Shown here: one piece after another, positions 1 through 64,000 of the stretch
Position numbering within the stretch: the first letter of the stretch is position 1
Layout of the letters: each line of letters begins with the position of its first letter
From: Mesorhizobium sp. NZP2298
GTDB taxonomy: Bacteria > Pseudomonadota > Alphaproteobacteria > Rhizobiales > Rhizobiaceae
DNA: 64,000 nt
Direction: 5' to 3'
Assembly: GCF_013170825.1 (NCBI RefSeq)
Contig: NZ_CP033365.1
Location: 6,274,001 to 6,338,000 of the forward strand
Program-made: the position numbers and the translations under genes
Notes under the pieces: model-generated
What the model was told of the DNA's origin: nothing
Database searches by the model: none
What the model saw: the letters and a program-made list of their open reading frames with translations, nothing else

Positions 1-1
1 G

Positions 2-934
2 CAACGTCAGATCCAGCGCGGCATCGATGCCAAGGACAGATCGAAGGAGCACGGCAAGGCTGAGCACGCCATGCAGGCCGGCGCCCGACAATACCCGGAG
101 CCGCCCTTCCCCGAGCAGCACCAATCCAAACCGGGGCGTGAATGGGCGCTCGAACCGGCGCCGCTCTACGATGCGCCCTTTTACCTCGGGTCGAAAAAGC
201 TCGAAGACAAAGTCGCTCTCATCACGGGTGGCGATTCCGGCATCGGCCGCTCGGTGGCGGTTCTGTTCGCTCGCGAGGGTGCGGACATCGCCATCGTCTA
301 TCTGGCCGAGGACAAGGATGCCAAGGCGACAAAATCCGCCGTCGAATCAGAAGGGCGGCGCTGCATCCTGGTGAAAGCCGATGTCAGCGAACGCGACCAA
401 TGCCGCAATGCGGTGGCGCAAACGGTCAAGGCATTCGGCCGCATCGACGTGCTCGTCAACAACGCGGCTTTCCAGATCCATTCGAAAGAGTTCGGCGAAT
501 TAACCGAAGAGCATTTCGATACGACGCTGAAGACGAACCTCTACGGTTATTTCCATATGGCGCAGGAAGCGGTGCCGCATATGAAGCCGGGCTCGGCCAT
601 CATCAACACCGGCTCGGTCACCGGCATAGACGGGTCGAAAGCACTGGTCGACTACTCCATGACCAAGGGCGGCATCCATGCCTTCACGCGAGCCCTTTCC
701 GGCAATCTACTCGGCAAGGGCATACGGGTGAACGCGGTTGCACCGGGTCCGGTATGGACCCCGCTCAATCCTTCGGACAAGGAGGCCGACGACGTTTCGA
801 AGTTCGGCGCGGACACACCGATGAAGCGGCCGGCGCAGCCGGAAGAACTCGCACCGGCCTATGTGTTTCTCGCCTCGCCGCATTGCTCGAGCTACATCAC
901 GGGCGAGATATTGCCCGTGATCGGCGGCTATTGA
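2..934 (+). CDS. SDR-family oxidoreductase (5' end probably outside window)
   Basis: A short-chain dehydrogenase/reductase using NAD(P)(H), cytosolic, substrate unknown. Counting from the ATG at 71, the Rossmann motif TGGDSGIG is at residues 52-59, NNA lies near 130, and the catalytic triad is Ser182, Tyr195 and Lys199 (YSMTK). The stretch PPFPEQHQ before the Rossmann fold is typical of the YhxC/YghA-like branch of stress-associated SDRs. The frame is open to the first base, reads plausible protein upstream of ATG 71, and that ATG has no good ribosome-binding site, so the true start is likely before the window. The downstream gene begins 11 nt after the stop on the same strand. Confidence 0.88.
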   Translation, partial: QRQIQRGIDAKDRSKEHGKAEHAMQAGARQYPEPPFPEQHQSKPGREWALEPAPLYDAPFYLGSKKLEDKVALITGGDSGIGRSVAVLFAREGADIAIVYLAEDKDAKATKSAVESEGRRCILVKADVSERDQCRNAVAQTVKAFGRIDVLVNNAAFQIHSKEFGELTEEHFDTTLKTNLYGYFHMAQEAVPHMKPGSAIINTGSVTGIDGSKALVDYSMTKGGIHAFTRALSGNLLGKGIRVNAVAPGPVWTPLNPSDKEADDVSKFGADTPMKRPAQPEELAPAYVFLASPHCSSYITGEILPVIGGY

Positions 935-945
935 GGTCCCGTGCG

Positions 946-2658
946 ATGTATTTCATCGCATTGGCGACGGATTACGACGGCACGCTGGCGCATGACGGGA
1001 TCGTCTCCAGGAAGACGCTGTCCTCCTTGGAGCGGTTCAAGAAAAGCGGCCGCAAGCTGGTGCTCGTCACGGGGCGCGAACTGCCCGACCTCAAGCGCGT
1101 CTTTCCCGAGATCGGCCTGTTCGACAAGGTGGTCGCCGAGAATGGAGCGCTGATCTACACGCCGGCAAGTGAGGAAGAGCGGGTGATCTCGCCATCGCCC
1201 GATCCTAAATTCGTCGCCAGATTGAAGAAGCAGGGCGTCAAGCCGCTTTCGGTTGGCCGGTCGATCGTCGCCACCTGGGAGCCGCATCAGGCAACGGTGC
1301 TCGAAATCATCAAGAAGATGGGGCTCGGACTGGAAATCATCTTCAACAAGGGCGCGGTGATGATCCTGCCGAGCGGCATCAACAAGGCCACCGGGCTGGC
1401 CGCGGCACTGCAGGATCTCCGGCTGTCGCCACACAATGTGGTCGGTGTCGGCGACGCCGAGAATGACCATGCTTTCCTGAAGGCCTGCGGCTGCAGCGTC
1501 GCCGTCGACAATGCAATTCCCGCGGTCAAGGCCACTGCGGACCTGGTCACGCGGGGCGCACGCGGGAAAGGCGTGGAGGAACTGGTCGACCGACTGATCA
1601 AGCGCGATCATGACATCCTGCCAAGGCGGCATGACGGCATCGTGCTCGGCTCCGCCGGCGGCGACGATATCTATCTGTCGCCAACCGACACGGTCCTCAT
1701 CGCCGGCAGTTCCGGCATCGGCAAATCCACCCTGGCCACCGCGCTCACGGAACGCTTCGTCGAGAGCGGGTTTCAATTCTGCATCTTCGATCCCGAGGGC
1801 GATTATGACGGGCTCGAAGGCGCCGTGCGTCTGGGCGACGGCTCGAGCGCGCCGACCAAGGCACAAGTGCTGGACCTCATCGAGAAAGCCGACAGCAATG
1901 TCGTCGTCAACGGGCTGGCGCTGCGCGTCAATGAACGGCCGGACTTCTTCGCCGACCTGCTGCCCGGGCTCGGCAGTTTTCGGCGTCGAACGGCAAGGCC
2001 GCACTGGCTCGTCATCGACGAAGCGCACCATCTTCTGCCCAAGCGGCGCGACGATACACGCGCGGTCCTGTCCCTGGAATTGCCGGGCACGGTTCTGATC
2101 ACAGTGCATCCCGAAGCGATCTCGACCGACGCGCTGCGCCTAGTGACCGCCATCATCGCTCTAGGCCCGAAGGCGAAGGATGTCGTCAAGGCCTTCTGCC
2201 ACGAGACTGGCATCGACCCGCCAAAGGACGTGGCCTCGCCCAAGGGCGAGCGCGTGCTGTTCTGGCGACCGCAGAAGCGCAAGAAGATTGCCAAGGTCAA
2301 GGTTATCGAACCGCGTCAATCGCTCAAGCGACACAGCCGCAAATATGCCGAAGGGCAACTCGATGAGGCGGGCAGTTTCTATTTCCACGGCCCCGACAAT
2401 GCGATGAATCTCAGAGCCCACAATCTGATGATTTTCGCTCAGATCGCCGAGGGCATCGACGACAAAACCTGGGAGTTCCACCTGCGTGCCGGCGACTATT
2501 CCAAATGGTTCCGCAATCAGATCAGGGACAAGGATCTGGCGCGGGAAACCTCCGAGGCTGAGAACGATAAAAAGCTCTCGGCCGAGGAGAGCCGCAAGCG
2601 TGTGCTGGATGCAGTGCGCCGCCGCTACACGGCTCCCGCCACGGCACCGGAAGACTAG
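946..2658 (+). CDS. HAD-family phosphatase fused to a P-loop (HerA/DUF87-like) ATPase
   Basis: A 570-residue two-domain protein. Residues 1-220 form a Cof-like HAD hydrolase: DYDGT at 9-13 (nucleophile Asp9), VTGR at 41-44, and GDAEND at 169-174. Residues about 230-400 form a P-loop ATPase, with Walker A AGSSGIGKST at 253-262 and Walker B LVIDEAHH at 355-362, resembling HerA/DUF87 NTPases. The C-terminal 150 residues are charged and contain a conserved-looking segment around HGPDNAMNLRAHN. The ATG at 946 is the first plausible start after the SDR stop, although the frame remains open upstream over the SDR gene. The HAD substrate and the purpose of the ATPase are unknown; a phosphosugar phosphatase under ATP control is only a guess. 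Confidence 0.85.
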   Translation: MYFIALATDYDGTLAHDGIVSRKTLSSLERFKKSGRKLVLVTGRELPDLKRVFPEIGLFDKVVAENGALIYTPASEEERVISPSPDPKFVARLKKQGVKPLSVGRSIVATWEPHQATVLEIIKKMGLGLEIIFNKGAVMILPSGINKATGLAAALQDLRLSPHNVVGVGDAENDHAFLKACGCSVAVDNAIPAVKATADLVTRGARGKGVEELVDRLIKRDHDILPRRHDGIVLGSAGGDDIYLSPTDTVLIAGSSGIGKSTLATALTERFVESGFQFCIFDPEGDYDGLEGAVRLGDGSSAPTKAQVLDLIEKADSNVVVNGLALRVNERPDFFADLLPGLGSFRRRTARPHWLVIDEAHHLLPKRRDDTRAVLSLELPGTVLITVHPEAISTDALRLVTAIIALGPKAKDVVKAFCHETGIDPPKDVASPKGERVLFWRPQKRKKIAKVKVIEPRQSLKRHSRKYAEGQLDEAGSFYFHGPDNAMNLRAHNLMIFAQIAEGIDDKTWEFHLRAGDYSKWFRNQIRDKDLARETSEAENDKKLSAEESRKRVLDAVRRRYTAPATAPED

Positions 2659-2760
2659 CGCGCGACGCGTCTGCCCTGCCTGTTCATGCGCTTTTCAGGC
2701 ATCGCTTGGAACTCACCCGTCGGCTTCACGTTCAGACCCTGTTCAACAGGAGACACGGCC

Positions 2761-3078
2761 ATGCCACGAGGCGACAAATCGAAGTACACCGACAAGCAGG
2801 AACGCAAAGCCGACCATATTGCGGAAGGCTACGAGAACCGCGGCGTCTCGGAGAAAGAGGCCGAACGCCGTGCCTGGGCCACCGTCAACAAGGATGACGG
2901 CGGCGGCAAGAAGGAAGGCGGCTCCGGGCGCGGCAAGCACACCGGTCACCCGGCCGCACACAAGGGCGGCACGAGCGGCGGCAAGGCATCGGCCTCACGC
3001 TCCGCCACAAGCCGGTCGGAATCGGCGAGGAAAGCCGCGGCAACGCGCAAGCGGAATGCCGAGCATCACGCCCATTGA
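2761..3078 (+). CDS. small basic Gly/Lys/Ser-rich protein (annotated in relatives as plasmid stabilization protein)
   Basis: A 105-residue soluble, hydrophilic protein with no membrane segment. The N-terminal half, MPRGDKSKYTDKQERKADHI, with the following EKEAERRAWATVNK, is the conserved core of a family often labelled plasmid stabilization protein in rhizobia, a label with little experimental support. The C-terminal half is low-complexity Gly/Ser/Lys/Ala, resembling disordered nucleic-acid-binding tails. A GGAG ribosome-binding site lies about 10 nt before ATG 2761. An in-frame upstream ATG at 2686 would add 25 unrelated-looking residues and is disfavoured. Confidence 0.75.
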   Translation: MPRGDKSKYTDKQERKADHIAEGYENRGVSEKEAERRAWATVNKDDGGGKKEGGSGRGKHTGHPAAHKGGTSGGKASASRSATSRSESARKAAATRKRNAEHHAH

Positions 3079-3183
3079 TCTCGACGACCACCCGTTTGGC
3101 TTGTCTTGAAAGGCCGCCACGATGAGAGCACGGGCATGAAATAGCGACTCGTCAACGAGACCAGCGGACAGCGAACTTTCGTC

Positions 3184-3579
3184 GTGGTGCTCGACCCCGG
3201 CGAGGAAGCGTTCGGCGCGGTGACCTCCTTCGCGATCGACCAAGGGGTCGGCAGTGCTTCCCTGACAGCGATCGGCGCCTTTGAAAGAGCGATCGTGGGC
3301 TGGTTCGACCCCAATGCGAAGACCTGCCGCAAAATCCCGATCGATGAACAATGCGAAGTGCTGAGCGCTATCGGCGATGTGGCGCCGGGCGACGACGGCA
3401 AGCCCAGCCTCCACATCCATACGGTGCTGGGATTGAGCGACGGCACGACCCGCGGCGGGCACCTGCTCGAGGCCATCGTGCAACCGACGCTCGAAATGAC
3501 CCTGGTGGAGGCTCCCGGCCACCTGCGCCGCGGCAGACGTCCGGAATTGGGCGTGGCGTTGATCGATCTGAACGAGTGA
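3184..3579 (+). CDS. PPC/DUF296 domain protein, N-terminus disrupted by an in-frame stop
   Basis: The product matches the PPC (DUF296) DNA-binding-domain family, including the conserved segment HIHTVLGLSDGTTRGGHLLEA with its histidines. Family members usually begin MKxRLxxExxGxRTFxLVLExGDE. Exactly such a start lies in frame upstream: ATG 3136, AAA, then TAG at 3142-3144, then codons reading RLVNETSGQRTFVVVL. One base change (TCG or similar to TAG) would explain this. If translated, the protein must restart at GTG 3184, losing about 16 residues including a predicted first beta strand. It may therefore be a recent pseudogene or a protein with a shortened N-terminus. Confidence 0.7.
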   Translation: MVLDPGEEAFGAVTSFAIDQGVGSASLTAIGAFERAIVGWFDPNAKTCRKIPIDEQCEVLSAIGDVAPGDDGKPSLHIHTVLGLSDGTTRGGHLLEAIVQPTLEMTLVEAPGHLRRGRRPELGVALIDLNE

Positions 3580-3613
3580 TTTTCGAGTTCGGACAGCAGA
3601 GGGCAGCCTGGCC

Positions 3614-4978
3614 TCATGCCGTCTTGTTGTGTTCCGCCGGCGCCTTGTCCGGCGCCGGTTCCCAACCAAAGACACTGCGGCCGCCAAGCAGATGCGACTG
3701 GTCGAATTCGCCGGCGATGATTTCCTTCAGGCTGGGGCCGGTGACGTATCGCTCGACCTGCCGCGACTGATCGTCGAGCCGCCTCAGCGCGCCGACTTCT
3801 TCCTCACGACCAAGCTTGGCCTTTTGCACGGCCGACTTCAGCACGCCGATTGTTTCGTCATAGACCTTGAGCGGAACTGGGAACGGGTGCCTGTCCTTGC
3901 CGCCATGTGCCAGCGAGAACCGGCCGGGATCGGAAAAACGGCACGGCGCGCCATGCACCACTTCGGCGACGAGGGCCAGCGCGCTCACCGTGCGCGCGCC
4001 GACGCCGGGAACCAGCAAAAGCTCGGAAAAATCCTCCGGGCCGCGTTCGGCGGCGGCCGCCATGTTCCCATGAAGACGACGCATCACGACATCGCTTTCG
4101 CGGACATCATGGTGGGCCGGCATGACCAGATGCGGCAGCAGAGGCTGCTCGGGAGCGGATGCGGTGCCGGGGTCCAAGGCAGCGAACTCGCGCAGAATGC
4201 GGTCGGGCCCAAGGTCGTGGAGCAGATCCAGCTGTCCCTGACGCGAGGCCTCGGCGCGATGGTCGGTCAGATTGACGATGTCGCCCTGGTTGGCGCCCTC
4301 GATCGCGGCGTGCGGCTGATCGACAAAACTCTTCAGACCCTCGGACAGCCAATGGTAGCGGCGCGCCACCTTGCTGTCGCCATTCATGCCTTGCTGCACC
4401 ACCACCCAGTCGCCGTCATCGGTGACGATGAAGCCGTGCAGGTAGAGGTCGAAGCCATCCTGAACAGCGGCACTATCCACCTTGGCGACCAGCCGGCTGA
4501 CGGTTGCCAGGCGTGCTCCGTCGAAGCCGATCCGCTCGCCGATGACGGCGAGTTCATGCGGGGTCTTGCGCGAATGCGCGCCACGGCCGCCGCAGACATG
4601 AATGCCGAGTTCGCCCGACAGCGGCGTCAGACCGCGTTTCAAGGCGCCGACGACGCTGGTCGTGATGCCGGAGGAATGCCAGTCCATGCCCATCACGGCG
4701 CCGAAGGACTGGAACCAGAAAGGATGCGCAAGCCGCCTTAGCAGCTCATTGCGACCATAGTGATGAATGATCGCCTCGCACATGACGGCGCCGAGACGCG
4801 TCATGCGGTCGCCCAGCCATTTCGGCACGCGCCCGCCGTGAAGTGGAAGATCAGCACTGCCCGATCGTTGCGCCAAGTCTGTTGCCTGTTCCGCTGTCTG
4901 TCCTGTCTCGACAGATAGGTATCCGAGTTCGCGCGAAGAAGCACCTGAGGCTTCTGCCTCCTCGACGCCTGGTGCCAT
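3614..4978 (-). CDS. DUF763 family protein
   Basis: A 454-residue protein of the DUF763 family, recognised by RSGSADLPLHGGRVPKWL near the N-terminus and by the segment around SELLLVPGVGARTVSALALVAE, which resembles a helix-hairpin-helix DNA-binding motif. The family is predicted to act in DNA metabolism or repair, but I know of no defined activity. The ATG at 4978 overlaps the TGA of the upstream isochorismatase gene by one base (TGATG), indicating translational coupling. Family members normally begin only a few residues before RSGSADLPL, so a TTG start at 4876 is an alternative; the extra 34 residues here look unstructured. Confidence 0.8.
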   Translation of the reverse strand: MAPGVEEAEASGASSRELGYLSVETGQTAEQATDLAQRSGSADLPLHGGRVPKWLGDRMTRLGAVMCEAIIHHYGRNELLRRLAHPFWFQSFGAVMGMDWHSSGITTSVVGALKRGLTPLSGELGIHVCGGRGAHSRKTPHELAVIGERIGFDGARLATVSRLVAKVDSAAVQDGFDLYLHGFIVTDDGDWVVVQQGMNGDSKVARRYHWLSEGLKSFVDQPHAAIEGANQGDIVNLTDHRAEASRQGQLDLLHDLGPDRILREFAALDPGTASAPEQPLLPHLVMPAHHDVRESDVVMRRLHGNMAAAAERGPEDFSELLLVPGVGARTVSALALVAEVVHGAPCRFSDPGRFSLAHGGKDRHPFPVPLKVYDETIGVLKSAVQKAKLGREEEVGALRRLDDQSRQVERYVTGPSLKEIIAGEFDQSHLLGGRSVFGWEPAPDKAPAEHNKTA

Positions 4979-5586
4979 CAAGTCCAGTTCGAAAGAACCG
5001 TCTCCATCTCGACCGTTTCGACCTGCTGCGCAAAACGTTGGTGATAGACGGTGAGCAAGGCTTCATGCGTTGCATCGGAAGAACTGCACAGCGCGTCCGT
5101 GACGAGCACAACACGATAGCCGAAATCGATGGCGCCGAGCACCGTGGCCAGGACGCACACGTCGGTTTCACCTCCGGTGACGACCAGCGTATCGATCTCG
5201 TGTTCCATCAGAAAGGCTCGAAGACGGCCTTCAAACCAGGGCGAATAGATATGTTTGTCGATGACCGCCGCCGGCGGACAGCAAGCAGCCAATGACGGCA
5301 ACAGCTCGACCATTTCCGGACCGATATTGTCGATCGCCATCGAGGCCCAGCGCTCATAGTAGCGCTTCCATGTACCAACACCCCGCCCCGGCTTTTGCGC
5401 AGGCAGGAAGCGCGTGAAGACCGTCTGTTTTGCCCGTGTCTCGACCAGTCTCTCAATCTGCGGCAGGATACGCCTGATCCAGGGTGTCGCCCACGGCGAC
5501 GGTTCGGCAAACAGCCGCTGCATATCCACGCAGACGTGCATGCATCCGCGACCCAACGGCCCATATGCCAAGCCCGGCACCGACAT
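4978..5586 (-). CDS. isochorismatase-family cysteine hydrolase
   Basis: A cytosolic cysteine hydrolase of the isochorismatase/nicotinamidase superfamily. The catalytic triad is visible: Asp in CVDMQRLF, Lys in VIDKHIYSPW, and Cys in GGETDVCVLATV, followed by the usual GYRVVLVTDALCSSS region. The substrate cannot be told from sequence. I chose ATG 5586 because a GGAG lies 8 nt upstream and the family homology begins just after it; ATG 5631 or the frame's first start at 5694 are alternatives. The gene is coupled through TGATG to the DUF763 gene downstream, so the two products probably act together or are co-regulated. Confidence 0.82.
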   Translation of the reverse strand: MSVPGLAYGPLGRGCMHVCVDMQRLFAEPSPWATPWIRRILPQIERLVETRAKQTVFTRFLPAQKPGRGVGTWKRYYERWASMAIDNIGPEMVELLPSLAACCPPAAVIDKHIYSPWFEGRLRAFLMEHEIDTLVVTGGETDVCVLATVLGAIDFGYRVVLVTDALCSSSDATHEALLTVYHQRFAQQVETVEMETVLSNWT

Positions 5587-5790
5587 CAAGGCATCTCCGA
5601 CCGGTGGCGCTTTCTCATGGACTTCTCCCATTGCCGTCCAGGACACTGGAACGTCACAAGCCGGGACTCGTTCCTGGGTGCCCGCAGCAACCAACGCAAC
5701 CGGTCAACGTTTCCGTTGCGTGAACGGAGGCATTCGGATGAGACCATCGGAGGGGCCGCGGGGCCGCACTGTTTCAGGGTTGCCGCCAAG

Positions 5791-6186
5791 ATGACGCTGA
5801 GCGGCGGATGTCTCTGCGGTAGGGTTCGCTTCAATGTTCGAAGCGAACCAAGGGTGCACTACTGCCATTGCGATATGTGCCGGCGAGCAACAGGCAGCGC
5901 GTTCGCGGTTCTGGCGTGGGTGCCATCTCAGAGCCTGACCTGGACCGGCGCGGAGCCGAACTGCCGCAGGTCATCGCCGATTGCCCAAAGGGGATTCTGT
6001 TCAGCCTGTGGATCGCCGCTCAGCCTGACCTATGACGCATCGCCCAACGAAGTAGCGCTGCATGTCGGCACGTTCGACGATCCGGCCTCGCTGCAGCCCC
6101 ACTACAATTATGGATCAAGCCAGCGGCTTAGCTGGGTTTGCTGCGGAATAGATCTGCCGGACCACGACACTGAAGAACGATGGTAG
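5791..6186 (+). CDS. GFA-family (glutathione-dependent formaldehyde-activating-like) zinc protein
   Basis: A 131-residue CENP-V/GFA-fold protein. The zinc ligands typical of the family are present: CLCG near residue 8, CHCDMC near 26, and CSACGSPL near 71. The Phe/Trp-containing strand pattern and total length fit. Most family members are not formaldehyde-activating enzymes, so the function is best left as a zinc-binding putative oxidoreductase or lyase. ATG 5791 starts directly before the conserved MTLSGGCLCG. The frame is open further upstream but reads unlike the family there. The gene converges on regA, with only 2 nt between the two stop codons and no visible terminator. Confidence 0.85.
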   Translation: MTLSGGCLCGRVRFNVRSEPRVHYCHCDMCRRATGSAFAVLAWVPSQSLTWTGAEPNCRRSSPIAQRGFCSACGSPLSLTYDASPNEVALHVGTFDDPASLQPHYNYGSSQRLSWVCCGIDLPDHDTEERW

Positions 6187-6188
6187 AG

Positions 6189-6737
6189 CTATCTCACCAC
6201 GCGTTTTTCGAGCTTGCGGGCCAAGGTGCGCCGGTGCAGGCCGAGCCGACGCGCGGTTTCGGAGATGTTGAAGCCGGTCTCGACGAGCGTTTCATGGATG
6301 CGTTCCCATTCGAGATTCTTGATCGAGGTGGGACGGCTGCTCAGCGAAACAGAAACATCGCCCTCGGCACGGCCGAAGGCGGCTTCGATATCGTCGGTGT
6401 TGGCGGGTTTGGCCAGATAATGGCATGCGCCGAGCTTGATCGCCTCGACCGCCGTGGCGATGCTGGCAAAGCCAGTTAGCACGACAATCCTCATCGAAGC
6501 ATCGCGAGCGCTGAGCAGCTTGACGCACTCCAGCCCCGAGCCCCCGGCGCCAAGCTTGAGATCAACGACGGCGTAAGCGGGAACGGCTGTTTCGAGGGCG
6601 CGAGCCAAATCTTCCCTGCCGTGGCAGACCATGACGTCATAGTCGCGCTTTTCGAAAGAGCGCTTCAGCGTTTTCGCGAAGGTGGCGTCGTCCTCGACGA
6701 TAAACAGGGATCGATCAGGCCGCATGATCATCTCCAT
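6189..6737 (-). CDS. actR: RegA/ActR/PrrA-type response regulator
   Basis: A 182-residue response regulator of the redox-responsive RegA family. The receiver domain has acidic residues EDD near 15-17, phospho-acceptor Asp59 (VVDLKLG) and Lys110 (AKPAN). It joins through a short linker (DVSVSLSSRPTS) to a Fis-type helix-turn-helix, NISETARRLGLHRRTLARKL, nearly identical to the conserved RegA DNA-binding helix. It overlaps the end of the sensor gene: ATG 6737 gives a 23-nt overlap, an internal ATG at 6725 gives 11 nt. In alphaproteobacteria this pair controls oxidase, nitrogen-fixation and carbon-fixation genes according to quinone redox state; here it sits at the end of the quinol oxidase operon. 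Confidence 0.93.
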   Translation of the reverse strand: MEMIMRPDRSLFIVEDDATFAKTLKRSFEKRDYDVMVCHGREDLARALETAVPAYAVVDLKLGAGGSGLECVKLLSARDASMRIVVLTGFASIATAVEAIKLGACHYLAKPANTDDIEAAFGRAEGDVSVSLSSRPTSIKNLEWERIHETLVETGFNISETARRLGLHRRTLARKLEKRVVR

Positions 6738-8067
6738 CGGTCAGCGCCGCCAGCGGCAGCGATAGGGTAACACAGGCGCCCTGCTCCATGTTGCGCGCAG
6801 AAAAGTCGCCGCCGAGCTTTCGAACCACGTTGACGACCAAGAAAAGACCAAGGCCACCGCCCGGTCGTCCCTTGCTCGACATATAGGGCTGGCCGAGCGC
6901 TGCCAGTATACCCTGGTCAAAACCCGGCCCGCGATCACGCACGGAAATCACCAGTTTCTCGCCCTGCCGCTCGGCGGTGACGTCGACCCAATCCTGCGAT
7001 GCTTCCTGGGCGTTGTCGAAGACGTTGAAGATGACCTGCTTCAGCGCCGTGTCGGAAACGATCTGCTCGTCGGGTTCGAAATCGTTGCTGTATTGCAGGT
7101 TGAGCGGCTGGCGGCTGACACGCCATTCCTGGACAAGATCGTCGAGGAAATGGCAGATGCTGGTGCGGATCGTGCCTTCGCCCCGCGCCTGCCCCGAAGA
7201 CATCAGGATGCCCGATACGATGCTTTTGCAGCGCTCGATCTGCGCCTGCATTTCGGCCATGTCCCCCGCAAGTTCGCGGTTGCGCGTGACGCTGCGCATC
7301 TGGCGCCAGTCGGAGAGGATGACGGAGATGGTCGACAGCGGCGTGCCCAGTTCATGCGCGGCGCCCGACGCCAGCAGGCCCATGCGCACAATGTGGTCCT
7401 CCTCGGCCGATCGCTGGCGCAGATCGGCGAGATAGGCATCACGTTCGCGCAGATTGCGATTGATGCGCGTCATGAAGATCACGATCAGGCCAGCCGCCAG
7501 CACGAAGCAGATGAACATGCCCCTGATATGCAGGACAAGCAGGTCGCTGCCGCCGTGATGCGGGATCGCGATCGGCTGGAACTGGAAGGTGAGGAAGACA
7601 AAGCAGGCGGAAGCGGCGGCCACCAGGCTCCAGGTGGACCAAGGTGTCAGCAGCGCGGCGCCAAGCGTGATCTGCAGCAGATAGAGCGACACGAACGGGT
7701 TCGAGGCGCCGCCGCTGAGGTAAAGCTGGGTCGTCAGCGCCGCCATGTCGAAAATGAGCGCGACGAACAGTTGCGCGTTGCTGATCGGACGCTGACCGCG
7801 CAGGGCGAGCAGGCTGAAGATGTTCAGCCCGACGAGGAAAAGCACCACGCCCGCCATCTCCGGCAACGGAAGCGGGATATCGAACCAGTATTCCGTCACC
7901 AGAATGGTGAGGACCTGACCCGCCACCGCCAGCCAACGCAGCTGGATGAGCAGGAGCAGGTTCTTCCTGTTCGCCGCGTCGGGATTGGCGACCGCGCCGC
8001 CCTTGCCAGCAAGGGATGCCGCCGCGAAGGATTTGTCGTTGCGGAGCATTTGGGTCGGAACGCTCAT
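6715..8067 (-). CDS. actS: RegB/ActS/PrrB-type redox sensor histidine kinase
   Basis: A 450-residue membrane sensor kinase with about six predicted transmembrane segments in residues 40-200. It carries the RegB quinone-binding heptapeptide GGxxNPF (GGASNPF, 119-125), the H-box with His238 (GAAHELGTPLST), and a Cys280 in the dimerisation helix (IERCKSIV) at the place of the redox-active cysteine of RegB. The ATPase domain has N, D (DRGPGFD) and G (GGGLGLFL) boxes. Its ATG overlaps the surf1 stop by 4 nt (ATGA). It probably senses the oxidation state of the quinone pool used by the oxidase encoded upstream in the same operon. Confidence 0.93.
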   Translation of the reverse strand: MSVPTQMLRNDKSFAAASLAGKGGAVANPDAANRKNLLLLIQLRWLAVAGQVLTILVTEYWFDIPLPLPEMAGVVLFLVGLNIFSLLALRGQRPISNAQLFVALIFDMAALTTQLYLSGGASNPFVSLYLLQITLGAALLTPWSTWSLVAAASACFVFLTFQFQPIAIPHHGGSDLLVLHIRGMFICFVLAAGLIVIFMTRINRNLRERDAYLADLRQRSAEEDHIVRMGLLASGAAHELGTPLSTISVILSDWRQMRSVTRNRELAGDMAEMQAQIERCKSIVSGILMSSGQARGEGTIRTSICHFLDDLVQEWRVSRQPLNLQYSNDFEPDEQIVSDTALKQVIFNVFDNAQEASQDWVDVTAERQGEKLVISVRDRGPGFDQGILAALGQPYMSSKGRPGGGLGLFLVVNVVRKLGGDFSARNMEQGACVTLSLPLAALTDGDDHAA

Positions 8068-8876
8068 CTCGCCGGTCCTTGCCGCCGGCGGCGACCGATC
8101 ATCGGCGTGGCCAGGGCCGCGGCAAGCATCGCAGCGAGCGTGAACCAGGTCAAAGCATAGACCAGATGGCTGTTGCGGAAAGTCACGACGGTCAGGCCGC
8201 CGCGCGGCCAGTCACCGGATGCTCCCGCATCGACGAAATACGGGGCGACATCCGTCAGCCCGCGCGCGGTTGCGATGGCGGCGACGTCGCGCGAATACCA
8301 GCGATTGGCCGCGGCATCGTTGCTGCGCAGGAAGCCGCCGCCGGGCTCGCTCATGCGCAACAACCCGTCAACGACGGTCGGCGACGGAAAACCGCCGCTC
8401 TCCCGTTCAAATTCGGCCTTGTGCTCCTGGGGAATAAAGCCGCGATTGACCAGCACGACAAAGCCGCTGTCGGTTCGCATGGGCGTCAGCACCCAATAGC
8501 CACCGCCAAGCTCCGTCACCGCCTGCACCAGCGTGTTGGCGCCGCCCAGAAAGCGCCCGGCCAGTCGCACATGGCTGTATTCGCTGCTGGCTGCGGTCAT
8601 TCCGTCCCAGTTGCCTGGGCCAGGCGCATCGACAAGCGGAGCATGGATACGTTGGTCGACGCGAGCGATCAGGTCGAGCTTCCAGACCCGCCTTTCCAGT
8701 TGCCATATGCCGAGCCCAACAAACACCAGCACGCCGAGGAGGCCGAGCAACACAAGGAAAAATCGCGATGCGGGCGACCTGCCGGCGTCCCTGCGCGGCG
8801 CGGCGGACAAGCCGATGCCAGCCTGCCCGATCCCTATCTCGATAGTGGTCCTCCTCGCGCCCGGCGCCGGGCTCAT
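8064..8876 (-). CDS. surf1: SURF1-family cytochrome oxidase biogenesis protein
   Basis: A 270-residue inner-membrane assembly factor with the SURF1 topology: one transmembrane helix near residues 37-57 (FFLVLLGLLGVLVFVGLGIWQ) ending in the conserved GxWQLxR, a large periplasmic domain containing GGGYWVLTPM and VLVNRGFIP, and a C-terminal helix near 240-260. SURF1 helps insert heme into haem-copper oxidase subunit I. The ATG at 8876 overlaps the cyoD stop by 4 nt, and the stop overlaps the actS start by 4 nt, which fixes both ends. An in-frame upstream extension to 9002 overlies cyoD and is a shadow. Confidence 0.93.
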   Translation of the reverse strand: MSPAPGARRTTIEIGIGQAGIGLSAAPRRDAGRSPASRFFLVLLGLLGVLVFVGLGIWQLERRVWKLDLIARVDQRIHAPLVDAPGPGNWDGMTAASSEYSHVRLAGRFLGGANTLVQAVTELGGGYWVLTPMRTDSGFVVLVNRGFIPQEHKAEFERESGGFPSPTVVDGLLRMSEPGGGFLRSNDAAANRWYSRDVAAIATARGLTDVAPYFVDAGASGDWPRGGLTVVTFRNSHLVYALTWFTLAAMLAAALATPMIGRRRRQGPAR

Positions 8877-9250
8877 GGCATCTCGCGCATGTCGTGAAGC
8901 CCCGGCATCATGTTGGCGTTGAGATGGTACATCACCCAAAGCGAGCCGGTCAGCACGATGACGACCAGGATCAGCGTGAAGATCAAGGCCAGCATTGACC
9001 ATCCGCCCTCCGAGGCGGTGTTCATATGCAGGAAGAAGACCATGTGGACCACGATCTGCACCGCGGCGAAGACCATGATGACGATCGCCGTGGCCTGCTT
9101 GTTGTCGAGGGCGCCGGTCATGACCAGCCAGAACGGGATGGCGGTCAGGATCACCGACAGGACGAAGCCGGTCAGATAGCCCTTGAGCGATCCATGCGCG
9201 GCTCCGCCATGGGCGTGGCCGTGATCGGCGGCATGATCATGGGCGCTCAT
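8873..9250 (-). CDS. cyoD: cytochrome o ubiquinol oxidase subunit IV
   Basis: A 125-residue membrane protein with a His-rich N-terminus (HDHAADHGHAHGG) followed by SLKGYLTGFVLSVILT, the family signature, and three transmembrane helices. It is subunit IV of the bo3-type quinol oxidase and assists CuB binding and assembly of subunit I. The ATG at 9250 overlaps the cyoC stop by 4 nt (ATGA) and its own stop overlaps surf1 in the same way, so translation of the distal operon is coupled. Confidence 0.95.
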   Translation of the reverse strand: MSAHDHAADHGHAHGGAAHGSLKGYLTGFVLSVILTAIPFWLVMTGALDNKQATAIVIMVFAAVQIVVHMVFFLHMNTASEGGWSMLALIFTLILVVIVLTGSLWVMYHLNANMMPGLHDMREMP

Positions 9251-9873
9251 CGCAACATCCCCATCAGATAGACAAAGGTGAAGACGCCGATCCAGACGAC
9301 GTCGAGGAAGTGCCAGAACATCGAGAGGCACATCAGCCGGCGGCGGTTGGCTTCGATGAGGCCGAACCGGGCGACTTGCGTCATCAGCGTCACCAGCCAG
9401 ACAATGCCGAAGGTGACATGCAGCCCGTGCGTGCCGACCAGGGTGAAGAAGGACGACAGGAAGGCACTGCGCTGCGGTGTTGCGCCTTCATGGATCATGT
9501 GGGCGAATTCGTAGAGCTCGATGGACAAGAAGGCCAGGCCGAACAGGCCGGTCACCGCAAGCCAGGCTTGGGTCGCCGCGATCCGGCCCTTGTCCATGGT
9601 CAGCATGGCAAAGCCATAGGTGATCGAGGAGAAGAGCAGCATGGCGGTGTTGACCGCCACCAGATTGAGGTCGAACAGGTCCTTGGGCGCCGGACCCGCG
9701 GCGTAGTTGGCGCCGAGCACGCCATAGGCCGCGAAAAGCATCGCGAAGATCAGGCAGTCGCTCATCAAATAGAGCCAGAAGCCGAGCATGGTGCTGCCGC
9801 CTTCGGCGTGCGCATGCTCTTCTTCCAGGTGAAAGACCGGTTCGGTTCCGGTCGCGGTTGCCATCGAAGCCAT
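9247..9873 (-). CDS. cyoC: cytochrome o ubiquinol oxidase subunit III
   Basis: A 208-residue subunit III of the haem-copper quinol oxidase, with five predicted transmembrane helices and the family segments GFWLYLMSDCLIFAMLFAAYGVL, ELYEF and the helix VGTHGLHVTFGIVWL. It stabilises the oxidase core in the inner membrane. It follows cyoB by 9 nt and overlaps cyoD by 4 nt. A second in-frame ATG three codons downstream (MATATG) is an equally possible start. Confidence 0.95.
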   Translation of the reverse strand: MASMATATGTEPVFHLEEEHAHAEGGSTMLGFWLYLMSDCLIFAMLFAAYGVLGANYAAGPAPKDLFDLNLVAVNTAMLLFSSITYGFAMLTMDKGRIAATQAWLAVTGLFGLAFLSIELYEFAHMIHEGATPQRSAFLSSFFTLVGTHGLHVTFGIVWLVTLMTQVARFGLIEANRRRLMCLSMFWHFLDVVWIGVFTFVYLMGMLR

Positions 9874-9882
9874 GCTCGAACC

Positions 9883-11880
9883 CTAGCCCTGAGCGGCGAG
9901 GAGCGTCGTCCTCGCCTCCTCCGTCTGCGTGACCTCGGCAGCCGGAATGTGGAAGTCGCGGTGATAGTTGAAGGTGTGGCCGATCGCGGTGGCTATGAGG
10001 CAGACGAAGCTCAGTGCCGCCAGCCACCAGATGTACCAGATCATGCCGAAACCGAGCGCGACGCTGAAGGCTGCCAGGATGATGCCGGTGCCGGTATTGC
10101 TGGGCATGTGGATCGGCCTGAAGCCTGAGAGCGGCCTGGTGTAGCCAGCCTTCTTCATGTCCCACCAGGCGTCATTGTCGCGCACGACAGGCGTGAAGGC
10201 GAAATTGTAGGCGGGAGGCGGCGAGGACGTCGACCATTCGAGCGTGCGGCCATCCCAGGGATCGCCAGTCGGATCGGCGAGCGCCTCGCGCCTGCGGATG
10301 GAGACGAAGATCTGGATCAGGAAGGCGGCAATGCCGACGGCGATCAGCACCGCGCCGAAGGCGGCGATGACGAACCAGATCTGCAGCGAAGGGTCGTCGA
10401 AGACACGCATGCGGCGCGTCACCCCCATCAGGCCGAGTATGTAGAGCGGCATGAAGGCAAACCAGAAGCCGACTACCCAGCACCAGAACGACACCTTGCC
10501 CCAGAACGGATCGAGCTTGAACCCGAAGGCCTTGGGCCACCAGTAGGCAATGCCGGCGAACAGGCCGAACAGCACGCCGCCGATGATGACGTTGTGGAAA
10601 TGCGCGATCAGGAACAGGCTGTTGTGCAGCACGAAGTCCGCCGGCGGCACGGCAAGCAGCACGCCGGTCATGCCGCCAACGGTGAAGGTGAGCATGAAGG
10701 CCACCGTCCACATCATCGGCAGTTCGAAGCGGATGCGGCCGCGATACATGGTGAACAGCCAGTTGAAGATCTTCGCCCCGGTCGGGATCGAGATGATCAT
10801 CGTGGTGATGCCGAAGAAGGAATTGACGCTGGCGCCGGAGCCCATGGTGAAGAAGTGGTGCAGCCAGACAAGGTACGACAGGATGGTGATGACCACCGTG
10901 GCGTATACCATCGAGGTATAGCCGAACAGGCGCTTGCCGGAGAAGGTCGAGGTGACCTCGGAAAAGACGCCGAACAGCGGCAGGATGAGGATGTAGACTT
11001 CCGGGTGACCCCATATCCAGATGAGGTTCACATACATCATCGGGTTGCCGCCGAAGTCGTTGGTGAAGAAGTTGGTACCGACATAGCGGTCGAGCGACAG
11101 CAGCGCGAGCACCGCCGTCAACACCGGAAAGGACGCCACGATGAGCACGTTGGTGCACAGCGACGTCCAGGTGAAGACAGGCATGCGCATCATCGTCATG
11201 CCGGGCGCGCGCATCTTGATGATCGTGCAGATGAGGTTGATGCCCGACAGCGTCGTACCGACGCCCGCCACCTGCAGCGCCCAGATGTAATAATCGACGC
11301 CGACGTCGGGACTGTAGCCGATGCCGGAGAGCGGCGGATAGGCGAGCCAGCCTGTGCGGGCGAATTCGCCGACAAACAGCGATGCCATGACCAGGATCGC
11401 GCCGCCGACCGTCATCCAGAAGCTGAAGTTGTTGAGGAAGGGGAAGGAGACGTCGCGCGCGCCGATCTGCAGCGGCACGACGAAGTTCATCAGCCCGGTG
11501 ACGAAGGGCATCGCCACGAAGAAGATCATGATCACGCCGTGCGCCGTGAAAATCTGGTCGTAGTGATGCGAATTGAGGTAGCCCTCGGAACCGTTGAAGG
11601 CGATGGCCTGCTGCAGGCGCATCATGATGGCGTCGGAGAAGCCGCGCAGCAGCATGACGAGGCCGAGCACCATGTACATGATGCCGATCTTCTTGTGGTC
11701 GACGCTGGTGAACCACTCGCGCCACAGATAGGTCCACAGCTTGAAATAGGTGATCGCGCCAAAAAGGGCGATGCCGCCAAGCGCCACCGCGATGAAGGTG
11801 GCCACGACGATCGGCTCGTGCAGCGGCAGCGAGTCCCAGGTGAGACGGCCGAAGATGAACTTGGTCAGCGTATCGGGCAT
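9883..11880 (-). CDS. cyoB: cytochrome o ubiquinol oxidase subunit I
   Basis: A 665-residue catalytic subunit I of a haem-copper quinol oxidase with about 15 transmembrane helices. It reduces O2 to water and pumps protons. Visible signatures include the haem-ligand region [10 protein letters not shown], the CuB and cross-linked His-Tyr motif WGHPEVY, the next CuB histidines [11 protein letters not shown], and the haem-ligand segment [13 protein letters not shown]. Length and the N-terminal helix match E. coli CyoB (663 aa) rather than cytochrome c oxidase subunit I. It follows cyoA by 10 nt. Confidence 0.97.
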
Positions 11881-11890
11881 CGGCTATCTC

Positions 11891-13075
11891 TCACAATTCC
11901 CGCCGCAACAGGCCAAGCGACGGCGTATCCGCCTCGGCGCGACGGCTCTCGGTCCCGGGCCTGAGCAGTCCCGCCCCGCGCAGCGGGGAAAGATCCTTCG
12001 CCGGCCAATCCGTCTGCGTGGCGTCGCTGGCGGCGCGTGCCGCGGCAGCCGCTTCCTCCGCCGTGCAGATGCTGGCGACATAGGACGGATCGTTCCCGAA
12101 CACCGCGCCGCGCCGGGCGAGCTTGTCGTATTGCAGCGGCAGCGTGTTGCGGACACCGGCAAGACCAAGGCCACCCTTGGCATCGATCGACATCATCTCG
12201 TTCATGCACATCTTGCCGCGCTCGACACACAGGTTGAGGATGGCGCCGTAAAGGTCGGGATCGACGGAGGCATAGTGGCGGACCGGCTCGTTCTCGCTCG
12301 GCTTTTCGAGTTCGAGATAGTTCTCGCGGTTGAGCGCCGCCGAGGCTGTCTTGCTCTGCGCCACCCACTGGTCGAAAGCCTCGTCGGACAGGCCGTGGAA
12401 GGCAAAGCGCATCCCCGAAAAGCCGGCGCCGCTGTAATTGGCCGAGAAGCCGCTATAGGTGCCCGGTCGGTTGATGACGGCGTGCAGCTTCGTTTCCATG
12501 CCGGGCATGGCATAGATCTGCCCGGCCAATGCCGGAATGTAGAAGGAGTTCATCACCGCCGACGAGGTGATGCGGAAGTCGATAGGCTGGTTGACCGGCG
12601 CCGCCAGTTCGTTGACGGAGGCGATGCCGTAGTCTGGATAGATGAACAGCCATTTCCAGTCGAGCGCCACGACCTCAACCTTGAGCGGCTTGTGGTTCTG
12701 CGTGACCGGCTGGCCGGGCTCGATCCGGTCGATCCGGCGGTATGGGTCGAGCAGGTGCGTGCCGAGCCAGGTCAGCGCCCCGAGACATATGATGATCAGC
12801 AGGGGCGCAGCCCAGATCACCAATTCCAGTTTCGTCGAATGGTCCCAGTCCGGCGCGTAGGTCGCCGAGGCGTTGGATTGCCGGTAGCGCCAGGCAAAAA
12901 AAACGGTCAGCGCCATGACCGGCACGATGATGACCAGCATCAGCAGGGTCGAGACCACGAGCAGGTCGCGCTGCTGGACCGCGACATCGCCGGCGGGCGC
13001 GAGCACGACCAGATCGCAGCCGCTCAACAACCCGGCCAGGGGGAACAGAAGCAAGGCTCCAAATCGTTTCATCAA
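11891..13075 (-). CDS. cyoA: cytochrome o ubiquinol oxidase subunit II (lipoprotein)
   Basis: A 394-residue subunit II. A lipoprotein signal ends in LLSGC (Cys at about residue 20), followed by two transmembrane helices and a periplasmic cupredoxin fold with WKWLFIYP and the quinol-oxidase segment ANYSGAGFSGMRF. The CuA cysteine/histidine ligands of cytochrome c oxidases are absent, so the electron donor is quinol. The C-terminus is longer than in E. coli CyoA (315 aa) and contains extra cysteines (LCVERGKMC) of unknown role. ATG 13075 or 13072 is the start; a GAGGG lies about 10 nt upstream. It is the first gene of the operon. Confidence 0.95.
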   Translation of the reverse strand: MMKRFGALLLFPLAGLLSGCDLVVLAPAGDVAVQQRDLLVVSTLLMLVIIVPVMALTVFFAWRYRQSNASATYAPDWDHSTKLELVIWAAPLLIIICLGALTWLGTHLLDPYRRIDRIEPGQPVTQNHKPLKVEVVALDWKWLFIYPDYGIASVNELAAPVNQPIDFRITSSAVMNSFYIPALAGQIYAMPGMETKLHAVINRPGTYSGFSANYSGAGFSGMRFAFHGLSDEAFDQWVAQSKTASAALNRENYLELEKPSENEPVRHYASVDPDLYGAILNLCVERGKMCMNEMMSIDAKGGLGLAGVRNTLPLQYDKLARRGAVFGNDPSYVASICTAEEAAAAARAASDATQTDWPAKDLSPLRGAGLLRPGTESRRAEADTPSLGLLRREL

Positions 13076-13159
13076 ACGCTGCCCTCGATGGACCGCGGCA
13101 ACGGTTCATGTTGCAGTGCGGTATCAATCAAGGGCTACTGCTCGCCGCGGTGCGGTGAC

Positions 13160-13178
13160 ATTGGACAATTTGTCCAAT
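13160..13178. promoter_or_regulatory. perfect 9-bp inverted repeat, candidate operator between cyoA and the MFS gene
   Basis: The arms ATTGGACAA and TTGTCCAAT are perfectly complementary around a 1-nt centre. The repeat lies in the 211-nt space between the divergent cyoA and MFS genes, 85 nt upstream of the cyoA ATG and 109 nt before the MFS ATG. Such symmetry is typical of a dimeric repressor or activator site; the regulator is not identifiable from the site alone. Confidence 0.5.
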
Positions 13179-13204
13179 GCCCAGAAGGCATGGCTTTGGC
13201 CCAG

Positions 13205-13240
13205 TGTGCAGTGCACAATGGAACCTTTGGGGAATCCCCA
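13205..13240. repeat. two further short perfect palindromes upstream of the MFS gene
   Basis: TGTGCA/TGCACA (13205-13217) and TGGGGA/TCCCCA (13228-13240) are each perfect 6-bp inverted repeats with a 1-nt centre, 46-82 nt before the MFS start. They may be regulator sites or chance; the number of symmetric elements in this short interval is what stands out. Confidence 0.35.
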
Positions 13241-13286
13241 GAATTGGGTCCCGGACACTTCATTCCACGCGGTGGCGACGGATAAG

Positions 13287-14609
13287 ATGGCTCAGACTTC
13301 GACTGCCGAAACGAACAGCGAGCTGATCGGCTCGCATCATGGCCAGGTCAGCGCGGGCGATATCGCGGTTGGCGTGATTGTCGGCAGGACGTCGGAATTC
13401 TTCGACTTCTTCGTCTATGCGATTGCGTCCGTCATCGTGTTTCCCAAGCTGGTGTTTCCCACGCACGATCCGCTTGTCGGAACGCTCTATTCCTTTTGCA
13501 TCTTCGCACTGGCCTTCGTCGCGCGCCCGTTCGGCTCCATGCTGTTCATGGCCATCGATCGTGCCTATGGCCGCGGCGCGAAACTGACGATCGCGCTGTT
13601 CCTGCTCGGCACGTCGACCGTGGCCATCGCGTTTCTGCCTGCCTATGGTGACATCGGTGCGGTCGCGGTGTGGCTTTTGGCGCTTGCCCGCATCGGACAG
13701 GGGCTGGCGCTAGGCGGAACATGGGACGGACTGCCCTCCCTGCTGGCGCTGAACGCGCCGCGGAACCGGCGCGGCTTCTATGCCATGATCCCGCAGTTGG
13801 GCGCCCCGATCGGCCTCATCGTGGCAAGCTCCCTCTTCGCCTTCTTCGTCGCCAACCTGTCGGCCGACGACTTCTTCACCTGGGGCTGGCGCTATCCCTT
13901 CTTCGTCGCCTTTGCCATCAATGTGGTCGCCTTGTTCGCCCGGCTGCGCATTGTCGTCACCCCTGAATTCTCGAAACTGTACGAGAGCGGGGACCTGCAG
14001 CCGACGCGCATCAGGGACACGATCCGGGCCGAAGGCCGCAACGTCGTCGTCGGCGCCTTCGTGCCACTGGCAAGCTTCGCCCTGTTCCACATGGTGACGG
14101 TGTTTCCGCTCTCCTGGGTGTTCCTATTCACCAACGAAGGGCCGGCGCGTTTCCTGGCGATCGAAGCGGTGAGCGCACTGTTCGGCATTGCGGCCATCGT
14201 CGCGTCTGGGCCACTGGCCGATCGCGTTGGACGCCGTGCGCTGCTTGGCGGTTCGGCGATCGCCATCGCGACGTTCAGCGGCTTTGCCCCGCAGCTTCTG
14301 GATGGCGGCGCAGTCGGCGAAGCTCTGTTCATGGTGCTGGGCTTCATCCTCCTGGGGCTGAGTTTCGGGCAATCGTCCGGCGTCGTCGCCTCGAGTTTTT
14401 CCCGGCAACATCGCTACACCGGCTCGGCAATAACCTCGGATCTGGCGTGGATGTTCGGCGCCGGCTTCGCGCCGCTCGCGGCCCTGCTGCTCGCCGGCAA
14501 TTTCGGCCTCATCGCCGCGGGCGCCTATCTGCTGTCGGGCGCGGCTTGCACATTGCTCGCCTTGTGGATCGACGGACGTCGTCCTGCCGCGGATCGTCAA
14601 GCCGATTAA
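13287..14609 (+). CDS. MFS transporter (metabolite:H+ symporter-like)
   Basis: A 440-residue major facilitator with 12 predicted transmembrane helices. The first helix contains EFFDFFVYAIASVIVFP, the pattern seen in metabolite:proton symporters (MHS branch) where an FDFxxY motif is usual. Loop 2-3 and the helix-8/9 motif GPLADRVGRRALLGG are present, as is LARIGQGLALGGTWDGLPSLLA in helix 4-5. The substrate is unknown. ATG 13287 was chosen because homology begins shortly afterwards; upstream in-frame sequence overlies the regulatory region. It is divergent from cyoA across a region rich in inverted repeats. Confidence 0.85.
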   Translation: MAQTSTAETNSELIGSHHGQVSAGDIAVGVIVGRTSEFFDFFVYAIASVIVFPKLVFPTHDPLVGTLYSFCIFALAFVARPFGSMLFMAIDRAYGRGAKLTIALFLLGTSTVAIAFLPAYGDIGAVAVWLLALARIGQGLALGGTWDGLPSLLALNAPRNRRGFYAMIPQLGAPIGLIVASSLFAFFVANLSADDFFTWGWRYPFFVAFAINVVALFARLRIVVTPEFSKLYESGDLQPTRIRDTIRAEGRNVVVGAFVPLASFALFHMVTVFPLSWVFLFTNEGPARFLAIEAVSALFGIAAIVASGPLADRVGRRALLGGSAIAIATFSGFAPQLLDGGAVGEALFMVLGFILLGLSFGQSSGVVASSFSRQHRYTGSAITSDLAWMFGAGFAPLAALLLAGNFGLIAAGAYLLSGAACTLLALWIDGRRPAADRQAD

Positions 14610-14667
14610 TCCAGGGGCCTTCGATTGCGGATATGAGGCCGCATTGCCATGCTCGCCTGCCCGCCCA

Positions 14668-14815
14668 ATGCGGCGCATTCTCCAGGCCATCCACGATATC
14701 TTCCCTGTAACGAACCTGGCCGGACGCGATCCACCGGGCCGTGTCGCGATAGAAGGCTGGGCGCCGGCCGACAAATTCGCGCGGGATGAAGCCCTCCGCA
14801 GCGCGAGATCCTCCT
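14668..14815 (-). pseudogene. C-terminal remnant of an NADP-dependent MDR-type oxidoreductase
   Basis: The minus-strand frame reads AEGFIPREFVGRRPAFY, then RDTARWIASGQ and VRYREDIVDGLENAP (14671-14799). This is the conserved C-terminal segment of zinc-independent medium-chain oxidoreductases (leukotriene B4 dehydrogenase / curcumin reductase-like). After LENAP the family's FIGLLxGxNFGKLxV ending is lost, and upstream there is no start, Rossmann fold or room, because the BASS transporter gene ends at 14835. It looks like debris from a deleted gene between two transporters. Confidence 0.6.
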
Positions 14816-14834
14816 GCTATACACGCAAACCCAA

Positions 14835-15881
14835 CTAAGCCACCGAAGCAGCCGGCTTGGCTTGCCGCACGGCGGACCGGTGCGCCGCACTGGCATATTT
14901 CTGGGCGATCATGGCGCAGACCATGAGCTGTATCTGGTGGAAGAGCATCAGCGGCAGAACGATCGCGCCGACGCCCTGGCCGGCAAAGATGACGTTGGCC
15001 ATCGGGACGCCGCTCGCCAGGCTCTTCTTCGAGCCGCAGAAGGTGATCGTGATCTGGTCGGCCTTGTCGAAGCCGAGAAGTCGGCTGCCATAGGCCGTGA
15101 ACAGAAGCACGAGGCCGAGCAGCACCATGTCGGCGACAACGACCACGGCGATATCGCGCAGCGAGAACATATGCCATAGCCCCTCGGCGACGGCCGTGCT
15201 GAAGGCCAGATAGACGACCATTAGGATCGAACCGCGATCGACAGGCATCAGCAGCGTCTTGCGAGAACGTATCCAGTTGCCGATCCGCGGTTCCAGCAGT
15301 TGTCCGAGCGCAAAGGGCAGGAGCAGTTGCACCAGGATCTGGCTCACTGCATTCCATGAAAATCCGCCGTGACCGCCGATGGAGAAGAGCAATCCGACGA
15401 GCAGGGGCGTGAGGAACATGCCGAAGATGTTGGAGGCGGAAGCCGAGCAGATGGCCGCGGGGACATTTCCACCAGCCATCGAGGTGAACGCGATCGAGGA
15501 CTGGACCGTCGAGGGCAGGACACACAGAAAAAGAATGCCGAGGTAGAGCGGCTTGGGCAGGATCGAGGCAGGGAGATAGCCGAGCGCCAGACCCAGCAGC
15601 GGGAACAGGCCAAAGGTCGTCAGAAGGATGACGAGGTGCAGGCGCCAATGCATCAGGCCGGCAACCACGACATCGCGCGATAGCCGCGCACCATGCAGGA
15701 AAAACAGAAGCGCCACGGCAAAATTGGTCGCAACCGCGAACCATCCCGCGAACGTCCCGGTTGCTGGCGCGACAGACGCAAGCGCGACGGTGCACAACAG
15801 CAGGATCAGAAAGGAGTCCGGCAGAAAGCGGCGCATGACATGTTCGCTCCAGAATAGGCTCAGCGCCGTCTTTTTGCGCAT
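14835..15881 (-). CDS. BASS-family (bile acid:sodium symporter-like) transporter
   Basis: A 348-residue inner-membrane protein with nine to ten predicted transmembrane helices, matching the SBF-like branch of the bile acid:Na+ symporter superfamily. Typical segments are LFFLHGARLS near 80, LPSTVQSSIAFTSMAGGNVPAAICSASASN near 120-150 (the crossover helix region) and ITFCGSKKSLASGVPMA near 285. The substrate is unknown; relatives carry organic anions. It is divergent from a LysR gene whose start lies 48 bp away, the classical arrangement of a LysR regulator and its target. Confidence 0.85.
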   Translation of the reverse strand: MRKKTALSLFWSEHVMRRFLPDSFLILLLCTVALASVAPATGTFAGWFAVATNFAVALLFFLHGARLSRDVVVAGLMHWRLHLVILLTTFGLFPLLGLALGYLPASILPKPLYLGILFLCVLPSTVQSSIAFTSMAGGNVPAAICSASASNIFGMFLTPLLVGLLFSIGGHGGFSWNAVSQILVQLLLPFALGQLLEPRIGNWIRSRKTLLMPVDRGSILMVVYLAFSTAVAEGLWHMFSLRDIAVVVVADMVLLGLVLLFTAYGSRLLGFDKADQITITFCGSKKSLASGVPMANVIFAGQGVGAIVLPLMLFHQIQLMVCAMIAQKYASAAHRSAVRQAKPAASVA

Positions 15882-15901
15882 TGTGAAATAGGATACAAGA
15901 A

Positions 15902-15912
15902 ATAACAGTTAT
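15902..15912. promoter_or_regulatory. ATAAC/GTTAT inverted repeat, candidate LysR site
   Basis: A perfect 5-bp inverted repeat with a 1-nt centre lies within the 48-bp AT-rich gap between the BASS transporter and the LysR gene. LysR-type proteins usually bind dyads built on T-N11-A near the divergent promoters, so this is the best candidate here. Confidence 0.4.
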
Positions 15913-15929
15913 CGTGATTTGAGATTTCA

Positions 15930-16772
15930 ATGCTCGATCTGGTCCAACTTCGCAGCTTCGTCACCGTCCAGCAGATGGGAAGCTTTACCTTCGCGGCCGA
16001 GAGGCTGGGACTGGGGCAATCCACCGTCAGCCAGCACATCAGCAAGCTGGAAGCCGCGATTGGCAGGCGGTTGCTGGCCCGGGATACGCACAAGGTGGTG
16101 CTGACGCCTGACGGCGAAGCCCTGCTCGGCCATGCGCGGACCCTGTTGTCCATAGAGGGGCAGGTGCAGGCGCTGTTCACCGCGCAGAGGCTGCGCGGCA
16201 CATTGAGGCTCGGCGTATCCGAGGACCTGGTTGCCAGCCGTCTGCCACTGGTGCTGGAGGATTTCGTCCGGTCTCACCCATCCGTCGATCTCGAACTGAC
16301 CGTTGCTCTCAGTGGCGTGCTCTACGAGATGCAGGACAATGGCGAACTCGATCTCGTCCTGGCGAAGCGCCGGCTGGGCGACAGCCGTGGCCGGCTCGTC
16401 TATCGTGAGCCGCTTGTCTGGCTCGCCCGCGATCCGGAACACGTCCTGTCGCTCGCGGCCTTGCCGTTGATCGCCTTCCCCCCGCCGAGCGTCACGCGCA
16501 GCATCGCGCTGGAAGCGCTCGAGCGGCATCGCATGCCGTGGCGCATTGTCTGCACATGCGGAAGCCTGAGCGGACTGACGGCCGCCGCACGCGCCGGGAT
16601 GGGGGTTCTGGTGCAACCGCAAAGCATGTCGCCTTCAGGCCTCAAGGAGATCGGCCGCCTGCCACAGTTGGAGGATGTGGAATTCGTCCTCATCCCGAGC
16701 AAGGGCGCCGACAGGGCGCTCGTCTCAGCGCTTTCGGATGATATTCTGAACAAGGTGAGAGGCCTGCGCTGA
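15930..16772 (+). CDS. LysR-family transcriptional regulator
   Basis: A 280-residue LysR-type regulator. The N-terminal winged helix-turn-helix spans residues 3-62 (LVQLRSFVTVQQMGSFTFAAERLGLGQSTVSQHISKLE), followed by the linker helix and a substrate-binding fold (RLRGTLRLGVSED at about 87). The effector is unknown. Divergent orientation and the 48-bp gap make the BASS transporter its probable target, with autoregulation likely. Confidence 0.9.
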   Translation: MLDLVQLRSFVTVQQMGSFTFAAERLGLGQSTVSQHISKLEAAIGRRLLARDTHKVVLTPDGEALLGHARTLLSIEGQVQALFTAQRLRGTLRLGVSEDLVASRLPLVLEDFVRSHPSVDLELTVALSGVLYEMQDNGELDLVLAKRRLGDSRGRLVYREPLVWLARDPEHVLSLAALPLIAFPPPSVTRSIALEALERHRMPWRIVCTCGSLSGLTAAARAGMGVLVQPQSMSPSGLKEIGRLPQLEDVEFVLIPSKGADRALVSALSDDILNKVRGLR

Positions 16773-16978
16773 CCGGCAGCGTAGGGGATATTAGCCGATG
16801 TTGTCTTTGAACAGAGTCCATAAACACATCAAGCTTTTGTTTTTGTTATATTTTTTCCCCTTCGAAGCTCAAGTTGCATCAAACACGGTGGCGGTCAAGG
16901 CCCAAGCCCGGCCGACCATGCCCGTCCAATCCGTCCCGATCATCGACGCCCCCCTCGACGCATTTCGTCCCTTGACAG

Positions 16979-17308
16979 TCAGGCCGGTTGGACGGACGCC
17001 ACTTTGCCGTCGGTATCGACGATGCAACTGGTTGGCTTTCCCGCGACGTTCAGTTCGACCTGGAAGCTCTTGGAATCGAGCCTGCGCGAGCTGGTCGGCA
17101 ACGCCTTGCCGCTATCGACGCCGCCCGCTTTCGCCGCCGCGCCGGCACAAAGAAGCTGGAGATCGGCCGGTGCTGTTTCGACCGTCGTCCTCGACATCTG
17201 GTCGGGCGTCGGCGCGCTTTGGCATGCCGCCAGAACCGTTGCGATGACGATCGAGGCCGATCCGCGAACGGCCCAGTGCCTCATCCTGATCTGCCTGCCG
17301 GTCACCAT
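16979..17308 (-). CDS. small lipoprotein of unknown function
   Basis: A 109-residue predicted lipoprotein. The signal sequence ends in a lipobox, VLAAC, with Cys29 as the acylation site. The mature part is Ala/Ser/Thr-rich with two further cysteines (LLCAGA and PTSCIVD) that could form a disulphide, and ends in the strand-like ELNVAGKPTSCIVDTDGKVASVQ. I do not recognise a named family. ATG 17308 is preceded by GGGGA at 9 nt; longer in-frame starts lack this. It is downstream of, and in the same direction as, the L,D-transpeptidase gene (43 nt apart), so a cell-envelope role is plausible. Confidence 0.65.
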   Translation of the reverse strand: MVTGRQIRMRHWAVRGSASIVIATVLAACQSAPTPDQMSRTTVETAPADLQLLCAGAAAKAGGVDSGKALPTSSRRLDSKSFQVELNVAGKPTSCIVDTDGKVASVQPA

Positions 17309-17351
17309 GGTCTTGTCCCCTGTGTTTATCGAACTATACGTCCGTCGTTGA

Positions 17352-18068
17352 TCACACACCCTTGTAGAGCGCCGCGCCCTGCATCAGCACGATCACTTTC
17401 GCCCCGACCTTGATGCGGGAATGCAGATCGATGATGTCGCCATTGTTCATGCGGATGCATCCGGAAGACACGTCCAGGCCAATGGTCCACGGTTCGGGCG
17501 TGCCGTGGATGCGGTAGATGGTGTCGTGGCCGTCTTCATAGAGGTAGAGCGCTCGCGCGCCGAGCGGATTGTCGGGCCCACCGGGCATGCCATTGGCCCA
17601 GGGCCGGGCTTTGGGATCCCGGGCAACCATTTCGGCCGGCGGTGTCCAGGTCGGCCACTCCGCCATGCGCCCGACCTTGACGATGCCGGCCCATCCGAAG
17701 CCCTCCCTGCCCACGCCGATGCCGTAGCGGATCGCCTGCTGGCCGGGCTGGACGAGATAGAGGAAGTGCTGGTTGCCGTCGATGATGATGGTGCCGGGCT
17801 GCTCGGCGGTGCGGAACTTGACCACCTGCGGGCGAAAGGATTCCGGCACCTGCTTGTGAAGCTTGTAGTACTGGTAGGCCTTGGTGCGATTGTAATCCGT
17901 CCACTGCCGCGTCTTGGGATCGTAGACCTGCGTTCCCGCGGCAAGCGCTGCCAAGGTGGAAAACGCCAGCCCCAGCGCCAGCACAACCGCCAGGCCCGCC
18001 GCATGCTTGCCGCCAGTTCCCGTCGCCCGCTCGTCGGTGCCGAACCTCGTCTTTGTGCGTCTGGTCAT
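17352..18068 (-). CDS. L,D-transpeptidase (YkuD family)
   Basis: A 238-residue periplasmic enzyme of the YkuD family that forms 3-3 peptidoglycan cross-links or attaches proteins to peptidoglycan. It has an N-terminal signal or anchor helix (residues 24-44). The catalytic domain shows the canonical motif: His188 in YRIHGTPEPWTIGLDV and SSGCIRM at 201-207 with nucleophile Cys204. The sequence around GFGWAGIVKVGRMAEWPTWTPP is typical of the rhizobial paralogues. The ATG at 18068 overlaps the stop of the upstream ProX-like gene by 4 nt, an unusual pairing of a cell-wall enzyme with a solute-binding protein. Confidence 0.9.
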   Translation of the reverse strand: MTRRTKTRFGTDERATGTGGKHAAGLAVVLALGLAFSTLAALAAGTQVYDPKTRQWTDYNRTKAYQYYKLHKQVPESFRPQVVKFRTAEQPGTIIIDGNQHFLYLVQPGQQAIRYGIGVGREGFGWAGIVKVGRMAEWPTWTPPAEMVARDPKARPWANGMPGGPDNPLGARALYLYEDGHDTIYRIHGTPEPWTIGLDVSSGCIRMNNGDIIDLHSRIKVGAKVIVLMQGAALYKGV

Positions 18069-19033
18069 TGCTTGGCCCATCCTTCGACGCGCGCCTCGTT
18101 CCTGGCCACCCATTGCTCGGCGTAGGCAGAGGGCGCCTGCCGCTCGACCTGAAGCGCGTAGCTCATCTCGATCGCCTCCTCCGGCTTGAAGTCGACGCGC
18201 TCCAGGAAGCGAACCACCTCCGGATGTTTCTTGCGCAACGAGGTCGCGTAGGCGATGTGGTAGTGGGCCGTGTCCCAGCCAACGGCGGCGTGCGATTTCG
18301 AAAGCCATTGCGGGTCTTCCGTCGGCAGGACGATCTTCCATTTGGCGGCATCGTATGGTGGCTCCGTCAGGCGCACGATGTCGTGCAATTTGAAGACCAC
18401 ATGCGGCGCATAGCAAGCGAAGACCATCGGCCGGTCCGAGGCCTCCGCCGCATCGACAGCCGCCATGCCGACATCTTCCGGCATTTCGAGCAGCGTCAGG
18501 TTCTTGGCATAGCCGTAGCTGTTGGCGCGGATGCGCTCGATGGTGGTCGACGACCATGTCTGGGCGCCAATCCACATCTCGCCCTTGCCGTCTCCGTCCG
18601 TGTCGAGCGCCTCGGTCTTCTTCGGATCACCGAGGTCGGAAATGTCCTTGAAGCCGTATTTGTCGGCCGCTGTCTTGTTGGCGCAAATCCCCTGCCAGGC
18701 CGGAACGCCGATCGGGCTGATCGCGACCGTTCCAGCCTGGGTGACATACTTCTTGACCAAGGTATCGAGGTTCGGCAGCCAGACCTCCGGATGGATGTCG
18801 ACCTGGCCGGAGTCAAGACCAGCGAAAGCGATCATGGTGCCCATCTCCACCACATCCGCATCGAGCCCGAACTCCTTCTTGAGACTCACCTTCAGGATGT
18901 TGGCCGTCGCCTGGCCCGACGACCAGTTCGGCATTGCAATAACCAGGTCGGCAGCGTGCGAGGGAATGCCGCCGAGCACAAGCGCCGAGGCAACCACCGC
19001 CACTTTCCATGCCAGTTTCACCAAATCGGCCAT
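18065..19033 (-). CDS. glycine betaine/proline ABC-type substrate-binding protein (ProX/OpuAC-like)
   Basis: A 322-residue periplasmic binding protein with a Sec signal peptide ending near SHA-ADLVIA. The OpuAC fold is indicated by MPNWSSGQATANIL, DIHPEVWLPN and WIGAQTWSSTTIERIRANSYGY, the aromatic residues that form the quaternary-amine cage. No matching permease or ATPase gene is adjacent, so it is an orphan binding protein, and it is translationally coupled to the L,D-transpeptidase. ATG 19033 follows AGAGG at 8 nt; a TTG just before it is the alternative. Confidence 0.85.
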   Translation of the reverse strand: MADLVKLAWKVAVVASALVLGGIPSHAADLVIAMPNWSSGQATANILKVSLKKEFGLDADVVEMGTMIAFAGLDSGQVDIHPEVWLPNLDTLVKKYVTQAGTVAISPIGVPAWQGICANKTAADKYGFKDISDLGDPKKTEALDTDGDGKGEMWIGAQTWSSTTIERIRANSYGYAKNLTLLEMPEDVGMAAVDAAEASDRPMVFACYAPHVVFKLHDIVRLTEPPYDAAKWKIVLPTEDPQWLSKSHAAVGWDTAHYHIAYATSLRKKHPEVVRFLERVDFKPEEAIEMSYALQVERQAPSAYAEQWVARNEARVEGWAKQ

Positions 19034-19632
19034 CAAGTGATCCTCTTCACGTGCTCATTTTGGTTGGAATCCTTTCGAAGACAACCCAATCACTGAGCGA
19101 GCAGTTCATCGACAGCTGGTTTCGTTCGTCAATCGCCACCGGAGGTGCCTCCAACCTTTCAGCCAGATTGTTGTCTGGCCCGGAAGGTCGCGTCGCGTGT
19201 TCGGATCCACGACGGACAGAGTAACGCTTACCGCCAAGCGGCGCCAGCGCTCCTCCTGCGCGGTGACGTGGACGGTCGAAATCATCAGAGGAGCCAAGAT
19301 GAGCAGGGATTGCTTCGCGACGGTCATCGGAGCCCCGGATCTGATTGGCGTCGCCGCCAAGCTTGCATCTGAGGCTGCATCGAAGGAGTACGTAACAGTA
19401 ACAGCCGTCGGGCCCACACAGAAAGCAGCGGGAGTTGCAACCGCCATCACGACGCACGTCGTCGATCGGAAGCAACCCCACTATTGCCGTCACCGCCGAG
19501 GCAGCCTCCCGCTGCCGTGGAAACCTCCGCGAAATCCACCTCCGCCACCAGGATGGGAAATCAGGGCGTTGTGCTGGATCGGTCAGCAACTGCCGGATGG
19601 TGCGGCCTGCCTTGGAAAGCGCGACATCGCCG
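19034..19632. other. 599-bp stretch without a recognised gene
   Basis: No family is recognisable in any frame. The best candidate is a plus-strand frame at 19299-19646 (115 codons) beginning with ATG after a good GAGGAG, and overlapping the 3' end of glmS by 14 nt. Its N-terminal half (MSRDCFATVIGAPDLIGVAA) looks protein-like, but the C-terminal half is Pro/Arg-rich and resembles non-coding translation. It may be a degraded gene. The start-proximal part presumably holds the proX promoter. Confidence 0.4.
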
Positions 19633-19646
19633 TCACTCCACCGTGA
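19299..19646 (+). CDS. possible small hypothetical protein
   Basis: A 115-codon frame with a well-spaced GAGGAG 7 nt before the ATG. Residues 1-55 have balanced composition (IGVAAKLASEAASKEYVTVTAVG); residues 56-115 are rich in Arg and Pro and look like translation of non-coding sequence. It converges on glmS with a 14-nt overlap. I recognise no family. Confidence 0.2.
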   Translation: MSRDCFATVIGAPDLIGVAAKLASEAASKEYVTVTAVGPTQKAAGVATAITTHVVDRKQPHYCRHRRGSLPLPWKPPRNPPPPPGWEIRALCWIGQQLPDGAACLGKRDIAVTPP

Positions 19647-21456
19647 CCGATTTCGCCAGGTTGCGGGGCTGGTCGACGTCGGTGCCCATGAAGACGGCGG
19701 TGAAATAGGCCAGCATCTGGATCGGCAGCGCATAGATGATCGGCGAGATGATTTCGGGCACATCCGGCAGGATGATCGTCTCCATCGTCTTCACGCTCGC
19801 CTGTGCCGCCCCCTTGCTGTCCGTGATCAGGATGATCTTGCCGCCGCGCGCCGCCACTTCCTGCATGTTGGACACGGTCTTCTCGAAGATGCGGTCATGC
19901 GGCGCGATCACGATGACCGGCATGTTCTCGTCGATCAGCGCGATCGGCCCGTGCTTCAGCTCGCCCGCCGCATAGCCTTCGGCATGGATGTAGGAGATTT
20001 CCTTGAGCTTCAGCGCGCCTTCCATGGCCAGCGGGAAATTGGTGTCGCGGCCGAGATAGAGCACATCGGAGTAGCGTGACAGGTCCCGCGCGATGCGATC
20101 GATCTGCTCTTCGAGCTTGAGCACCTGGTTGGCATAGCGCGGCGCTTCCGAAAGCGCCCGCACCAGGGTTTTCTCCTCATCCTTCGAAATCGTGCCGCGT
20201 GCCACGCCGGCCCGCACCGCAAGCGATGCCAGCACCGAGAGCTGGCAGGTGAAGGCCTTGGTCGAGGCGACGCCGATCTCCGGTCCGGCAAGTGTCGGCA
20301 GCACGACATCGGATTCGCGCGCCATGGTCGATTCCCGAACATTGACGACGGCGCCGATCTTCATGCCGGCCTTGCGGCAGTAGCGCAGCGAGGCCAGCGT
20401 GTCGGCGGTCTCGCCCGACTGCGAGATGAAGAAGGCGGCATCGTTGGCCGACAGCGGCATCTCGCGGTAGCGGAACTCCGAGGCGACATCGATGTCGACC
20501 GGCAGCCGCGCATAGCGCTCGAACCAGTATTTGCCGATCAGGCCGGCGAGATAGGCGGTGCCGCAGGCCGAGATCGCCAGCCGGCCGATCTTGGCGAAGT
20601 CGAACGGCAGGTCGAGCGGTTTGGAGACGCCGGAGACGAAATCGACATAATGCGCCAGCGTGTGCGAGATCACCTCGGGCTGCTCATGGATCTCCTTCTC
20701 CATGAAATGGCGCCGGTTGCCCTTGTCGACCATGAAGGAGGTCGACAGCGACTGCTGGCGCTTGCGCTCGACTTGTCTGCCGTCAATGTCGAAGATGGCG
20801 ACGCTGTCGCGGCGCACCACCGCCCAGTCGCCGTCCTCGAGATAGGTGATGGAATTGGTGAAGGGCGCCAGCGCAATGGCGTCGGAGCCCAGGAACATCT
20901 CGCCGTCGCCATGGCCGACGGCCAGTGGCGGGCCGTTGCGGGCGCCGACGATCAGGTCTTCGTCGCCCTTGAACATGATGGCCAGCGCAAAGGCGCCTTC
21001 GAGCCGCTTCAGCGCCTGGTGCGCCGCCTCGACGGGCTTGCGCCCCTTGGCCAGTTCGCGCGCCACCAGATGGGCGACGACCTCGGTGTCGGTCTGCGAG
21101 GAGAAGGAATAGCCGTCGCGGATCAACTCATCGCGCAGCTCGGCGAAATTCTCGATGATGCCGTTGTGGACGATGGCGACACCGTCGGAAAAATGCGGAT
21201 GCGCATTGGTCTCGTTGGGCACGCCATGGGTCGCCCAGCGCGTGTGGCCGATGCCGATCGTGCCCTCGAGCGGCTCGTCCTTGAGCCGGCGTTCGAGGTT
21301 GATCAGCTTGCCCTCGGCGCGCCGGCGGCCAAGCTCACCCTTCTCGATGGTGGCCACGCCGGCCGAGTCATAACCGCGATATTCGAGCCGCTTCAGCGCG
21401 TCGACGATGAGCGGCGCAACCTGCGAGTGGCCGACGATTCCAACGATACCGCACAT
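19633..21456 (-). CDS. glmS: glutamine--fructose-6-phosphate aminotransferase (isomerizing)
   Basis: A 607-residue cytosolic enzyme making glucosamine-6-phosphate from fructose-6-phosphate and glutamine, the first step to UDP-GlcNAc. The N-terminal glutaminase domain begins MCGIVGIVG, with Cys2 as nucleophile after Met removal. Two SIS domains follow (ISQSGETADTLASLRYCRKAG and YLGRDTNFPLAMEGALKLKE), and the C-terminus ends in PRNLAKSVTVE. Length is full (E. coli 609). ATG 21456 is dictated by the catalytic Cys; the longer frame to 21501 is not used. glmU is often adjacent in rhizobia but is not seen here, so this could be a second glmS next to the EPS island. Confidence 0.96.
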   Translation of the reverse strand: MCGIVGIVGHSQVAPLIVDALKRLEYRGYDSAGVATIEKGELGRRRAEGKLINLERRLKDEPLEGTIGIGHTRWATHGVPNETNAHPHFSDGVAIVHNGIIENFAELRDELIRDGYSFSSQTDTEVVAHLVARELAKGRKPVEAAHQALKRLEGAFALAIMFKGDEDLIVGARNGPPLAVGHGDGEMFLGSDAIALAPFTNSITYLEDGDWAVVRRDSVAIFDIDGRQVERKRQQSLSTSFMVDKGNRRHFMEKEIHEQPEVISHTLAHYVDFVSGVSKPLDLPFDFAKIGRLAISACGTAYLAGLIGKYWFERYARLPVDIDVASEFRYREMPLSANDAAFFISQSGETADTLASLRYCRKAGMKIGAVVNVRESTMARESDVVLPTLAGPEIGVASTKAFTCQLSVLASLAVRAGVARGTISKDEEKTLVRALSEAPRYANQVLKLEEQIDRIARDLSRYSDVLYLGRDTNFPLAMEGALKLKEISYIHAEGYAAGELKHGPIALIDENMPVIVIAPHDRIFEKTVSNMQEVAARGGKIILITDSKGAAQASVKTMETIILPDVPEIISPIIYALPIQMLAYFTAVFMGTDVDQPRNLAKSVTVE

Positions 21457-22026
21457 GGCTTTGCCCCATAGCCTGCAGAATTCCAGCCCCATTGCACACA
21501 AGAGCCATGTTATCCCTCCCCGACCACGGGCTGATCGTTCATTTGAAGGAGCCCATGGACTTAATCAAAGCTGAACTGTCGCGCTTGAAGTCCGAAGTCG
21601 CCCAAGAGGGCGTAGTTCCGTGGCGGAGCCTACGTGGTCGGCCACGAAACACCTGAAGACGGACAGTTCGTTCGAATGATGCGCTTCCGCCAGTCGAGGC
21701 GCATGTTGACTCAGCCGGCAAACCAAAACACACCCAACAGCCGGTTAGGCCCGGCCGCCTGATGCCCCCCTCCAAGAGGCTGTCGGGCCGCTTGATCTAC
21801 ATGGGGCCCGGACTGCCCCGGATGCCGGCAAGCGAGCGGCACTGAGTCCCGCAGGAGATGAACAAACCTTGGCCTGTCGCTCACAATTTTCGACCACTCC
21901 TCGCTGTTAAGGCGCTGAAATCGCTGGTGCTCGGCATCGTTTGATTGCACGAAGACGCCGAACTGACCTCTCGGTACAAGAGAGAAGCTTAATCCTCGCC
22001 TTGCTCGATCCAGGGAGATGTAGGGC
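21457..22026. other. 570-bp stretch upstream of glmS and of the coiled-coil gene
   Basis: Apart from a 33-codon frame at 21555, I see no coding sequence. The segment between 21660 and 22026 contains many stops in all frames and no clear tandem or inverted repeats. It must hold the promoters of the divergent glmS and coiled-coil genes. Confidence 0.4.
21555..21656 (+). CDS. possible 33-residue small protein
   Basis: A 33-codon frame that starts with ATG after a strong, well-placed ribosome-binding site (GAAGGAG, 4 nt spacing). The N-terminal half (MDLIKAELSRLKSEVAQEG) would form an amphipathic helix; the C-terminus is basic (WRSLRGRPRNT). No family is recognised. The ribosome-binding site is the main support. 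Confidence 0.3.
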   Translation: MDLIKAELSRLKSEVAQEGVVPWRSLRGRPRNT

Positions 22027-23472
22027 ATGAAGTTCAGAGACCTGATCAGGCGTGCCGACAACGCCGAGAAGTCCTTCGAGGACCTCGAAGCTGACTTGGC
22101 GAACGCCGTCGACGAGTGCCTTGGTTTGTCCGATCTGTCAGAGCAGGCAAGGGATGCCGTCGCTGGCGAGACGCCCATGCAAGAGGACAACAGCGAACAG
22201 GACAACAGCGCCCAAACGGAAGACGGTGCCGTCACTGCGGAACCCGCGCGACGACTGACCTCTCATACGCAGAGCCGTATGGCTGCCTTGACTTCGTTTG
22301 ATGGGCTGTTTCGCGATGCGAAGCTCCATTTCGAGGAGATCAACGCGAAACTGTCGGAGATCGCAAGCACGCATCACCTGACCCGCGAATTGTTCCACAT
22401 TCTTCACGCCGACATTCTGCGAGCCAACGAACTGGAACTGGCTAATCTGAACCTGACCGCGGAGCAAAGGAGCCTGTCGGACAGGCTCAATGACCTGAAC
22501 CGAAGGCAGCATGAGCGGGAAGGCATTGTGGAGGCCTTGCAGCAGCGCGAGGCAAGCCTGGTTCAAGACTGTGAGGCGCTTCGCGGCGCATTGGCCGGGG
22601 CAAGGCTGGAACTCGTGGAGGCCGCGAACACGAACGCAAAGAACGAAGCGGAATTCGGAGACCTCACGAACGCACTTGCGGCTGCAACGGTCGAGGCCGA
22701 CAGACGCGCGCGCGAAAACAAACAGCTGCGTGAAAAGAATGTCAGCCTGTCGATCGACCTGGAGAAAGCGCTGAAGCGGGAAGACGAGGCGCGGCACAGG
22801 CTCGACGGGTTTTCCACGATCCATGCCAACGAAGCGGCACGAAATTCCGAATTGCTGGCTGCACTTGGCAAGAGCGAAAAGGAAGCGACACGACTCCATA
22901 CGTCGCTTGAGGTCGCCCAGGCGAAACTGTCCGAGATGACGGAAGCCGCCCGTATCATGGAAGCGGAGAAGAACGCCGAGATCGAACGCTGCCGTGCCGA
23001 GATTCGAGGATCGCGTTCCGAGATTCAGAACCTCCGTTCGCGACTGGAACTCGCATCAAACGCAAACAGCGAAGCCTCGAACGAACTCGCCAAGCTCAGG
23101 CTTCAATGGAGCGAGGCCGTGGCGGAGAAGCAGGTCGCGGATGAAAGGTTGGCTGCTCTCACCAAGGAAGCCGAAACCGACAAGCTGAACCTTTCGAAGA
23201 TAACCGCCAATTTTTCACAGCTTTCCCTGCAGCAGGCGTCCGATCAGATTCAACTCGATGTCCGCCGGCAGGAATGCGAAGACCTGCGGACCGAAATTGC
23301 GTCGGTCAACGCCCGGATCAGGGAACTCCTGCCTCTTGAGAGGCTCCATGCGACGACGAAGGCAACGAACGCCTTGCCGCACAAGAGCGATGCCGCCAAG
23401 GTTCCCGTGACGGTGGAGCGAACAGCGCGCTCCATGCGCCGCGTTCGTCGGAGGGCGCTCACCGCATCATAG
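22027..23472 (+). CDS. long coiled-coil protein of unknown function
   Basis: A 481-residue protein without signal peptide or membrane segments. Residues about 100-440 are almost continuous coiled coil, rich in Glu, Leu, Arg and Ala with heptad-like spacing (for example LELANLNLTAEQRSLSDRLN and EKNAEIERCRAEIRGSRSEI). The C-terminus is strongly basic (RSMRRVRRRALTAS). It resembles cytosolic scaffold or SMC-like rods, but no named family is evident. It converges on the PrsE-like secretion gene with 46 nt between, at the edge of the EPS island, which suggests but does not prove a link to secretion or envelope architecture. Confidence 0.75.
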   Translation: MKFRDLIRRADNAEKSFEDLEADLANAVDECLGLSDLSEQARDAVAGETPMQEDNSEQDNSAQTEDGAVTAEPARRLTSHTQSRMAALTSFDGLFRDAKLHFEEINAKLSEIASTHHLTRELFHILHADILRANELELANLNLTAEQRSLSDRLNDLNRRQHEREGIVEALQQREASLVQDCEALRGALAGARLELVEAANTNAKNEAEFGDLTNALAAATVEADRRARENKQLREKNVSLSIDLEKALKREDEARHRLDGFSTIHANEAARNSELLAALGKSEKEATRLHTSLEVAQAKLSEMTEAARIMEAEKNAEIERCRAEIRGSRSEIQNLRSRLELASNANSEASNELAKLRLQWSEAVAEKQVADERLAALTKEAETDKLNLSKITANFSQLSLQQASDQIQLDVRRQECEDLRTEIASVNARIRELLPLERLHATTKATNALPHKSDAAKVPVTVERTARSMRRVRRRALTAS

Positions 23473-23518
23473 GAGGAGAGCTGCCCATATTCGCGGCCCG
23501 CCTCCAAAGATCCTCACG

Positions 23519-24892
23519 TCATTGACGGAAAGCCCTCGACATCTGATCCGTAAGAGGCTTCAGCAGATAAGACCAGACGCTGCGTTCGTCCGTGCTTATA
23601 TGAACCTCTGCCGGCATACCTGGTTTGAGCACCTTGGCATCGGTCAGGCAGGTTGTCTTGTTCTCGACATTGATACGCGCCGAGAAATACGAAAGCTGTT
23701 TTTGTTGATCCTTGATCAGGTCCGCCGAGATGCGCTTGACCGATCCCTGGCAAGCAGGCGTGGTGCCGGCGTCGAAAGCGGGAAACCGGATCGAGACCCG
23801 CTGGCCGGGACGAATATCATCTATGCGCGACGGCGGAATCAGCGCGTCGACGACGAGGTTGTCGGTGTCGGGGACAATCATCATGAGCACTTCGCCGGGA
23901 GCGATGACGCCGCCGATTGTGTGGATAGAGGATTCCTGCACCGTTCCCGATTGCGGAGCGCGGATGGTGGTTTTGGTCAATTCGTCTTGCGCCACAACCT
24001 TGCGCTCTTCGAGTTCGGTCTGCTTGGCTTCGGTTTCGCGAAGTTCGCTGGTCACCTCACTGCGCCTCTGTTCATCGAGCTGAAGAATTTGCAGTTCGGT
24101 CTCGCTGATCCGGGCCTGCGCCTCGGCAACCGCCGCCGCGAGGCGCCCTGACTCTCCGTGCGCCCGGGTGGCATCCAATCTGATGTTGCTCAGTCGCTCC
24201 TTGGACACCAACTTTTTTGAGAAAAGCGCCTGGACGTCGGCAAGATCTCCATCCAGCAAGACCACGGATTGGTCTTCCGCGGCCTGCTGTGCCTTGAGGC
24301 CATCGATCTGACGCTCGAGTTGCTTTGAGCGACTTTGCAACTGTGCCTTCTGCCCCGTCAACGCCGCGGCGCGGCTTTCAAACAGGGCGCGCTCGCCATT
24401 GACGAGTGCGGCCAGTTCCGGGTCGCCCATCCGTATCTGAAGGCCGGAAGGAAGCTGCATCTCCGACAGGCCTTGTCGCTCGGCCTCCAACCGTGCAAGT
24501 CGAACGGTGGCGCGATCGAGATCCTCAGTGATTATCTGCAGGTTGGCCCGCGTCAGCGTGTCGTCCAGCCTGGCCACCACATCGCCAGCCCGGACATGAT
24601 CGCCATCTTGCGCGAAGATGCCCCCGATCGTGCCGCCGGTCAGATGCTGGACTTTCTTTATGTTGCTCTCGACCACCACGGTGGCAGGCGCAATCACCGC
24701 GCCGGCGATCTTGGTCAAGCCGAGCCAGAGCCCGCCGCCGACAATCAACAGGGCCGTGATCGCGGCGCCCAGGATCAGGTTGGCCCGGATATCATCCCGC
24801 GCCTCGGCCGAATTCGCCTCGGTCCTTCGGCTCGCATCGCCGAGTGGCACGTATGAAAACATCGTCGTGTCAGACACGGAGCAGCACCTCAC
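23519..24892 (-). CDS. prsE: type I secretion membrane fusion protein (HlyD/PrsE-like)
   Basis: A 457-residue periplasmic adaptor of the HlyD family. It has a short cytosolic N-terminus, one transmembrane helix near residues 37-62 (NLILGAAITALLIVGGGLWLGL), a beta/lipoyl part (VVESNIKKVQHLTGGTIGGIF), a long coiled-coil hairpin and the HlyD C-terminal signature around TIRAPQSGTVQESSIHTIGGVIAPGEVLMMIVP. It bridges the PrsD-like ABC exporter to a TolC-type outer-membrane channel. The GTG start at 24892 overlaps the exporter stop by 4 nt (GTGA); an ATG at 24862 is the alternative. In rhizobia, PrsDE export EPS-processing glycanases with RTX repeats. Confidence 0.9.
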   Translation of the reverse strand: MRCCSVSDTTMFSYVPLGDASRRTEANSAEARDDIRANLILGAAITALLIVGGGLWLGLTKIAGAVIAPATVVVESNIKKVQHLTGGTIGGIFAQDGDHVRAGDVVARLDDTLTRANLQIITEDLDRATVRLARLEAERQGLSEMQLPSGLQIRMGDPELAALVNGERALFESRAAALTGQKAQLQSRSKQLERQIDGLKAQQAAEDQSVVLLDGDLADVQALFSKKLVSKERLSNIRLDATRAHGESGRLAAAVAEAQARISETELQILQLDEQRRSEVTSELRETEAKQTELEERKVVAQDELTKTTIRAPQSGTVQESSIHTIGGVIAPGEVLMMIVPDTDNLVVDALIPPSRIDDIRPGQRVSIRFPAFDAGTTPACQGSVKRISADLIKDQQKQLSYFSARINVENKTTCLTDAKVLKPGMPAEVHISTDERSVWSYLLKPLTDQMSRAFRQ

Positions 24893-26640
24893 GCATGACC
24901 GCTTACTCCCTTCTGCATCGGGACAACCGACGCTGGCCGTTCAGCAGGCGAGGGGAAGGGCCGGATAACGTTGGCCAGGACCTCCTCGCGCGAGCCGAAG
25001 GAGTGAAGCGTCCCATTCGACATTACGAGCACCTTGTCGATATTGGTGAGGGCGGAAGGACGGTGCGCAACGACGATGACTATGCCTCCGCGCTGGCGCA
25101 CCGCCAGGATCGCGCCGGCCAGGGCGGCATCGCCATCGACGTCCAGGTTTGAATTCGGTTCGTCGAGGACGACAAGAAACGGCTCGCCATAAAGTGCCCT
25201 GGCAAGCCCAACGAGCTGTCTTTGTCCGGCCGAAAGGGCTGCCCCTCCCTCGCCTACGCGTGTTTGAAATCCATTCGGCAATCGCATGATCATCTTGTCG
25301 ACGCCCGCCGCCCTGGCGGCTGCCAGCACGCCCTTGGCGTCGCCCTTGCCGCCAAATCTCGAAATATTGTCGGCAACCGTTCCATCAAACAGTTCAACAT
25401 CTTGCGGCAGGTAGCCGATATGGGCGCCAAGCTGTTCGTGACCCCATTGGTCGAGCGAGGCTTCGTCCAGCCTTACCGTTCCGCGAAGCGGCTGCCACAC
25501 GCCCACCAGCGCGCGCACAAGTGTCGTTTTCCCAGAACCGCTTGGGCCGACGATCGCCATTCCCGCGCCCCCCTGCAGGCGGAAACTGACATTGGCCACG
25601 GTCGGTCTTTGCTGGCCTGGCGGGGCTATTGTCAGTTCCTCGACCGCAAGCATCGCCTGCGGGGCTGGCAGCTCCATGAGCTCGTCATGGCTGCCGAAGG
25701 CGGTCAGCGCCCTTGCCAGCTGGGAATAGCTCTGACGGAACGCCACAAACCCTCTCCAGTTTGCCATCGCCGCGTCAACCGGGGCCAACGAGCGGCCCAG
25801 CAATATGGATGATGCTATGATCACGCCGGGCGACGCTTCACCTCCGATCACGAGATAGGCACCAAGTCCCAGGACGCAGGACTGCAAGGCCATCCGCAGC
25901 GCCCTCGACGTTGAACCGGTGGCGCCGACGATGTCGGAAAGGCGTTCCTGGTGCGCGAGATATGCGTGATTGACCTCACCCCAACGGCGGGCAAGCCGCC
26001 CGGAAAGGCCCATCGCGCGGACAACTTCCGCATTGCGGCGGCCAGAGTCGGCAAGGTTGCGTTGTGACACAAGCGTCTCGGACGCGCGCGCGGCTGGGCC
26101 GCGGCCAAGGATTTCCGCGACAACCGTGAGCAGCACGACAACAATCGCGCCGCCCGTCGCCAGCAGACCGAGCGAAGGATGCAAAAGAAAGATGACCAGC
26201 AGATAAAACGGTATCCATGGTGCGTCGAAGACGACAGTCGGCCCCAATCCGGAAAGGAAACCGCGCAACTGATCCAGGTCACGAAGCGGCTGTACCCGGC
26301 TCGCGTCCTGCCCGCCGATGAGCGGCAAGGACAATGAGAGGCCGAAGACCCTCTGCTGCAGAGTCTTATGGAGGCGATTGCCGATTCGCACCAGGAGGCG
26401 AAGCCGCACGAAATCCAGCAGGCCGTAGACCGCGTAAAGGCCCAGCATCCCGATCGTAAATCCGACCAGCGTCGGAATGCTCTGCGAAGGCAGAACGCGG
26501 TCGTAGACTTGCAGCATGTAGACGGAGCCGGTCAGCGCAAGAATGTTTATGACCGCCGAGAACACGCCAACGCCTACCAGTGCGGGCGCGGCGCCAAGCA
26601 TAGCGCCACGCAGATCGGGCGAGTTTCCACCAAGGCTCAT
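24889..26640 (-). CDS. prsD: type I secretion ABC transporter (PrsD-like permease/ATPase)
   Basis: A 583-residue half-transporter with six transmembrane helices in residues about 15-300 and a C-terminal ATPase. Walker A is GPSGSGKTT (365-373), the ABC signature LSAGQ (469-473), and Walker B VVLDEPNSNLD (490-500). It lacks an N-terminal C39 peptidase, consistent with exporters of C-terminal-signal RTX proteins rather than bacteriocins. It forms an operon with the HlyD-like gene. The RTX protein encoded at 53432 is the natural candidate substrate, 27 kb away in the same island. Confidence 0.92.
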   Translation of the reverse strand: MSLGGNSPDLRGAMLGAAPALVGVGVFSAVINILALTGSVYMLQVYDRVLPSQSIPTLVGFTIGMLGLYAVYGLLDFVRLRLLVRIGNRLHKTLQQRVFGLSLSLPLIGGQDASRVQPLRDLDQLRGFLSGLGPTVVFDAPWIPFYLLVIFLLHPSLGLLATGGAIVVVLLTVVAEILGRGPAARASETLVSQRNLADSGRRNAEVVRAMGLSGRLARRWGEVNHAYLAHQERLSDIVGATGSTSRALRMALQSCVLGLGAYLVIGGEASPGVIIASSILLGRSLAPVDAAMANWRGFVAFRQSYSQLARALTAFGSHDELMELPAPQAMLAVEELTIAPPGQQRPTVANVSFRLQGGAGMAIVGPSGSGKTTLVRALVGVWQPLRGTVRLDEASLDQWGHEQLGAHIGYLPQDVELFDGTVADNISRFGGKGDAKGVLAAARAAGVDKMIMRLPNGFQTRVGEGGAALSAGQRQLVGLARALYGEPFLVVLDEPNSNLDVDGDAALAGAILAVRQRGGIVIVVAHRPSALTNIDKVLVMSNGTLHSFGSREEVLANVIRPFPSPAERPASVVPMQKGVSGHA

Positions 26641-27019
26641 GGCTTGCGACCTCCGGTAAGAAGTCGTCGGGCAGGTTCACTGGCTCCGCCGGCCATCAAC
26701 AATTTTTTGGTTTTCAGGAGCGTTTCCCTTTTTGCCTTATAATATTACGCCCCACTAACGTACGTGGCCTTCGGTCAAAATGTAGCAAAATCGTGACGCT
26801 GGCCCGAAAAACCGGGAATCGACGCATTAAACCGGGGGAAAACTGCCGTTTTAAGATGCAAGGAGGGCTGTACAGATCGCGTTTCAGGCAAACGAAATCG
26901 AACCCGCACCATTTTTTTCGAGGGTGAATCGCCGCAGAGGCAAAGCCACGGCGCCCGGCTCATGGCCGTTTCACTGACCCATTTGTCACTGCGCCATTTG
27001 AGTGAGCGATCTCGGCTTT
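26641..27019. other. 379-bp AT-rich upstream region of prsD
   Basis: No gene is evident. The block 26700-26800 is much richer in A/T than its neighbours and contains TTATAAT (26737-26743) and TAATAT on the opposite strand, so a promoter for prsDE is likely here. A 62-codon minus-strand frame at 26775-26963 has no ribosome-binding site of note and no protein-like composition. Confidence 0.4.
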
Positions 27020-27937
27020 CTAGTGCTTCCTCGCGATAACCAGGAAATGCTGCGCCAGTTGTCCGGGAACGCGCAGGGTTCTGGATAGCTTCTCGAAGGG
27101 CTCGATCAATGCTTCACAGATCCCCGGCAAGAGGCGTCCCGGCCGAGGCAGATAGCCATAAGGTATCACCTCCTCCACGAGGAAGCCCGAAGCGGTCAGG
27201 AGTTTCTTGAATCTTGTTTCGCCTAGCGTGTTGCGAACCGTGCGTCCAAGCGACCAATTGAGCAGTTGGCAAACCAGGCCGATGGGCGAAGTCGCATTCA
27301 TATGAACGTTGCACACGAGCCGTCCGCCATTCTTCAGCTGCTGGTTTATCGCTTTCAGCGCCTCCCGTTTCAGCTGATCCTCGGCGTTCAGAAAGAAGCG
27401 AAACGCGGTTACGACATCAAAGGTCTCTTCGAGGGACTCCATCGTCATATCGATGTTGCGCAGTTTCACATTGCTCGGAACTTGCGCGCAGGCAAGCATG
27501 GATCTGGACACGTCGACGCCGACCACCTCGCCGAAAACCTCAGCCGCGACGTTGGTGATGCGACCTGTTCCGCATGCAAAATCGAGACAATTTCGATTGG
27601 CTCCGCCCATGGGGCGAAGAACGTCCAGGATCATGGGCCTTTCGATTTTGTCCCACAGCGCACCGTAATAGCCGGACTCGTGCGTCATGTTGTAGTGCGC
27701 GCCGTAGCCCGGCGCGCAATGACTGGCCCTGTAGTCGTCCGACGCTCGGTCGCCCTGCGTGTGGATCTGTTGGCCGGACGCCAGGTCCTGCCAAATCGCG
27801 GACTTGCCGGGTTGGGACTCGGCTATGAGAATTCTAACCGCCGAAGACGTATCGACAGCATAGGCCGCCGGCTGAGCCATCCGAGCCGTGTTCGTCAACC
27901 ATTTCCGCTTCGCATCTCGCTTGGAATTGAGCCTCAC
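27020..27937 (-). CDS. class I SAM-dependent methyltransferase
   Basis: A 305-residue protein with a Rossmann-type methyltransferase domain. Motif I is CLDFACGTGRIT (about residues 117-128), followed by VVGVDVSRSMLACA and motif IV FDVVTAFRFFLN. The N-terminal 70 residues are extra and the C-terminal 60 carry hydrophobic patches (GYLPRPGRLLPGICEALIEPF). The start is GTG at 27937, placed 6 nt after AGGAG. Located downstream of the ExoF-like gene, it may methylate a sugar of the EPS or a lipid carrier; the substrate is not determinable. Confidence 0.82.
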   Translation of the reverse strand: MRLNSKRDAKRKWLTNTARMAQPAAYAVDTSSAVRILIAESQPGKSAIWQDLASGQQIHTQGDRASDDYRASHCAPGYGAHYNMTHESGYYGALWDKIERPMILDVLRPMGGANRNCLDFACGTGRITNVAAEVFGEVVGVDVSRSMLACAQVPSNVKLRNIDMTMESLEETFDVVTAFRFFLNAEDQLKREALKAINQQLKNGGRLVCNVHMNATSPIGLVCQLLNWSLGRTVRNTLGETRFKKLLTASGFLVEEVIPYGYLPRPGRLLPGICEALIEPFEKLSRTLRVPGQLAQHFLVIARKH

Positions 27938-28019
27938 CAGGATCTCCTATTCGGCTTGTTCGACCCTCCAATCGAACAGTTCCCAAGCCCCCCTTTTATC
28001 GGCCGGCGATTGAAGCCGC

Positions 28020-29279
28020 CTATTGGATTGCAGCACTTTGCAGATCACTGCTGAATTTGGCCTCGACGGTATCCCCCGGCGTCACAATCGTATCTTCGTC
28101 TGCCGAGATTTTGCGCCACTCGTCGCCTATCTTGCGCACGATAGTGACTTGAGCCTGGATCGTTTCACCGGCAATCGGCAATGGCTGGGCGGATGCTCCG
28201 GTCGGTTGCAACTTCTCGCTGGCGGCGCGGAGTCTGGTGGTGACATCCCCCAGCCGCGCATTGGTGTCCTTCAGATCCGTTAGCAAGCCAACTTTCCTCT
28301 GATTGTCATTGCGTTCGCGCTGCCTGACATAATCCTCCTGCTGGCGCCGCGCTCTCATGAGCTCGACCGAGGTTTGCAGCGCGCCGCTTGAAGAGAGAAG
28401 CAAGGCGCGCCTGACATCGGCGAGCCGGGTGTTGGTCAGATTGCCTGCCTCGAACGCCTTGGTTACTTTCGCCAGGTCATCCTGATCCGCCTTCACGCTC
28501 TCGGACTCGACCTCTTCGCGCTTCTGCAAAAGCTCGATTTGATCGGCCGCGTCCTTCTGGCCCTTCTCAAGGAAAGCCTGTTCCTGCTGGAAGTCGCTCA
28601 GCGCAATCTTCAGCGCGTCTTCCTCGGCCTGGGCGATCGCTGCCCCGACGCTGGGCGACAGAGGTGACCCCTGCGGTGTCTGCTTGTCGAAATCCGCCTG
28701 GTCCTGAAGTTCGGCGCGGAGACGGGCGGCGTGAAAATACTCTTTGGTGTAGTCTCCCCAAAGTGTTTCGTAATCGCGCCTGAGATCAACCGGATCTGGT
28801 CCGGTCTGGCCCGCCCGTGACCGCAAGAGGCTGAAGCCGCCGGAGACGGCGAGCGCCTGCCGCACTGTCATGAGCGGACGGTAGGCCTGCTGCCCCGGCG
28901 TGAGCACGTCGCCCGTCACGTAGATCGGACGATAGTCGGCGATGATGGCCGTTATATCGCCTGGTTTGACGACAACCATCTGCTCTCGTCCATCGGGCAA
29001 ACGCACGTGAAAGATCGTGGTCGGCAGAAGCGTCTGCATGCGGTTCTGCAACTCGGACGCGGTCAACCCTCCGACCATAACCATCCCGACTTCGGGAAGG
29101 GCGATGTTGCCGTCCATCTGGACCACGGCTCGCTGCGTCCGATCCGGAATTGGTGCTATCCCTATCTCGACCGTATCGCCAGGTGACAGGCGATAGGGCT
29201 CGACCTCGCCGGCGGCAGCCATCGATGCCAGGAATATCCCGGCAACCGAGGCGAGAACGGTTCGTTTAGTGAAGGCCAT
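28020..29279 (-). CDS. polysaccharide export protein (ExoF/Wza-like)
   Basis: A 419-residue periplasmic or outer-membrane export component. It has a Sec signal peptide (cleavage near SMAAAG-EVEPY) and the polysaccharide export domain YRLSPGDTVEIGIAPIPD with PEVGMVMVGGLTASELQ, then a SLBB-like segment (IYVTGDVLTPGQQAYRPLMTVRQALAVSGG). A long coiled coil (about 200-340) and a C-terminal beta segment follow. Length matches rhizobial ExoF (about 420 aa), and there is no lipobox. It probably works with the ExoP-like protein at 43462-45672. Its first 14 nt overlap the end of the upstream propeller-like gene. Confidence 0.88.
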   Translation of the reverse strand: MAFTKRTVLASVAGIFLASMAAAGEVEPYRLSPGDTVEIGIAPIPDRTQRAVVQMDGNIALPEVGMVMVGGLTASELQNRMQTLLPTTIFHVRLPDGREQMVVVKPGDITAIIADYRPIYVTGDVLTPGQQAYRPLMTVRQALAVSGGFSLLRSRAGQTGPDPVDLRRDYETLWGDYTKEYFHAARLRAELQDQADFDKQTPQGSPLSPSVGAAIAQAEEDALKIALSDFQQEQAFLEKGQKDAADQIELLQKREEVESESVKADQDDLAKVTKAFEAGNLTNTRLADVRRALLLSSSGALQTSVELMRARRQQEDYVRQRERNDNQRKVGLLTDLKDTNARLGDVTTRLRAASEKLQPTGASAQPLPIAGETIQAQVTIVRKIGDEWRKISADEDTIVTPGDTVEAKFSSDLQSAAIQ

Positions 29280-30534
29280 TTGCGACAATCTCCTTCTGGT
29301 TCGGCACCGGCTCCGAAGGCCATTCAAGACGGGAAACGAAATCGTATACCGGGCCACCGGGCACGCCCCAATTGCTCGACCAGATCACCTGTGAGCCATC
29401 AGGAGACGGCGAGGCATGCGTCTCGCTCCAGTAATCGAAGTGCGCGTTTTGCGTGTCGACGACACGGCGGACCTCTCCGCTGCCGTCCAAGCGCAGTGCA
29501 ATGACCTGCTGGGCGTAAGGCGCCCAATCCGGGTGCCGCGCTATTTCGGCTGGCGTGCCGCCATAGCTTAGAAACACCCAGCCCGGCCTGTCGAGCGACC
29601 TGAGCGACGCATGCATGGCCTCGCCATATTTCATCAGCGAGGTGACCTTGCCGTCAGCCAATCGGCGCTTGATCACCTGATATTTGTCGGGCTCCGACTT
29701 GCTGATCCCGACATAGATTTCGCTGCCGTCGGTATCGACCGTCATGTCGCCGTGACCGGGCCGGTGGTGCTCCATCCACTTCTGGCGCAGGACGCCGTCG
29801 ATGGAAAAGATGAAGTTCGGTTCATTGCCGTCCGGCAATGCCTGTGAGCACACAATGTTGATCCCGAGCGGGGAGATCGAACAGGAGCCGGTGGTTCCTG
29901 GAAGCTGGGCAAGATCGATATCCGGGAACTTCTTCCGCTCCTTTAGGTCGTAGCCAAAGACCACCGCCTTGCCGTCATTGCGCGTCGCACGCACAGCAAT
30001 GCGGTTGCCATCGCGGCTCGGATTGCCTTTGTTAGGCCCGAACTGAAGCTTGCTGTAGGCCGACGAGGCGAACACGACGTCCTCCTGGTCGGTGCGTGGC
30101 GCCCAGGTTGAAATCTGCCGGCCGGCAACGCAGATCATCAGCCGGGGATCCCTGGGATGCCATTCGCATTCAATCGAGCGGTCGCGGTGGAACAATGGGA
30201 CGTAGCTGTGCCCGTCGAGAAAGCACATGCCACCGCAACCATTGACGATCAAAAGAAGGCTCTGGTCGGCATTCCAAGCCTGTGCGCTTGAGTAGCGGTG
30301 AGTGCAGTATTTCGTCCCGCATACACCGGCCAGGCCGAGAACTCCGGGTCCTGTGATCCGTAGGAAGACCGTGCCCGACGCCGGATCCCTTGTTTCACGG
30401 AGATAGTCCGGAAGGTTGGCCGCCACCGGCGGCCCCGATGCGTTGCTTGCCCGACCGCCGGCCATGTAGAAGTTCAGGAACACGGCACCGGCAACCAGCA
30501 ACAGTGCCACCACATGCCGGCGCAGCAGGATCAT
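29266..30534 (-). CDS. membrane-anchored propeller-like protein of unknown function
   Basis: A 422-residue protein. Residues 6-26 (RHVVALLLVAGAVFLNFYMAG) form a signal anchor; the rest is predicted periplasmic. Repeated beta motifs of about 45-55 residues with WNADQSLLLIVN, WHPRDPRLMICV, SRDGNRIAVRATR, DTDGSEIYVGIS and SPDGSQVIWSSNWG resemble TolB/WD40-type propeller blades. Paired cysteines (CGTKYCTH, CGGMC) may form disulphides. No enzyme motif is recognised. The ATG at 30534 overlaps the dehydratase stop by 4 nt and its stop overlaps the ExoF-like start by 14 nt, so it is firmly in the EPS operon. Confidence 0.8.
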   Translation of the reverse strand: MILLRRHVVALLLVAGAVFLNFYMAGGRASNASGPPVAANLPDYLRETRDPASGTVFLRITGPGVLGLAGVCGTKYCTHRYSSAQAWNADQSLLLIVNGCGGMCFLDGHSYVPLFHRDRSIECEWHPRDPRLMICVAGRQISTWAPRTDQEDVVFASSAYSKLQFGPNKGNPSRDGNRIAVRATRNDGKAVVFGYDLKERKKFPDIDLAQLPGTTGSCSISPLGINIVCSQALPDGNEPNFIFSIDGVLRQKWMEHHRPGHGDMTVDTDGSEIYVGISKSEPDKYQVIKRRLADGKVTSLMKYGEAMHASLRSLDRPGWVFLSYGGTPAEIARHPDWAPYAQQVIALRLDGSGEVRRVVDTQNAHFDYWSETHASPSPDGSQVIWSSNWGVPGGPVYDFVSRLEWPSEPVPNQKEIVANGLH

Positions 30535-31535
30535 GTCATATAGCCCTTTTCGCGCCGTACCCGGCCTTCGCCAAGGCGCGCGCGCCACCATGCGATCGTC
30601 CGCTCGAGCCCATCGCGCAGACTGGTCTGCGCCCGCCATCCCGTCTCGCTTTCAAAGCGCGAGGTATCGGCGAGCAGGGCGCGAACCTCCGAATTTTGCG
30701 GCCGCAAACGGCTTTCGTCGCGATGGACCGGCTTTTTGGAACCGCTCAATTCGAGGACGAGGTCCAATACGTCGGAGATGGTCACGGCGCGTTGGCTGCC
30801 GGCATTGTAGGCGTGGCCGAATTCGAGCCCCGCCAAGCCGGCCGTCAGGAACGCCGCGGCGGTGTCTTCGACAAAGGTCAGGTCACGGATCGGGCTCGTA
30901 TCACCGACCATGATCGCCGGGCAGTTCGGGTCGAGCGCCTGCCGGATGATGGTCGGCACGATCGCGCGCTCACTCTGGCGAGGACCATATGTGTTGAAGG
31001 GCCGCATGATGACGACCGGAACATCAAACGACCTGGCGTAGGACTCCGCCATCATGTCGGCGCCGATCTTGGATGCCGAATAGGGTGACTGTCCCTGCAG
31101 CGGATGCGTTTCGCGAATGGGCATGGTCTGGGCGGTTCCGTAGACCTCGCTCGTGGAGGTATGCACCACCCGCTCCGTCTCCCATTGACGCGCCGCTTCG
31201 AGCACGTTCACCGTGCCCAGGATGTTGGTTTCCACATAAGACTGGGCGGCCGCATAGGAGTATGGAATCGCAATGAGGGCAGCCAGATGAAACACAACGG
31301 CCTGGCCACGCATGATCCGGTTCAGGAATGCGCTGTCGCGGACGTCACCGCGGACGAGCTTCAGCCGGCTGCGGATGTTGTCCGGCAAATCGTCCAGCCA
31401 CCCATGGCTGTCGAAGGAATTGTAGAGCGCCAGGGCCGTGACATCCGCCCCGTTGCGCACAAGCGCTTCGGCGAGATGCGAACCGATAAATCCATCCGCG
31501 CCTGTCACCAGAACTTTCTTGCCATTGTAGCTCAT
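30531..31535 (-). CDS. NAD-dependent 4,6-dehydratase / epimerase (LegB-like)
   Basis: A 334-residue extended SDR. The cofactor motif GADGFIGSH is at residues 12-20, and the active site has SxxxYSASK (GQSPYSASKIGAD) with TSTSEVYGTAQ. The segments FHLAALIAIPYSYAAAQSYVETN and FNTYGPRQSERAIVPTII closely match LegB-type UDP-GlcNAc 4,6-dehydratases. Those enzymes generate a 4-keto-6-deoxy sugar for PLP aminotransferases, and an aminotransferase of the right class is encoded two genes upstream. No NeuB-like synthase is seen, so a full legionaminic acid pathway is not supported; a bacillosamine-like or other amino-deoxy sugar is more likely. Confidence 0.85.
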   Translation of the reverse strand: MSYNGKKVLVTGADGFIGSHLAEALVRNGADVTALALYNSFDSHGWLDDLPDNIRSRLKLVRGDVRDSAFLNRIMRGQAVVFHLAALIAIPYSYAAAQSYVETNILGTVNVLEAARQWETERVVHTSTSEVYGTAQTMPIRETHPLQGQSPYSASKIGADMMAESYARSFDVPVVIMRPFNTYGPRQSERAIVPTIIRQALDPNCPAIMVGDTSPIRDLTFVEDTAAAFLTAGLAGLEFGHAYNAGSQRAVTISDVLDLVLELSGSKKPVHRDESRLRPQNSEVRALLADTSRFESETGWRAQTSLRDGLERTIAWWRARLGEGRVRREKGYMT

Positions 31536-31580
31536 GACTACGCATTCCGTTGGCTTGATGGAGCGCTTTCCATTTGGGGT

Positions 31581-32255
31581 TCATGCGTCGATCGGCGGTG
31601 ATGGAACCCAGCCGACAACCGCCAGGAAGCCGCGCGCCATCCACATGATGTCGGAGCCGATGGTGCGCTGCGGATAGTAGGACAGGTCGAGTCTTGCCTT
31701 GGCCGGGAACATGACCTCCCGGTAGAAAAGGATGGGATCCACGGATTGGGGAAACAAACGCGCCTCGTGCCGGAAAAGAACCTGCGTTGGGCCCAGCAGG
31801 CCGGGTTTGTAGCGCAGGACCGCCTCCAGGCCACCATGGAAGCAATCTGCGAAAGCCAGGCTCTCGGGTCGTGGCCCAACGATCGCCATCTCGCCTTTGA
31901 GGACATTCCATAGCTGCGGCAATTCGTCGAGTTTGGTCGCGGCGAGGAAGCGGCCTACCGTCGTCATGCGGCTGTCGCCAACCATGGTCAGGGCGAGGCC
32001 TTGGGAGCTGCAGTCCACCCTGAACTTGCGGAATTTGTACATGCGGAAGGGTTGGCCGCCGGCGCCCATACGGGTTTGCACGAACAAGACGGAGCGGCCA
32101 CCTTCGAGCAGAAGCGCCACGGCAATCAGCAGCATCAGCGGCGCCAAAATGACGAACGCGGCGCCGGCGACCGTGAGATCGATCGAACGTCTCACGAGGC
32201 CATGCGTGGGGCTTGAGATGAGACGCCGGTGAAGGGAAAGGTCTGATGCATTCAT
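31581..32255 (-). CDS. sugar transferase (undecaprenyl-phosphate phosphoglycosyl transferase)
   Basis: A 224-residue monotopic phosphoglycosyl transferase of the bacterial sugar transferase family that attaches the first sugar-phosphate to undecaprenyl phosphate. Visible parts are the membrane helix RSIDLTVAGAAFVILAPLMLLIAVALLL (23-50), the YKFRKFRVD segment, KLDELPQLWNVLKGEMAIVGPRPE with the conserved catalytic Asp-Glu and PRP motif, and a C-terminal RYKPGLLGPTQV. It is the short form without the five-helix N-terminal domain, as in ExoY. The ATG overlaps the aminotransferase stop by 4 nt, so the two are coupled. Confidence 0.9.
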   Translation of the reverse strand: MNASDLSLHRRLISSPTHGLVRRSIDLTVAGAAFVILAPLMLLIAVALLLEGGRSVLFVQTRMGAGGQPFRMYKFRKFRVDCSSQGLALTMVGDSRMTTVGRFLAATKLDELPQLWNVLKGEMAIVGPRPESLAFADCFHGGLEAVLRYKPGLLGPTQVLFRHEARLFPQSVDPILFYREVMFPAKARLDLSYYPQRTIGSDIMWMARGFLAVVGWVPSPPIDA

Positions 32256-33388
32256 GCCGCGGTTCCTGTCTGAGCGCCGCTGTTAAGCGCGGCTGCCAGC
32301 GCAGCCACAACTGCTTCTGCGACGGGTGACGTGATCTGGGGGTGCAGTGGAATTGTCAGCTCTCGCTGGGCAAAATCCTCTGTACGCGGCAAATGGGTGT
32401 CGGGATAACGCTCACGATAGAACGTCATCTGGTGCACCGGCGGATAATGAATCGTGGTCTGTATCCCCAGCGTCCGCAGTTCGTCGATAACATCCTGCCG
32501 CCTTGCATAGCGCGGCAGAAGGATCGGCATGATGTGGTGAGCCGACGTCCGGGGTTCGCTGAAGGGAACCGTCACGGCAGGGCAGCGTTCCGCGATGAGG
32601 CGCCGGTATAGTACGGCCAGGATGCGCCTGATTTCGTTCCACTCCTGCAGGTTCTGCAGCTGAACCAGTCCGATCGCCGCACGCAGCTCATCCATGCGGT
32701 AGTTGAACCCGAGCATGGTGACATCATATTGCGGCGTACGACTGTTCAGCCGCTGATGTGTCCCGGTGGTCATGCCATGCCCGCGGGCCTGGCGAATCCT
32801 GTCGAGCAGATCGGGGTCGCGCGCAATCACGGCGCCCCCTTCGGCCGTTGTCATGTTCTTGTTGCCATAGAAGCTGAAGGCAGCGGCTGCGCCGAATGTC
32901 CCCACTTCCTTCAGGCCGGGAGCGTGCGCGGCATCTTCGATGATATGCAGCCCTCTAGCTCGGGCGAAACGCTGCCATTGTTCCCGATTGGGAAGGTAGC
33001 CCGCGAAGTGAACGAGAATGACCGCCTTTGTGCGTGACGTGCACCGCGCTTCGGCCTCCGCGAGTGACATCAGCGGCACGTCGGCCGACTCGATATCGAC
33101 AAAGACCGGCGTGGCCCCGACATACAGCACGGCATTCGCGGTCGCCACGAAGGTCAGTGACGGAACCAGTACCTCGTCGCCCGGGCCGATTCCCAGCGCA
33201 TGCAGGATGAGATGAAGCGCCGCGGTGCAAGAACCGACCGCAACGCAATCCTGCGCGCCATGGATGTCGGCGAAGGCCTGTTCGAAAGCTTGTACCCGCT
33301 CTCCCATGGTAAGCCAGCCGCTATCAATCACCTTCGATAGGGCTACCTTCTCCGGTACACCTAGAATTGGTGCGCTCACCAAGAGCAT
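32252..33388 (-). CDS. DegT/DnrJ/EryC1/StrS-family sugar aminotransferase
   Basis: A 378-residue PLP-dependent sugar aminotransferase. The cofactor-binding features are the conserved GSCTAALHLILHALGIGPGDEVLVPSLTF block (about 52-80), Asp in IIEDAAHAPG and the Schiff-base lysine in FSFYGNKNMTTAEGGAV. LGFNYRMDELRAAIGLVQL is also diagnostic. It would aminate a keto-sugar nucleotide such as the product of the LegB-like dehydratase encoded downstream. It lies between the sugar nucleotidyltransferase gene and the phosphoglycosyl transferase gene in one operon. Confidence 0.9.
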   Translation of the reverse strand: MLLVSAPILGVPEKVALSKVIDSGWLTMGERVQAFEQAFADIHGAQDCVAVGSCTAALHLILHALGIGPGDEVLVPSLTFVATANAVLYVGATPVFVDIESADVPLMSLAEAEARCTSRTKAVILVHFAGYLPNREQWQRFARARGLHIIEDAAHAPGLKEVGTFGAAAAFSFYGNKNMTTAEGGAVIARDPDLLDRIRQARGHGMTTGTHQRLNSRTPQYDVTMLGFNYRMDELRAAIGLVQLQNLQEWNEIRRILAVLYRRLIAERCPAVTVPFSEPRTSAHHIMPILLPRYARRQDVIDELRTLGIQTTIHYPPVHQMTFYRERYPDTHLPRTEDFAQRELTIPLHPQITSPVAEAVVAALAAALNSGAQTGTAA

Positions 33389-33439
33389 CTTGACCTCCTG
33401 AACTGTTATTTGCTGGTTCGGCCTCTACATCTGAACTCT

Positions 33440-34162
33440 TCACGCGGCCGCGGCGGCGACCTCGATCGAGGTCGACTGCTCTTCCCAGGCAATCGCCTGT
33501 GCGTTCTGGAAGTCGTCAACACGACCGATGTCGAGCCAGAGACCGTCGTGCTTGTACACATGCACGGCCGTGCCGCCCTGCATCATCTGGAGCATCAGAT
33601 CGTCGAACCCGAATGGGATGCCGGAGGGAATGAACCGCAGGACATCCGGGTTCATGCAGTAAATTCCCATGCTGACGAGATGGGAAAGTGTCGGTTTTTC
33701 CCTGAAGAGCTGAACGGCGTTGTCGACCTCGTCGATGACGCCGAAGTCCATCTTGATCAACCGGCAGGCGGTGGCGATCGTAACCGGATCCTTGTGCATG
33801 CGGTGCGCGGCTACGAACCGGCTGAGACTGAGGTCGGTAAGAACATCGCCGTTGAGCACGATAAATGTATCGTTCAGTTCATCCCTGATCAGGGACAGAG
33901 GCCCGATGGTGCCGAGCGGCTCCATTTCCTGGGTGTATCTGATCTTCAGATTCCATTGCGATCCATCTCCACAGACGCTGCGGATCAGGTGCCCGAGATA
34001 GCCGGTCGTGATGTAGACCTCTTCTATGCCGTTGCGCCGCAGCCACTTGAGAAGCAACTCAAGAACGGGCCGGGCTCCTATCGGCATCAAGGGCTTCGGC
34101 AAGACCGACGTGAAGGGCCGAAGGCGCGTGCCCATTCCGCCACATTGAATCACCGCTTTCAT
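33440..34162 (-). CDS. NDP-sugar nucleotidyltransferase
   Basis: A 240-residue sugar-1-phosphate nucleotidyltransferase with a GT-A-like Rossmann fold. The signature GGMGTRLRPFTSVLPKPLMPIG (residues 8-29) contains the activating Arg and Lys, LNGDVLTD is the metal-binding region and WLDIGRVDDF closes the domain. It lacks a C-terminal left-handed beta-helix. The activated sugar is not clear. It is the first gene of the minus-strand EPS block, with AGGGAGG before the ATG. The C-terminus (SIEVAAAAA) is an alanine run. Confidence 0.88.
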   Translation of the reverse strand: MKAVIQCGGMGTRLRPFTSVLPKPLMPIGARPVLELLLKWLRRNGIEEVYITTGYLGHLIRSVCGDGSQWNLKIRYTQEMEPLGTIGPLSLIRDELNDTFIVLNGDVLTDLSLSRFVAAHRMHKDPVTIATACRLIKMDFGVIDEVDNAVQLFREKPTLSHLVSMGIYCMNPDVLRFIPSGIPFGFDDLMLQMMQGGTAVHVYKHDGLWLDIGRVDDFQNAQAIAWEEQSTSIEVAAAAA

Positions 34163-34720
34163 CCGATCCTCCCTGATTTACAATTTGGTTGTGTCCGGGC
34201 ATCTCGTGTTCGAGTTCATTCGGACTTGGCATCCGGTCCGACCCTCGGCGGCAATCCGAACATCATAGGAGAAGGGTATGTGACAGCTGGGGTGGCTGTC
34301 GTCGTGCATTCGAATGGGAACGAGCCAACGCTTTTCCGGTATTGAATTTTCCGCGAAATCGAGGCCGGCCTGAGCGGTCAGGACTTGGCCGCGAGCAGCG
34401 TCCGCCGAATGCCGGGATTGGCCCTTGAGCCCCAGCGAAGGCAGGTGCTGGCATCAAAAAGTCATGAGGCACCACGACCTCTGATGCTCGATATCGCTCG
34501 GCAGGCCAGGTCGCTCGCGCAGGGTTAAAAAAAATAACAGAAGCTTTTTCGCAATTTAGGATTATATTATCCATGCGTAATGTTCGCGGGTGGGGACGCC
34601 GTGGATATCATTGTGATGTCACGATTGGTGGTTGGTCACCACAGTAGTGTTCACCACGGAGGAATGGGAGGTTTCGGCGGGTTTTCTCGTCGGGAACCGA
34701 GTGAGCGTTGGGGTAGTTCA
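34163..34720. other. 558-bp intergenic region between divergent EPS and regulator genes
   Basis: No gene is supported. The part 34525-34580 is very A/T-rich (run of A at 34527-34535, TATATTAT near 34563) and is a likely promoter region for the response regulator. TGGTG/CACCA at 34626-34641 is a 5-bp inverted repeat with a 6-nt centre, followed by another TTCACCAC at 34650-34657. The left end holds the promoter and ribosome-binding site of the nucleotidyltransferase gene. Confidence 0.45.
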
Positions 34721-35395
34721 ATGTATCGGATCGTCATCGCTGACGATCACGGCTTGTATCGGCGCGGCTTGCGGCTGGCACTTACGGCTGGGATTCCGAA
34801 TGCCGAGATATTCGAGGCTGCGTGTTTCGATGCCGTGGTCAATCTTCTCGAGGAGCAGGCATCCATCGATCTTGCGATCCTCGACCTTAACATGCCCGGA
34901 CTGTTTAATCAGGAGGTTCTCGGAGACGTTCTGGCGGCCTATCCTGGTACGCGCTTTGCGATCGTTTCCGGGGACGATTCGCGCTCTGAGATACTGACCG
35001 CTCTTTCGATCGGACTTCACGGTTACATCGTCAAGTCGCAGAAAGACGAGGAAGTCGTGCTGGCCGTAAGCGAGATCCTCTCCGGCCGGATCTATGTGCC
35101 GGCGCTGTTGTCTCGAGCGTTGGCCGAGAAGCCATATCCGACCTTGCCCCCGGCGAAAAATCAAACTCGTCGGAGCTTGAACGGCGCCAATCTCGACAAG
35201 CTCACACCGAGACAGCAGGACGTCCTCAAACTGATGGCGGAGGGATATTCGAACAAGGAGATCGCACGCAATCTGGATATTGCCGAGGCGACAACGAAAA
35301 TCCATGCTGCTGCCATTCTGCGCGAGCTCGGGGTACGAAACCGGACCGAAGCAGCCGTTTTGCTGCAAAGCTGGCTGTCGAGGAATGTCAACTGA
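34721..35395 (+). CDS. LuxR/NarL-family response regulator
   Basis: A 224-residue regulator with an N-terminal receiver domain (acidic DDH near 8-10, phospho-acceptor Asp in AILDLNMPG near 56, and Lys in YIVKSQKDEE near 106) and a C-terminal LuxR-type helix-turn-helix, LTPRQQDVLKLMAEGYSNKEIA and NLDIAEATTKIHAAAILREL. The ATG at 34721 is where the family homology starts; the frame is open upstream to 34580, but that part is not protein-like. It converges on the HWE-type kinase gene, which could be its partner, and is divergent from the EPS operon it may control. Confidence 0.9.
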   Translation: MYRIVIADDHGLYRRGLRLALTAGIPNAEIFEAACFDAVVNLLEEQASIDLAILDLNMPGLFNQEVLGDVLAAYPGTRFAIVSGDDSRSEILTALSIGLHGYIVKSQKDEEVVLAVSEILSGRIYVPALLSRALAEKPYPTLPPAKNQTRRSLNGANLDKLTPRQQDVLKLMAEGYSNKEIARNLDIAEATTKIHAAAILRELGVRNRTEAAVLLQSWLSRNVN

Positions 35396-35485
35396 CGGCG
35401 GGTCGCTCAAGGCGAGCGGTTTGGGTGAAATGCACGGTACAAGCACTTAAAGTGTGTCACGAGATCGTCTCACAGATGGCGCGCT

Positions 35486-37228
35486 TCAGAGTTCGATTTC
35501 CTTCCGCGATAGCCGCAATGAATACCGCAGTCCGTGCTCCGATATTTCCAGTTTCGGGGAATGACCGACAAGCGGCGTGCCGTCGACGCCGATTATCATG
35601 GAACCGAAACCGTGGCGCACGACCTTTGCGTTCTTCCGCCGCCCCGATTCCACCCAGTCGAACACAAGATCGTCGCCCGCGCCGTCGGGTGCGAATTGCC
35701 ACTTAACCTCGACCTTGCCTTGTGAGTCACCCAGCGCACCGTGCTTCACGGAGTTTGTCGTCAATTCGTGCAGTATCATAGCAAAGCTCTCGGCGGCGCC
35801 ACCTGGTACTAAAACGGAGGGGCCGCTGATCGTTATATCCCGTGTTTCCTTGAACGGCTGCAGTTCCTGGGCCACGAGTTCGTGGAGCAGCCCTGAAATA
35901 TTGCTATGACCTGAAAGGAGCATGTGCGTCGCTTCCAGCGTTCTGATCCGATCGATCAGCATTTCCTTGTATTTGGCAACGTCGTTCTCGGGAACATTGA
36001 TCATCTTCACCAGGGCCGTGATGACCGGGAACAGGTTGCTGAACCGATGGCGTTCCTCGCGCATGATGCGCTCGCGCTTCTTCACGGCAGCGCGAAGAAG
36101 CGTGGTTTGTCGACGCTCGGTGAGATCGGCAGCCACCCCGATGCGCAACGGTCGATCGCCGTGTTTTTCCTGCCGACCGCGCAGGGCAATCCAGCGCACA
36201 TGGCCGTCCGTCCGCCGGACACGGATCTCGATGTCGTAATTCACAGCCGACGATGGTTTTGCCGAGGCCGCCAGCTTCAGCCAATCGGCCGGATGAATCA
36301 CGGTCGAGAGTTCTTCCAAGGGGCGGACGCGCGTTGGCGGCAGGCCAAGGATGTCCCAGAACTTGTCGGAGCCCGTGACTGTCCCCTCCTTGAGATCGAT
36401 ACGCCACGTGCCCAGGCGTCCGGCAGACAGAGCGAGATCAAGCCATTCCTTCTGAGCCCAGAGAGCCTCGCGTGCGGCTCGTCGCTCGGAAATATCGTCG
36501 ATCACCACGAACACGCTCTCGGTGGACACCTCGTCAGGCCGCGAAGAAGACAGGGCCAGACGAGCCCAGAATGCCTTGCCGTCCTTCCTCAACAGGCGAA
36601 CATCCGCAGCGGATGAAGCGGCGCCATTGCTCAGATCCTTCAACAAATCCCGCACGGCATCTCGATCGTCAGGAAGAACAAGCGCCTCCAGCTCCAGCTG
36701 CGCAAGTTCCTCTTCTCCGTAGCCGGTCATCTCAAACAGACGTCTGTTCGATTGCAGCAGTTCGCCACGTCGATTGGCATTCGCAAAACCCAAAGCCGCG
36801 CGTTCGAAGGCCCAACGATAGCGGCCCTCGGCGGCATCGATGGCAGCAAGCCTTGCCTCGGCGACCTCAAGTGCCCCGCGCAAATCCTGTCGCAGGCGGT
36901 GGAACACAAACGCGATCAAGCCGCCCGAAATCAGGAGGAAGATGGCGCGCGTCCAATCCTCCGCGGAGATTTGAGAGTTCAGGACGCGCCGTTCCCACAA
37001 GCCGGCAACTGCCATGAGAAGCGTCGCGGTGATGGCGAGCAATCGCCCTTCAAGATATGCAATAATAATAATCGCGGGGACAAATGCAATAAACGCCGCA
37101 TCCTGCCCAACATGTATTGTATTTGTTACCACGAATATTAAAGAGATTGCCAGCACCAACAGCGAAGCTACATGAGCTAACGGGGTGCCTGACACATTCA
37201 ATTTCAGTCGGCGCAGAAGCGAACCCAT
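35486..37228 (-). CDS. PAS-domain HWE/HisKA_2-type sensor histidine kinase
   Basis: A 580-residue membrane kinase. Four or so transmembrane helices occupy residues 17-115. Two PAS domains follow (about 130-250, with LLQSNRRLFEMTGYGEEELAQ, and about 255-375, with GTVTGSDKFWDILGLPPTR). The catalytic part has the phospho-acceptor His in EERHRFSNLFPVITALVKM, the N-box AMILHELTTNSVKHGAL and a G-like box (GFGSMIIG). This belongs to the HWE/HisKA_2 group common in rhizobia. The gene faces the response regulator at 34721. The ligand is unknown; the PAS domains suggest redox or small-molecule sensing. Confidence 0.87.
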   Translation of the reverse strand: MGSLLRRLKLNVSGTPLAHVASLLVLAISLIFVVTNTIHVGQDAAFIAFVPAIIIIAYLEGRLLAITATLLMAVAGLWERRVLNSQISAEDWTRAIFLLISGGLIAFVFHRLRQDLRGALEVAEARLAAIDAAEGRYRWAFERAALGFANANRRGELLQSNRRLFEMTGYGEEELAQLELEALVLPDDRDAVRDLLKDLSNGAASSAADVRLLRKDGKAFWARLALSSSRPDEVSTESVFVVIDDISERRAAREALWAQKEWLDLALSAGRLGTWRIDLKEGTVTGSDKFWDILGLPPTRVRPLEELSTVIHPADWLKLAASAKPSSAVNYDIEIRVRRTDGHVRWIALRGRQEKHGDRPLRIGVAADLTERRQTTLLRAAVKKRERIMREERHRFSNLFPVITALVKMINVPENDVAKYKEMLIDRIRTLEATHMLLSGHSNISGLLHELVAQELQPFKETRDITISGPSVLVPGGAAESFAMILHELTTNSVKHGALGDSQGKVEVKWQFAPDGAGDDLVFDWVESGRRKNAKVVRHGFGSMIIGVDGTPLVGHSPKLEISEHGLRYSLRLSRKEIEL

Positions 37229-37518
37229 GCGTCAGACTACAACCTTCCGTCTAGTCCGTCGAGACTAGGCCGTGAAGGGGCAACCTAGTACCACTGCCGG
37301 ATTGCCACGCCTTTCACGGCGAATAAAATCGAGGGTTGGAAGGGCTCATCAGAACGTACATTTCAACAAACGCTGCGGAATCGTTCTGCCGCGGAGGTCT
37401 TCAACTATGTCGAAACCCAAGACAGAGGAGCGCGCTCTGGGCGATATGTGAAACTTATAGCAAGTAAATGATGCGTAATTTACTTGCGTCAGAAGCAACT
37501 AGGGTTGGGGTAGAAGCT

Positions 37519-38196
37519 ATGACACTGATTGACAGGCACAACGACGTGGCTGCGAGCAGCCAATACATCGTACTGAGGAATACTCGCAATGCACGCTCGA
37601 CACACCTCTCGGATCGATCGGACGCCAGAATCGGCGGGGCGCAGCGACGCAGTTTGGAATCCATAACCGGCATGCTCGACCGCATCGGCTGCGGTTATCT
37701 GGTGCTGGATCGCGACAGAAAAGTAATCGAATGGAATGTAGCCGCTCAAGACACACTAGAGCGCCAGGGCGAAGCGGCCGAAACGGCCAGCGAGCTTTCC
37801 GCGGGGCTAAGGCGGCTGGTCGCGAATGTTCCGGTCCATTTCCAGCCAGGCTCACTGTCATGGGTGGTGATCCGCAGCAGAGGCGACAGGCCGGTGATCC
37901 TGAATGAAACGGGCGTCATCGCACCCGACGGGACGAGCATCGTCGCCTTGCTGGATCGGGAGAACACGTCAGCGGCCAATCCTCAGACATTGCAAAGGAT
38001 GTTTGGCCTGACCGGCGCGGAAACGCAGCTGGCATTGCGCCTGGCTCAAGGCGACGCGCCGCTGGAGATCGCCCGCAGTTGGCGCCTCAGCCGCACGACG
38101 ATCCGCTCCCAGCTTGCCTCGCTGTTCGCCAAGACCGAGACAAAGCGGCAGGCAGAGCTGGTGGCTCTTCTGGGGCGCATTTCGGTCCTGCCGTGA
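37519..38196 (+). CDS. PAS-like/LuxR-type HTH transcriptional regulator
   Basis: A 225-residue regulator. Residues 45-150 contain a PAS-like segment (MLDRIGCGYLVLDRDRKVIEWNVAAQDTLERQ), and the C-terminus has a LuxR-type helix-turn-helix (FGLTGAETQLALRLAQGDAPLEIARSWRLSRTTIRSQLASLFAKT). No receiver domain is present, so control is probably through ligand or partner rather than phosphorylation of Asp. ATG 37519 follows GGGG at about 11 nt; an earlier in-frame ATG at 37468 would add 17 residues. It is upstream of the epimerase gene in the same direction, with tandem palindromes between them. Confidence 0.82.
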   Translation: MTLIDRHNDVAASSQYIVLRNTRNARSTHLSDRSDARIGGAQRRSLESITGMLDRIGCGYLVLDRDRKVIEWNVAAQDTLERQGEAAETASELSAGLRRLVANVPVHFQPGSLSWVVIRSRGDRPVILNETGVIAPDGTSIVALLDRENTSAANPQTLQRMFGLTGAETQLALRLAQGDAPLEIARSWRLSRTTIRSQLASLFAKTETKRQAELVALLGRISVLP

Positions 38197-38253
38197 GTTG
38201 GGCGACTTCGCCAGGTGTCAGCATCCGTCCGGATACACACGATCGGGAACCGA

Positions 38254-38289
38254 GCGTTGCAACGCAGCCGTGCGGCCGCGTTGCAACGG
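38254..38289. promoter_or_regulatory. tandem 12-nt palindromes, candidate operator upstream of the epimerase gene
   Basis: GCGTTGCAACGC (38254-38265) is a perfect palindrome, and GCGTTGCAACGG (38278-38289) repeats 11 of the 12 bases. Their starts are 24 bp apart, slightly over two helical turns. They lie about 90-120 nt before the epimerase ATG and about 60-90 nt after the stop of the LuxR-type regulator gene. Two equally spaced dyads suggest cooperative binding by a dimeric regulator. A hairpin is possible, but there is no following T-run, so a terminator is less likely. Confidence 0.5.
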
Positions 38290-38376
38290 TCGTGGCACTG
38301 ACGGCGCCGTCTCTGCCCATTTCGCCGCGCGGTCGGACACAGGCAGTGCCTGGGACCTCGAAACAGGAGACTTGCT

Positions 38377-39507
38377 ATGGTCGAACTGAACTCGACAGGG
38401 CAGAAGCTGGCGGATGCCGCTCGCGTGCAGTCTGACGGCGCTGTGTCGGAACTTGCGCGCGCTGGGCCGGTCGTCGTCACGGGTGCCGCTGGATTCATCG
38501 GATTTCATGTCGCGTCGCGGCTTTTGCGACACGGCGTCGAGGTTGTCGGCGTCGACAATTTCACGCCCTACTACGATCCAAGGCTAAAGGAAGAGCGATT
38601 TGCACGCCTCTGTGCCGAGCCGAGGTTCACTCCCATGCGGATGGACCTCGCGGGCCAGGCGCTCGTGAAAGCGCTGTTTTCCGACTTCCGGCCATCGCAT
38701 TTTGTGCACCTCGCCGCTCAAGCCGGGGTGCGCTATTCGCTCGTCGACCCGCATGCCTATGTGCAGTCGAACATCGTCGCGTTTCTCAATGTCCTGGAGG
38801 GTTGCCGGCGCACCGGCGTCGACCATCTCGTCTATGCCTCGTCGAGTTCCGTTTATGGCGCCAATCGAAGCATACCGTTTTCCGAGCACCATGGCGCCAG
38901 TCATCCGGTCAGCTTCTACGCCGCGACCAAAAGCGCCAACGAATGCATGGCGCATTCCTACAGCCACCTGTTCGGGCTGCCCGTGACCGGACTGCGCTTC
39001 TTTACCGTCTATGGTCCCTGGGGCAGGCCCGACATGGCGGTCTATACGTTCACCCATGCCATAGCCGAGGGACGAACGATTGAAATCGCCAATGCCGGCC
39101 ACGTGTGGCGAGATTTCACCTATATCGACGACATCGTGGAAGGGGTGGTTCGCGTGCTCGCCGCGCCGCCGCGCGCGGATCCCGATTGGGACAGTCAGGC
39201 AGCCGATCCCGCCACCAGTTCGGCGCCCTATCGGATCTACAATATCGGCAATGACCGGCCCGAAGAGATCAACCGCCTGATCGCGATCATCGAGACGGCG
39301 CTCGGCCGCCGCGCGCTTCGCGTCAATGTGCCCTTGCCTCCGGGCGACGTTCTGGAAACCCGCGCCGACGTCAGCGATCTTCGCCGCGCTGTCGGCTTCG
39401 CGCCGGCAACCGCACTCGAGGACGGCGTGCAACGGTTCGTGGAATGGTACCGGGATTTTCACGGAAAACCCGCCGGCCGGGAACGGCAAGTGTTCATTCC
39501 GGCATAG
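38377..39507 (+). CDS. NAD-dependent epimerase (UDP-glucuronate 4-epimerase-like)
   Basis: A 376-residue extended SDR. After an unusual 30-residue N-terminal extension comes VVVTGAAGFIGFHVA (cofactor), GVDNFTPYYDPRLKEERFARL, HLAAQAGVRYSL, the active site SSSSVYG with YAATKSANE, and FFTVYGPWGRPDMA. These segments are characteristic of UDP-glucuronate 4-epimerases, which supply UDP-galacturonate. The ATG at 38377 has a CAGGAG about 8 nt upstream. It lies alone on the plus strand within the minus-strand EPS block, so it may be controlled separately by the tandem palindromes before it. Confidence 0.88.
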   Translation: MVELNSTGQKLADAARVQSDGAVSELARAGPVVVTGAAGFIGFHVASRLLRHGVEVVGVDNFTPYYDPRLKEERFARLCAEPRFTPMRMDLAGQALVKALFSDFRPSHFVHLAAQAGVRYSLVDPHAYVQSNIVAFLNVLEGCRRTGVDHLVYASSSSVYGANRSIPFSEHHGASHPVSFYAATKSANECMAHSYSHLFGLPVTGLRFFTVYGPWGRPDMAVYTFTHAIAEGRTIEIANAGHVWRDFTYIDDIVEGVVRVLAAPPRADPDWDSQAADPATSSAPYRIYNIGNDRPEEINRLIAIIETALGRRALRVNVPLPPGDVLETRADVSDLRRAVGFAPATALEDGVQRFVEWYRDFHGKPAGRERQVFIPA

Positions 39508-39545
39508 CGAGAACGGGTGACGGCGCGGCAACCGGAAAGAGGACA

Positions 39546-39650
39546 ATGCCGGTTCATCTGCCCAAGCTCATGGAATTCCACATGCGAACGGATGGCGTTC
39601 CCCCTGCCCTTGAGCAGTTCACCATTCACGGAGATGGCGAGCTGCTCTAA
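39546..39650 (+). CDS. possible 34-residue small protein
   Basis: A short frame with ATG 3-4 nt after AGAGG, encoding MPVHLPKLMEFHMRTDGVPP and 14 more residues. It follows the epimerase gene by 38 nt. There is no family match; spacing of the ribosome-binding site is tighter than optimal, so support is weak. Confidence 0.2.
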   Translation: MPVHLPKLMEFHMRTDGVPPALEQFTIHGDGELL

Positions 39651-39733
39651 CTATTTGTTTTGATGGGATTCCTACGGGAGAACGTTTCACACTTTCCTGG
39701 AATTGCCCTGGCCGGCAGCGTTGTGGTGCTCGA

Positions 39734-40936
39734 TCAGTCTGCCTTGGGATAAGCCGGCACCGGAAATGGGCGCAACTGCTGTCGGGCGCTGGACCCGACT
39801 CCCAAGAGGCGTCGGGCACGGCCAGTCAGCGGCTTCTCGAACAGGCGGTAGGTGATGAGTGCCACGCCGAAGGTGGTCGCCAGCGCCAACGCGATAAAGG
39901 TCCATGGGCCAAGCACCAAAATCAGGCCGGTTCGCCAGAAGAAGATGCGCATGGCGCGGATCACGAACGGATGCAGCAGGTAGAGAGCGTAGGACGCATC
40001 GCCAACGCCAGCGCCCCATCGCGCGGCCAGGCTTTCCTGCCGCAGCTCGCCTGGCGCCAAGGCAGCACTCCAGACGATGAGAGATGCCGGGATGCCATAG
40101 ACAACGGGGCGGGCGAGGCCGATGGAGATATCGGGAAATGCCGCCGCGAGCATCAGGGCGGCCAGTCCCGTTGCAGCGACGCAGGCCCTGATGAAACCGG
40201 ATGGCCGCAGGCCCGAGGTGCACATGATGCCGATTATCACGCCAAAGGCGAACTCGAGGATGATCGGATCGGTCCAGAACGCGAATGGCTCCCGCAAAGG
40301 CGCCGCGAGACGGCCTGCGAACACCATCCCCACCAGGGTCGTGAGCAGGACAGTGACGGCCCAACGCATGGGGAGCACGATCGCCGCCGCAAACAACACG
40401 TAGAAAAGCATCTCATAGTTGAGCGTCCAACCTAGCTCGTAGAGGGGCTGAACGACGCCGTCAGGGCGAGTGGCAGGGATGAAGAAGTAGGATTCGATTA
40501 CAAACCTGGAATTGATGTAGCTCTGGTTGAGGAAGGTGGGAGCGAGCAACGCCACGGCAAGATAGAGCGTGGTGACCGACCAATAAAGCGGGACAATCCG
40601 GGCTATCCGGCGAGAAAGAAAGAGGCGCGCGCCACCCGTCTTTGCGAACAGCTGTCGCGACGTGTGCACCATGATCAGGCCGGAAATCACGAAGAAGATA
40701 TCGACTCCAGCGCTCCATGGTATCGGTTCCCAGGCTTGAAAGGTGCGGCCGGCCTCCAGTTCCAAGGTCGCCGCATCGTGCTGGGCGTGGCGCAGCGCAA
40801 CCGAAGTCGCCGCGAGGGCGCGCAGAACCTGGACCTGTGTGAGGGTTTGACGGTGGCCGGGCTCGACAGGCGTCGATCTTTCGGACCGATGGCGCATCGA
40901 AGGCGTCGAGACCGCCGCCATTGGTTCTTGTCCCAT
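39734..40936 (-). CDS. acyltransferase family 3 membrane protein (OafA/ExoZ-like)
   Basis: A 400-residue inner-membrane O-acyltransferase of the acyltransferase-3 family with about ten transmembrane helices. The signature begins with QVLRALAATSVALRHAQHD, containing the conserved His, and continues with SAGVDIFFVISGLIMVHTS and RRIARIVPLYW. LYLLHPFVIR marks the C-terminal part. Such enzymes acetylate or otherwise acylate sugars of polysaccharides, as ExoZ does for succinoglycan. ATG 40936 follows GGAG at 6 nt; GTG 40957 is an alternative. Confidence 0.9.
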   Translation of the reverse strand: MGQEPMAAVSTPSMRHRSERSTPVEPGHRQTLTQVQVLRALAATSVALRHAQHDAATLELEAGRTFQAWEPIPWSAGVDIFFVISGLIMVHTSRQLFAKTGGARLFLSRRIARIVPLYWSVTTLYLAVALLAPTFLNQSYINSRFVIESYFFIPATRPDGVVQPLYELGWTLNYEMLFYVLFAAAIVLPMRWAVTVLLTTLVGMVFAGRLAAPLREPFAFWTDPIILEFAFGVIIGIMCTSGLRPSGFIRACVAATGLAALMLAAAFPDISIGLARPVVYGIPASLIVWSAALAPGELRQESLAARWGAGVGDASYALYLLHPFVIRAMRIFFWRTGLILVLGPWTFIALALATTFGVALITYRLFEKPLTGRARRLLGVGSSARQQLRPFPVPAYPKAD

Positions 40937-41156
40937 GGATGCTCCGCAGCTTGCCACATCACGGTGACGCGCGTCCGGAACTCACGCATCCTTCAAATGA
41001 CGGACACAGACCGTAAAACATGATGGCCCTGCCGGCAGGCCTTCAGCCATCTCGAATGGTGCCAAGCTCACTCGCCGCGATGCCGATGAACATGCATCGG
41101 GCTTTCGTTCACCGACTGGTCGGAGACGGGGACCGGCACCGATGGATGAAGTGCCC

Positions 41157-43388
41157 TTATTTACCCGCCCTCAAGAACCAATTCCCTTGCTGGGCGTCAA
41201 TCGCGCTTGGCCTGATCGAGAGCAGAGCAAAGACCAAGCCCGGCAAGATTTTCAGTCGCTTGCCGATATAGATGGCCATGGCAACGCTCCAGATACTTAG
41301 GGCAAGCGCGACACCCACGGCAGCGCCGATCGGGCCGTAAATCGCGACGCCCACGGCACAGGCTATGATGTTGGCCGCGGCGCCGGCGATCATCGTCGTT
41401 GCGGCGGCCCATTCGTTCCCAGTCATGGTCAGGAGATTCTGCTGAGGCCCGCACAGCGCGACAAAGACATATCCCAAAATGAGAACACGCGCGATTGGTG
41501 CTCCCGCGATGTAGCCCTCACCGAAATAACTCAAGAACGGTTCGACGATCAGCATCATCGGGATGGCCACCGCTATGGCGCCACCGGCGGAAAGCAATGT
41601 AGCCCGTGCGAACAGTTGCTGCAGAGCCTGACGATCTCCCCTGGCGTACAGATCGGCCGCGGTTGGCGAAAACATGGTAGCGACGGCGATGCGAGAGAGT
41701 CCTACAAGCATCGCGACATTCAGCGCCAAGGCGAAAATACCGGCTTCACGAATATGGTCTGTCCAGCCCAAAACCAGCACCCCTGCCCGGCTGACAAAAA
41801 CATCGAGCCCGGTGATGAGCATGAGCGGGGGGGCGGCAAACCACCATTCCCTTGATGCATAACTAGGCTGGGTCTGCCGCAAGCCAGGTGGTTCAAACTT
41901 CCTCGCGGTGATGAACACCAGCCCAACCGTGAAGGCGGAACTTATCAGCACCGCCACCATCACCGCCGGCGCGTCCACGACCCATAGTGCGGACTTGGCC
42001 ATGATCGCCACCAATATCAGCAGGAGCCCATCTCGTACGATGCGCTCCGGCAACAGCGCCGAGACGACGCCCCCAAAGGCACGTATGAGCGTAGCGCCAA
42101 TGGCATAAGCGGTAATCAAGGGTACGGCCGCCATGCCAAGCACGATACTGATCTCAAGTCCGCTTCGCATATGATCCGATTGCGCATGATCCGAAAAGAA
42201 GAGGACCAAGGCAGCGCCCGTCATTCCAAATAGGGTCGCCGCAAGAAGCGATTTCTGCAGGGCGAATTTTATCACCCCCCGCGCCAGATCAAGCCTGCCG
42301 TTGGCTCTGTAGGCCGGCACAAAACGCAACAGGGATACATTGAAACCGAGCGTTGCCAGATAGGCGAGCACCGAGGTCCAAGCCAGAACATAGGAATAGA
42401 TGCCGTAATTGCCGGGCCCGATGAGACGTGCAATGGCCAGCTGTGCAAGGCTCGTCAGCCCGGCACCTCCGATATATATCAAAAGGGCGAAGACGCTTGC
42501 TCGAGCGAGCCGCGAGCCGACGTCCTTGTTCCGTCGAGGTTTGACTGCTGAAGGAGGGGCAGCGGGATAAACTGGAGCCTTTCGGGACACGCGACTGTCG
42601 AGAGCCATGGCATGGGCATCGGGAACGCCTTTTCGGTCTCGACCTGCCAACCCTCCATCCATCCGCGAAAGAGCGGAAATGACTTGCTTCTCGACCGTAC
42701 AAATACCCTTGAACTTCGATTGACAATCGACATTGTCGACAGGAATAATTTTTCGGCCGGAAGTCGCGAGAAGATCATTTATGGATTCGAACACATCAAC
42801 GGAAAGCATATTCACGTTCAAGTCGGCCTCAAAAGCCCGCTCCGCCGGCGGTTGGTGCTTGATCCGCTGTCGTAAACGGTTCTCCACGACAGCGGACGGC
42901 ACCACCAGCCTGATGGTGAGATCGGCCCGCGGCGCGAGGCTGAGCGCCGTTGCGAGCACATCGTTGTCGGTGCGCCCATTGAAAATCGCCAGCGATCCAA
43001 TCGCTTGAACGTATCCCTGGTCGAAAATTATAATATCGGGCGATTGCTTGGCACGGCTCCAGCAATGCGAAAGATGCAGAATATAGCGCCAGATTCGAGC
43101 GCGCCAGATTCGCTTCTTTGGTGTTATCAACCTTACCATAGACAGCGAAATGGAAAGATCGTTCGCTATCCCCCTCAAGGAAAGCAATATTCTTAAAGTC
43201 GATAATATTGCCGACGCGATTCTCGTGATGAACAGAACGATTCCAAGATCAAGGCTCCCCACCCTCGTGCTGGGCTTATAGCTGAGGGCGACCTTGGCGT
43301 GATAACCTTTGCCACGCAATTGCTCTGCCAGCGCGTGTGCAAAGGTTGTCTTGCCGGATCCTGGCGGTCCAAAAAATTCAATGATCAT
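41157..43388 (-). CDS. fusion of nucleotide-kinase-like P-loop domain and Wzx-type polysaccharide flippase
   Basis: A continuous 743-codon frame encoding two distinct parts. Residues 1-240 are a P-loop NTPase resembling thymidylate/adenylate kinases: Walker A FGPPGSGKTT (6-15), a Walker-B-like IIIFDQGY (119-126) and a lid-like Arg cluster (RLRQRIKHQPPAER, 171-184). Residues 241-290 form a polar linker. Residues 291-743 form a flippase of the polysaccharide-transporter type with 12-14 transmembrane helices (from RASVFALLIYIGGAGLTSLA, with ARLIGPGNYGIYSY near 320). The flippase would move lipid-linked EPS units across the membrane. An internal Met261 has no ribosome-binding site, so one fused product is expected. 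Confidence 0.83.
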   Translation of the reverse strand: MIIEFFGPPGSGKTTFAHALAEQLRGKGYHAKVALSYKPSTRVGSLDLGIVLFITRIASAILSTLRILLSLRGIANDLSISLSMVRLITPKKRIWRARIWRYILHLSHCWSRAKQSPDIIIFDQGYVQAIGSLAIFNGRTDNDVLATALSLAPRADLTIRLVVPSAVVENRLRQRIKHQPPAERAFEADLNVNMLSVDVFESINDLLATSGRKIIPVDNVDCQSKFKGICTVEKQVISALSRMDGGLAGRDRKGVPDAHAMALDSRVSRKAPVYPAAPPSAVKPRRNKDVGSRLARASVFALLIYIGGAGLTSLAQLAIARLIGPGNYGIYSYVLAWTSVLAYLATLGFNVSLLRFVPAYRANGRLDLARGVIKFALQKSLLAATLFGMTGAALVLFFSDHAQSDHMRSGLEISIVLGMAAVPLITAYAIGATLIRAFGGVVSALLPERIVRDGLLLILVAIMAKSALWVVDAPAVMVAVLISSAFTVGLVFITARKFEPPGLRQTQPSYASREWWFAAPPLMLITGLDVFVSRAGVLVLGWTDHIREAGIFALALNVAMLVGLSRIAVATMFSPTAADLYARGDRQALQQLFARATLLSAGGAIAVAIPMMLIVEPFLSYFGEGYIAGAPIARVLILGYVFVALCGPQQNLLTMTGNEWAAATTMIAGAAANIIACAVGVAIYGPIGAAVGVALALSIWSVAMAIYIGKRLKILPGLVFALLSIRPSAIDAQQGNWFLRAGK

Positions 43389-43461
43389 TCCGGGTCAGGT
43401 CCGATTGCGGGAACGCAGCTGGTTCCCTGTGGTATTGTCGGAAAGCGGAGGCGACGGCCCA

Positions 43462-45672
43462 TCAAACCTTCGCCAACAGGAGGTCGGCATTATCCCCGAG
43501 CCGGTAGCCGCCGTGTCTCTTTAGATTCACCTGGGTGAGCACACTCCCTACTGGAACGGCGACGGATCCACCGCCGCGGAGCGACTCCAGAACACCACGA
43601 GCAATGCTGCGCCTCGTCCTGTCCCAGCGAACGGCGAAAAGCACCGCGTCAGCCCAGCGCTTCAGGAGTCTGGTTTCAGGGCCGCCGAGTCCCAGGGGCC
43701 CGTTCATGATGACGACGTCGTAGACCGAGAGCAGTTCATCGGTGAACTGGGATTTGTCGACCGTCGACAGAAGTGTCAGCAGATCATCCGAAGGTGCTGG
43801 AGCGGCCATGAGATCGATGCCGATTTCTGGCATTCTCGTGATTGCATCCTGCAGCGAGCAGCGTTCACTCACATAGTCTCCGAAGGAGTTGTGAGCCTTG
43901 ATGGTGCTGAATTCACCACGAAACTCCTTCGTGAGCCGCACGTCCTTGCGATCGAGGTCGAGGAAAAGCACCCTTCCGCCCAGTCTCGTTGCCGCCAGCG
44001 CCAGGCTCCATGCCAACTCTGTCTTGCCCTCGTCCTGGATGCTGGACGTCACGAGGACGATATGCGGCGGCTGACCCCTGCCCTGGGTGGGCGCCGCGGT
44101 GACGAGAAGGGATGTCGCGGCTCGACTGAACGGTGAGTTCTGCTGGCCCAGCACCAGATGCCGCAGCTGTCTCGCATGAAGTCCCGAAACCTTGGGAAGC
44201 AGCCCTATGCACGGAATCCCAAGCTCGGCTTCGGCTTCAGCTTCGCTGCGCAAGGTCTGATTGAAGTTGTTGCGGATCAGAACGAACACCGCCCCCATCA
44301 AGCCAAACACGATCATGCCGGGTGGAATCAGGAAAATTGGCGACAGGGTCTTGGGATTTGACGGCGGCCATGCCGTCGAAAGGACCGCTACGCCTGGCGA
44401 AGGAGCGGCGATGCGCCGTATCAGATCCTGCTGGCGGCCAAGGAGCTCGTTGTAGTGCTGTGTCACGATGGCCACCTGCGGCTCAAGGGCACGCAATCCG
44501 GAAAGCTGGCTCGCGGTGTCGGCCACGGCCGCGTCGAGCACCCTCTTGCGGTCCTCGAGAGCCGCGACCTGCGCGCGGTAGACATTCGCCTCCGCGGCGA
44601 TGTGTGCGATGGCCTGTTCCATCTCGAGGGTGATCGCGCTGTCCGGATCGCCGTCCGCGGCGGCCGGCTGGCGTGCCATCAGGTCCGTCAACACAGGCGA
44701 TCCGATCTCTTCGGCTATGGCCGAGACAGGGGCGCCCGCCTTTCGCAGGTCCTCGATATGGCGAAGGCGCGATTCCGAGGCGGAAAGATTGGCCTTCGAC
44801 AAGAAAATCTGCCGGCCGAGCTCCGCTGTTTCATTGGCTGCGTTGTTAGCCGCACTTTGATCAACGGCGCCGTGTGTCAGCCGGTAGGTCTCCAACCGAT
44901 CGGTCGCGGCGACCAGATCCTTTTGTACTTGCGGCAGACCGGCGACCAGCGACTCCAGCTCGAGCTGATCCGATGCACGACGTTTCTGCACGAGGTCTTC
45001 GATATAGATCTGAGCGAATGTGTTGGCGATGAGCGCTGCACGCGCCGGACTGGTATCGGTGAAGCCGATGGTGATGACGCGCGAGCGCAGCTCTTGTCCG
45101 ACCCTCATCCCGTTCCGCAGCGTCTTCAGCTCGGCGGCATCGGCGGCATCAGCTGCTTCCGGACTTCCCGCCGCCGGCTTGCCCTGCGACCAGATCCGGT
45201 TCAGGAGATTACTCACGAATGAGCCAGTGACGGGCGGGACAGCACTGATGCCGCTTTTTCCGGCAGCATCGGCATCCTGAGCCTTGCGCAGTGCGACCAG
45301 AACTCGACGCAGGTGGGCTTGCGACGAGAGCATCGTCAGATGATCATCTATGCTGGAATCCAGCGAATCTTGAACGAGCGCCGTGCCACCCGGATTGCCG
45401 GTGCTTGGGGCGTCGATGATGACCTGCGTCGTCGCCTCGAACAGCACCGGACGGGTAAGGCCCGCCAGGCCGGCCAGGATGCCACCCAGAAGGGCGATGG
45501 CAAGCAACAACCATTTTCTCGTCGCCAGGGTGATGACGAGCTGATGGAAGGGAGACAACGGTTGCATATGCTCGCGTGGCGGTCGCCTCATTCGCTGATT
45601 GGTGTCGAGCGTAGCAACAGCCATTTGCGTAGCGCGCGGAAGTCTGGCGCGGCTGGCTATGGAACCTTCCAT
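43462..45672 (-). CDS. polysaccharide copolymerase/BY-kinase-like protein (ExoP/Wzc-like)
   Basis: A 736-residue inner-membrane protein: a Wzz domain with two transmembrane helices (about 54-73 and 446-466) flanking a large periplasmic coiled-coil region, then a cytosolic tyrosine-kinase-like domain. The ATP-binding motifs are degenerate: Walker A reads TSSIQDEGKTE (542-552) rather than PGEGKS/T-T, A' reads FLDLDRKD (570-577), and Walker B reads VVIMNGPL (653-660) with Asn where BY-kinases have Asp. No C-terminal tyrosine cluster is present. It probably controls chain length and export with the ExoF-like protein, with doubtful kinase activity. Its ATG lies 1 nt after the asparagine-synthetase-like stop. 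Confidence 0.9.
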   Translation of the reverse strand: MEGSIASRARLPRATQMAVATLDTNQRMRRPPREHMQPLSPFHQLVITLATRKWLLLAIALLGGILAGLAGLTRPVLFEATTQVIIDAPSTGNPGGTALVQDSLDSSIDDHLTMLSSQAHLRRVLVALRKAQDADAAGKSGISAVPPVTGSFVSNLLNRIWSQGKPAAGSPEAADAADAAELKTLRNGMRVGQELRSRVITIGFTDTSPARAALIANTFAQIYIEDLVQKRRASDQLELESLVAGLPQVQKDLVAATDRLETYRLTHGAVDQSAANNAANETAELGRQIFLSKANLSASESRLRHIEDLRKAGAPVSAIAEEIGSPVLTDLMARQPAAADGDPDSAITLEMEQAIAHIAAEANVYRAQVAALEDRKRVLDAAVADTASQLSGLRALEPQVAIVTQHYNELLGRQQDLIRRIAAPSPGVAVLSTAWPPSNPKTLSPIFLIPPGMIVFGLMGAVFVLIRNNFNQTLRSEAEAEAELGIPCIGLLPKVSGLHARQLRHLVLGQQNSPFSRAATSLLVTAAPTQGRGQPPHIVLVTSSIQDEGKTELAWSLALAATRLGGRVLFLDLDRKDVRLTKEFRGEFSTIKAHNSFGDYVSERCSLQDAITRMPEIGIDLMAAPAPSDDLLTLLSTVDKSQFTDELLSVYDVVIMNGPLGLGGPETRLLKRWADAVLFAVRWDRTRRSIARGVLESLRGGGSVAVPVGSVLTQVNLKRHGGYRLGDNADLLLAKV

Positions 45673-45673
45673 C

Positions 45674-47671
45674 TCAATCCCCTGTCAGTTCGATATCGTA
45701 AGAAAGATGCGTTGCCGGCGCCGATGGCCGCATGGCTTCGTTGCGCCACGCCTGGAACATCAGCAGCGGCCACAAGTCGCGGAAATGATCCTGGTTTCCA
45801 CGCAGGTGATCGCGCCAACATGCGTCGACCTTCGCACAGTCGATGATCCCGTCCCCCGACAGGCGCATCGTGGCGATGATATCGGTTGCCCAGTCGCGCA
45901 GGGGCCCTTTCAGCCAAGCCCCGACCGGAACGTCGAAACCTTGCTTGGGCCGATCGACCAGTGAGCGCGGGACATAACGATCGAGGAGTTGGCGAAGGAT
46001 CCATTTGCCCTTGCCATTGCGGACCTTGACACTGGTCGGCAGGCGCCAGGCGAATTCCACGACGCGATGGTCCAGGACCGGGCACCGCCCCTCGAGGCTG
46101 TTGGCCATGGTGGCGCGATCGAGCTTCACCAATATGTCGCCCGGCAGATAGCCTGTCATGTCGTCAAACAGGAGACGCGAAAGCAAGTCGTCGAGCTTTG
46201 CCGCGACGGCAAGCGATGCCGGCGGCTTGTGATGAAGGAGGCTGTTGGTGGAAGACCCCGTCAGTTGCCGAAGCAGTTCGTCTTCATTTCGCGCCGCGAG
46301 CAGGCCGGCGAGGCGGTTCAACCTGTCACCGCGCAATCCGTGCCGCATACTTGCCGAAAGCGGCAGGCTGCCGAAGATGTCTAGGTGGGAGGCCTGAGCC
46401 AGCAATCCTGCCCCCGCCGCCAACATTCGACGAAACGATGATGGCAGCTCATGCTGCCTTCTGAGGCGGGTTGCCAGGAAGTGCCGGGAATAGCCCGCGA
46501 AACACTCGTCGCCACCATCGCCCGATAGCGCCACCGTTACGTGCTGCCTGGCGAGACGCGAAACCAACAGCGTTGGTATCTGCGACTCATCGGCGAACGG
46601 CTCGTCCCAGATCCGCGGCAGCTCCGGAATGACTTCAAGCGCCGCGGCCGGTGAAAGGTGAAGTTCGGTATGATCGGTGCCCAGATGCCGAGCAACCGCA
46701 GCCGCGTGGGGGGCCTCATCGAACCCGCTCTCACCGAATGCTATGGTGAAGGTGCGAACGGGCTTCCGGGACTGTGCCTGCATCAGGGCGACGACCGCCG
46801 AGCTGTCAATTCCGCCAGACAGAAAGGCGCCAAGCGGGACATCTGCAATCATGCGTTCCTTGACGGCAAGGCTAAGCAGCCTGTCGAGCTCTGTTGTAAG
46901 TTCCTCGTCGCTGCCGGCGATCGGATCCCGCTGCGCCTTGCTGGCGACATCGGCCAGCGACCACCAGCGGCGAACACGATGCGCAAGCGACCCGGCGCCG
47001 CGGGCATTGGCGAAATCCGCCGCCGTCACCGACAGAACTGAACCGGGCGGCAGCTTGAACACGCCCTGCCAGATGCAAAGGTCATCCGGCACCCACCCTT
47101 TCGAAAGCATCGTCGCCGCCGCATCGACGTCGAGTTCCAGGTTGAAGCCCGGGAAGCACGTGATCGCCTTCAGCTCCGAGGCGAAGACGAGCGCTTCACG
47201 TGTCGAGGCGACATAGAGCGGCTTTTTGCCCATTCGATCGCGGGCGAGATGGAGAATCCGTTTCTTCAGATCCCACAGCCCGAAAGCGAACATGCCGGCG
47301 AAGCGCTGGAGTGCCGTATCGAGGCCCCAGCTCTCGATCGCGCACAACATGACTTCCGTGTCGCTGGTGCCGCGGAAATGGTGGCCCTTCCCCTCCAGTT
47401 CGCGGCGCAGATCGCGGAAATTGTATATTTCGCCATTGAAGGTGATGACATACCGGCCGCTTGCGGAATGCATCGGCTGGCGACCCGCCTCCGAGAGGTC
47501 GACGATGGCCAGGCGTCGGTGGCCGAAGGCGATCCCGGCCTCACGGCTCATCCAGAATGCCTCGCCATCGGGCCCGCGATGACGAAGGGCCATCGCCATC
47601 GGTCCGATCGCCCTGAGGGCATTGGTATCGGCTGCATCTGGCGCCAAGAGAATTCCGGCGATCCCGCACAT
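45674..47671 (-). CDS. asparagine synthase (glutamine-hydrolysing)-like amidotransferase
   Basis: A 665-residue class II amidotransferase. The glutaminase domain begins MCGIAGILLA, with Cys2 the nucleophile, and contains HRGPDGEAFW and NGEIYNFRDLR. The synthetase domain has the pyrophosphate-binding loop SGGIDSS (285-291). AsnB paralogues inside polysaccharide clusters are thought to amidate uronic acids or modify sugars rather than make free asparagine, which fits here beside a uronate epimerase, but the role is inferred. ATG 47671 is required by Cys2. It lies 1 nt after the Wzy-like gene and 1 nt before the ExoP-like gene. Confidence 0.92.
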   Translation of the reverse strand: MCGIAGILLAPDAADTNALRAIGPMAMALRHRGPDGEAFWMSREAGIAFGHRRLAIVDLSEAGRQPMHSASGRYVITFNGEIYNFRDLRRELEGKGHHFRGTSDTEVMLCAIESWGLDTALQRFAGMFAFGLWDLKKRILHLARDRMGKKPLYVASTREALVFASELKAITCFPGFNLELDVDAAATMLSKGWVPDDLCIWQGVFKLPPGSVLSVTAADFANARGAGSLAHRVRRWWSLADVASKAQRDPIAGSDEELTTELDRLLSLAVKERMIADVPLGAFLSGGIDSSAVVALMQAQSRKPVRTFTIAFGESGFDEAPHAAAVARHLGTDHTELHLSPAAALEVIPELPRIWDEPFADESQIPTLLVSRLARQHVTVALSGDGGDECFAGYSRHFLATRLRRQHELPSSFRRMLAAGAGLLAQASHLDIFGSLPLSASMRHGLRGDRLNRLAGLLAARNEDELLRQLTGSSTNSLLHHKPPASLAVAAKLDDLLSRLLFDDMTGYLPGDILVKLDRATMANSLEGRCPVLDHRVVEFAWRLPTSVKVRNGKGKWILRQLLDRYVPRSLVDRPKQGFDVPVGAWLKGPLRDWATDIIATMRLSGDGIIDCAKVDACWRDHLRGNQDHFRDLWPLLMFQAWRNEAMRPSAPATHLSYDIELTGD

Positions 47672-47672
47672 T

Positions 47673-48932
47673 CTAATATCTCCTCTGGCGAATGATCGTG
47701 GGAACCGACTGAGACGTTCCAGCGACAAGGCAGAGGGTCAAAGAGAACCACACGATCGGATGGCGGATGATCAGGTGCGGAGCACTGAAGACAGCGATCG
47801 ATGCCGTAAGCGCCACGAGAGCGTCCAGCCTCGCACGCCAGGCGGACCAGGCGGCCGAGCCGAGGACCCACACCAGGGCCAGGACTGAAATCAGGCCGCC
47901 CTGAGTGTAGAGATCGAGGATCGTGCTGTGGGCCTCGAAAGGCCGCGGTAGAAACTGCTGATTGACCACGGGGGGAGTATCAAGGTGTGGGCCTGGGCCC
48001 AGCCCCAGAGATCCGGACCTTGCCCCCTTGTCCAATGCCGCGTCCCAAAGATAAAGGCGAAGTGCCGCGGTTTCCGCTGTCGCTTCCCCGCCCTTGTCCT
48101 TGGTGAGGCTCTTGGCGAAATCCTCGGCGTTGGCGGCCTCGCTGAGGGCGTAAGGCGCCATCGACACCGCCAATGGAAGGAACGCAACCGCGAGCAGGAG
48201 GGCAAGTTGGCGCGAAAGGCTGGCCTTGCCGCCGTCGCCTGCCAGCAAGGCCCGAAGCCGCAATCCCAGAAGGATCAGGCAGGCCAGGACTGTCGTATAG
48301 AGATAGGTATCGCTCTTTGTCAGCCTTCCGACATAGAAGATGAGGATCAGGCTGAATAGCCCAAGGCATCTTCCCCACGGATTGCTGGTGGTTATGGCAA
48401 GATGCAGGGCAAGGGGACCAAGCAGAGCGCAGTAGAGCGCAAGCTGGTTCGGATTCTCAGACCAACCGCAAAAGCGGTCCCAATACCAGGGTCGGACGCC
48501 AGACTGATGGATCCAGCCGAAACCAACCCCCACCTGAATGACAAAGCAGGCACTCGCGATAGCGATCATCCACCAGGCGATACGACGTAAACGGACAGCC
48601 GCGTTCGGCTCCGCGGCGGCCAGGCAGGTGACGCAGGCCAACAACACGTACGCCATCGTGTCATGCAGCAACGGATCGAGGAACAATTTGGTCGTCAGAA
48701 AGCCGATGATGGAACCAACGCCCAAGGCAAGCGTCAGGATCAGCCAGAAACGTGCAAGTTTGGCCAGGGCCGGCGTTACCTCCAGTCGGCCGCCAGCAAG
48801 GACCCGCGTGATCGACATCAATATCCAGAGCGTGAGGAAGAGTTCGCTGTAGCCGAACGGCAGCCCCGGAATGCTGAGCTGCACCGCGTAGGACATTGCT
48901 ATGCCGAAGGCCAGGAACGCGTCACGGATCAT
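47673..48932 (-). CDS. O-antigen ligase/polymerase-like membrane protein (Wzy/ExoQ-like)
   Basis: A 419-residue protein with ten to twelve predicted transmembrane helices and a large periplasmic loop near residues 275-330 containing the Wzy_C-type segment around GLGPGPHLDTPPVVNQQFL and HSTILDLYTQGGL, in which Gly, His and the nearby Arg are usually conserved. It is the probable polymerase of the EPS repeat unit. The ATG overlaps the GT4 stop by 4 nt (ATGA). A ligase role cannot be excluded by sequence, but with a flippase and copolymerase in the same operon, polymerase is the simplest reading. Confidence 0.85.
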   Translation of the reverse strand: MIRDAFLAFGIAMSYAVQLSIPGLPFGYSELFLTLWILMSITRVLAGGRLEVTPALAKLARFWLILTLALGVGSIIGFLTTKLFLDPLLHDTMAYVLLACVTCLAAAEPNAAVRLRRIAWWMIAIASACFVIQVGVGFGWIHQSGVRPWYWDRFCGWSENPNQLALYCALLGPLALHLAITTSNPWGRCLGLFSLILIFYVGRLTKSDTYLYTTVLACLILLGLRLRALLAGDGGKASLSRQLALLLAVAFLPLAVSMAPYALSEAANAEDFAKSLTKDKGGEATAETAALRLYLWDAALDKGARSGSLGLGPGPHLDTPPVVNQQFLPRPFEAHSTILDLYTQGGLISVLALVWVLGSAAWSAWRARLDALVALTASIAVFSAPHLIIRHPIVWFSLTLCLVAGTSQSVPTIIRQRRY

Positions 48933-50146
48933 TGCCGCGCCTCACCCAATCGGGGGGGTCGCGCACGCTCTTCCATCATGGTCGCAGGGGCCGATCGAGC
49001 AAGACTGCCGCTGCCACCGAGTACGGTCTTGTATAGCTCGCAATACTGATCGACGACCCACGACAGCGAAAAGCGCTCCCGCACGAGTCCGACGGAGCGG
49101 CCGCCCATGATTTTTCCGCGGGCGCGGTCGGACAGGATCTCGATTATCCTGGATGCGAAGCCTTCCGCGTCGCGCGGCGCGACGAGATAACCGTTCCAGC
49201 CATCCTCGACCACGTCATTGCAGCCGGGCATTCTCGAGGCCACGATAGGCAATCCGGACAATCCTGCTTCCAGCAGCACGCGCGGGATCCCCTCGCGATA
49301 TTGCGTCGGAAACGCGAACAGATCGGCCATGCCAAGGAGGGCCGGAACATCCCGCCTCGATCCCAAAGCGATCACGTGAGGAGCATATCGCTCGATATCG
49401 GACTTGTTGACCGCAAATGGACCTTCGGAATCCTGCGGGCCGACGAGCACGAAATGTGCATTGGGCCTCTCGGAGAGGACGCGGGGAACCGCCTTGAGCA
49501 GGGTCGGGATCCCTTTCTGACGGGTCAGCCGACCGACAAAGATTACGACTTCGGCCGATTGAAGCCCCAGTTCCTCGCGCATCGTGGCAGCCGACGGACC
49601 ACGATACCTTGCTGTCGAGAATGCATTCAGGTCGATACCAGAGCTGCGGATCAGTCGCGCTTTGCCGTCGCCCACCAGCCGGCAGCGCTCGAAGAAGGCT
49701 TGATCGTCGCGATTCTGGAAGACGGTCATCGCTGTCCACAACGACGCGAGGCCCTGAAGGGCGCAGAAGACCGGACGCAGGGCCAGAGCGCGCGGCTCCA
49801 GCGACGAGAATGTCCAACCAAGTCCATTGATGGTGCGGACGACCGGAACCTGCCCGCGCACGGCCAAGGGGGTCAGGAGGTTGGGCTTGGTGTCGAAACT
49901 TTGAACGATGTCTGGACGCAGTTCGGACATCAATTTGCGGACCGTGCCGAGAGCGCCCCATTCCGCGCCGCCACTGCTAAAACGGTCGAACCCAAATCGG
50001 CGATGGGGAATGCCATGGAGCGAAAAGGCTCCCCCCACATCGCTCGACACGGCAGTGACTCGAAAACCCTTTTCGCGCATCGCCAGCAGGAATGGGATTC
50101 TGAGGCGGTGATCCTCGCCTCCGATGCAGACAAGGTGCGGGCTCAT
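48929..50146 (-). CDS. glycosyltransferase family 4
   Basis: A 405-residue GT-B glycosyltransferase. The N-terminal half starts HLVCIGGEDHRLRIPFLLAM and includes RTINGLGWTFSS. The C-terminal Glycos_transf_1 domain shows FVGRLTRQKGIPTLLKA and the donor-binding E-x7-E motif within REGIPRVLLEAGLSGLPIVAS. Its sugar is unknown. It heads the minus-strand operon GT4, Wzy, AsnB-like, ExoP-like, flippase fusion, acyltransferase. It is the only canonical glycosyltransferase in the island, so others must be elsewhere or the repeat unit is very simple. Confidence 0.9.
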   Translation of the reverse strand: MSPHLVCIGGEDHRLRIPFLLAMREKGFRVTAVSSDVGGAFSLHGIPHRRFGFDRFSSGGAEWGALGTVRKLMSELRPDIVQSFDTKPNLLTPLAVRGQVPVVRTINGLGWTFSSLEPRALALRPVFCALQGLASLWTAMTVFQNRDDQAFFERCRLVGDGKARLIRSSGIDLNAFSTARYRGPSAATMREELGLQSAEVVIFVGRLTRQKGIPTLLKAVPRVLSERPNAHFVLVGPQDSEGPFAVNKSDIERYAPHVIALGSRRDVPALLGMADLFAFPTQYREGIPRVLLEAGLSGLPIVASRMPGCNDVVEDGWNGYLVAPRDAEGFASRIIEILSDRARGKIMGGRSVGLVRERFSLSWVVDQYCELYKTVLGGSGSLARSAPATMMEERARPPRLGEARQ

Positions 50147-50438
50147 CCCATGCCCCCAGGATGCCGGCAGTATCCCGACCGCATCAAATGGCTGGCTCTT
50201 GGATCTGCTCTCATGACCGGTTCATCGCCCCTACGCACACAACGCCCAAATCCACGCTAGGAGCAGGCCTTCCCGCTGTCCTCGTCTGTTTGAATGAAGC
50301 AGGGCGATGGACGATGCGGCGATGATCGATCGGCGCATATCGGATCGCCGAGTCCGGTCCAGAATCATTCGTTCTAACGATGCCACGACCGGCATGGTCG
50401 CGTAGGACACTGCAAAGCCAGTCAGCAAAAGGGGGACT
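50147..50438. other. 292-bp divergent intergenic region
   Basis: This region must hold the promoters of the GT4-led operon and the NRPS-like gene. A minus-strand frame (50231-50395) reads ASLERMILDRTRRSDMRRSI and has a protein-like look but no ribosome-binding site and no recognised family; it may be a short gene remnant. No strong inverted repeat is seen. Confidence 0.35.
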
Positions 50439-53207
50439 GTGTTGGAAGCGTTCGAGCGCCCGCGTTCAGAAAGCTCGTTTCCATGCGCCTTGGCGTCCGT
50501 TAGCGGGCTGGCAACGCAGCAGGACGTTGCGATAAATCGCGATATCGGACCTCCAGACGATTTCACATGGAAACGGGCATCGACCCGCCCTCTGGACGTG
50601 GACGGACCAACCAGCCGTCCATTCCAATGGATGTACGACGATTTCTCCGAAAAACCGGCGTTCTGGCATCTGGAGCGAGTTGTCGAACGATACCCGGACA
50701 AAACCGCGATCAGTGACGGCTCTACATCGCTCAGCTTTGCGGAATTGTTGAACGCAGTCCAGAACCTGGCGGGTGCGATCGCTGGTTCGGTCCCACCGGG
50801 CAAGGCGGTCGGGCTCCTTATCGGAAATACGCTGTGGTATCCGGTGGCCATGCTCGCCGCCATGCGCGCTGGCAGGCCCGCCGTGCCGCTAAATCCCCGG
50901 GATCCGTTTCAGCGCCTCGCTGCAATTGCCACCAGCGCGCGGCTGGCCGCGATCGTCAAGCCAGGACCAGGTAAGCCGGCAGGCTGGCCGGATGCCACGC
51001 CCCTGAAATGGATCGATGCGGCAAGCTGCATGGCAGCAACCGAGGGCAGCTTGCCGGCGCAGCCGTCCGATCCGTCGGTCGATGCCCCGGCAATCGTTCT
51101 GTATACGTCAGGCAGCACCGGGGCACCGAAGGGCGTCGTAAACAGCCAACGGGCGATCCTTCACCGCGTTCAGCAATATGTAGATGCCTGCCACATCGGT
51201 CCTGACGATGTGTTCATGCCGCTGACAGGGCCGGCGACAATCGCGGGATGCCGCGAGATGATGACCCCCATGCTGTGTGGGGGCACGTTGTATCTCCTGG
51301 ACATCGAGAGCGCCGGCATTCGCGCCGCCCGCGACAATTTCAAGAAATGGCAGGTGACGGTCGCCTATCTCGTGCCCGCGCTGCTGCGTGTACTGATGAA
51401 TGGTTCCACGTCTGACACATTCTCTTCGCTGCGGATCGTGCGCGTTGGTGGAGAAAAGATCTTATGGTCGGACATCGACCGGCTCCGCGCCAGCGTTCCC
51501 GAGTCCTGCTTTGTGCAGATCAGCTATTCGTCCACGGAAACGACAGGCACGCAGTGGTTCCTGCCGAGGGATTATCCGGAACAGGGCGCAACGGTCCCGG
51601 TGGGCTTCGTCCTACCCGGCATCGAGTACACGGTCGTGGGAGAAAACGCATGCGAGGTCGCCCCGGGGGATGAGGGCGAGTTGTTGATCAAAAGCAACTA
51701 CACCACGCTGGGCTATTGGATGGATGGGGAAAACGTCCCTCTTCAGGCAAGCTCCGCCGATCCCCAACTTCGGATCTTCGCAACGGGCGATCTGGTCAAG
51801 GTCGACGACACTGGACGGATGTGGATCGTCGGACGAAAGGGACGCCAGATAAAGATTAACGGAAGACGCGTCGAGCCCGCCGAACTGGAACTCGTCCTGC
51901 GCCGCGCGCCTCAAGTGAATGATGCCGTTGCGGTGGTGACGGACGCGAACGAACTGGTGGCCTTTGTCGTCCCCGCGAGACCTGGCGGAAGCGAGCTCAT
52001 TGCTGAACTGCGCGACTTGATCAGGACAGCCCTGCCGCCTGCGGTTCATCCAACACGGCTGCACAGTGTTGCCGAGATCCCCCAACTCAAGGGCGGCAAG
52101 GTCGACGGCGTCAAGTTGCGGGACCTGGATCGCGCGCTGAATGCGCAAGACGCCCAGAACGCGCAAGATGTCCGGCAGGCGACCGACCCGCTTGATATCG
52201 AAGGCGCCGCGGCCGCCGTATGGGAGAGGATACTCCCGGGTAAAAAAGCGGCTGGCAGCCACTGGGACGATGCCGGTGGCGATTCACTGAAACTGCTGCA
52301 GTTCGTCATGGAACTTGAGACAGCTTTGGGACGTGAACTCAACCTGGAGGCGTTCACCGTCGGGATGAGCTTCGCAGATGTGGTCAGGGCAGCGTCTCCA
52401 GGGCAAGATGCAGGCAGCTCGCGCGTCGATGCCTCCGGCCCCAAGCCCATCTTGTTCATTGTGCCGGGATCGATCGGCTACGGTCCAAGCCTGGCGGCCT
52501 TCGGCGCCGAAATGGGCACTGTCGCCAAGGTTGTTGCGGTGCGCTACGGGGATCTCAACGATCTGCTCAAGGGCCATGACACAATACCGCGAATGGTGGA
52601 TGCGGTCGTCGAGCAGATCAGCCAGACCCAGCCAGAGGGCAATGTGAATCTGATCGGCTATTCGCTTGGCGGCGGCGTCGCGTTCGAGGCCGCCGCCAAA
52701 CTTGTTGCCGCGGGTCGATCGGTCACGTTCCTGGGAATCCTCGACACCAACATCGGGCCAGGGCGGCACAACTACCGCGAAGCCCTTGCACGCACCGCCC
52801 AGCGGATCCGCACGCATAGAGTGACGGTGGATCGCATGACCTTGCGGGCGCTCGCAAAATTGTTTGCCCAATTTGGTGCCGAGGCTGTGCTGGCAAGGGG
52901 CATCGACTGGCTGAAATGGAGGGCTTTCGCCAGGACGCGATTCATTCTGCGCCTCGAGCTCGAGGAAATCCTACGGATGCGTGCATTCGGCCAGTGGCTC
53001 GCGCGACCGAAGCCCGCATTGCCGATTACCGCCACCGTGTTTCGGTGCAGGCGCAAAGGCGTTCCGGCAGACCTTGGCTGGAGTGCTTTCGTTGCCGATC
53101 TGAACATAATCCCGATCGTGGGCGGACACCTCGACATGCTCATTGAACCCTATCTCAGCCATAACCGTCCGTTGATAGAAAGGGCCTTTCTGGTGCGCGG
53201 CGCATAG
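50439..53207 (+). CDS. stand-alone NRPS-like protein: adenylation - carrier - thioesterase
   Basis: A 922-residue protein with one A-PCP-TE set and no condensation domain. The adenylation domain (about 70-560) has YTSGSTGAPKG (222-232), YSSTETTG (363-370), ATGDLVKVDDTGRMWIVGRKGRQIKINGRRVEP (448-480) and the A10 lysine in KGGKVDG (Lys554). The carrier domain has DDAGGDSLKLLQF with phosphopantetheinyl Ser616. The thioesterase has GYSLGGG with Ser742 and a late His897 (GGHLDML). An N-terminal 60-residue extension and a NAQDAQNAQD spacer are additional. The GTG at 50439 follows GGGGG. It would activate one amino or hydroxy acid and release or transfer it; next to EPS genes, an aminoacyl decoration is possible. 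Confidence 0.88.
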   Translation: MLEAFERPRSESSFPCALASVSGLATQQDVAINRDIGPPDDFTWKRASTRPLDVDGPTSRPFQWMYDDFSEKPAFWHLERVVERYPDKTAISDGSTSLSFAELLNAVQNLAGAIAGSVPPGKAVGLLIGNTLWYPVAMLAAMRAGRPAVPLNPRDPFQRLAAIATSARLAAIVKPGPGKPAGWPDATPLKWIDAASCMAATEGSLPAQPSDPSVDAPAIVLYTSGSTGAPKGVVNSQRAILHRVQQYVDACHIGPDDVFMPLTGPATIAGCREMMTPMLCGGTLYLLDIESAGIRAARDNFKKWQVTVAYLVPALLRVLMNGSTSDTFSSLRIVRVGGEKILWSDIDRLRASVPESCFVQISYSSTETTGTQWFLPRDYPEQGATVPVGFVLPGIEYTVVGENACEVAPGDEGELLIKSNYTTLGYWMDGENVPLQASSADPQLRIFATGDLVKVDDTGRMWIVGRKGRQIKINGRRVEPAELELVLRRAPQVNDAVAVVTDANELVAFVVPARPGGSELIAELRDLIRTALPPAVHPTRLHSVAEIPQLKGGKVDGVKLRDLDRALNAQDAQNAQDVRQATDPLDIEGAAAAVWERILPGKKAAGSHWDDAGGDSLKLLQFVMELETALGRELNLEAFTVGMSFADVVRAASPGQDAGSSRVDASGPKPILFIVPGSIGYGPSLAAFGAEMGTVAKVVAVRYGDLNDLLKGHDTIPRMVDAVVEQISQTQPEGNVNLIGYSLGGGVAFEAAAKLVAAGRSVTFLGILDTNIGPGRHNYREALARTAQRIRTHRVTVDRMTLRALAKLFAQFGAEAVLARGIDWLKWRAFARTRFILRLELEEILRMRAFGQWLARPKPALPITATVFRCRRKGVPADLGWSAFVADLNIIPIVGGHLDMLIEPYLSHNRPLIERAFLVRGA

Positions 53208-53431
53208 CAAATAGACAGTCGCCATGCACACTCCACAGTCGAGCGTGGAGCGCCGAATATGCTTGGATAGTCAACAAGCTTCGGAGCCAAGTCGGCCATC
53301 CAAGTCCACGGCGTTTTGCTCGCTGTGATCAACGATTCTATCAAGGGACGCCGGTTTTTGATTTGTCTCTAATATATCCTTTCCACTAGGCAGGTGTGGG
53401 GCACCTACTGAATCGGACGAAGGATATTTGC

Positions 53432-54931
53432 ATGACAACCCTCCACTATGCCTCGGGTGGGTCGGCCTCCCAGGTCGCAACCGCCGGATTCAACCTTGTC
53501 GACGTTTCATCCGTGGACGAACTCAACGCCCTGCCGGCTGGCACAAAAGGCCTGGTCTGGCTCGATGAAGCCAATGGGGCGACCTCGTCCTTTATCCAGA
53601 AAGTCACACCCTTCATCGGCAATCCGAAGGTGTTTGGCTTCTTCCTCGTCGATGAGCCGGACCCAACCGGCAAATGGGGAACCTACGCCACCGCCGCGAA
53701 TTTGAAGGCGGAATCCGACTGGATCCATTCGCATTTGCCGGGCGCCAAGACCTTCATTACCATGATGAACATGGGGTCTTCCGCAAACCCTGATTTTTCA
53801 AACACCTACAATCCCGCCAACACGCATATCGACTATTACGGGTTGGATCCGTACCCGGTGCGCACCGGAACAAGCACGGTCGATTACAACATGATCGACA
53901 GGACCGTGGCCGCGGCCGTCGCCTCGGGCATCCCGGTCAGCCAGATCGTTCCGGTTTACCAGACATTCGGGGGCGGCAGCTTCACGACCGACACCGGCGG
54001 CCAATATGTCCTTCCCTCCGTCGCCCAGGAGCAGACCATGCTGGACCACTGGTCCAAGCTGGTTCCGACCCCCGCCTTCGACTATGCCTATGCATGGGGT
54101 TCCCAACAGGGTGACACGGCGCTTGGAAACTCGCCGGCGCTGCAGGCCCTTTTCCTCCAGCACAACCAGAGCGACACCGGCACATCTTCGAGCGGCGGCA
54201 CCAGTTCATCCGGCGGCACCACCGTGACGCCGCCGCCCACCACCACACCCGTGCCCCCGACGACCAGTACGCCTTCGAGCAGCGATCACGTCTTCTACGG
54301 CACTGGCGGAGCGGACGTAATGCACGGCACCACCGGCGCCGACACAATGGCCGGTCGCGGCTACAACGACACCTATTATGTCAACAACGTCGGTGACAAG
54401 GTGGTGGAAGTGAAGGGCAGCGGCAACGACACCGTGCTGGCATCGGTGAGTTATGCGTTGTCGGCCGGGTCGGAGATCGAACATCTCGCCACCACGAGCC
54501 GATCCGGAACCACCGCCATCAACCTAACCGGAAACGAGTTCTCCCAAACCATAGACGGCAATGCCGGCAACAACATCATCAATGGCGGTGGTGGGCGAGA
54601 CGTCCTGACCGGAAATGGGGGCAAGGACGTCTTTGTCTTCAATTCCGCCCTCAAGGCCAGCAATGTCGACAAGATCACCGACTTTAATGCGTACCAGGAC
54701 AAGATCCAGCTCGACCACACTATATTTTCCGGCCTTCAAAAGGGCGCCCTTCCCACCTCGGCCTTCTTCGCCGGCGCGGGTGCTCACGACAGCAATGACC
54801 ACATCATTTACAACAGCTCGACCGGCGCGCTCTCTTTCGACAGCGATGGTACAGGCAGAGCACATCAGATCCAGTTTGCCACTCTTTCTCCGCACCTATC
54901 GTTGACGGCATCCTCGTTCATCGTTACGTGA
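53432..54931 (+). CDS. secreted RTX protein with glycoside-hydrolase-like N-terminal domain
   Basis: A 499-residue protein without a Sec signal. Residues 1-245 look like a TIM-barrel hydrolase, with acidic motifs FFLVDEPD (71-78) and DYYGLDPYPV (134-143) and an AWGSQQG strand near 221. Residues 247-285 are a Ser/Thr/Pro linker. Residues 288-400 carry glycine-rich calcium-binding RTX motifs (GTGGADVMHGTTGADTMAG and GNAGNNIINGGGGRDVLTG). The C-terminus ends in hydrophobic residues typical of type I secretion signals. ATG 53432 has AAGGA upstream. It is the likely substrate of the PrsDE-like system and may cut or remodel the EPS. The exact hydrolase family was not determined. Confidence 0.82.
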   Translation: MTTLHYASGGSASQVATAGFNLVDVSSVDELNALPAGTKGLVWLDEANGATSSFIQKVTPFIGNPKVFGFFLVDEPDPTGKWGTYATAANLKAESDWIHSHLPGAKTFITMMNMGSSANPDFSNTYNPANTHIDYYGLDPYPVRTGTSTVDYNMIDRTVAAAVASGIPVSQIVPVYQTFGGGSFTTDTGGQYVLPSVAQEQTMLDHWSKLVPTPAFDYAYAWGSQQGDTALGNSPALQALFLQHNQSDTGTSSSGGTSSSGGTTVTPPPTTTPVPPTTSTPSSSDHVFYGTGGADVMHGTTGADTMAGRGYNDTYYVNNVGDKVVEVKGSGNDTVLASVSYALSAGSEIEHLATTSRSGTTAINLTGNEFSQTIDGNAGNNIINGGGGRDVLTGNGGKDVFVFNSALKASNVDKITDFNAYQDKIQLDHTIFSGLQKGALPTSAFFAGAGAHDSNDHIIYNSSTGALSFDSDGTGRAHQIQFATLSPHLSLTASSFIVT

Positions 54932-54940
54932 GCCTTGGGG

Positions 54941-54977
54941 ACGTCAGGCCCTGACCAAAAGGGTCTGACGTTTTCTT
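54941..54977 (+). terminator. rho-independent terminator after the RTX gene
   Basis: An 11-bp stem (ACGTCAGGCCC at 54941-54951 pairing with GGGTCTGACGT at 54961-54971, one G-U pair) with a 9-nt loop is followed by a TTTTCTT run. It starts 10 nt after the RTX stop codon, separating that gene from the DUF768 gene. Confidence 0.75.
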
Positions 54978-55024
54978 GAATGTATCTCGGCGGAACGAAA
55001 TCGCTCCAATGAGCTTTGTTCGTC

Positions 55025-55237
55025 ATGAGCGCTCGCGGCATCGAATTCCTGCAGAAATGGGTGGAGGAAAATATTCCACCTTATTCGAAGGCCGATCCGG
55101 CCCTTGCGGCGAAACTCGCCGAACAGGCGACCGCGGACGCCATCAAGGCGGGGATTCGGCCTGAGGAAATCTCGGAAGAAGTCGGAAGCATGCTGACCAC
55201 CATGCTTGAAGTCCTCGATCACCGCGACACCGAGTGA
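55025..55237 (+). CDS. DUF768 family small protein
   Basis: A 70-residue acidic, helical protein beginning MSARGIEFLQKWVEENIPPY, the pattern of DUF768, a family known to me mainly from Mesorhizobium genomes and of unknown function. The remaining helices (ADPALAAKLAEQATADAIKAG and EEISEEVGSMLTTMLEVLDH) suggest a small helical bundle. No membrane segment or nucleic-acid motif is seen. ATG 55025 is preferred; a TTG at 55016 lies in frame. It converges on the Gfo/Idh/MocA gene. Confidence 0.8.
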   Translation: MSARGIEFLQKWVEENIPPYSKADPALAAKLAEQATADAIKAGIRPEEISEEVGSMLTTMLEVLDHRDTE

Positions 55238-55305
55238 TTGCGGATCCGGCGGTATCGGCAGCCCGCATCACCGCAGGCTGCCGTGTGTGGGACCTATATC
55301 CGGGG

Positions 55306-56325
55306 TTAACCTCGATCCCTGTGGACCAGGACACGCGCCCTCTCCGCGGCAGACCGTCTGATGGCATCGAGTACATGCATTCCCGCTACCGCGTCGCTGA
55401 TTGGCCAGGACTGCCTGATCTCACCCCTTATGGCGCGCGCAAACTCGCGGACCTCTTCTTCATATTGATTTGCCGGCGGAAAGCGGATGGTTTCGACATC
55501 CCGGTCATAAATATCGTCACGCTTGCGCAGCTTGATGATCGTCTCTTGTTCTGCCGAGGGCCAGACGGCGACCGGGATTTCCATCCAGCCGTCCGTACCG
55601 ATAACCATGATCCAGTGTGCCCATGCCTGCAGCAGGGCGCCGCTGAACAGAAGATTGCGGTTGTCCGGAAATTCGAGCAGGCCGGCGACAGCAATATCGA
55701 CACCATCGGGCGCGAGCTTTTCGAATGTAGCGGTCGCGGCGATCGGCTCAGCCTCGAAGAGGAAGCGGGCTGCCGTTATCGGATAGACGCCAACGTCTCC
55801 CAAGGCACCACCGCCGAGTTCCGGCTGGAACCTGATGTCCTGCGGATTGTCGTTGATCACACTGTAGGTTGCGTGGATCTGGGTGACACGTCCGAGCCTG
55901 CCACTGCGGATGATTTCACGCGCGGCGAGCCATCGTGGATGATACCGGACCATGAAGGCCTCCGATATCTGCACGCCTGTCTGCATTTGAACCTCGGCCA
56001 GGCGCAGGGCGTCCGCCGCGTCCAAGGCAAGTGGTTTCTCGCACAAGACGTGCTTGCCGGCCCTCGCCGCGGCAATTGCATCTTCGACGTGCCGATTGTT
56101 CGGCGTCGGGATATAGATTGCCTCGACCTCGTCATCGTTCAGCAAGTCGGAGAAAGAGGTATAGTGCTTCGAAATACCGAATTCCGAGGCGACGCGGGCC
56201 GCACGAGATCCGTCGCGTGAGGAAATGGCTACCACTTCACACTCCGGCACGGCTTTCATCGCCGGTATCACCCAGTCGCGGGCGATCTTCGCTGTCGACA
56301 CAATCCCGAAACGGACCGGCTTCAT
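55306..56325 (-). CDS. Gfo/Idh/MocA-family oxidoreductase
   Basis: A 339-residue NAD(P)-dependent sugar or polyol oxidoreductase. The N-terminal Rossmann fold begins VRFGIVSTAKIARDWVIPAM and includes AIYIPTPNNRHVE and the catalytic-region motif CEKPLAL. The C-terminal domain contains GGGALGDVGVYPITAARFLF, with the conserved DxGxY arrangement. The substrate is unknown. It is 28 nt downstream of the aldehyde dehydrogenase gene and probably the last gene of the operon. ATG 56325 begins the conserved domain; upstream in-frame sequence overlies the preceding gene. Confidence 0.88.
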   Translation of the reverse strand: MKPVRFGIVSTAKIARDWVIPAMKAVPECEVVAISSRDGSRAARVASEFGISKHYTSFSDLLNDDEVEAIYIPTPNNRHVEDAIAAARAGKHVLCEKPLALDAADALRLAEVQMQTGVQISEAFMVRYHPRWLAAREIIRSGRLGRVTQIHATYSVINDNPQDIRFQPELGGGALGDVGVYPITAARFLFEAEPIAATATFEKLAPDGVDIAVAGLLEFPDNRNLLFSGALLQAWAHWIMVIGTDGWMEIPVAVWPSAEQETIIKLRKRDDIYDRDVETIRFPPANQYEEEVREFARAIRGEIRQSWPISDAVAGMHVLDAIRRSAAERARVLVHRDRG

Positions 56326-56353
56326 CGTCTTGGTCTCTCTTGCATTTGATGGA

Positions 56354-57817
56354 TCACACGCTCGGGCGCAGGCGAACGAATGTGGACTTCGCCTGCATGA
56401 ATTCCAGTAATCCGTCAGGACCGTTTTCCCTGCCGAGCCCGCTGGACTTGCTGCCGCCGAATGGCAACTGGGGGACCGTCTCGAGATAGGTGTTGACGTA
56501 GACAAACCCGCTTTCAAGGGCACTGGAGACAGCCATTGCGGTGTCGAGGTTAGAGGTCCAGATGCCGTTGGCCAGGCCGTAATGTGTCAGGTTGGCCAGC
56601 GCGACTGCTTCGGAGACGTCCTTGAAAGTGGTGACCCCAAGCACCGGTCCGAATATCTCCTCCCTGAAGATCGTCATGTGCGGCTCGACGCCAGTGAATA
56701 TGGTCGGTTCGACGAAGTAGCCGTCGTGCAGCCCCGGGCTCGTCGGCGCTCTCCCGCCTGTCACGAGTGTTGCACCTTCCTCCCGGGCCTTTTCGATATA
56801 ATCGAGGACCTTCCGCTGATGCTGCGCATGAATCATCGGGCCGAGATCGGCATCGACGTCGTCAGGCGTGCCAAGCTTCAGCGCCCTGGCCTTTTCGGCC
56901 AGCTTCGAGACAAACTCCGATGCAATAGTCTCCTGGACCAACAGCCTTCCGCCGGCGCAACACTCCTCACCCTGATTGATCGTGAAGGCAGCGAGCGCAC
57001 CGGCGACCGCCGCGTCGAGATGCGCGTCGGCGAACACGATGTTGGCGCCCTTGCCGCCGAGTTCAAGCGCCACCTTCTTCAACGACTGGCCGGCAAGGCT
57101 GGCGATCTTGCGCCCAACGGCGGTTGACCCCGTGAAGGAGATCATGTCGATGTCCGGATGCAGGCACATGCCCTGGCCGACCACCTCACCCGTGCCGGGC
57201 AGGACCGCAAGGACTCCGTCGGGGATACCAGCCTGCTTGGCCAGCCGCGCATATTCGATCGCCGTGCCCGCTGTGAGCTCCGACGGCTTGATCACGACGC
57301 AACATCCCGCAACGAGGGCGTAGGGCAACTTCTGAAACAGGGTTACCGTCGGAAAATTCCAGGGAAGAATCATACCGATGACGGGAAGCGGCTCGTAGGT
57401 CACAAGGCCCAGTTTCTCGGCACCCTCGTGATTGACGATACGACCGGGAATGCTCCAGGCGAGCGATGCGGCATAGCGCAGCAACTCCACCGACCACTCG
57501 ATCTCGCCCTTGGCGGCAGCGATCGTCTTCCCTGCTTCATCGGCCTCAATGCGACTGAGCGTTACCAGATTCTCCAGGATGAGATCGGCCCAACGCAGCA
57601 GGATCTTCCCGCGCTCGCTTGCCGCAAGCCCCTTCCATGCGCCTTTCCTGAACGTCTCCTTCGCGAGAACGACGGCACGGTCAAGTTCTGCTGTCCCGGC
57701 CAGATGAACTCTGGCCACGCTTTCACCTGTGGAAGGCGAACTTCTCTCGAAGAGAGTGCTTCCCGCTGGCAACTCGGCAGCCCCATTGATCCAGATGCCG
57801 TATTCACGTTTGGTCAT
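56354..57817 (-). CDS. NAD(P)-dependent aldehyde dehydrogenase
   Basis: A 487-residue enzyme of the aldehyde dehydrogenase superfamily. The catalytic elements are Glu252 in LELGGKGANIVF, Cys286 in NQGEECCAGGR, and the cofactor region PWNFP with FTGSTAVGRKI. The C-terminal GGSKSSGLGREN is typical. Its sequence is close to the betaine-aldehyde and gamma-aminobutyraldehyde-type group, which fits degradation of the amine or amino acid carried by the neighbouring transporter, but the substrate is not fixed. It lies between the DUF1349 and Gfo/Idh/MocA genes with short gaps. Confidence 0.9.
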   Translation of the reverse strand: MTKREYGIWINGAAELPAGSTLFERSSPSTGESVARVHLAGTAELDRAVVLAKETFRKGAWKGLAASERGKILLRWADLILENLVTLSRIEADEAGKTIAAAKGEIEWSVELLRYAASLAWSIPGRIVNHEGAEKLGLVTYEPLPVIGMILPWNFPTVTLFQKLPYALVAGCCVVIKPSELTAGTAIEYARLAKQAGIPDGVLAVLPGTGEVVGQGMCLHPDIDMISFTGSTAVGRKIASLAGQSLKKVALELGGKGANIVFADAHLDAAVAGALAAFTINQGEECCAGGRLLVQETIASEFVSKLAEKARALKLGTPDDVDADLGPMIHAQHQRKVLDYIEKAREEGATLVTGGRAPTSPGLHDGYFVEPTIFTGVEPHMTIFREEIFGPVLGVTTFKDVSEAVALANLTHYGLANGIWTSNLDTAMAVSSALESGFVYVNTYLETVPQLPFGGSKSSGLGRENGPDGLLEFMQAKSTFVRLRPSV

Positions 57818-57876
57818 TTCAGAATCCCGATGAAGATCGGCAAGGCAGGAGACGCTTCGCATCCTGCGGCTTCAGG

Positions 57877-58452
57877 TCAGTCATGCAGCTCTTTGGAGAT
57901 CGGTGGTCCGACCACGAAGTCAGTGAAAGCCACCTCGAACCCCGCACGTTGAGGAGAGCAGCACATCATGCCGACATCCACCCGGTCGGATGGCGGAAAA
58001 TAGCCGAGCCTTACCGGCTTCCAGCTCTTGTCGCCGGAGTCCAGATACTGAACGCGAACCGCTTCGCGATGCCGGGTGAGGCGGATCCTCACGCCCGTCG
58101 GATCCGTCGGAATGGCAACCAGGGACCAGTCGGAAACATCGTTTGTGATAACGACGGAAAAGTACATCCGCCCGTCGGTAAACTCGATGCCGGCTTTCAC
58201 CCAATGTGTTTCGCTGAGCCGCATCATCAGGCCGGCCTGGTCGTAGAGGGCTTCATATTCACCCTTGATCGTCACCTCGGCGGTGAAATCCCCGGTGACG
58301 CTGCGATACAGAAAATGACCGTTGTCGCGCCAGAAACCGTAAAAGGTTTCCCTCCAGAAGTCGGTTTCGTGGCCTGTCGTGACACGAAGGAGAGCGCCGT
58401 CGTTTGTGTATTGCGGTGGCTCGTTGAGCCATTTCAACTGTTCTTCCGCCAT
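57877..58452 (-). CDS. DUF1349 domain protein (beta-jelly-roll)
   Basis: A 191-residue protein matching DUF1349, a lectin/glucanase-like beta-sandwich family: TDFWRETFYGFWRDNGHFLY near 30-50, DQAGLMMRLSETHWVKAGIE near 72-91 and VDVGMMCCSPQRAGFEVAFTDF at the end. No signal peptide is present, so it should be cytosolic. Its role inside an amino-acid catabolic operon is unknown; such proteins may bind sugars or act as isomerase-like accessory proteins. Confidence 0.82.
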   Translation of the reverse strand: MAEEQLKWLNEPPQYTNDGALLRVTTGHETDFWRETFYGFWRDNGHFLYRSVTGDFTAEVTIKGEYEALYDQAGLMMRLSETHWVKAGIEFTDGRMYFSVVITNDVSDWSLVAIPTDPTGVRIRLTRHREAVRVQYLDSGDKSWKPVRLGYFPPSDRVDVGMMCCSPQRAGFEVAFTDFVVGPPISKELHD

Positions 58453-58528
58453 CTCCCCACCTTCCCATTCGTTTGCGCTTGTGGCGCCGAGGCTCAGTCA
58501 GCGCCTGGGCCACAAGGGTGCCTGTCGA

Positions 58529-59557
58529 TCAATTGAACCAGGTGTCAGATAGGCGGTAGCCTTCCGGGAACGGATCCTCGGGATCCACGCCGTAATGGCT
58601 CACACCCGTCAACCAGGCGCGGCCAGAGACCTGCGGAATGACCGCTGGCACATCACCTGCCTTGGTTTCGGCGATGATTTCGCAGTCGAAAACCGTGTCG
58701 AGAATGGAGAGGTGCCTGAACTTCTCACCGACAGCGAGATCACCACGGGCATGAAGAAGCGCCATGCGCGCCGAGGTGCCTGTCCCGCATGGGCAGCGAT
58801 CGAGCCGCCCGGGCGACACGACGACCGCGTTCTTGGACGTCTTGACGCCGTTGATGACCTCCACTGGGCCAGCAAACTCGGTCTGATTGATCGTATGGAT
58901 GAGCGGATTTTCGGGATGAATCGACGGCAGTTGAACGGCCGCCGCCGCCTTGATCCGTTCGCCGATCTCGACAAGCTGCCTGGCCTCGCCGCGCGCGAGC
59001 GTCAGGTCCAGATCCGCCGAATTCACGATGCAGTAGATCATGCCGCCATACGCGACATCGACCCGCAGCGAACCGAGTCCCGGAACGTCGATCATGCTGT
59101 CGCGATGCATGACGAAGGAGGGGATATTGCGAAAAGTGATGCTCCGGCACTTGCCTGCGCGGCATTCGGCGATCACGTCCACCAATCCCGCAGGCGTGTC
59201 GACCCGCACGATCGTCCGAGGTTCCTTCATGGGAATCATTCCGGCCTCGAGCGCGACGGTCACCGTGCAGATCAGATTCGATCCCGACATCGGCACAAAG
59301 TAATCGGACTCCATGACGATCATGCCGATGTCGGCATCAGGATGGATTGGCGGCGTGATGAGGTTGACGGCGGCATTCACGCTGCCCCTCGGATCGAACA
59401 GCAGCATGTTCCTGAGCCATGAGCTGTCGCGCTCCAGGTTCTCCATCCTTTCGAACATCGTCGCCCCGCGCGGGGGGAGAATGCCACCCGTGATGACCCG
59501 GCCGACCTCACCTTCGGCGTGTGCGCCAACGACGGTTATAACGCGATCCAACTGCAT
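58529..59557 (-). CDS. proline racemase-family enzyme (hydroxyproline epimerase/dehydratase-like)
   Basis: A 342-residue proline racemase superfamily protein. The usual first catalytic Cys (motif MCGHN) is replaced by Ser91 in MSGSN, while the second, Cys257 in CPCGTGTSARMA, is kept. Superfamily members with varied catalytic pairs include 4-hydroxyproline 2-epimerases and trans-3-hydroxyproline dehydratases, so activity on hydroxyproline or a related imino acid is the best guess, not simple proline racemisation. ATG 59557 has GGAG at 7 nt. The 22-nt motif 18 nt upstream is shared with the gntR promoter. Confidence 0.85.
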   Translation of the reverse strand: MQLDRVITVVGAHAEGEVGRVITGGILPPRGATMFERMENLERDSSWLRNMLLFDPRGSVNAAVNLITPPIHPDADIGMIVMESDYFVPMSGSNLICTVTVALEAGMIPMKEPRTIVRVDTPAGLVDVIAECRAGKCRSITFRNIPSFVMHRDSMIDVPGLGSLRVDVAYGGMIYCIVNSADLDLTLARGEARQLVEIGERIKAAAAVQLPSIHPENPLIHTINQTEFAGPVEVINGVKTSKNAVVVSPGRLDRCPCGTGTSARMALLHARGDLAVGEKFRHLSILDTVFDCEIIAETKAGDVPAVIPQVSGRAWLTGVSHYGVDPEDPFPEGYRLSDTWFN

Positions 59558-59574
59558 GCCAGACTCCAGTGGCT

Positions 59575-59596
59575 TCTATATCCAATATCCAATATT
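59575..59596. promoter_or_regulatory. 22-nt motif upstream of the racemase gene (copy 1)
   Basis: Beginning TCTATATCC and ending CAATATT on the plus strand, this AT-rich motif is repeated in reverse orientation at 60363-60384 with 19 of 22 identical bases. It lies 18-39 nt upstream of the racemase ATG, where a GntR/FCD regulator would control transcription. Confidence 0.6.
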
Positions 59597-59652
59597 TATT
59601 GAAAGCAAGCAATAGCCAATGGCAGCTTCGCGCAAAAATTACAAACCAACGA

Positions 59653-60336
59653 TCAGGAGTTTTCGAAATCCGGCAGCGCCTGCAGGCCAGCCATCACGTC
59701 GTCGCGAGCGTCCTCGATGTGCTTCCTGAGAAGCTTCTGCGCCAGGGTCTGATTGCCCTCGGCGAATGCAACCGCCAGCGCCTTGTGGTCTTCCAGCGCT
59801 TTGGTCTGCGCTGATCGGGCATCGATCTGAAGACGGAGATATCTGTCGGCGGAATTGTAAAGTGATGACAAAAGAGCGAGAGACCGCGGCCGCCTTGCGG
59901 AACGGGACATCGCCTTGTGAAACGACCAGTTGAGTTCACTGAGCTTCGCTGGCGATTCCTTTGCCTCCACCCCTCTGGTATAGTCATCCAGGGCGCGTCG
60001 TACATGCTCGATGTCAACCTCGGTTGCCCGTTCGATCGCCTTCTTCAGGATGAACGGCTCAAGCGCGAGACGTGCTTCGAAGATATCGATCGCGTCATCC
60101 ACGGTCAGCGACGCGACAACCGCCCCCTTATGAGTGTGAATGACGACAAGTCCCTCCGCTTCGAGCTGAAGAAGAGCTTCTCGGATCGGGATACGGCTGA
60201 CCCCGGCTTCCTCGGCGATCGCTTCCTGCCTGATTTGCTGGCCGCCTTTGTAGAACCCGGATATGATCCTGTCGCGGATCAGGTCAACGACCGAAGACGT
60301 GACGGTTCGGCGCTTAATGGCGACAGACGGATCCAT
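59653..60336 (-). CDS. GntR-family (FCD-type) transcriptional regulator
   Basis: A 227-residue regulator. The N-terminal winged helix (residues about 10-75) has the GntR signature IRDRIISGFYKGGQQIRQE and VSRIPIREALLQLEAEGLVVI. The C-terminal FCD ligand-binding domain has ARLALEPFILKKAIE and, near the end, HIEDARDDVM with the metal or ligand histidine. It sits between the ABC transporter and the catabolic genes, all in one direction, and probably represses them. Motif copies lie upstream of both its own gene and the racemase gene, indicating autoregulation. Confidence 0.9.
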   Translation of the reverse strand: MDPSVAIKRRTVTSSVVDLIRDRIISGFYKGGQQIRQEAIAEEAGVSRIPIREALLQLEAEGLVVIHTHKGAVVASLTVDDAIDIFEARLALEPFILKKAIERATEVDIEHVRRALDDYTRGVEAKESPAKLSELNWSFHKAMSRSARRPRSLALLSSLYNSADRYLRLQIDARSAQTKALEDHKALAVAFAEGNQTLAQKLLRKHIEDARDDVMAGLQALPDFENS

Positions 60337-60362
60337 TTATTACCTATCAGGAAAATTCCAAG

Positions 60363-60384
60363 CATATTGAATATAGGATATAGA
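60363..60384. promoter_or_regulatory. 22-nt motif upstream of gntR (copy 2)
   Basis: The reverse complement begins TCTATATCC and matches the racemase upstream motif at 19 of 22 positions. It lies 27-48 nt upstream of the gntR start codon, in a short AT-rich interval otherwise surrounded by GC-rich coding sequence. Confidence 0.6.
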
Positions 60385-60429
60385 ATTGCAACGCTAGTGC
60401 GGCGCTCGGACCGCACGTCCAAATGGATG

Positions 60430-61542
60430 TCAGGATGACGTGGGGGCAAGAGGCAGAACGGTCGCGCTGTCCTTACGCCACGAGACATGGACCTTGTCGC
60501 CCGCCGTCGGAAGGGCCGCACCAGGCATGTTTTGAACCTGGACTCGGAATTTTTGGCCGCCCGGGCTGACCAGATGGAAGAAAGAGCGACTGCCTGAAAA
60601 GATCACGTCGGCAACTTCGGCGTCCATCGCATAGTCAAGCCGCGCATCGGATTGCCGGAAGGACATCGCTTCCGGCCGGACGGACATTACCGCGGCGTCA
60701 TTCTCAGACACCGGGACATCATTCGAAACCACATCAAACGGTCCGTCCCTGGTCTCCAGCGAAAGCTGCCCGATGCCAGACGAAGTCAGTTTTCCCTCGA
60801 ACAGATTTGTTTCGCCAAGAAATTTTGCCGCAAACAGGGATCTTGGGCGAAAGTACATGTCCTGAGGTCTGTCGACCTGAACGATCCGGCCGTGATCGAT
60901 CAGCACAACCCGGTCCGAAAGGATCATCGCTTCATCCTGATCGTGCGTGACATAAACGAACGTTGCGCCCGTCTCCAATTGGATTCGTTTCATTTCTCCG
61001 AGCATATGTTGGCGTATCTTGAGGTCGAGCGCAGCCAAAGGCTCGTCGAGTAGTAGAACCCGGGGGCCATTCACCAGGGCTCGGGCCAGCGCCACCCGCT
61101 GGCATTGGCCACCGCTGAGCTCGCCGATGAAACGATGCGAAAGGCTTTCCATCTGCACGGTCCTGAGCATCGCCTGGACTCTTTTGCGGCGCTCGTCCTT
61201 CTCGACACCTTTGACCTTGAGGCCGTATGCGACATTGTCGAAGACGTCCAGATGGGGGAACAGCGCGTAGCGCTGGAAGACCATGTTCACTGGCCGCTTT
61301 TCCGGGGGCAACACAGCAACGTCCTTGCCGTCAATCTTCAGAGTACCGGATGTGAGTGCCTCGAAGCCGGCGATGATGCGCATCAAGGTTGTTTTGCCGC
61401 AGCCGCTCGGGCCGAGCAAGGTCACGATCTCCCCCTCGTTGATCGTGAGATTGATGTTGGTCAGGGCCTGAAAAAGGCCGAACTGTTTTTGACCGTTCGA
61501 CAGTTCAATCAACGGTGTTTCAGTTGATATTCCGCTGTTCAT
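60430..61542 (-). CDS. ABC transporter ATP-binding protein (PotA-like)
   Basis: A 370-residue ATPase of the polyamine/opine (PotA/UgpC-like) group. Walker A is GPSGCGKTT, the Q-loop FQRYALFPH, the signature LSGGQCQRVALARAL and Walker B VLLLDEPLAALD. A C-terminal TOBE-like domain spans about residues 280-370. It energises the two permeases encoded upstream. ATG 61542 follows GAGG at 6 nt and lies 8 nt after the permease stop; a TTG at 61554 overlapping that stop is less likely. Confidence 0.92.
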   Translation of the reverse strand: MNSGISTETPLIELSNGQKQFGLFQALTNINLTINEGEIVTLLGPSGCGKTTLMRIIAGFEALTSGTLKIDGKDVAVLPPEKRPVNMVFQRYALFPHLDVFDNVAYGLKVKGVEKDERRKRVQAMLRTVQMESLSHRFIGELSGGQCQRVALARALVNGPRVLLLDEPLAALDLKIRQHMLGEMKRIQLETGATFVYVTHDQDEAMILSDRVVLIDHGRIVQVDRPQDMYFRPRSLFAAKFLGETNLFEGKLTSSGIGQLSLETRDGPFDVVSNDVPVSENDAAVMSVRPEAMSFRQSDARLDYAMDAEVADVIFSGSRSFFHLVSPGGQKFRVQVQNMPGAALPTAGDKVHVSWRKDSATVLPLAPTSS

Positions 61543-61550
61543 TTGTAGCC

Positions 61551-62342
61551 TCAAGAGGACGCGCGTTCTGACAGGGCCGATGCTCGCTTGAACCGCCCGA
61601 CGAGGAAGCCGATCGCCATGACGGCGATCGAGAACAAGAGGGCGAGCGTCGAGACCGAGTTGATCAGTGGCGTGACCGTGCGGCGCATCATCGACCAGAT
61701 GTACATGGGCAAGGTGGTTTCGGTGCCGGCGACAAATGACGTGACGACGAACTCGTCAAACGACAAGGCAAAGCTCAGGATCGCGCAGGAGATCAAGGTC
61801 GGCGCGATCAGCGGAAGCGTTACTCTCCTGAATGTCCCGATTTGCGAGGCGCCAAGGTCGCGGGAGGCCTCTTCGAGCGTTCGATCGAAAAGCGCAAGCC
61901 GGGCCCGCATGGCGATCATGAGCATCGGCACGGATAGAACGACGTGAGAAACGACGATCGTGACCGTCGAAAGACGGACGCCCAGTTGCGCGGCCAAGAC
62001 CAGCAATGAGACACCAAGGAAGAGGCCAGGCAGTGCGATCGGGGTGATGCACAGGATTTCGAGAACGCTTCGACCAATCCTCCCTAGCCGCAACCAGGCA
62101 AGGGACGCGGCCGTGCCAAGGACAAGGGTGATGATGGCTGTTGCCGTGGCGATCACCAGGCTTTTGACAAGAGCCTGGCCAAGCTGCGGATCCTCGAAGA
62201 TCAGCGTGTACCATCTCAGGCTGTAACCGTTGATGGGGAAGGAAAACGATTGCTCCGCATTGAAGCTGAACAAGACGATTACGACGAGCGGAATCAGGAG
62301 ATATGCCAAGGTCGCGTAGACGACCGCCTTCAGCAACATCAC
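61551..62342 (-). CDS. ABC transporter permease (PotC-like)
   Basis: A 263-residue inner-membrane permease with six transmembrane helices of the binding-protein-dependent (MetI-like) type. The EAA loop is EASRDLGASQIGTFRRVTLPLIAPTLI, which contacts the ATPase. The sequence opening (PLVVIVLFSFNAEQSFSFPINGYSLRWY) is typical of PotC. Its ATG overlaps the preceding permease stop by 4 nt. Substrate is probably a polyamine or related cationic or amino compound, by family only. Confidence 0.92.
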   Translation of the reverse strand: MMLLKAVVYATLAYLLIPLVVIVLFSFNAEQSFSFPINGYSLRWYTLIFEDPQLGQALVKSLVIATATAIITLVLGTAASLAWLRLGRIGRSVLEILCITPIALPGLFLGVSLLVLAAQLGVRLSTVTIVVSHVVLSVPMLMIAMRARLALFDRTLEEASRDLGASQIGTFRRVTLPLIAPTLISCAILSFALSFDEFVVTSFVAGTETTLPMYIWSMMRRTVTPLINSVSTLALLFSIAVMAIGFLVGRFKRASALSERASS

Positions 62343-63220
62343 GCAACCTCCTTGGCAGGTTTGGTTTTACGCCTGGCCGGAATGAGTCCCGTGAGGCGGC
62401 CCAGGGCAAGCACGAGCGCATAGATGACCAGCGATACAAGGAACATGAGAAAGGCCTGGGCGGCCCCGAGCGGCCAATTGCCGGTCTTTCGGAATTGATC
62501 CGCGATAAGAAGGCCGGTCGTTTGGCCCGAGGACCCGCCGACCATCTGCGGCGTGACGTAATCACCTGCCACAAGGATGAATGTCAGCATGAAGGCGCCG
62601 ACAAGGCCTTGCGCGGCGTTGGGAGCGACAACCCGGAAGAAGGCCCCCAAAGCCGATGTGCCGAGATCGCGCGATGCCTCGATAAGTTCCGCCTTGATCT
62701 CGCTCATCGCTGAAACGACCATCAGAATCGCGAATGGCAGATAGATGTGGGTCAGCGTTATCGCGACCGCAAATGGGCTGAACAGGAACGCTTGGACGGG
62801 TGTGTGGACGATTCCGAGTTGAAGCAAAACCGCGTTGAGCAGGCCGTTGGTGCCAAGCAATGTGCGCCAGGCGTAGATTCTGACGAGGTAGCTGGAGAAC
62901 CACGTGACGAGAATGAGATAGAAGATGATCTTCGATCTGGCGACGTAAGTCAGGTAATATCCGACAGGGATCGATAGACAGAGCGTTACGGACGCGGTGA
63001 TGAGACCGATTACGATTGCGTTGTAGGTCACACGCAGGAAAAGCGGCGATCGTATCGCCGATATGTAATTGGTCAGCACAAAGTCTGGAACGATGCGGAA
63101 GCCGGATGACATCCAGAAACTATAGGAGAACAGCAATATAGCGGGCACCACGAAGAACAACAGCATGTAGATTGCCGCCGGCGCGGCCAGAATGCCTCCG
63201 GTTCTTTGTGATGAGGTCAT
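62339..63220 (-). CDS. ABC transporter permease (PotB-like)
   Basis: A 293-residue MetI-like permease with six transmembrane helices. The opening MLLFFVVPAILLFSYSFWM and the EAA loop EASRDLGTSALGAFFRVVAPNAAQGLVG fit the PotB group. ATG 63220 follows AAGGA at 7-8 nt; the longer start at 63247 would add nine residues. It is coupled to the PotC-like gene through a 4-nt overlap. Confidence 0.92.
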   Translation of the reverse strand: MTSSQRTGGILAAPAAIYMLLFFVVPAILLFSYSFWMSSGFRIVPDFVLTNYISAIRSPLFLRVTYNAIVIGLITASVTLCLSIPVGYYLTYVARSKIIFYLILVTWFSSYLVRIYAWRTLLGTNGLLNAVLLQLGIVHTPVQAFLFSPFAVAITLTHIYLPFAILMVVSAMSEIKAELIEASRDLGTSALGAFFRVVAPNAAQGLVGAFMLTFILVAGDYVTPQMVGGSSGQTTGLLIADQFRKTGNWPLGAAQAFLMFLVSLVIYALVLALGRLTGLIPARRKTKPAKEVA

Positions 63221-63290
63221 CGCAATTCCTTTGACAAGAAAGCGCAAGAGCCGGTCTCGCCGACCGGCCCCGACGACTGGTTACGGTGGA

Positions 63291-64000
63291 CTACAGGCCT
63301 GCCTTGAATTCCTGCCAGGCCTGGACCCAGTCCGCATAGGTCGCGTGCTCGCCATCATCGTCGACGGGGGGAATACCCGGCAAGCCAGACGCGAATATTT
63401 CGTTGATCTTCGAATAGTCGATCCGCTTGCGGGCGTCGGCATCCAGAAGCGCGACGGCCTTCTTCGAGACCGGCGCCTGCACGACCGCCGTCGCGACCTT
63501 GGCCTGGATCTGGGGATCGAGAGACTGGTTGATGAACGCGTGCGCGGTATCGATGTTGTCGGCCGATATGGGAATGAACCAAGCGTCGACCCACAGCACC
63601 GGGCCTTCTTCGGGGATCGCCATTTCGAGTGGCACGCCTTGCGCGCGCACCTGCGTGATGATTGACGGATCCGCCACAAGAACTGCCGCGACTTCCTTCG
63701 ATGCCACGAAATTTGCCACATCGCCCTGATTGATCGAGATCAGGCGCGCCTGGTTTCGATACAGGACGTAATTCTCGAACGCCTTGCCTAACTCCTCACG
63801 AGTCAGCAGAGGATACTTGTCCCCCAAGCCGACCAGGCGGGCGATCAACGGCCAGTTGCCCGTCGCATCGTCCATTATCGCGATCTTTCCTTTCAGGCTC
63901 GGGTCCAGCAGATCCTTGTAGGACGCGGGTTTTTTGATCATGTCGGAGTTATAGAGGAGGGTGTTGAAGCCCCATATGTAGGGCGATCCCCAATGCTTGC
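63291..64000 (-). CDS. ABC transporter extracellular binding protein (PotD-like), 5' end cut by window
   Basis: At least 236 C-terminal residues of a spermidine/putrescine-type periplasmic binding protein. The frame continues through the window edge, reading SPYIWGFNTLLYNSD before MIKKPASYKDLLDPSLKGKI, the hallmark of PotD relatives. The end, YADWVQAWQEFKAGL, is complete. The residues seen do not fix the ligand. It is the first known gene of the cluster and lies 70 nt upstream of the PotB-like gene. Confidence 0.92.
   Translation of the reverse strand, partial: KHWGSPYIWGFNTLLYNSDMIKKPASYKDLLDPSLKGKIAIMDDATGNWPLIARLVGLGDKYPLLTREELGKAFENYVLYRNQARLISINQGDVANFVASKEVAAVLVADPSIITQVRAQGVPLEMAIPEEGPVLWVDAWFIPISADNIDTAHAFINQSLDPQIQAKVATAVVQAPVSKKAVALLDADARKRIDYSKINEIFASGLPGIPPVDDDGEHATYADWVQAWQEFKAGL

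Follow-up and report, generated by a model that had tools for sequence, protein, structure and literature searches.

Why does a Wzx-type polysaccharide flippase of Mesorhizobium sp. NZP2298 carry a P-loop kinase domain at its N-terminus, and what might this kinase phosphorylate? The gene lies in a stretch of 64,000 nucleotides (contig NZ_CP033365.1, positions 6,274,001 to 6,338,000), here called the window, to which coordinates refer unless another locus is named. A sequence-only reading of the gene had described one uninterrupted frame that joins a P-loop NTPase to a flippase of 12-14 helices through a 50-residue polar linker, and had suggested that the fusion may couple phosphorylation or nucleotide sensing to flipping. 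We confirm the observation, while the interpretation is partly supported.

One open reading frame for kinase and flippase

The fusion gene and the parts of its product are:

41157..43388 (-): kinase-flippase fusion gene, 743 aa (open frame, Pfam, structure prediction)
42663..43388 (-): P-loop kinase domain (KIN), residues 1-242, predicted TMK/dNK fold
43344..43370 (-): Walker A, residues 7-15, GPPGSGKTT; G7, G12 and K13 invariant in the kinase alignment A1
43182..43244 (-): hydrophobic helix in the kinase domain, residues 49-69, 19-residue hydropathy 1.91
43014..43022 (-): DQG motif, D123-Q124-G125; thymidylate kinases have DR[YHF] there
42864..42878 (-): arginines R171 and R175 of a LID-like region (from conservation counts)
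42528..42662 (-): polar linker, residues 243-287, mostly disordered (pLDDT <50 at 247-286)
41178..42527 (-): MOP-superfamily Wzx-like flippase, residues 288-737 (Pfam PF01943, Foldseek)

On the minus strand the frame runs uninterrupted from its ATG to its stop codon, a strand that the earlier reading did not name; the three plus-strand frames of 41157..43388 hold 8, 22 and 35 stops. Walker A is located where it had been placed, and hydropathy analysis predicts 13 segments for the flippase, within the proposed range, and 1 for the kinase part. The polar linker is present, although at about 40-45 residues it is slightly shorter than claimed. Inspection by eye of 42480-42720 revealed no convincing internal start for a separate flippase.

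The assignment of the C-terminal part as a Wzx-type flippase is borne out by a match to Pfam Polysacc_synt (PF01943; residues 300-562, E 5.6e-7, 29.7 bits against a cut-off of 28.2) and by Foldseek, which finds WzxE (9g9p_A, TMt 0.76) as well as MATE and MurJ proteins. The protein thus resembles the Wzx O-unit flippases, WzxE among them, in fold, Pfam match and Wzx/Wzy-type locus, and differs from them in its additional N-terminal kinase and in a different set of charged residues.

A sequencing error or missed stop could in principle have joined two genes, and at one locus (L145) a single stop codon does separate two in-frame genes, so that a single error there could mimic a fusion. Conservation of the fusion argues decisively against this. 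A homology search gave 334 proteins from 7999 scored candidates; among the 120 matches listed, 82 have at least 685 aa with a P-loop in the first 40 residues, the remaining 38 being shorter or lacking an N-terminal P-loop start. Fused homologues share between 42-43% identity (Bradyrhizobium sp. CB3481 and a Phreatobacter MAG) and 95% (Mesorhizobium sp. NZP2234), both extremes at 97% coverage. The full-length fusion is present in 11 of 101 genomes, the window's own included, and in one more it is cut by a contig end; in one of the 11 (G052) a TGA is flagged in our table, yet the frame reads open across both parts. With the fusion in many genomes and metagenome proteins over this range, a frameshift or missed stop is ruled out, and we regard the chance that an artefact created the gene as negligible. 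In G027 the fusion is broken into two overlapping frames (L029:8759-11003), and other exopolysaccharide (EPS) genes there are shortened.

Both parts are under purifying selection. Across 93 fused pairs, after removal of those with dS >1.5 or <0.05, the kinase part has a median dN/dS of 0.22 and the flippase part one of 0.14; the pairs have relatives in common, and some come from near-identical genomes retrieved twice.

The N-terminal domain has a predicted kinase fold

The earlier claim of a kinase-like P-loop domain stands. The domain is predicted to adopt the thymidylate/deoxynucleoside kinase fold, and its fold matches, among the matches listed, are nucleotide and nucleoside kinases. Sequence families match it weakly: AAA_33 reaches E 7e-5, under its cut-off, PF02223 scores 16.9 bits against a cut-off of 27, and TIGR00041 gives no match to the window protein at E 0.01. 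A PHROGs search yielded nothing beyond P-loop matches to thymidylate kinases. A search of solved structures with a profile of A1 (72 kinase rows) returned, among 60 matches listed, chiefly brief P-loop segments of RecA, AAA and adenylate kinase proteins, which tell nothing about the substrate; a single-sequence search gave matches at E 0.16 or worse only.

We considered whether KIN is a thymidylate kinase proper and rejected this. It shares the predicted fold and the P-loop with thymidylate kinases, but it carries DQG instead of DR[YHF] and GPPG instead of GG[ED]G, falls below the dTMP-kinase family cut-offs, and occurs in a genome that has its own true TMK. All 12 of 12 TMK control loci carry the TMK motifs, though these controls were read out by the same motifs.

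Seven residues (E4, G7, G12, K13, R56, D123 and R175) are invariant across the 72 rows of A1. Among the 82 fused proteins K13 is always present, 77 have Arg at position 56, and position 123 is Asp in 79 and Glu in 3; it is Asp in all 93 separate copies. R175 is found in 82/82 fused proteins and in 91/91 separate copies with a residue there, and R171 in 81/82 and 89/91, respectively. KIN of the window, with GKTT, D123, R171 and R175, has the Walker A lysine and threonine, the motif Asp and the LID-region arginines expected of an active P-loop kinase.

Not all fusions retain the P-loop intact. Position 14 is neither Thr nor Ser in 15 of the 82 fused proteins (9 Arg, 6 Ala; 2 further ones have Ser), 5 of these 15 also lack Thr or Ser at position 15, and four loci show GKAV or GKKV. 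The kinase-only search found a single protein without Thr or Ser at position 14, P0126, among 89 with a residue there; listed as partial, it resembles a fragment of a fusion, so that loss at position 14 appears confined to fusions. The fused domain might therefore be turning into a pseudo-enzyme with a docking or regulatory role, as in mycobacterial MviN. MviN is the MurJ protein of mycobacteria. Its protein-pseudokinase domain (residues 710-942) is reported to be deficient in ATP binding (PMC12599244), which offers a precedent for a flippase and a kinase-like domain in one chain; the MviN domain is C-terminal, however, and the pathway is that of peptidoglycan. For the gene studied here decay of the kinase is rather improbable, since the window protein keeps GKTT, DQG and both arginines. 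Even the degenerate fusions are still under purifying selection, with a median dN/dS of 0.17 for the kinase part (38 pairs). The adenylate kinase P-loop reads GKGT. GKRT resembles it, so the change need not abolish activity. Two loci (L049:5472-8918 and L054:7737-11335) hold a GKRT fusion followed by a second kinase with GKTT, the second copy of L054 being in pieces. Compensation by an intact second kinase is no rule, as the other degenerate loci show none in their stretch.

The exopolysaccharide locus

The genes around the fusion are:

43462..45672 (-): Wzz/tyrosine-autokinase-like co-polymerase (BYK), directly upstream (weak Wzz Pfam match, synteny)
45674..47728 (-): asparagine-synthase-like amidotransferase (family matches)
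47673..48932 (-): hydrophobic protein without family match, candidate Wzy polymerase from position and character
48929..50146 (-): GT4 glycosyltransferase (family matches)
39734..40957 (-): acyltransferase family 3, downstream (Pfam)
38377..39507 (+): NAD-dependent sugar epimerase/dehydratase (Pfam)
31581..32255 (-): bacterial sugar transferase, candidate initiating enzyme
28020..29357 (-): Poly_export family protein

BYK also matches exopolysaccharide transport families under their cut-offs, and regulators are present farther from the fusion gene. Judged by gene content, this is a Wzx/Wzy-type exopolysaccharide locus in which Wzy is placed by position only, and its gene order is largely repeated in the compared Mesorhizobium loci. 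Three other genes of the window are of note. An RTX-repeat protein (53396-54931, +), perhaps a secreted enzyme acting on the polysaccharide, has relatives in the same locus in many compared genomes. Next to the EPS genes, an NRPS-like gene encodes AMP-binding, carrier and thioesterase domains (50439-53207, +), with a relative downstream of the flippase in L075, L078, L086 and L097. A protein of 457 aa without Pfam match (29266-30639, -) has relatives of 46-71% identity in other EPS loci.

Fused, separate, swapped and kinase-less arrangements

We used the kinase alignment to scan named species genomes (100 relatives, best 80 loci kept). The window and these best 80 loci hold 83 kinase copies, four short or weak matches being left out: 30 are fused, 26 lie directly upstream of a flippase and 27 are found in other settings. 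One copy counted as other by the overlap rule (L109) is truly adjacent, which makes 27 adjacent and 26 other. In 10 of the 27 adjacent pairs a candidate flippase start overlaps the end of the kinase by 4 bases; in 7 further pairs kinase and flippase share one frame. At least two of three EPS marker genes accompany 25/30 fused, 22/26 adjacent and 13/27 other copies, and none of the three accompanies 13/27 other copies; the script's gene calls behind these counts are mechanical, and BLAST marker counts may miss divergent genes and those at contig ends. The kinase tree was built by a quick method and leaves 24 of its 79 inner branches open; on it, 'fused' requires at least 7 changes, 3 of them forced by starred branches. 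Thus fusion or fission took place more than once, in a direction that the tree leaves unpolarised.

The kinase is also kept next to a different flippase. In nine Mesorhizobium loci (L056, L058-L062, L065, L066 and L072) the co-polymerase and the kinase are followed by a flippase of family PF13440, assigned by Pfam on the protein of L032, which has the same sequence as that of L056; the flippases of the other eight loci share 85-89% identity with it. The kinases of these loci form a starred clade among the fused ones, on unstarred branches with 80 and 94% support. A PF13440-type relative (34-35%) is likewise present in the kinase locus of L112 and L114.

Conversely, the flippase occurs without the kinase. 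A survey of 397 genomes from the order gave 16 matches to the flippase above 240 bits, in 15 genomes, with the next match at 146; this search scored two candidates per genome and may miss weaker copies. Eight of these subfamily flippases are fused, 3 are adjacent to a kinase and 5 have no kinase in the approximately 19 kb around them. Four of the kinase-less flippases (L139, L141, L142 and L143) sit with co-polymerase, polymerase-like and GT4 relatives, and a search of their genomes gave no kinase at E 1e-8, the same search having matched in 5 of 9 genomes. The fifth (L140:9022-10602, +, in G347) is a stray flippase with no EPS marker nearby, from a genome with an adjacent kinase-flippase pair elsewhere. 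Kinase and flippase therefore each occur without the other. The kinase is an optional part, and the four kinase-less EPS loci indicate that a phosphorylated unit is not in every case a requirement of the flippase.

The flippase subfamily has a charged set (E448, R449, D453, R534, R634 and E659) unlike that of 21 distant flippases, whose genomes lay outside the kinase check with A1. We considered these residues as proof of a phosphorylated substrate; they are mostly kept in the five kinase-less subfamily flippases, which makes them a mark of the subfamily only.

These arrangements bear on the coupling idea of the sequence-only reading, taken here to mean that ATP binding or hydrolysis by the P-loop domain drives or gates flipping. 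A single polypeptide and the Walker A lysine, kept in 82 of 82 fused proteins examined, speak for such coupling. Against it stand the 5 of 16 subfamily flippases without a kinase within about 19 kb, the different flippase family that follows the kinase in nine loci, and the separate genes of other lineages. In addition, the disordered linker and the modest pTM of 0.63 in the predicted structure of the fusion give no sign of a fixed interface between kinase and flippase. ATP-driven flipping is weakened by the kinase-less and flippase-swapped loci, and we consider this coupling improbable; nucleotide sensing on behalf of flipping likewise finds no support here. As the kinase is kept despite a change of flippase and absent from some similar loci, a role in the glycan is likelier than one in transport energy.

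A candidate partner and the possible substrate of the kinase

Many of the unfused kinases have a further neighbour. A gene with NTP_transf_5-like and TMK-like P-loop parts (Pfam scores under cut-off), mostly of 500-640 aa, is present in the stretch of 22/26 adjacent, 4/30 fused and 4/27 other copies, and is absent from all five kinase-less stretches. In 23 of these 30 cases the gene ends 2-73 bases before the kinase. We regard it as a candidate partner. Examples are:

L068:4210-5739 (+): two-domain gene
L081:6350-7948 (+): two-domain gene
L101:6449-7981 (+): two-domain gene

At L064, L073 and L074 fusion and two-domain gene lie side by side. A shortened GT4 relative adjoins the fusion in L073 (177 aa) and L074 (238 aa), and the other genes examined around L064 and L074 are non-EPS genes (P-type ATPase, MFS, PEP carboxylase and others).

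It is mainly this neighbour that makes us retain, as possible though somewhat unlikely, an alternative in which the product of KIN is a soluble precursor, such as a sugar phosphate to be converted into an activated sugar by a nucleotidyltransferase, and the fusion only synchronises expression. A kinase together with a nucleotidyltransferase in most adjacent loci would suit precursor synthesis, and translational coupling alone can select for gene order. The same partner, however, is found next to few of the fused copies and was not detected in the window's genome by a single-sequence search run without positive control there. Moreover, a flippase anchor would be of little use to a soluble enzyme.

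A hydrophobic helix in the fused kinases also suggests membrane contact. Over residues 46-90 the median peak hydropathy is 1.87 in the 82 fused proteins, 1.04 in 88 separate ones and 0.87 in the only roughly matching region of 12 true TMKs, and a peak of at least 1.3 is reached by 74/82 fused compared to 34/88 separate proteins. The helix at residues 49-69 may thus touch the membrane. Its hydrophobicity would fit a membrane-located kinase, yet it is not a family-wide trait and the helix could be merely buried.

Proposed phosphorylation before flipping

The gene is a true fusion of two neighbours in a Wzx/Wzy locus, KIN and a MOP-family flippase (WZX). In our preferred reading, which we hold tentatively as quite possible but short of probable, the kinase phosphorylates a sugar on the undecaprenyl-linked repeat unit while this is still unflipped, and the flippase needs no ATP for its own work. 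MOP-superfamily flippases have their N-terminus in the cytoplasm, with which an Arg/Lys-rich stretch before the first flippase helix agrees. KIN would accordingly be cytoplasmic and face ATP and the repeat unit before flipping, and could transfer the phosphate of ATP onto the sugar just before the flippase acts in the manner of other Wzx proteins. The fusion would keep the kinase at the flippase, such that the repeat unit is modified during loading. The modification would be optional, because some lineages have a similar locus without the kinase. A phosphorylated sugar on the lipid-linked unit appears to us the simplest reading of these data.

Each half of such a scheme exists in nature. LpxK, the lipid A disaccharide 4'-kinase, is a membrane-active P-loop kinase with a lipid-linked disaccharide as substrate (PMC6286764); we cite it as a precedent in function only and claim no homology, and it is a two-domain enzyme that is not fused to a flippase. 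TacF is a MOP flippase that recognises the phosphate of its substrate and stops unmodified units (PMC13385700). It too is a functional precedent, handling teichoic acid with phosphocholine, and the available part of that source mentions no fused enzyme. By analogy to TacF, the flippase of the fusion may prefer the phosphorylated unit. In a stronger version the flippase would license itself, the kinase phosphorylating the lipid-linked unit and the flippase passing it on once phosphorylated, which would merge decoration and export into one step; we regard this as unlikely. Together with the nucleotidyltransferase-kinase gene of the unfused relatives, such a system would amount to a phospho-decoration module, so far undescribed, for the exopolysaccharides of alphaproteobacteria.

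Parts of this architecture are already known. Annotators have named both halves of the same protein family in the JGI name 'O-antigen/teichoic acid export membrane protein/thymidylate kinase', and the M. metallidurans name 'Exopolysaccharide biosynthesis protein (modular protein)' records, as a name only, its modularity. Among the matches listed, the NCBI name for the kinase family is only 'AAA family ATPase'. Flippases with other attached domains are known as well, and to say that flippases lack attached domains would be an overstatement: apart from the MviN pseudokinase (PMC12599244), MviN_MATE-clan flippases are reported as neighbours of VanZ-family domains or fused to them (PMC12419801). 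In keeping with the reading's remark that it knew of no description of the architecture, we found no account of a P-loop kinase fused to a Wzx flippase in the literature searched, which included few subscription papers.

The fusion bears on how Wzx flippases recognise finished repeat units. Since one locus occurs in nature as a fusion, with separate genes, with a swapped flippase and without the kinase, laboratory rhizobia offer a way to test whether decoration and export are linked. If our preferred reading is true, phosphorylated exopolysaccharides would be expected in the Mesorhizobium group.

Kinase copies in other settings

One kinase and flippase pair (L115) comes from a contig that bears the label Acidobacteria; its neighbours share 71-72% identity with genes of the window, pointing to either transfer or mis-binning. 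The window's genome has two more kinase copies outside the EPS locus, with 35% and 28% identity (L024:8304-9032, +, and L025:9495-10307, +). One of the extra copies, which is not among the 83 counted above, adjoins EamA and DUF1194 genes and, judged by eye, a MurA-like gene; the other is located near NRPS-like, asparagine-synthase and NAD-synthase genes. Copies outside EPS loci, such as the 13 of 27 in other settings without any marker, show that the kinase family has further uses.
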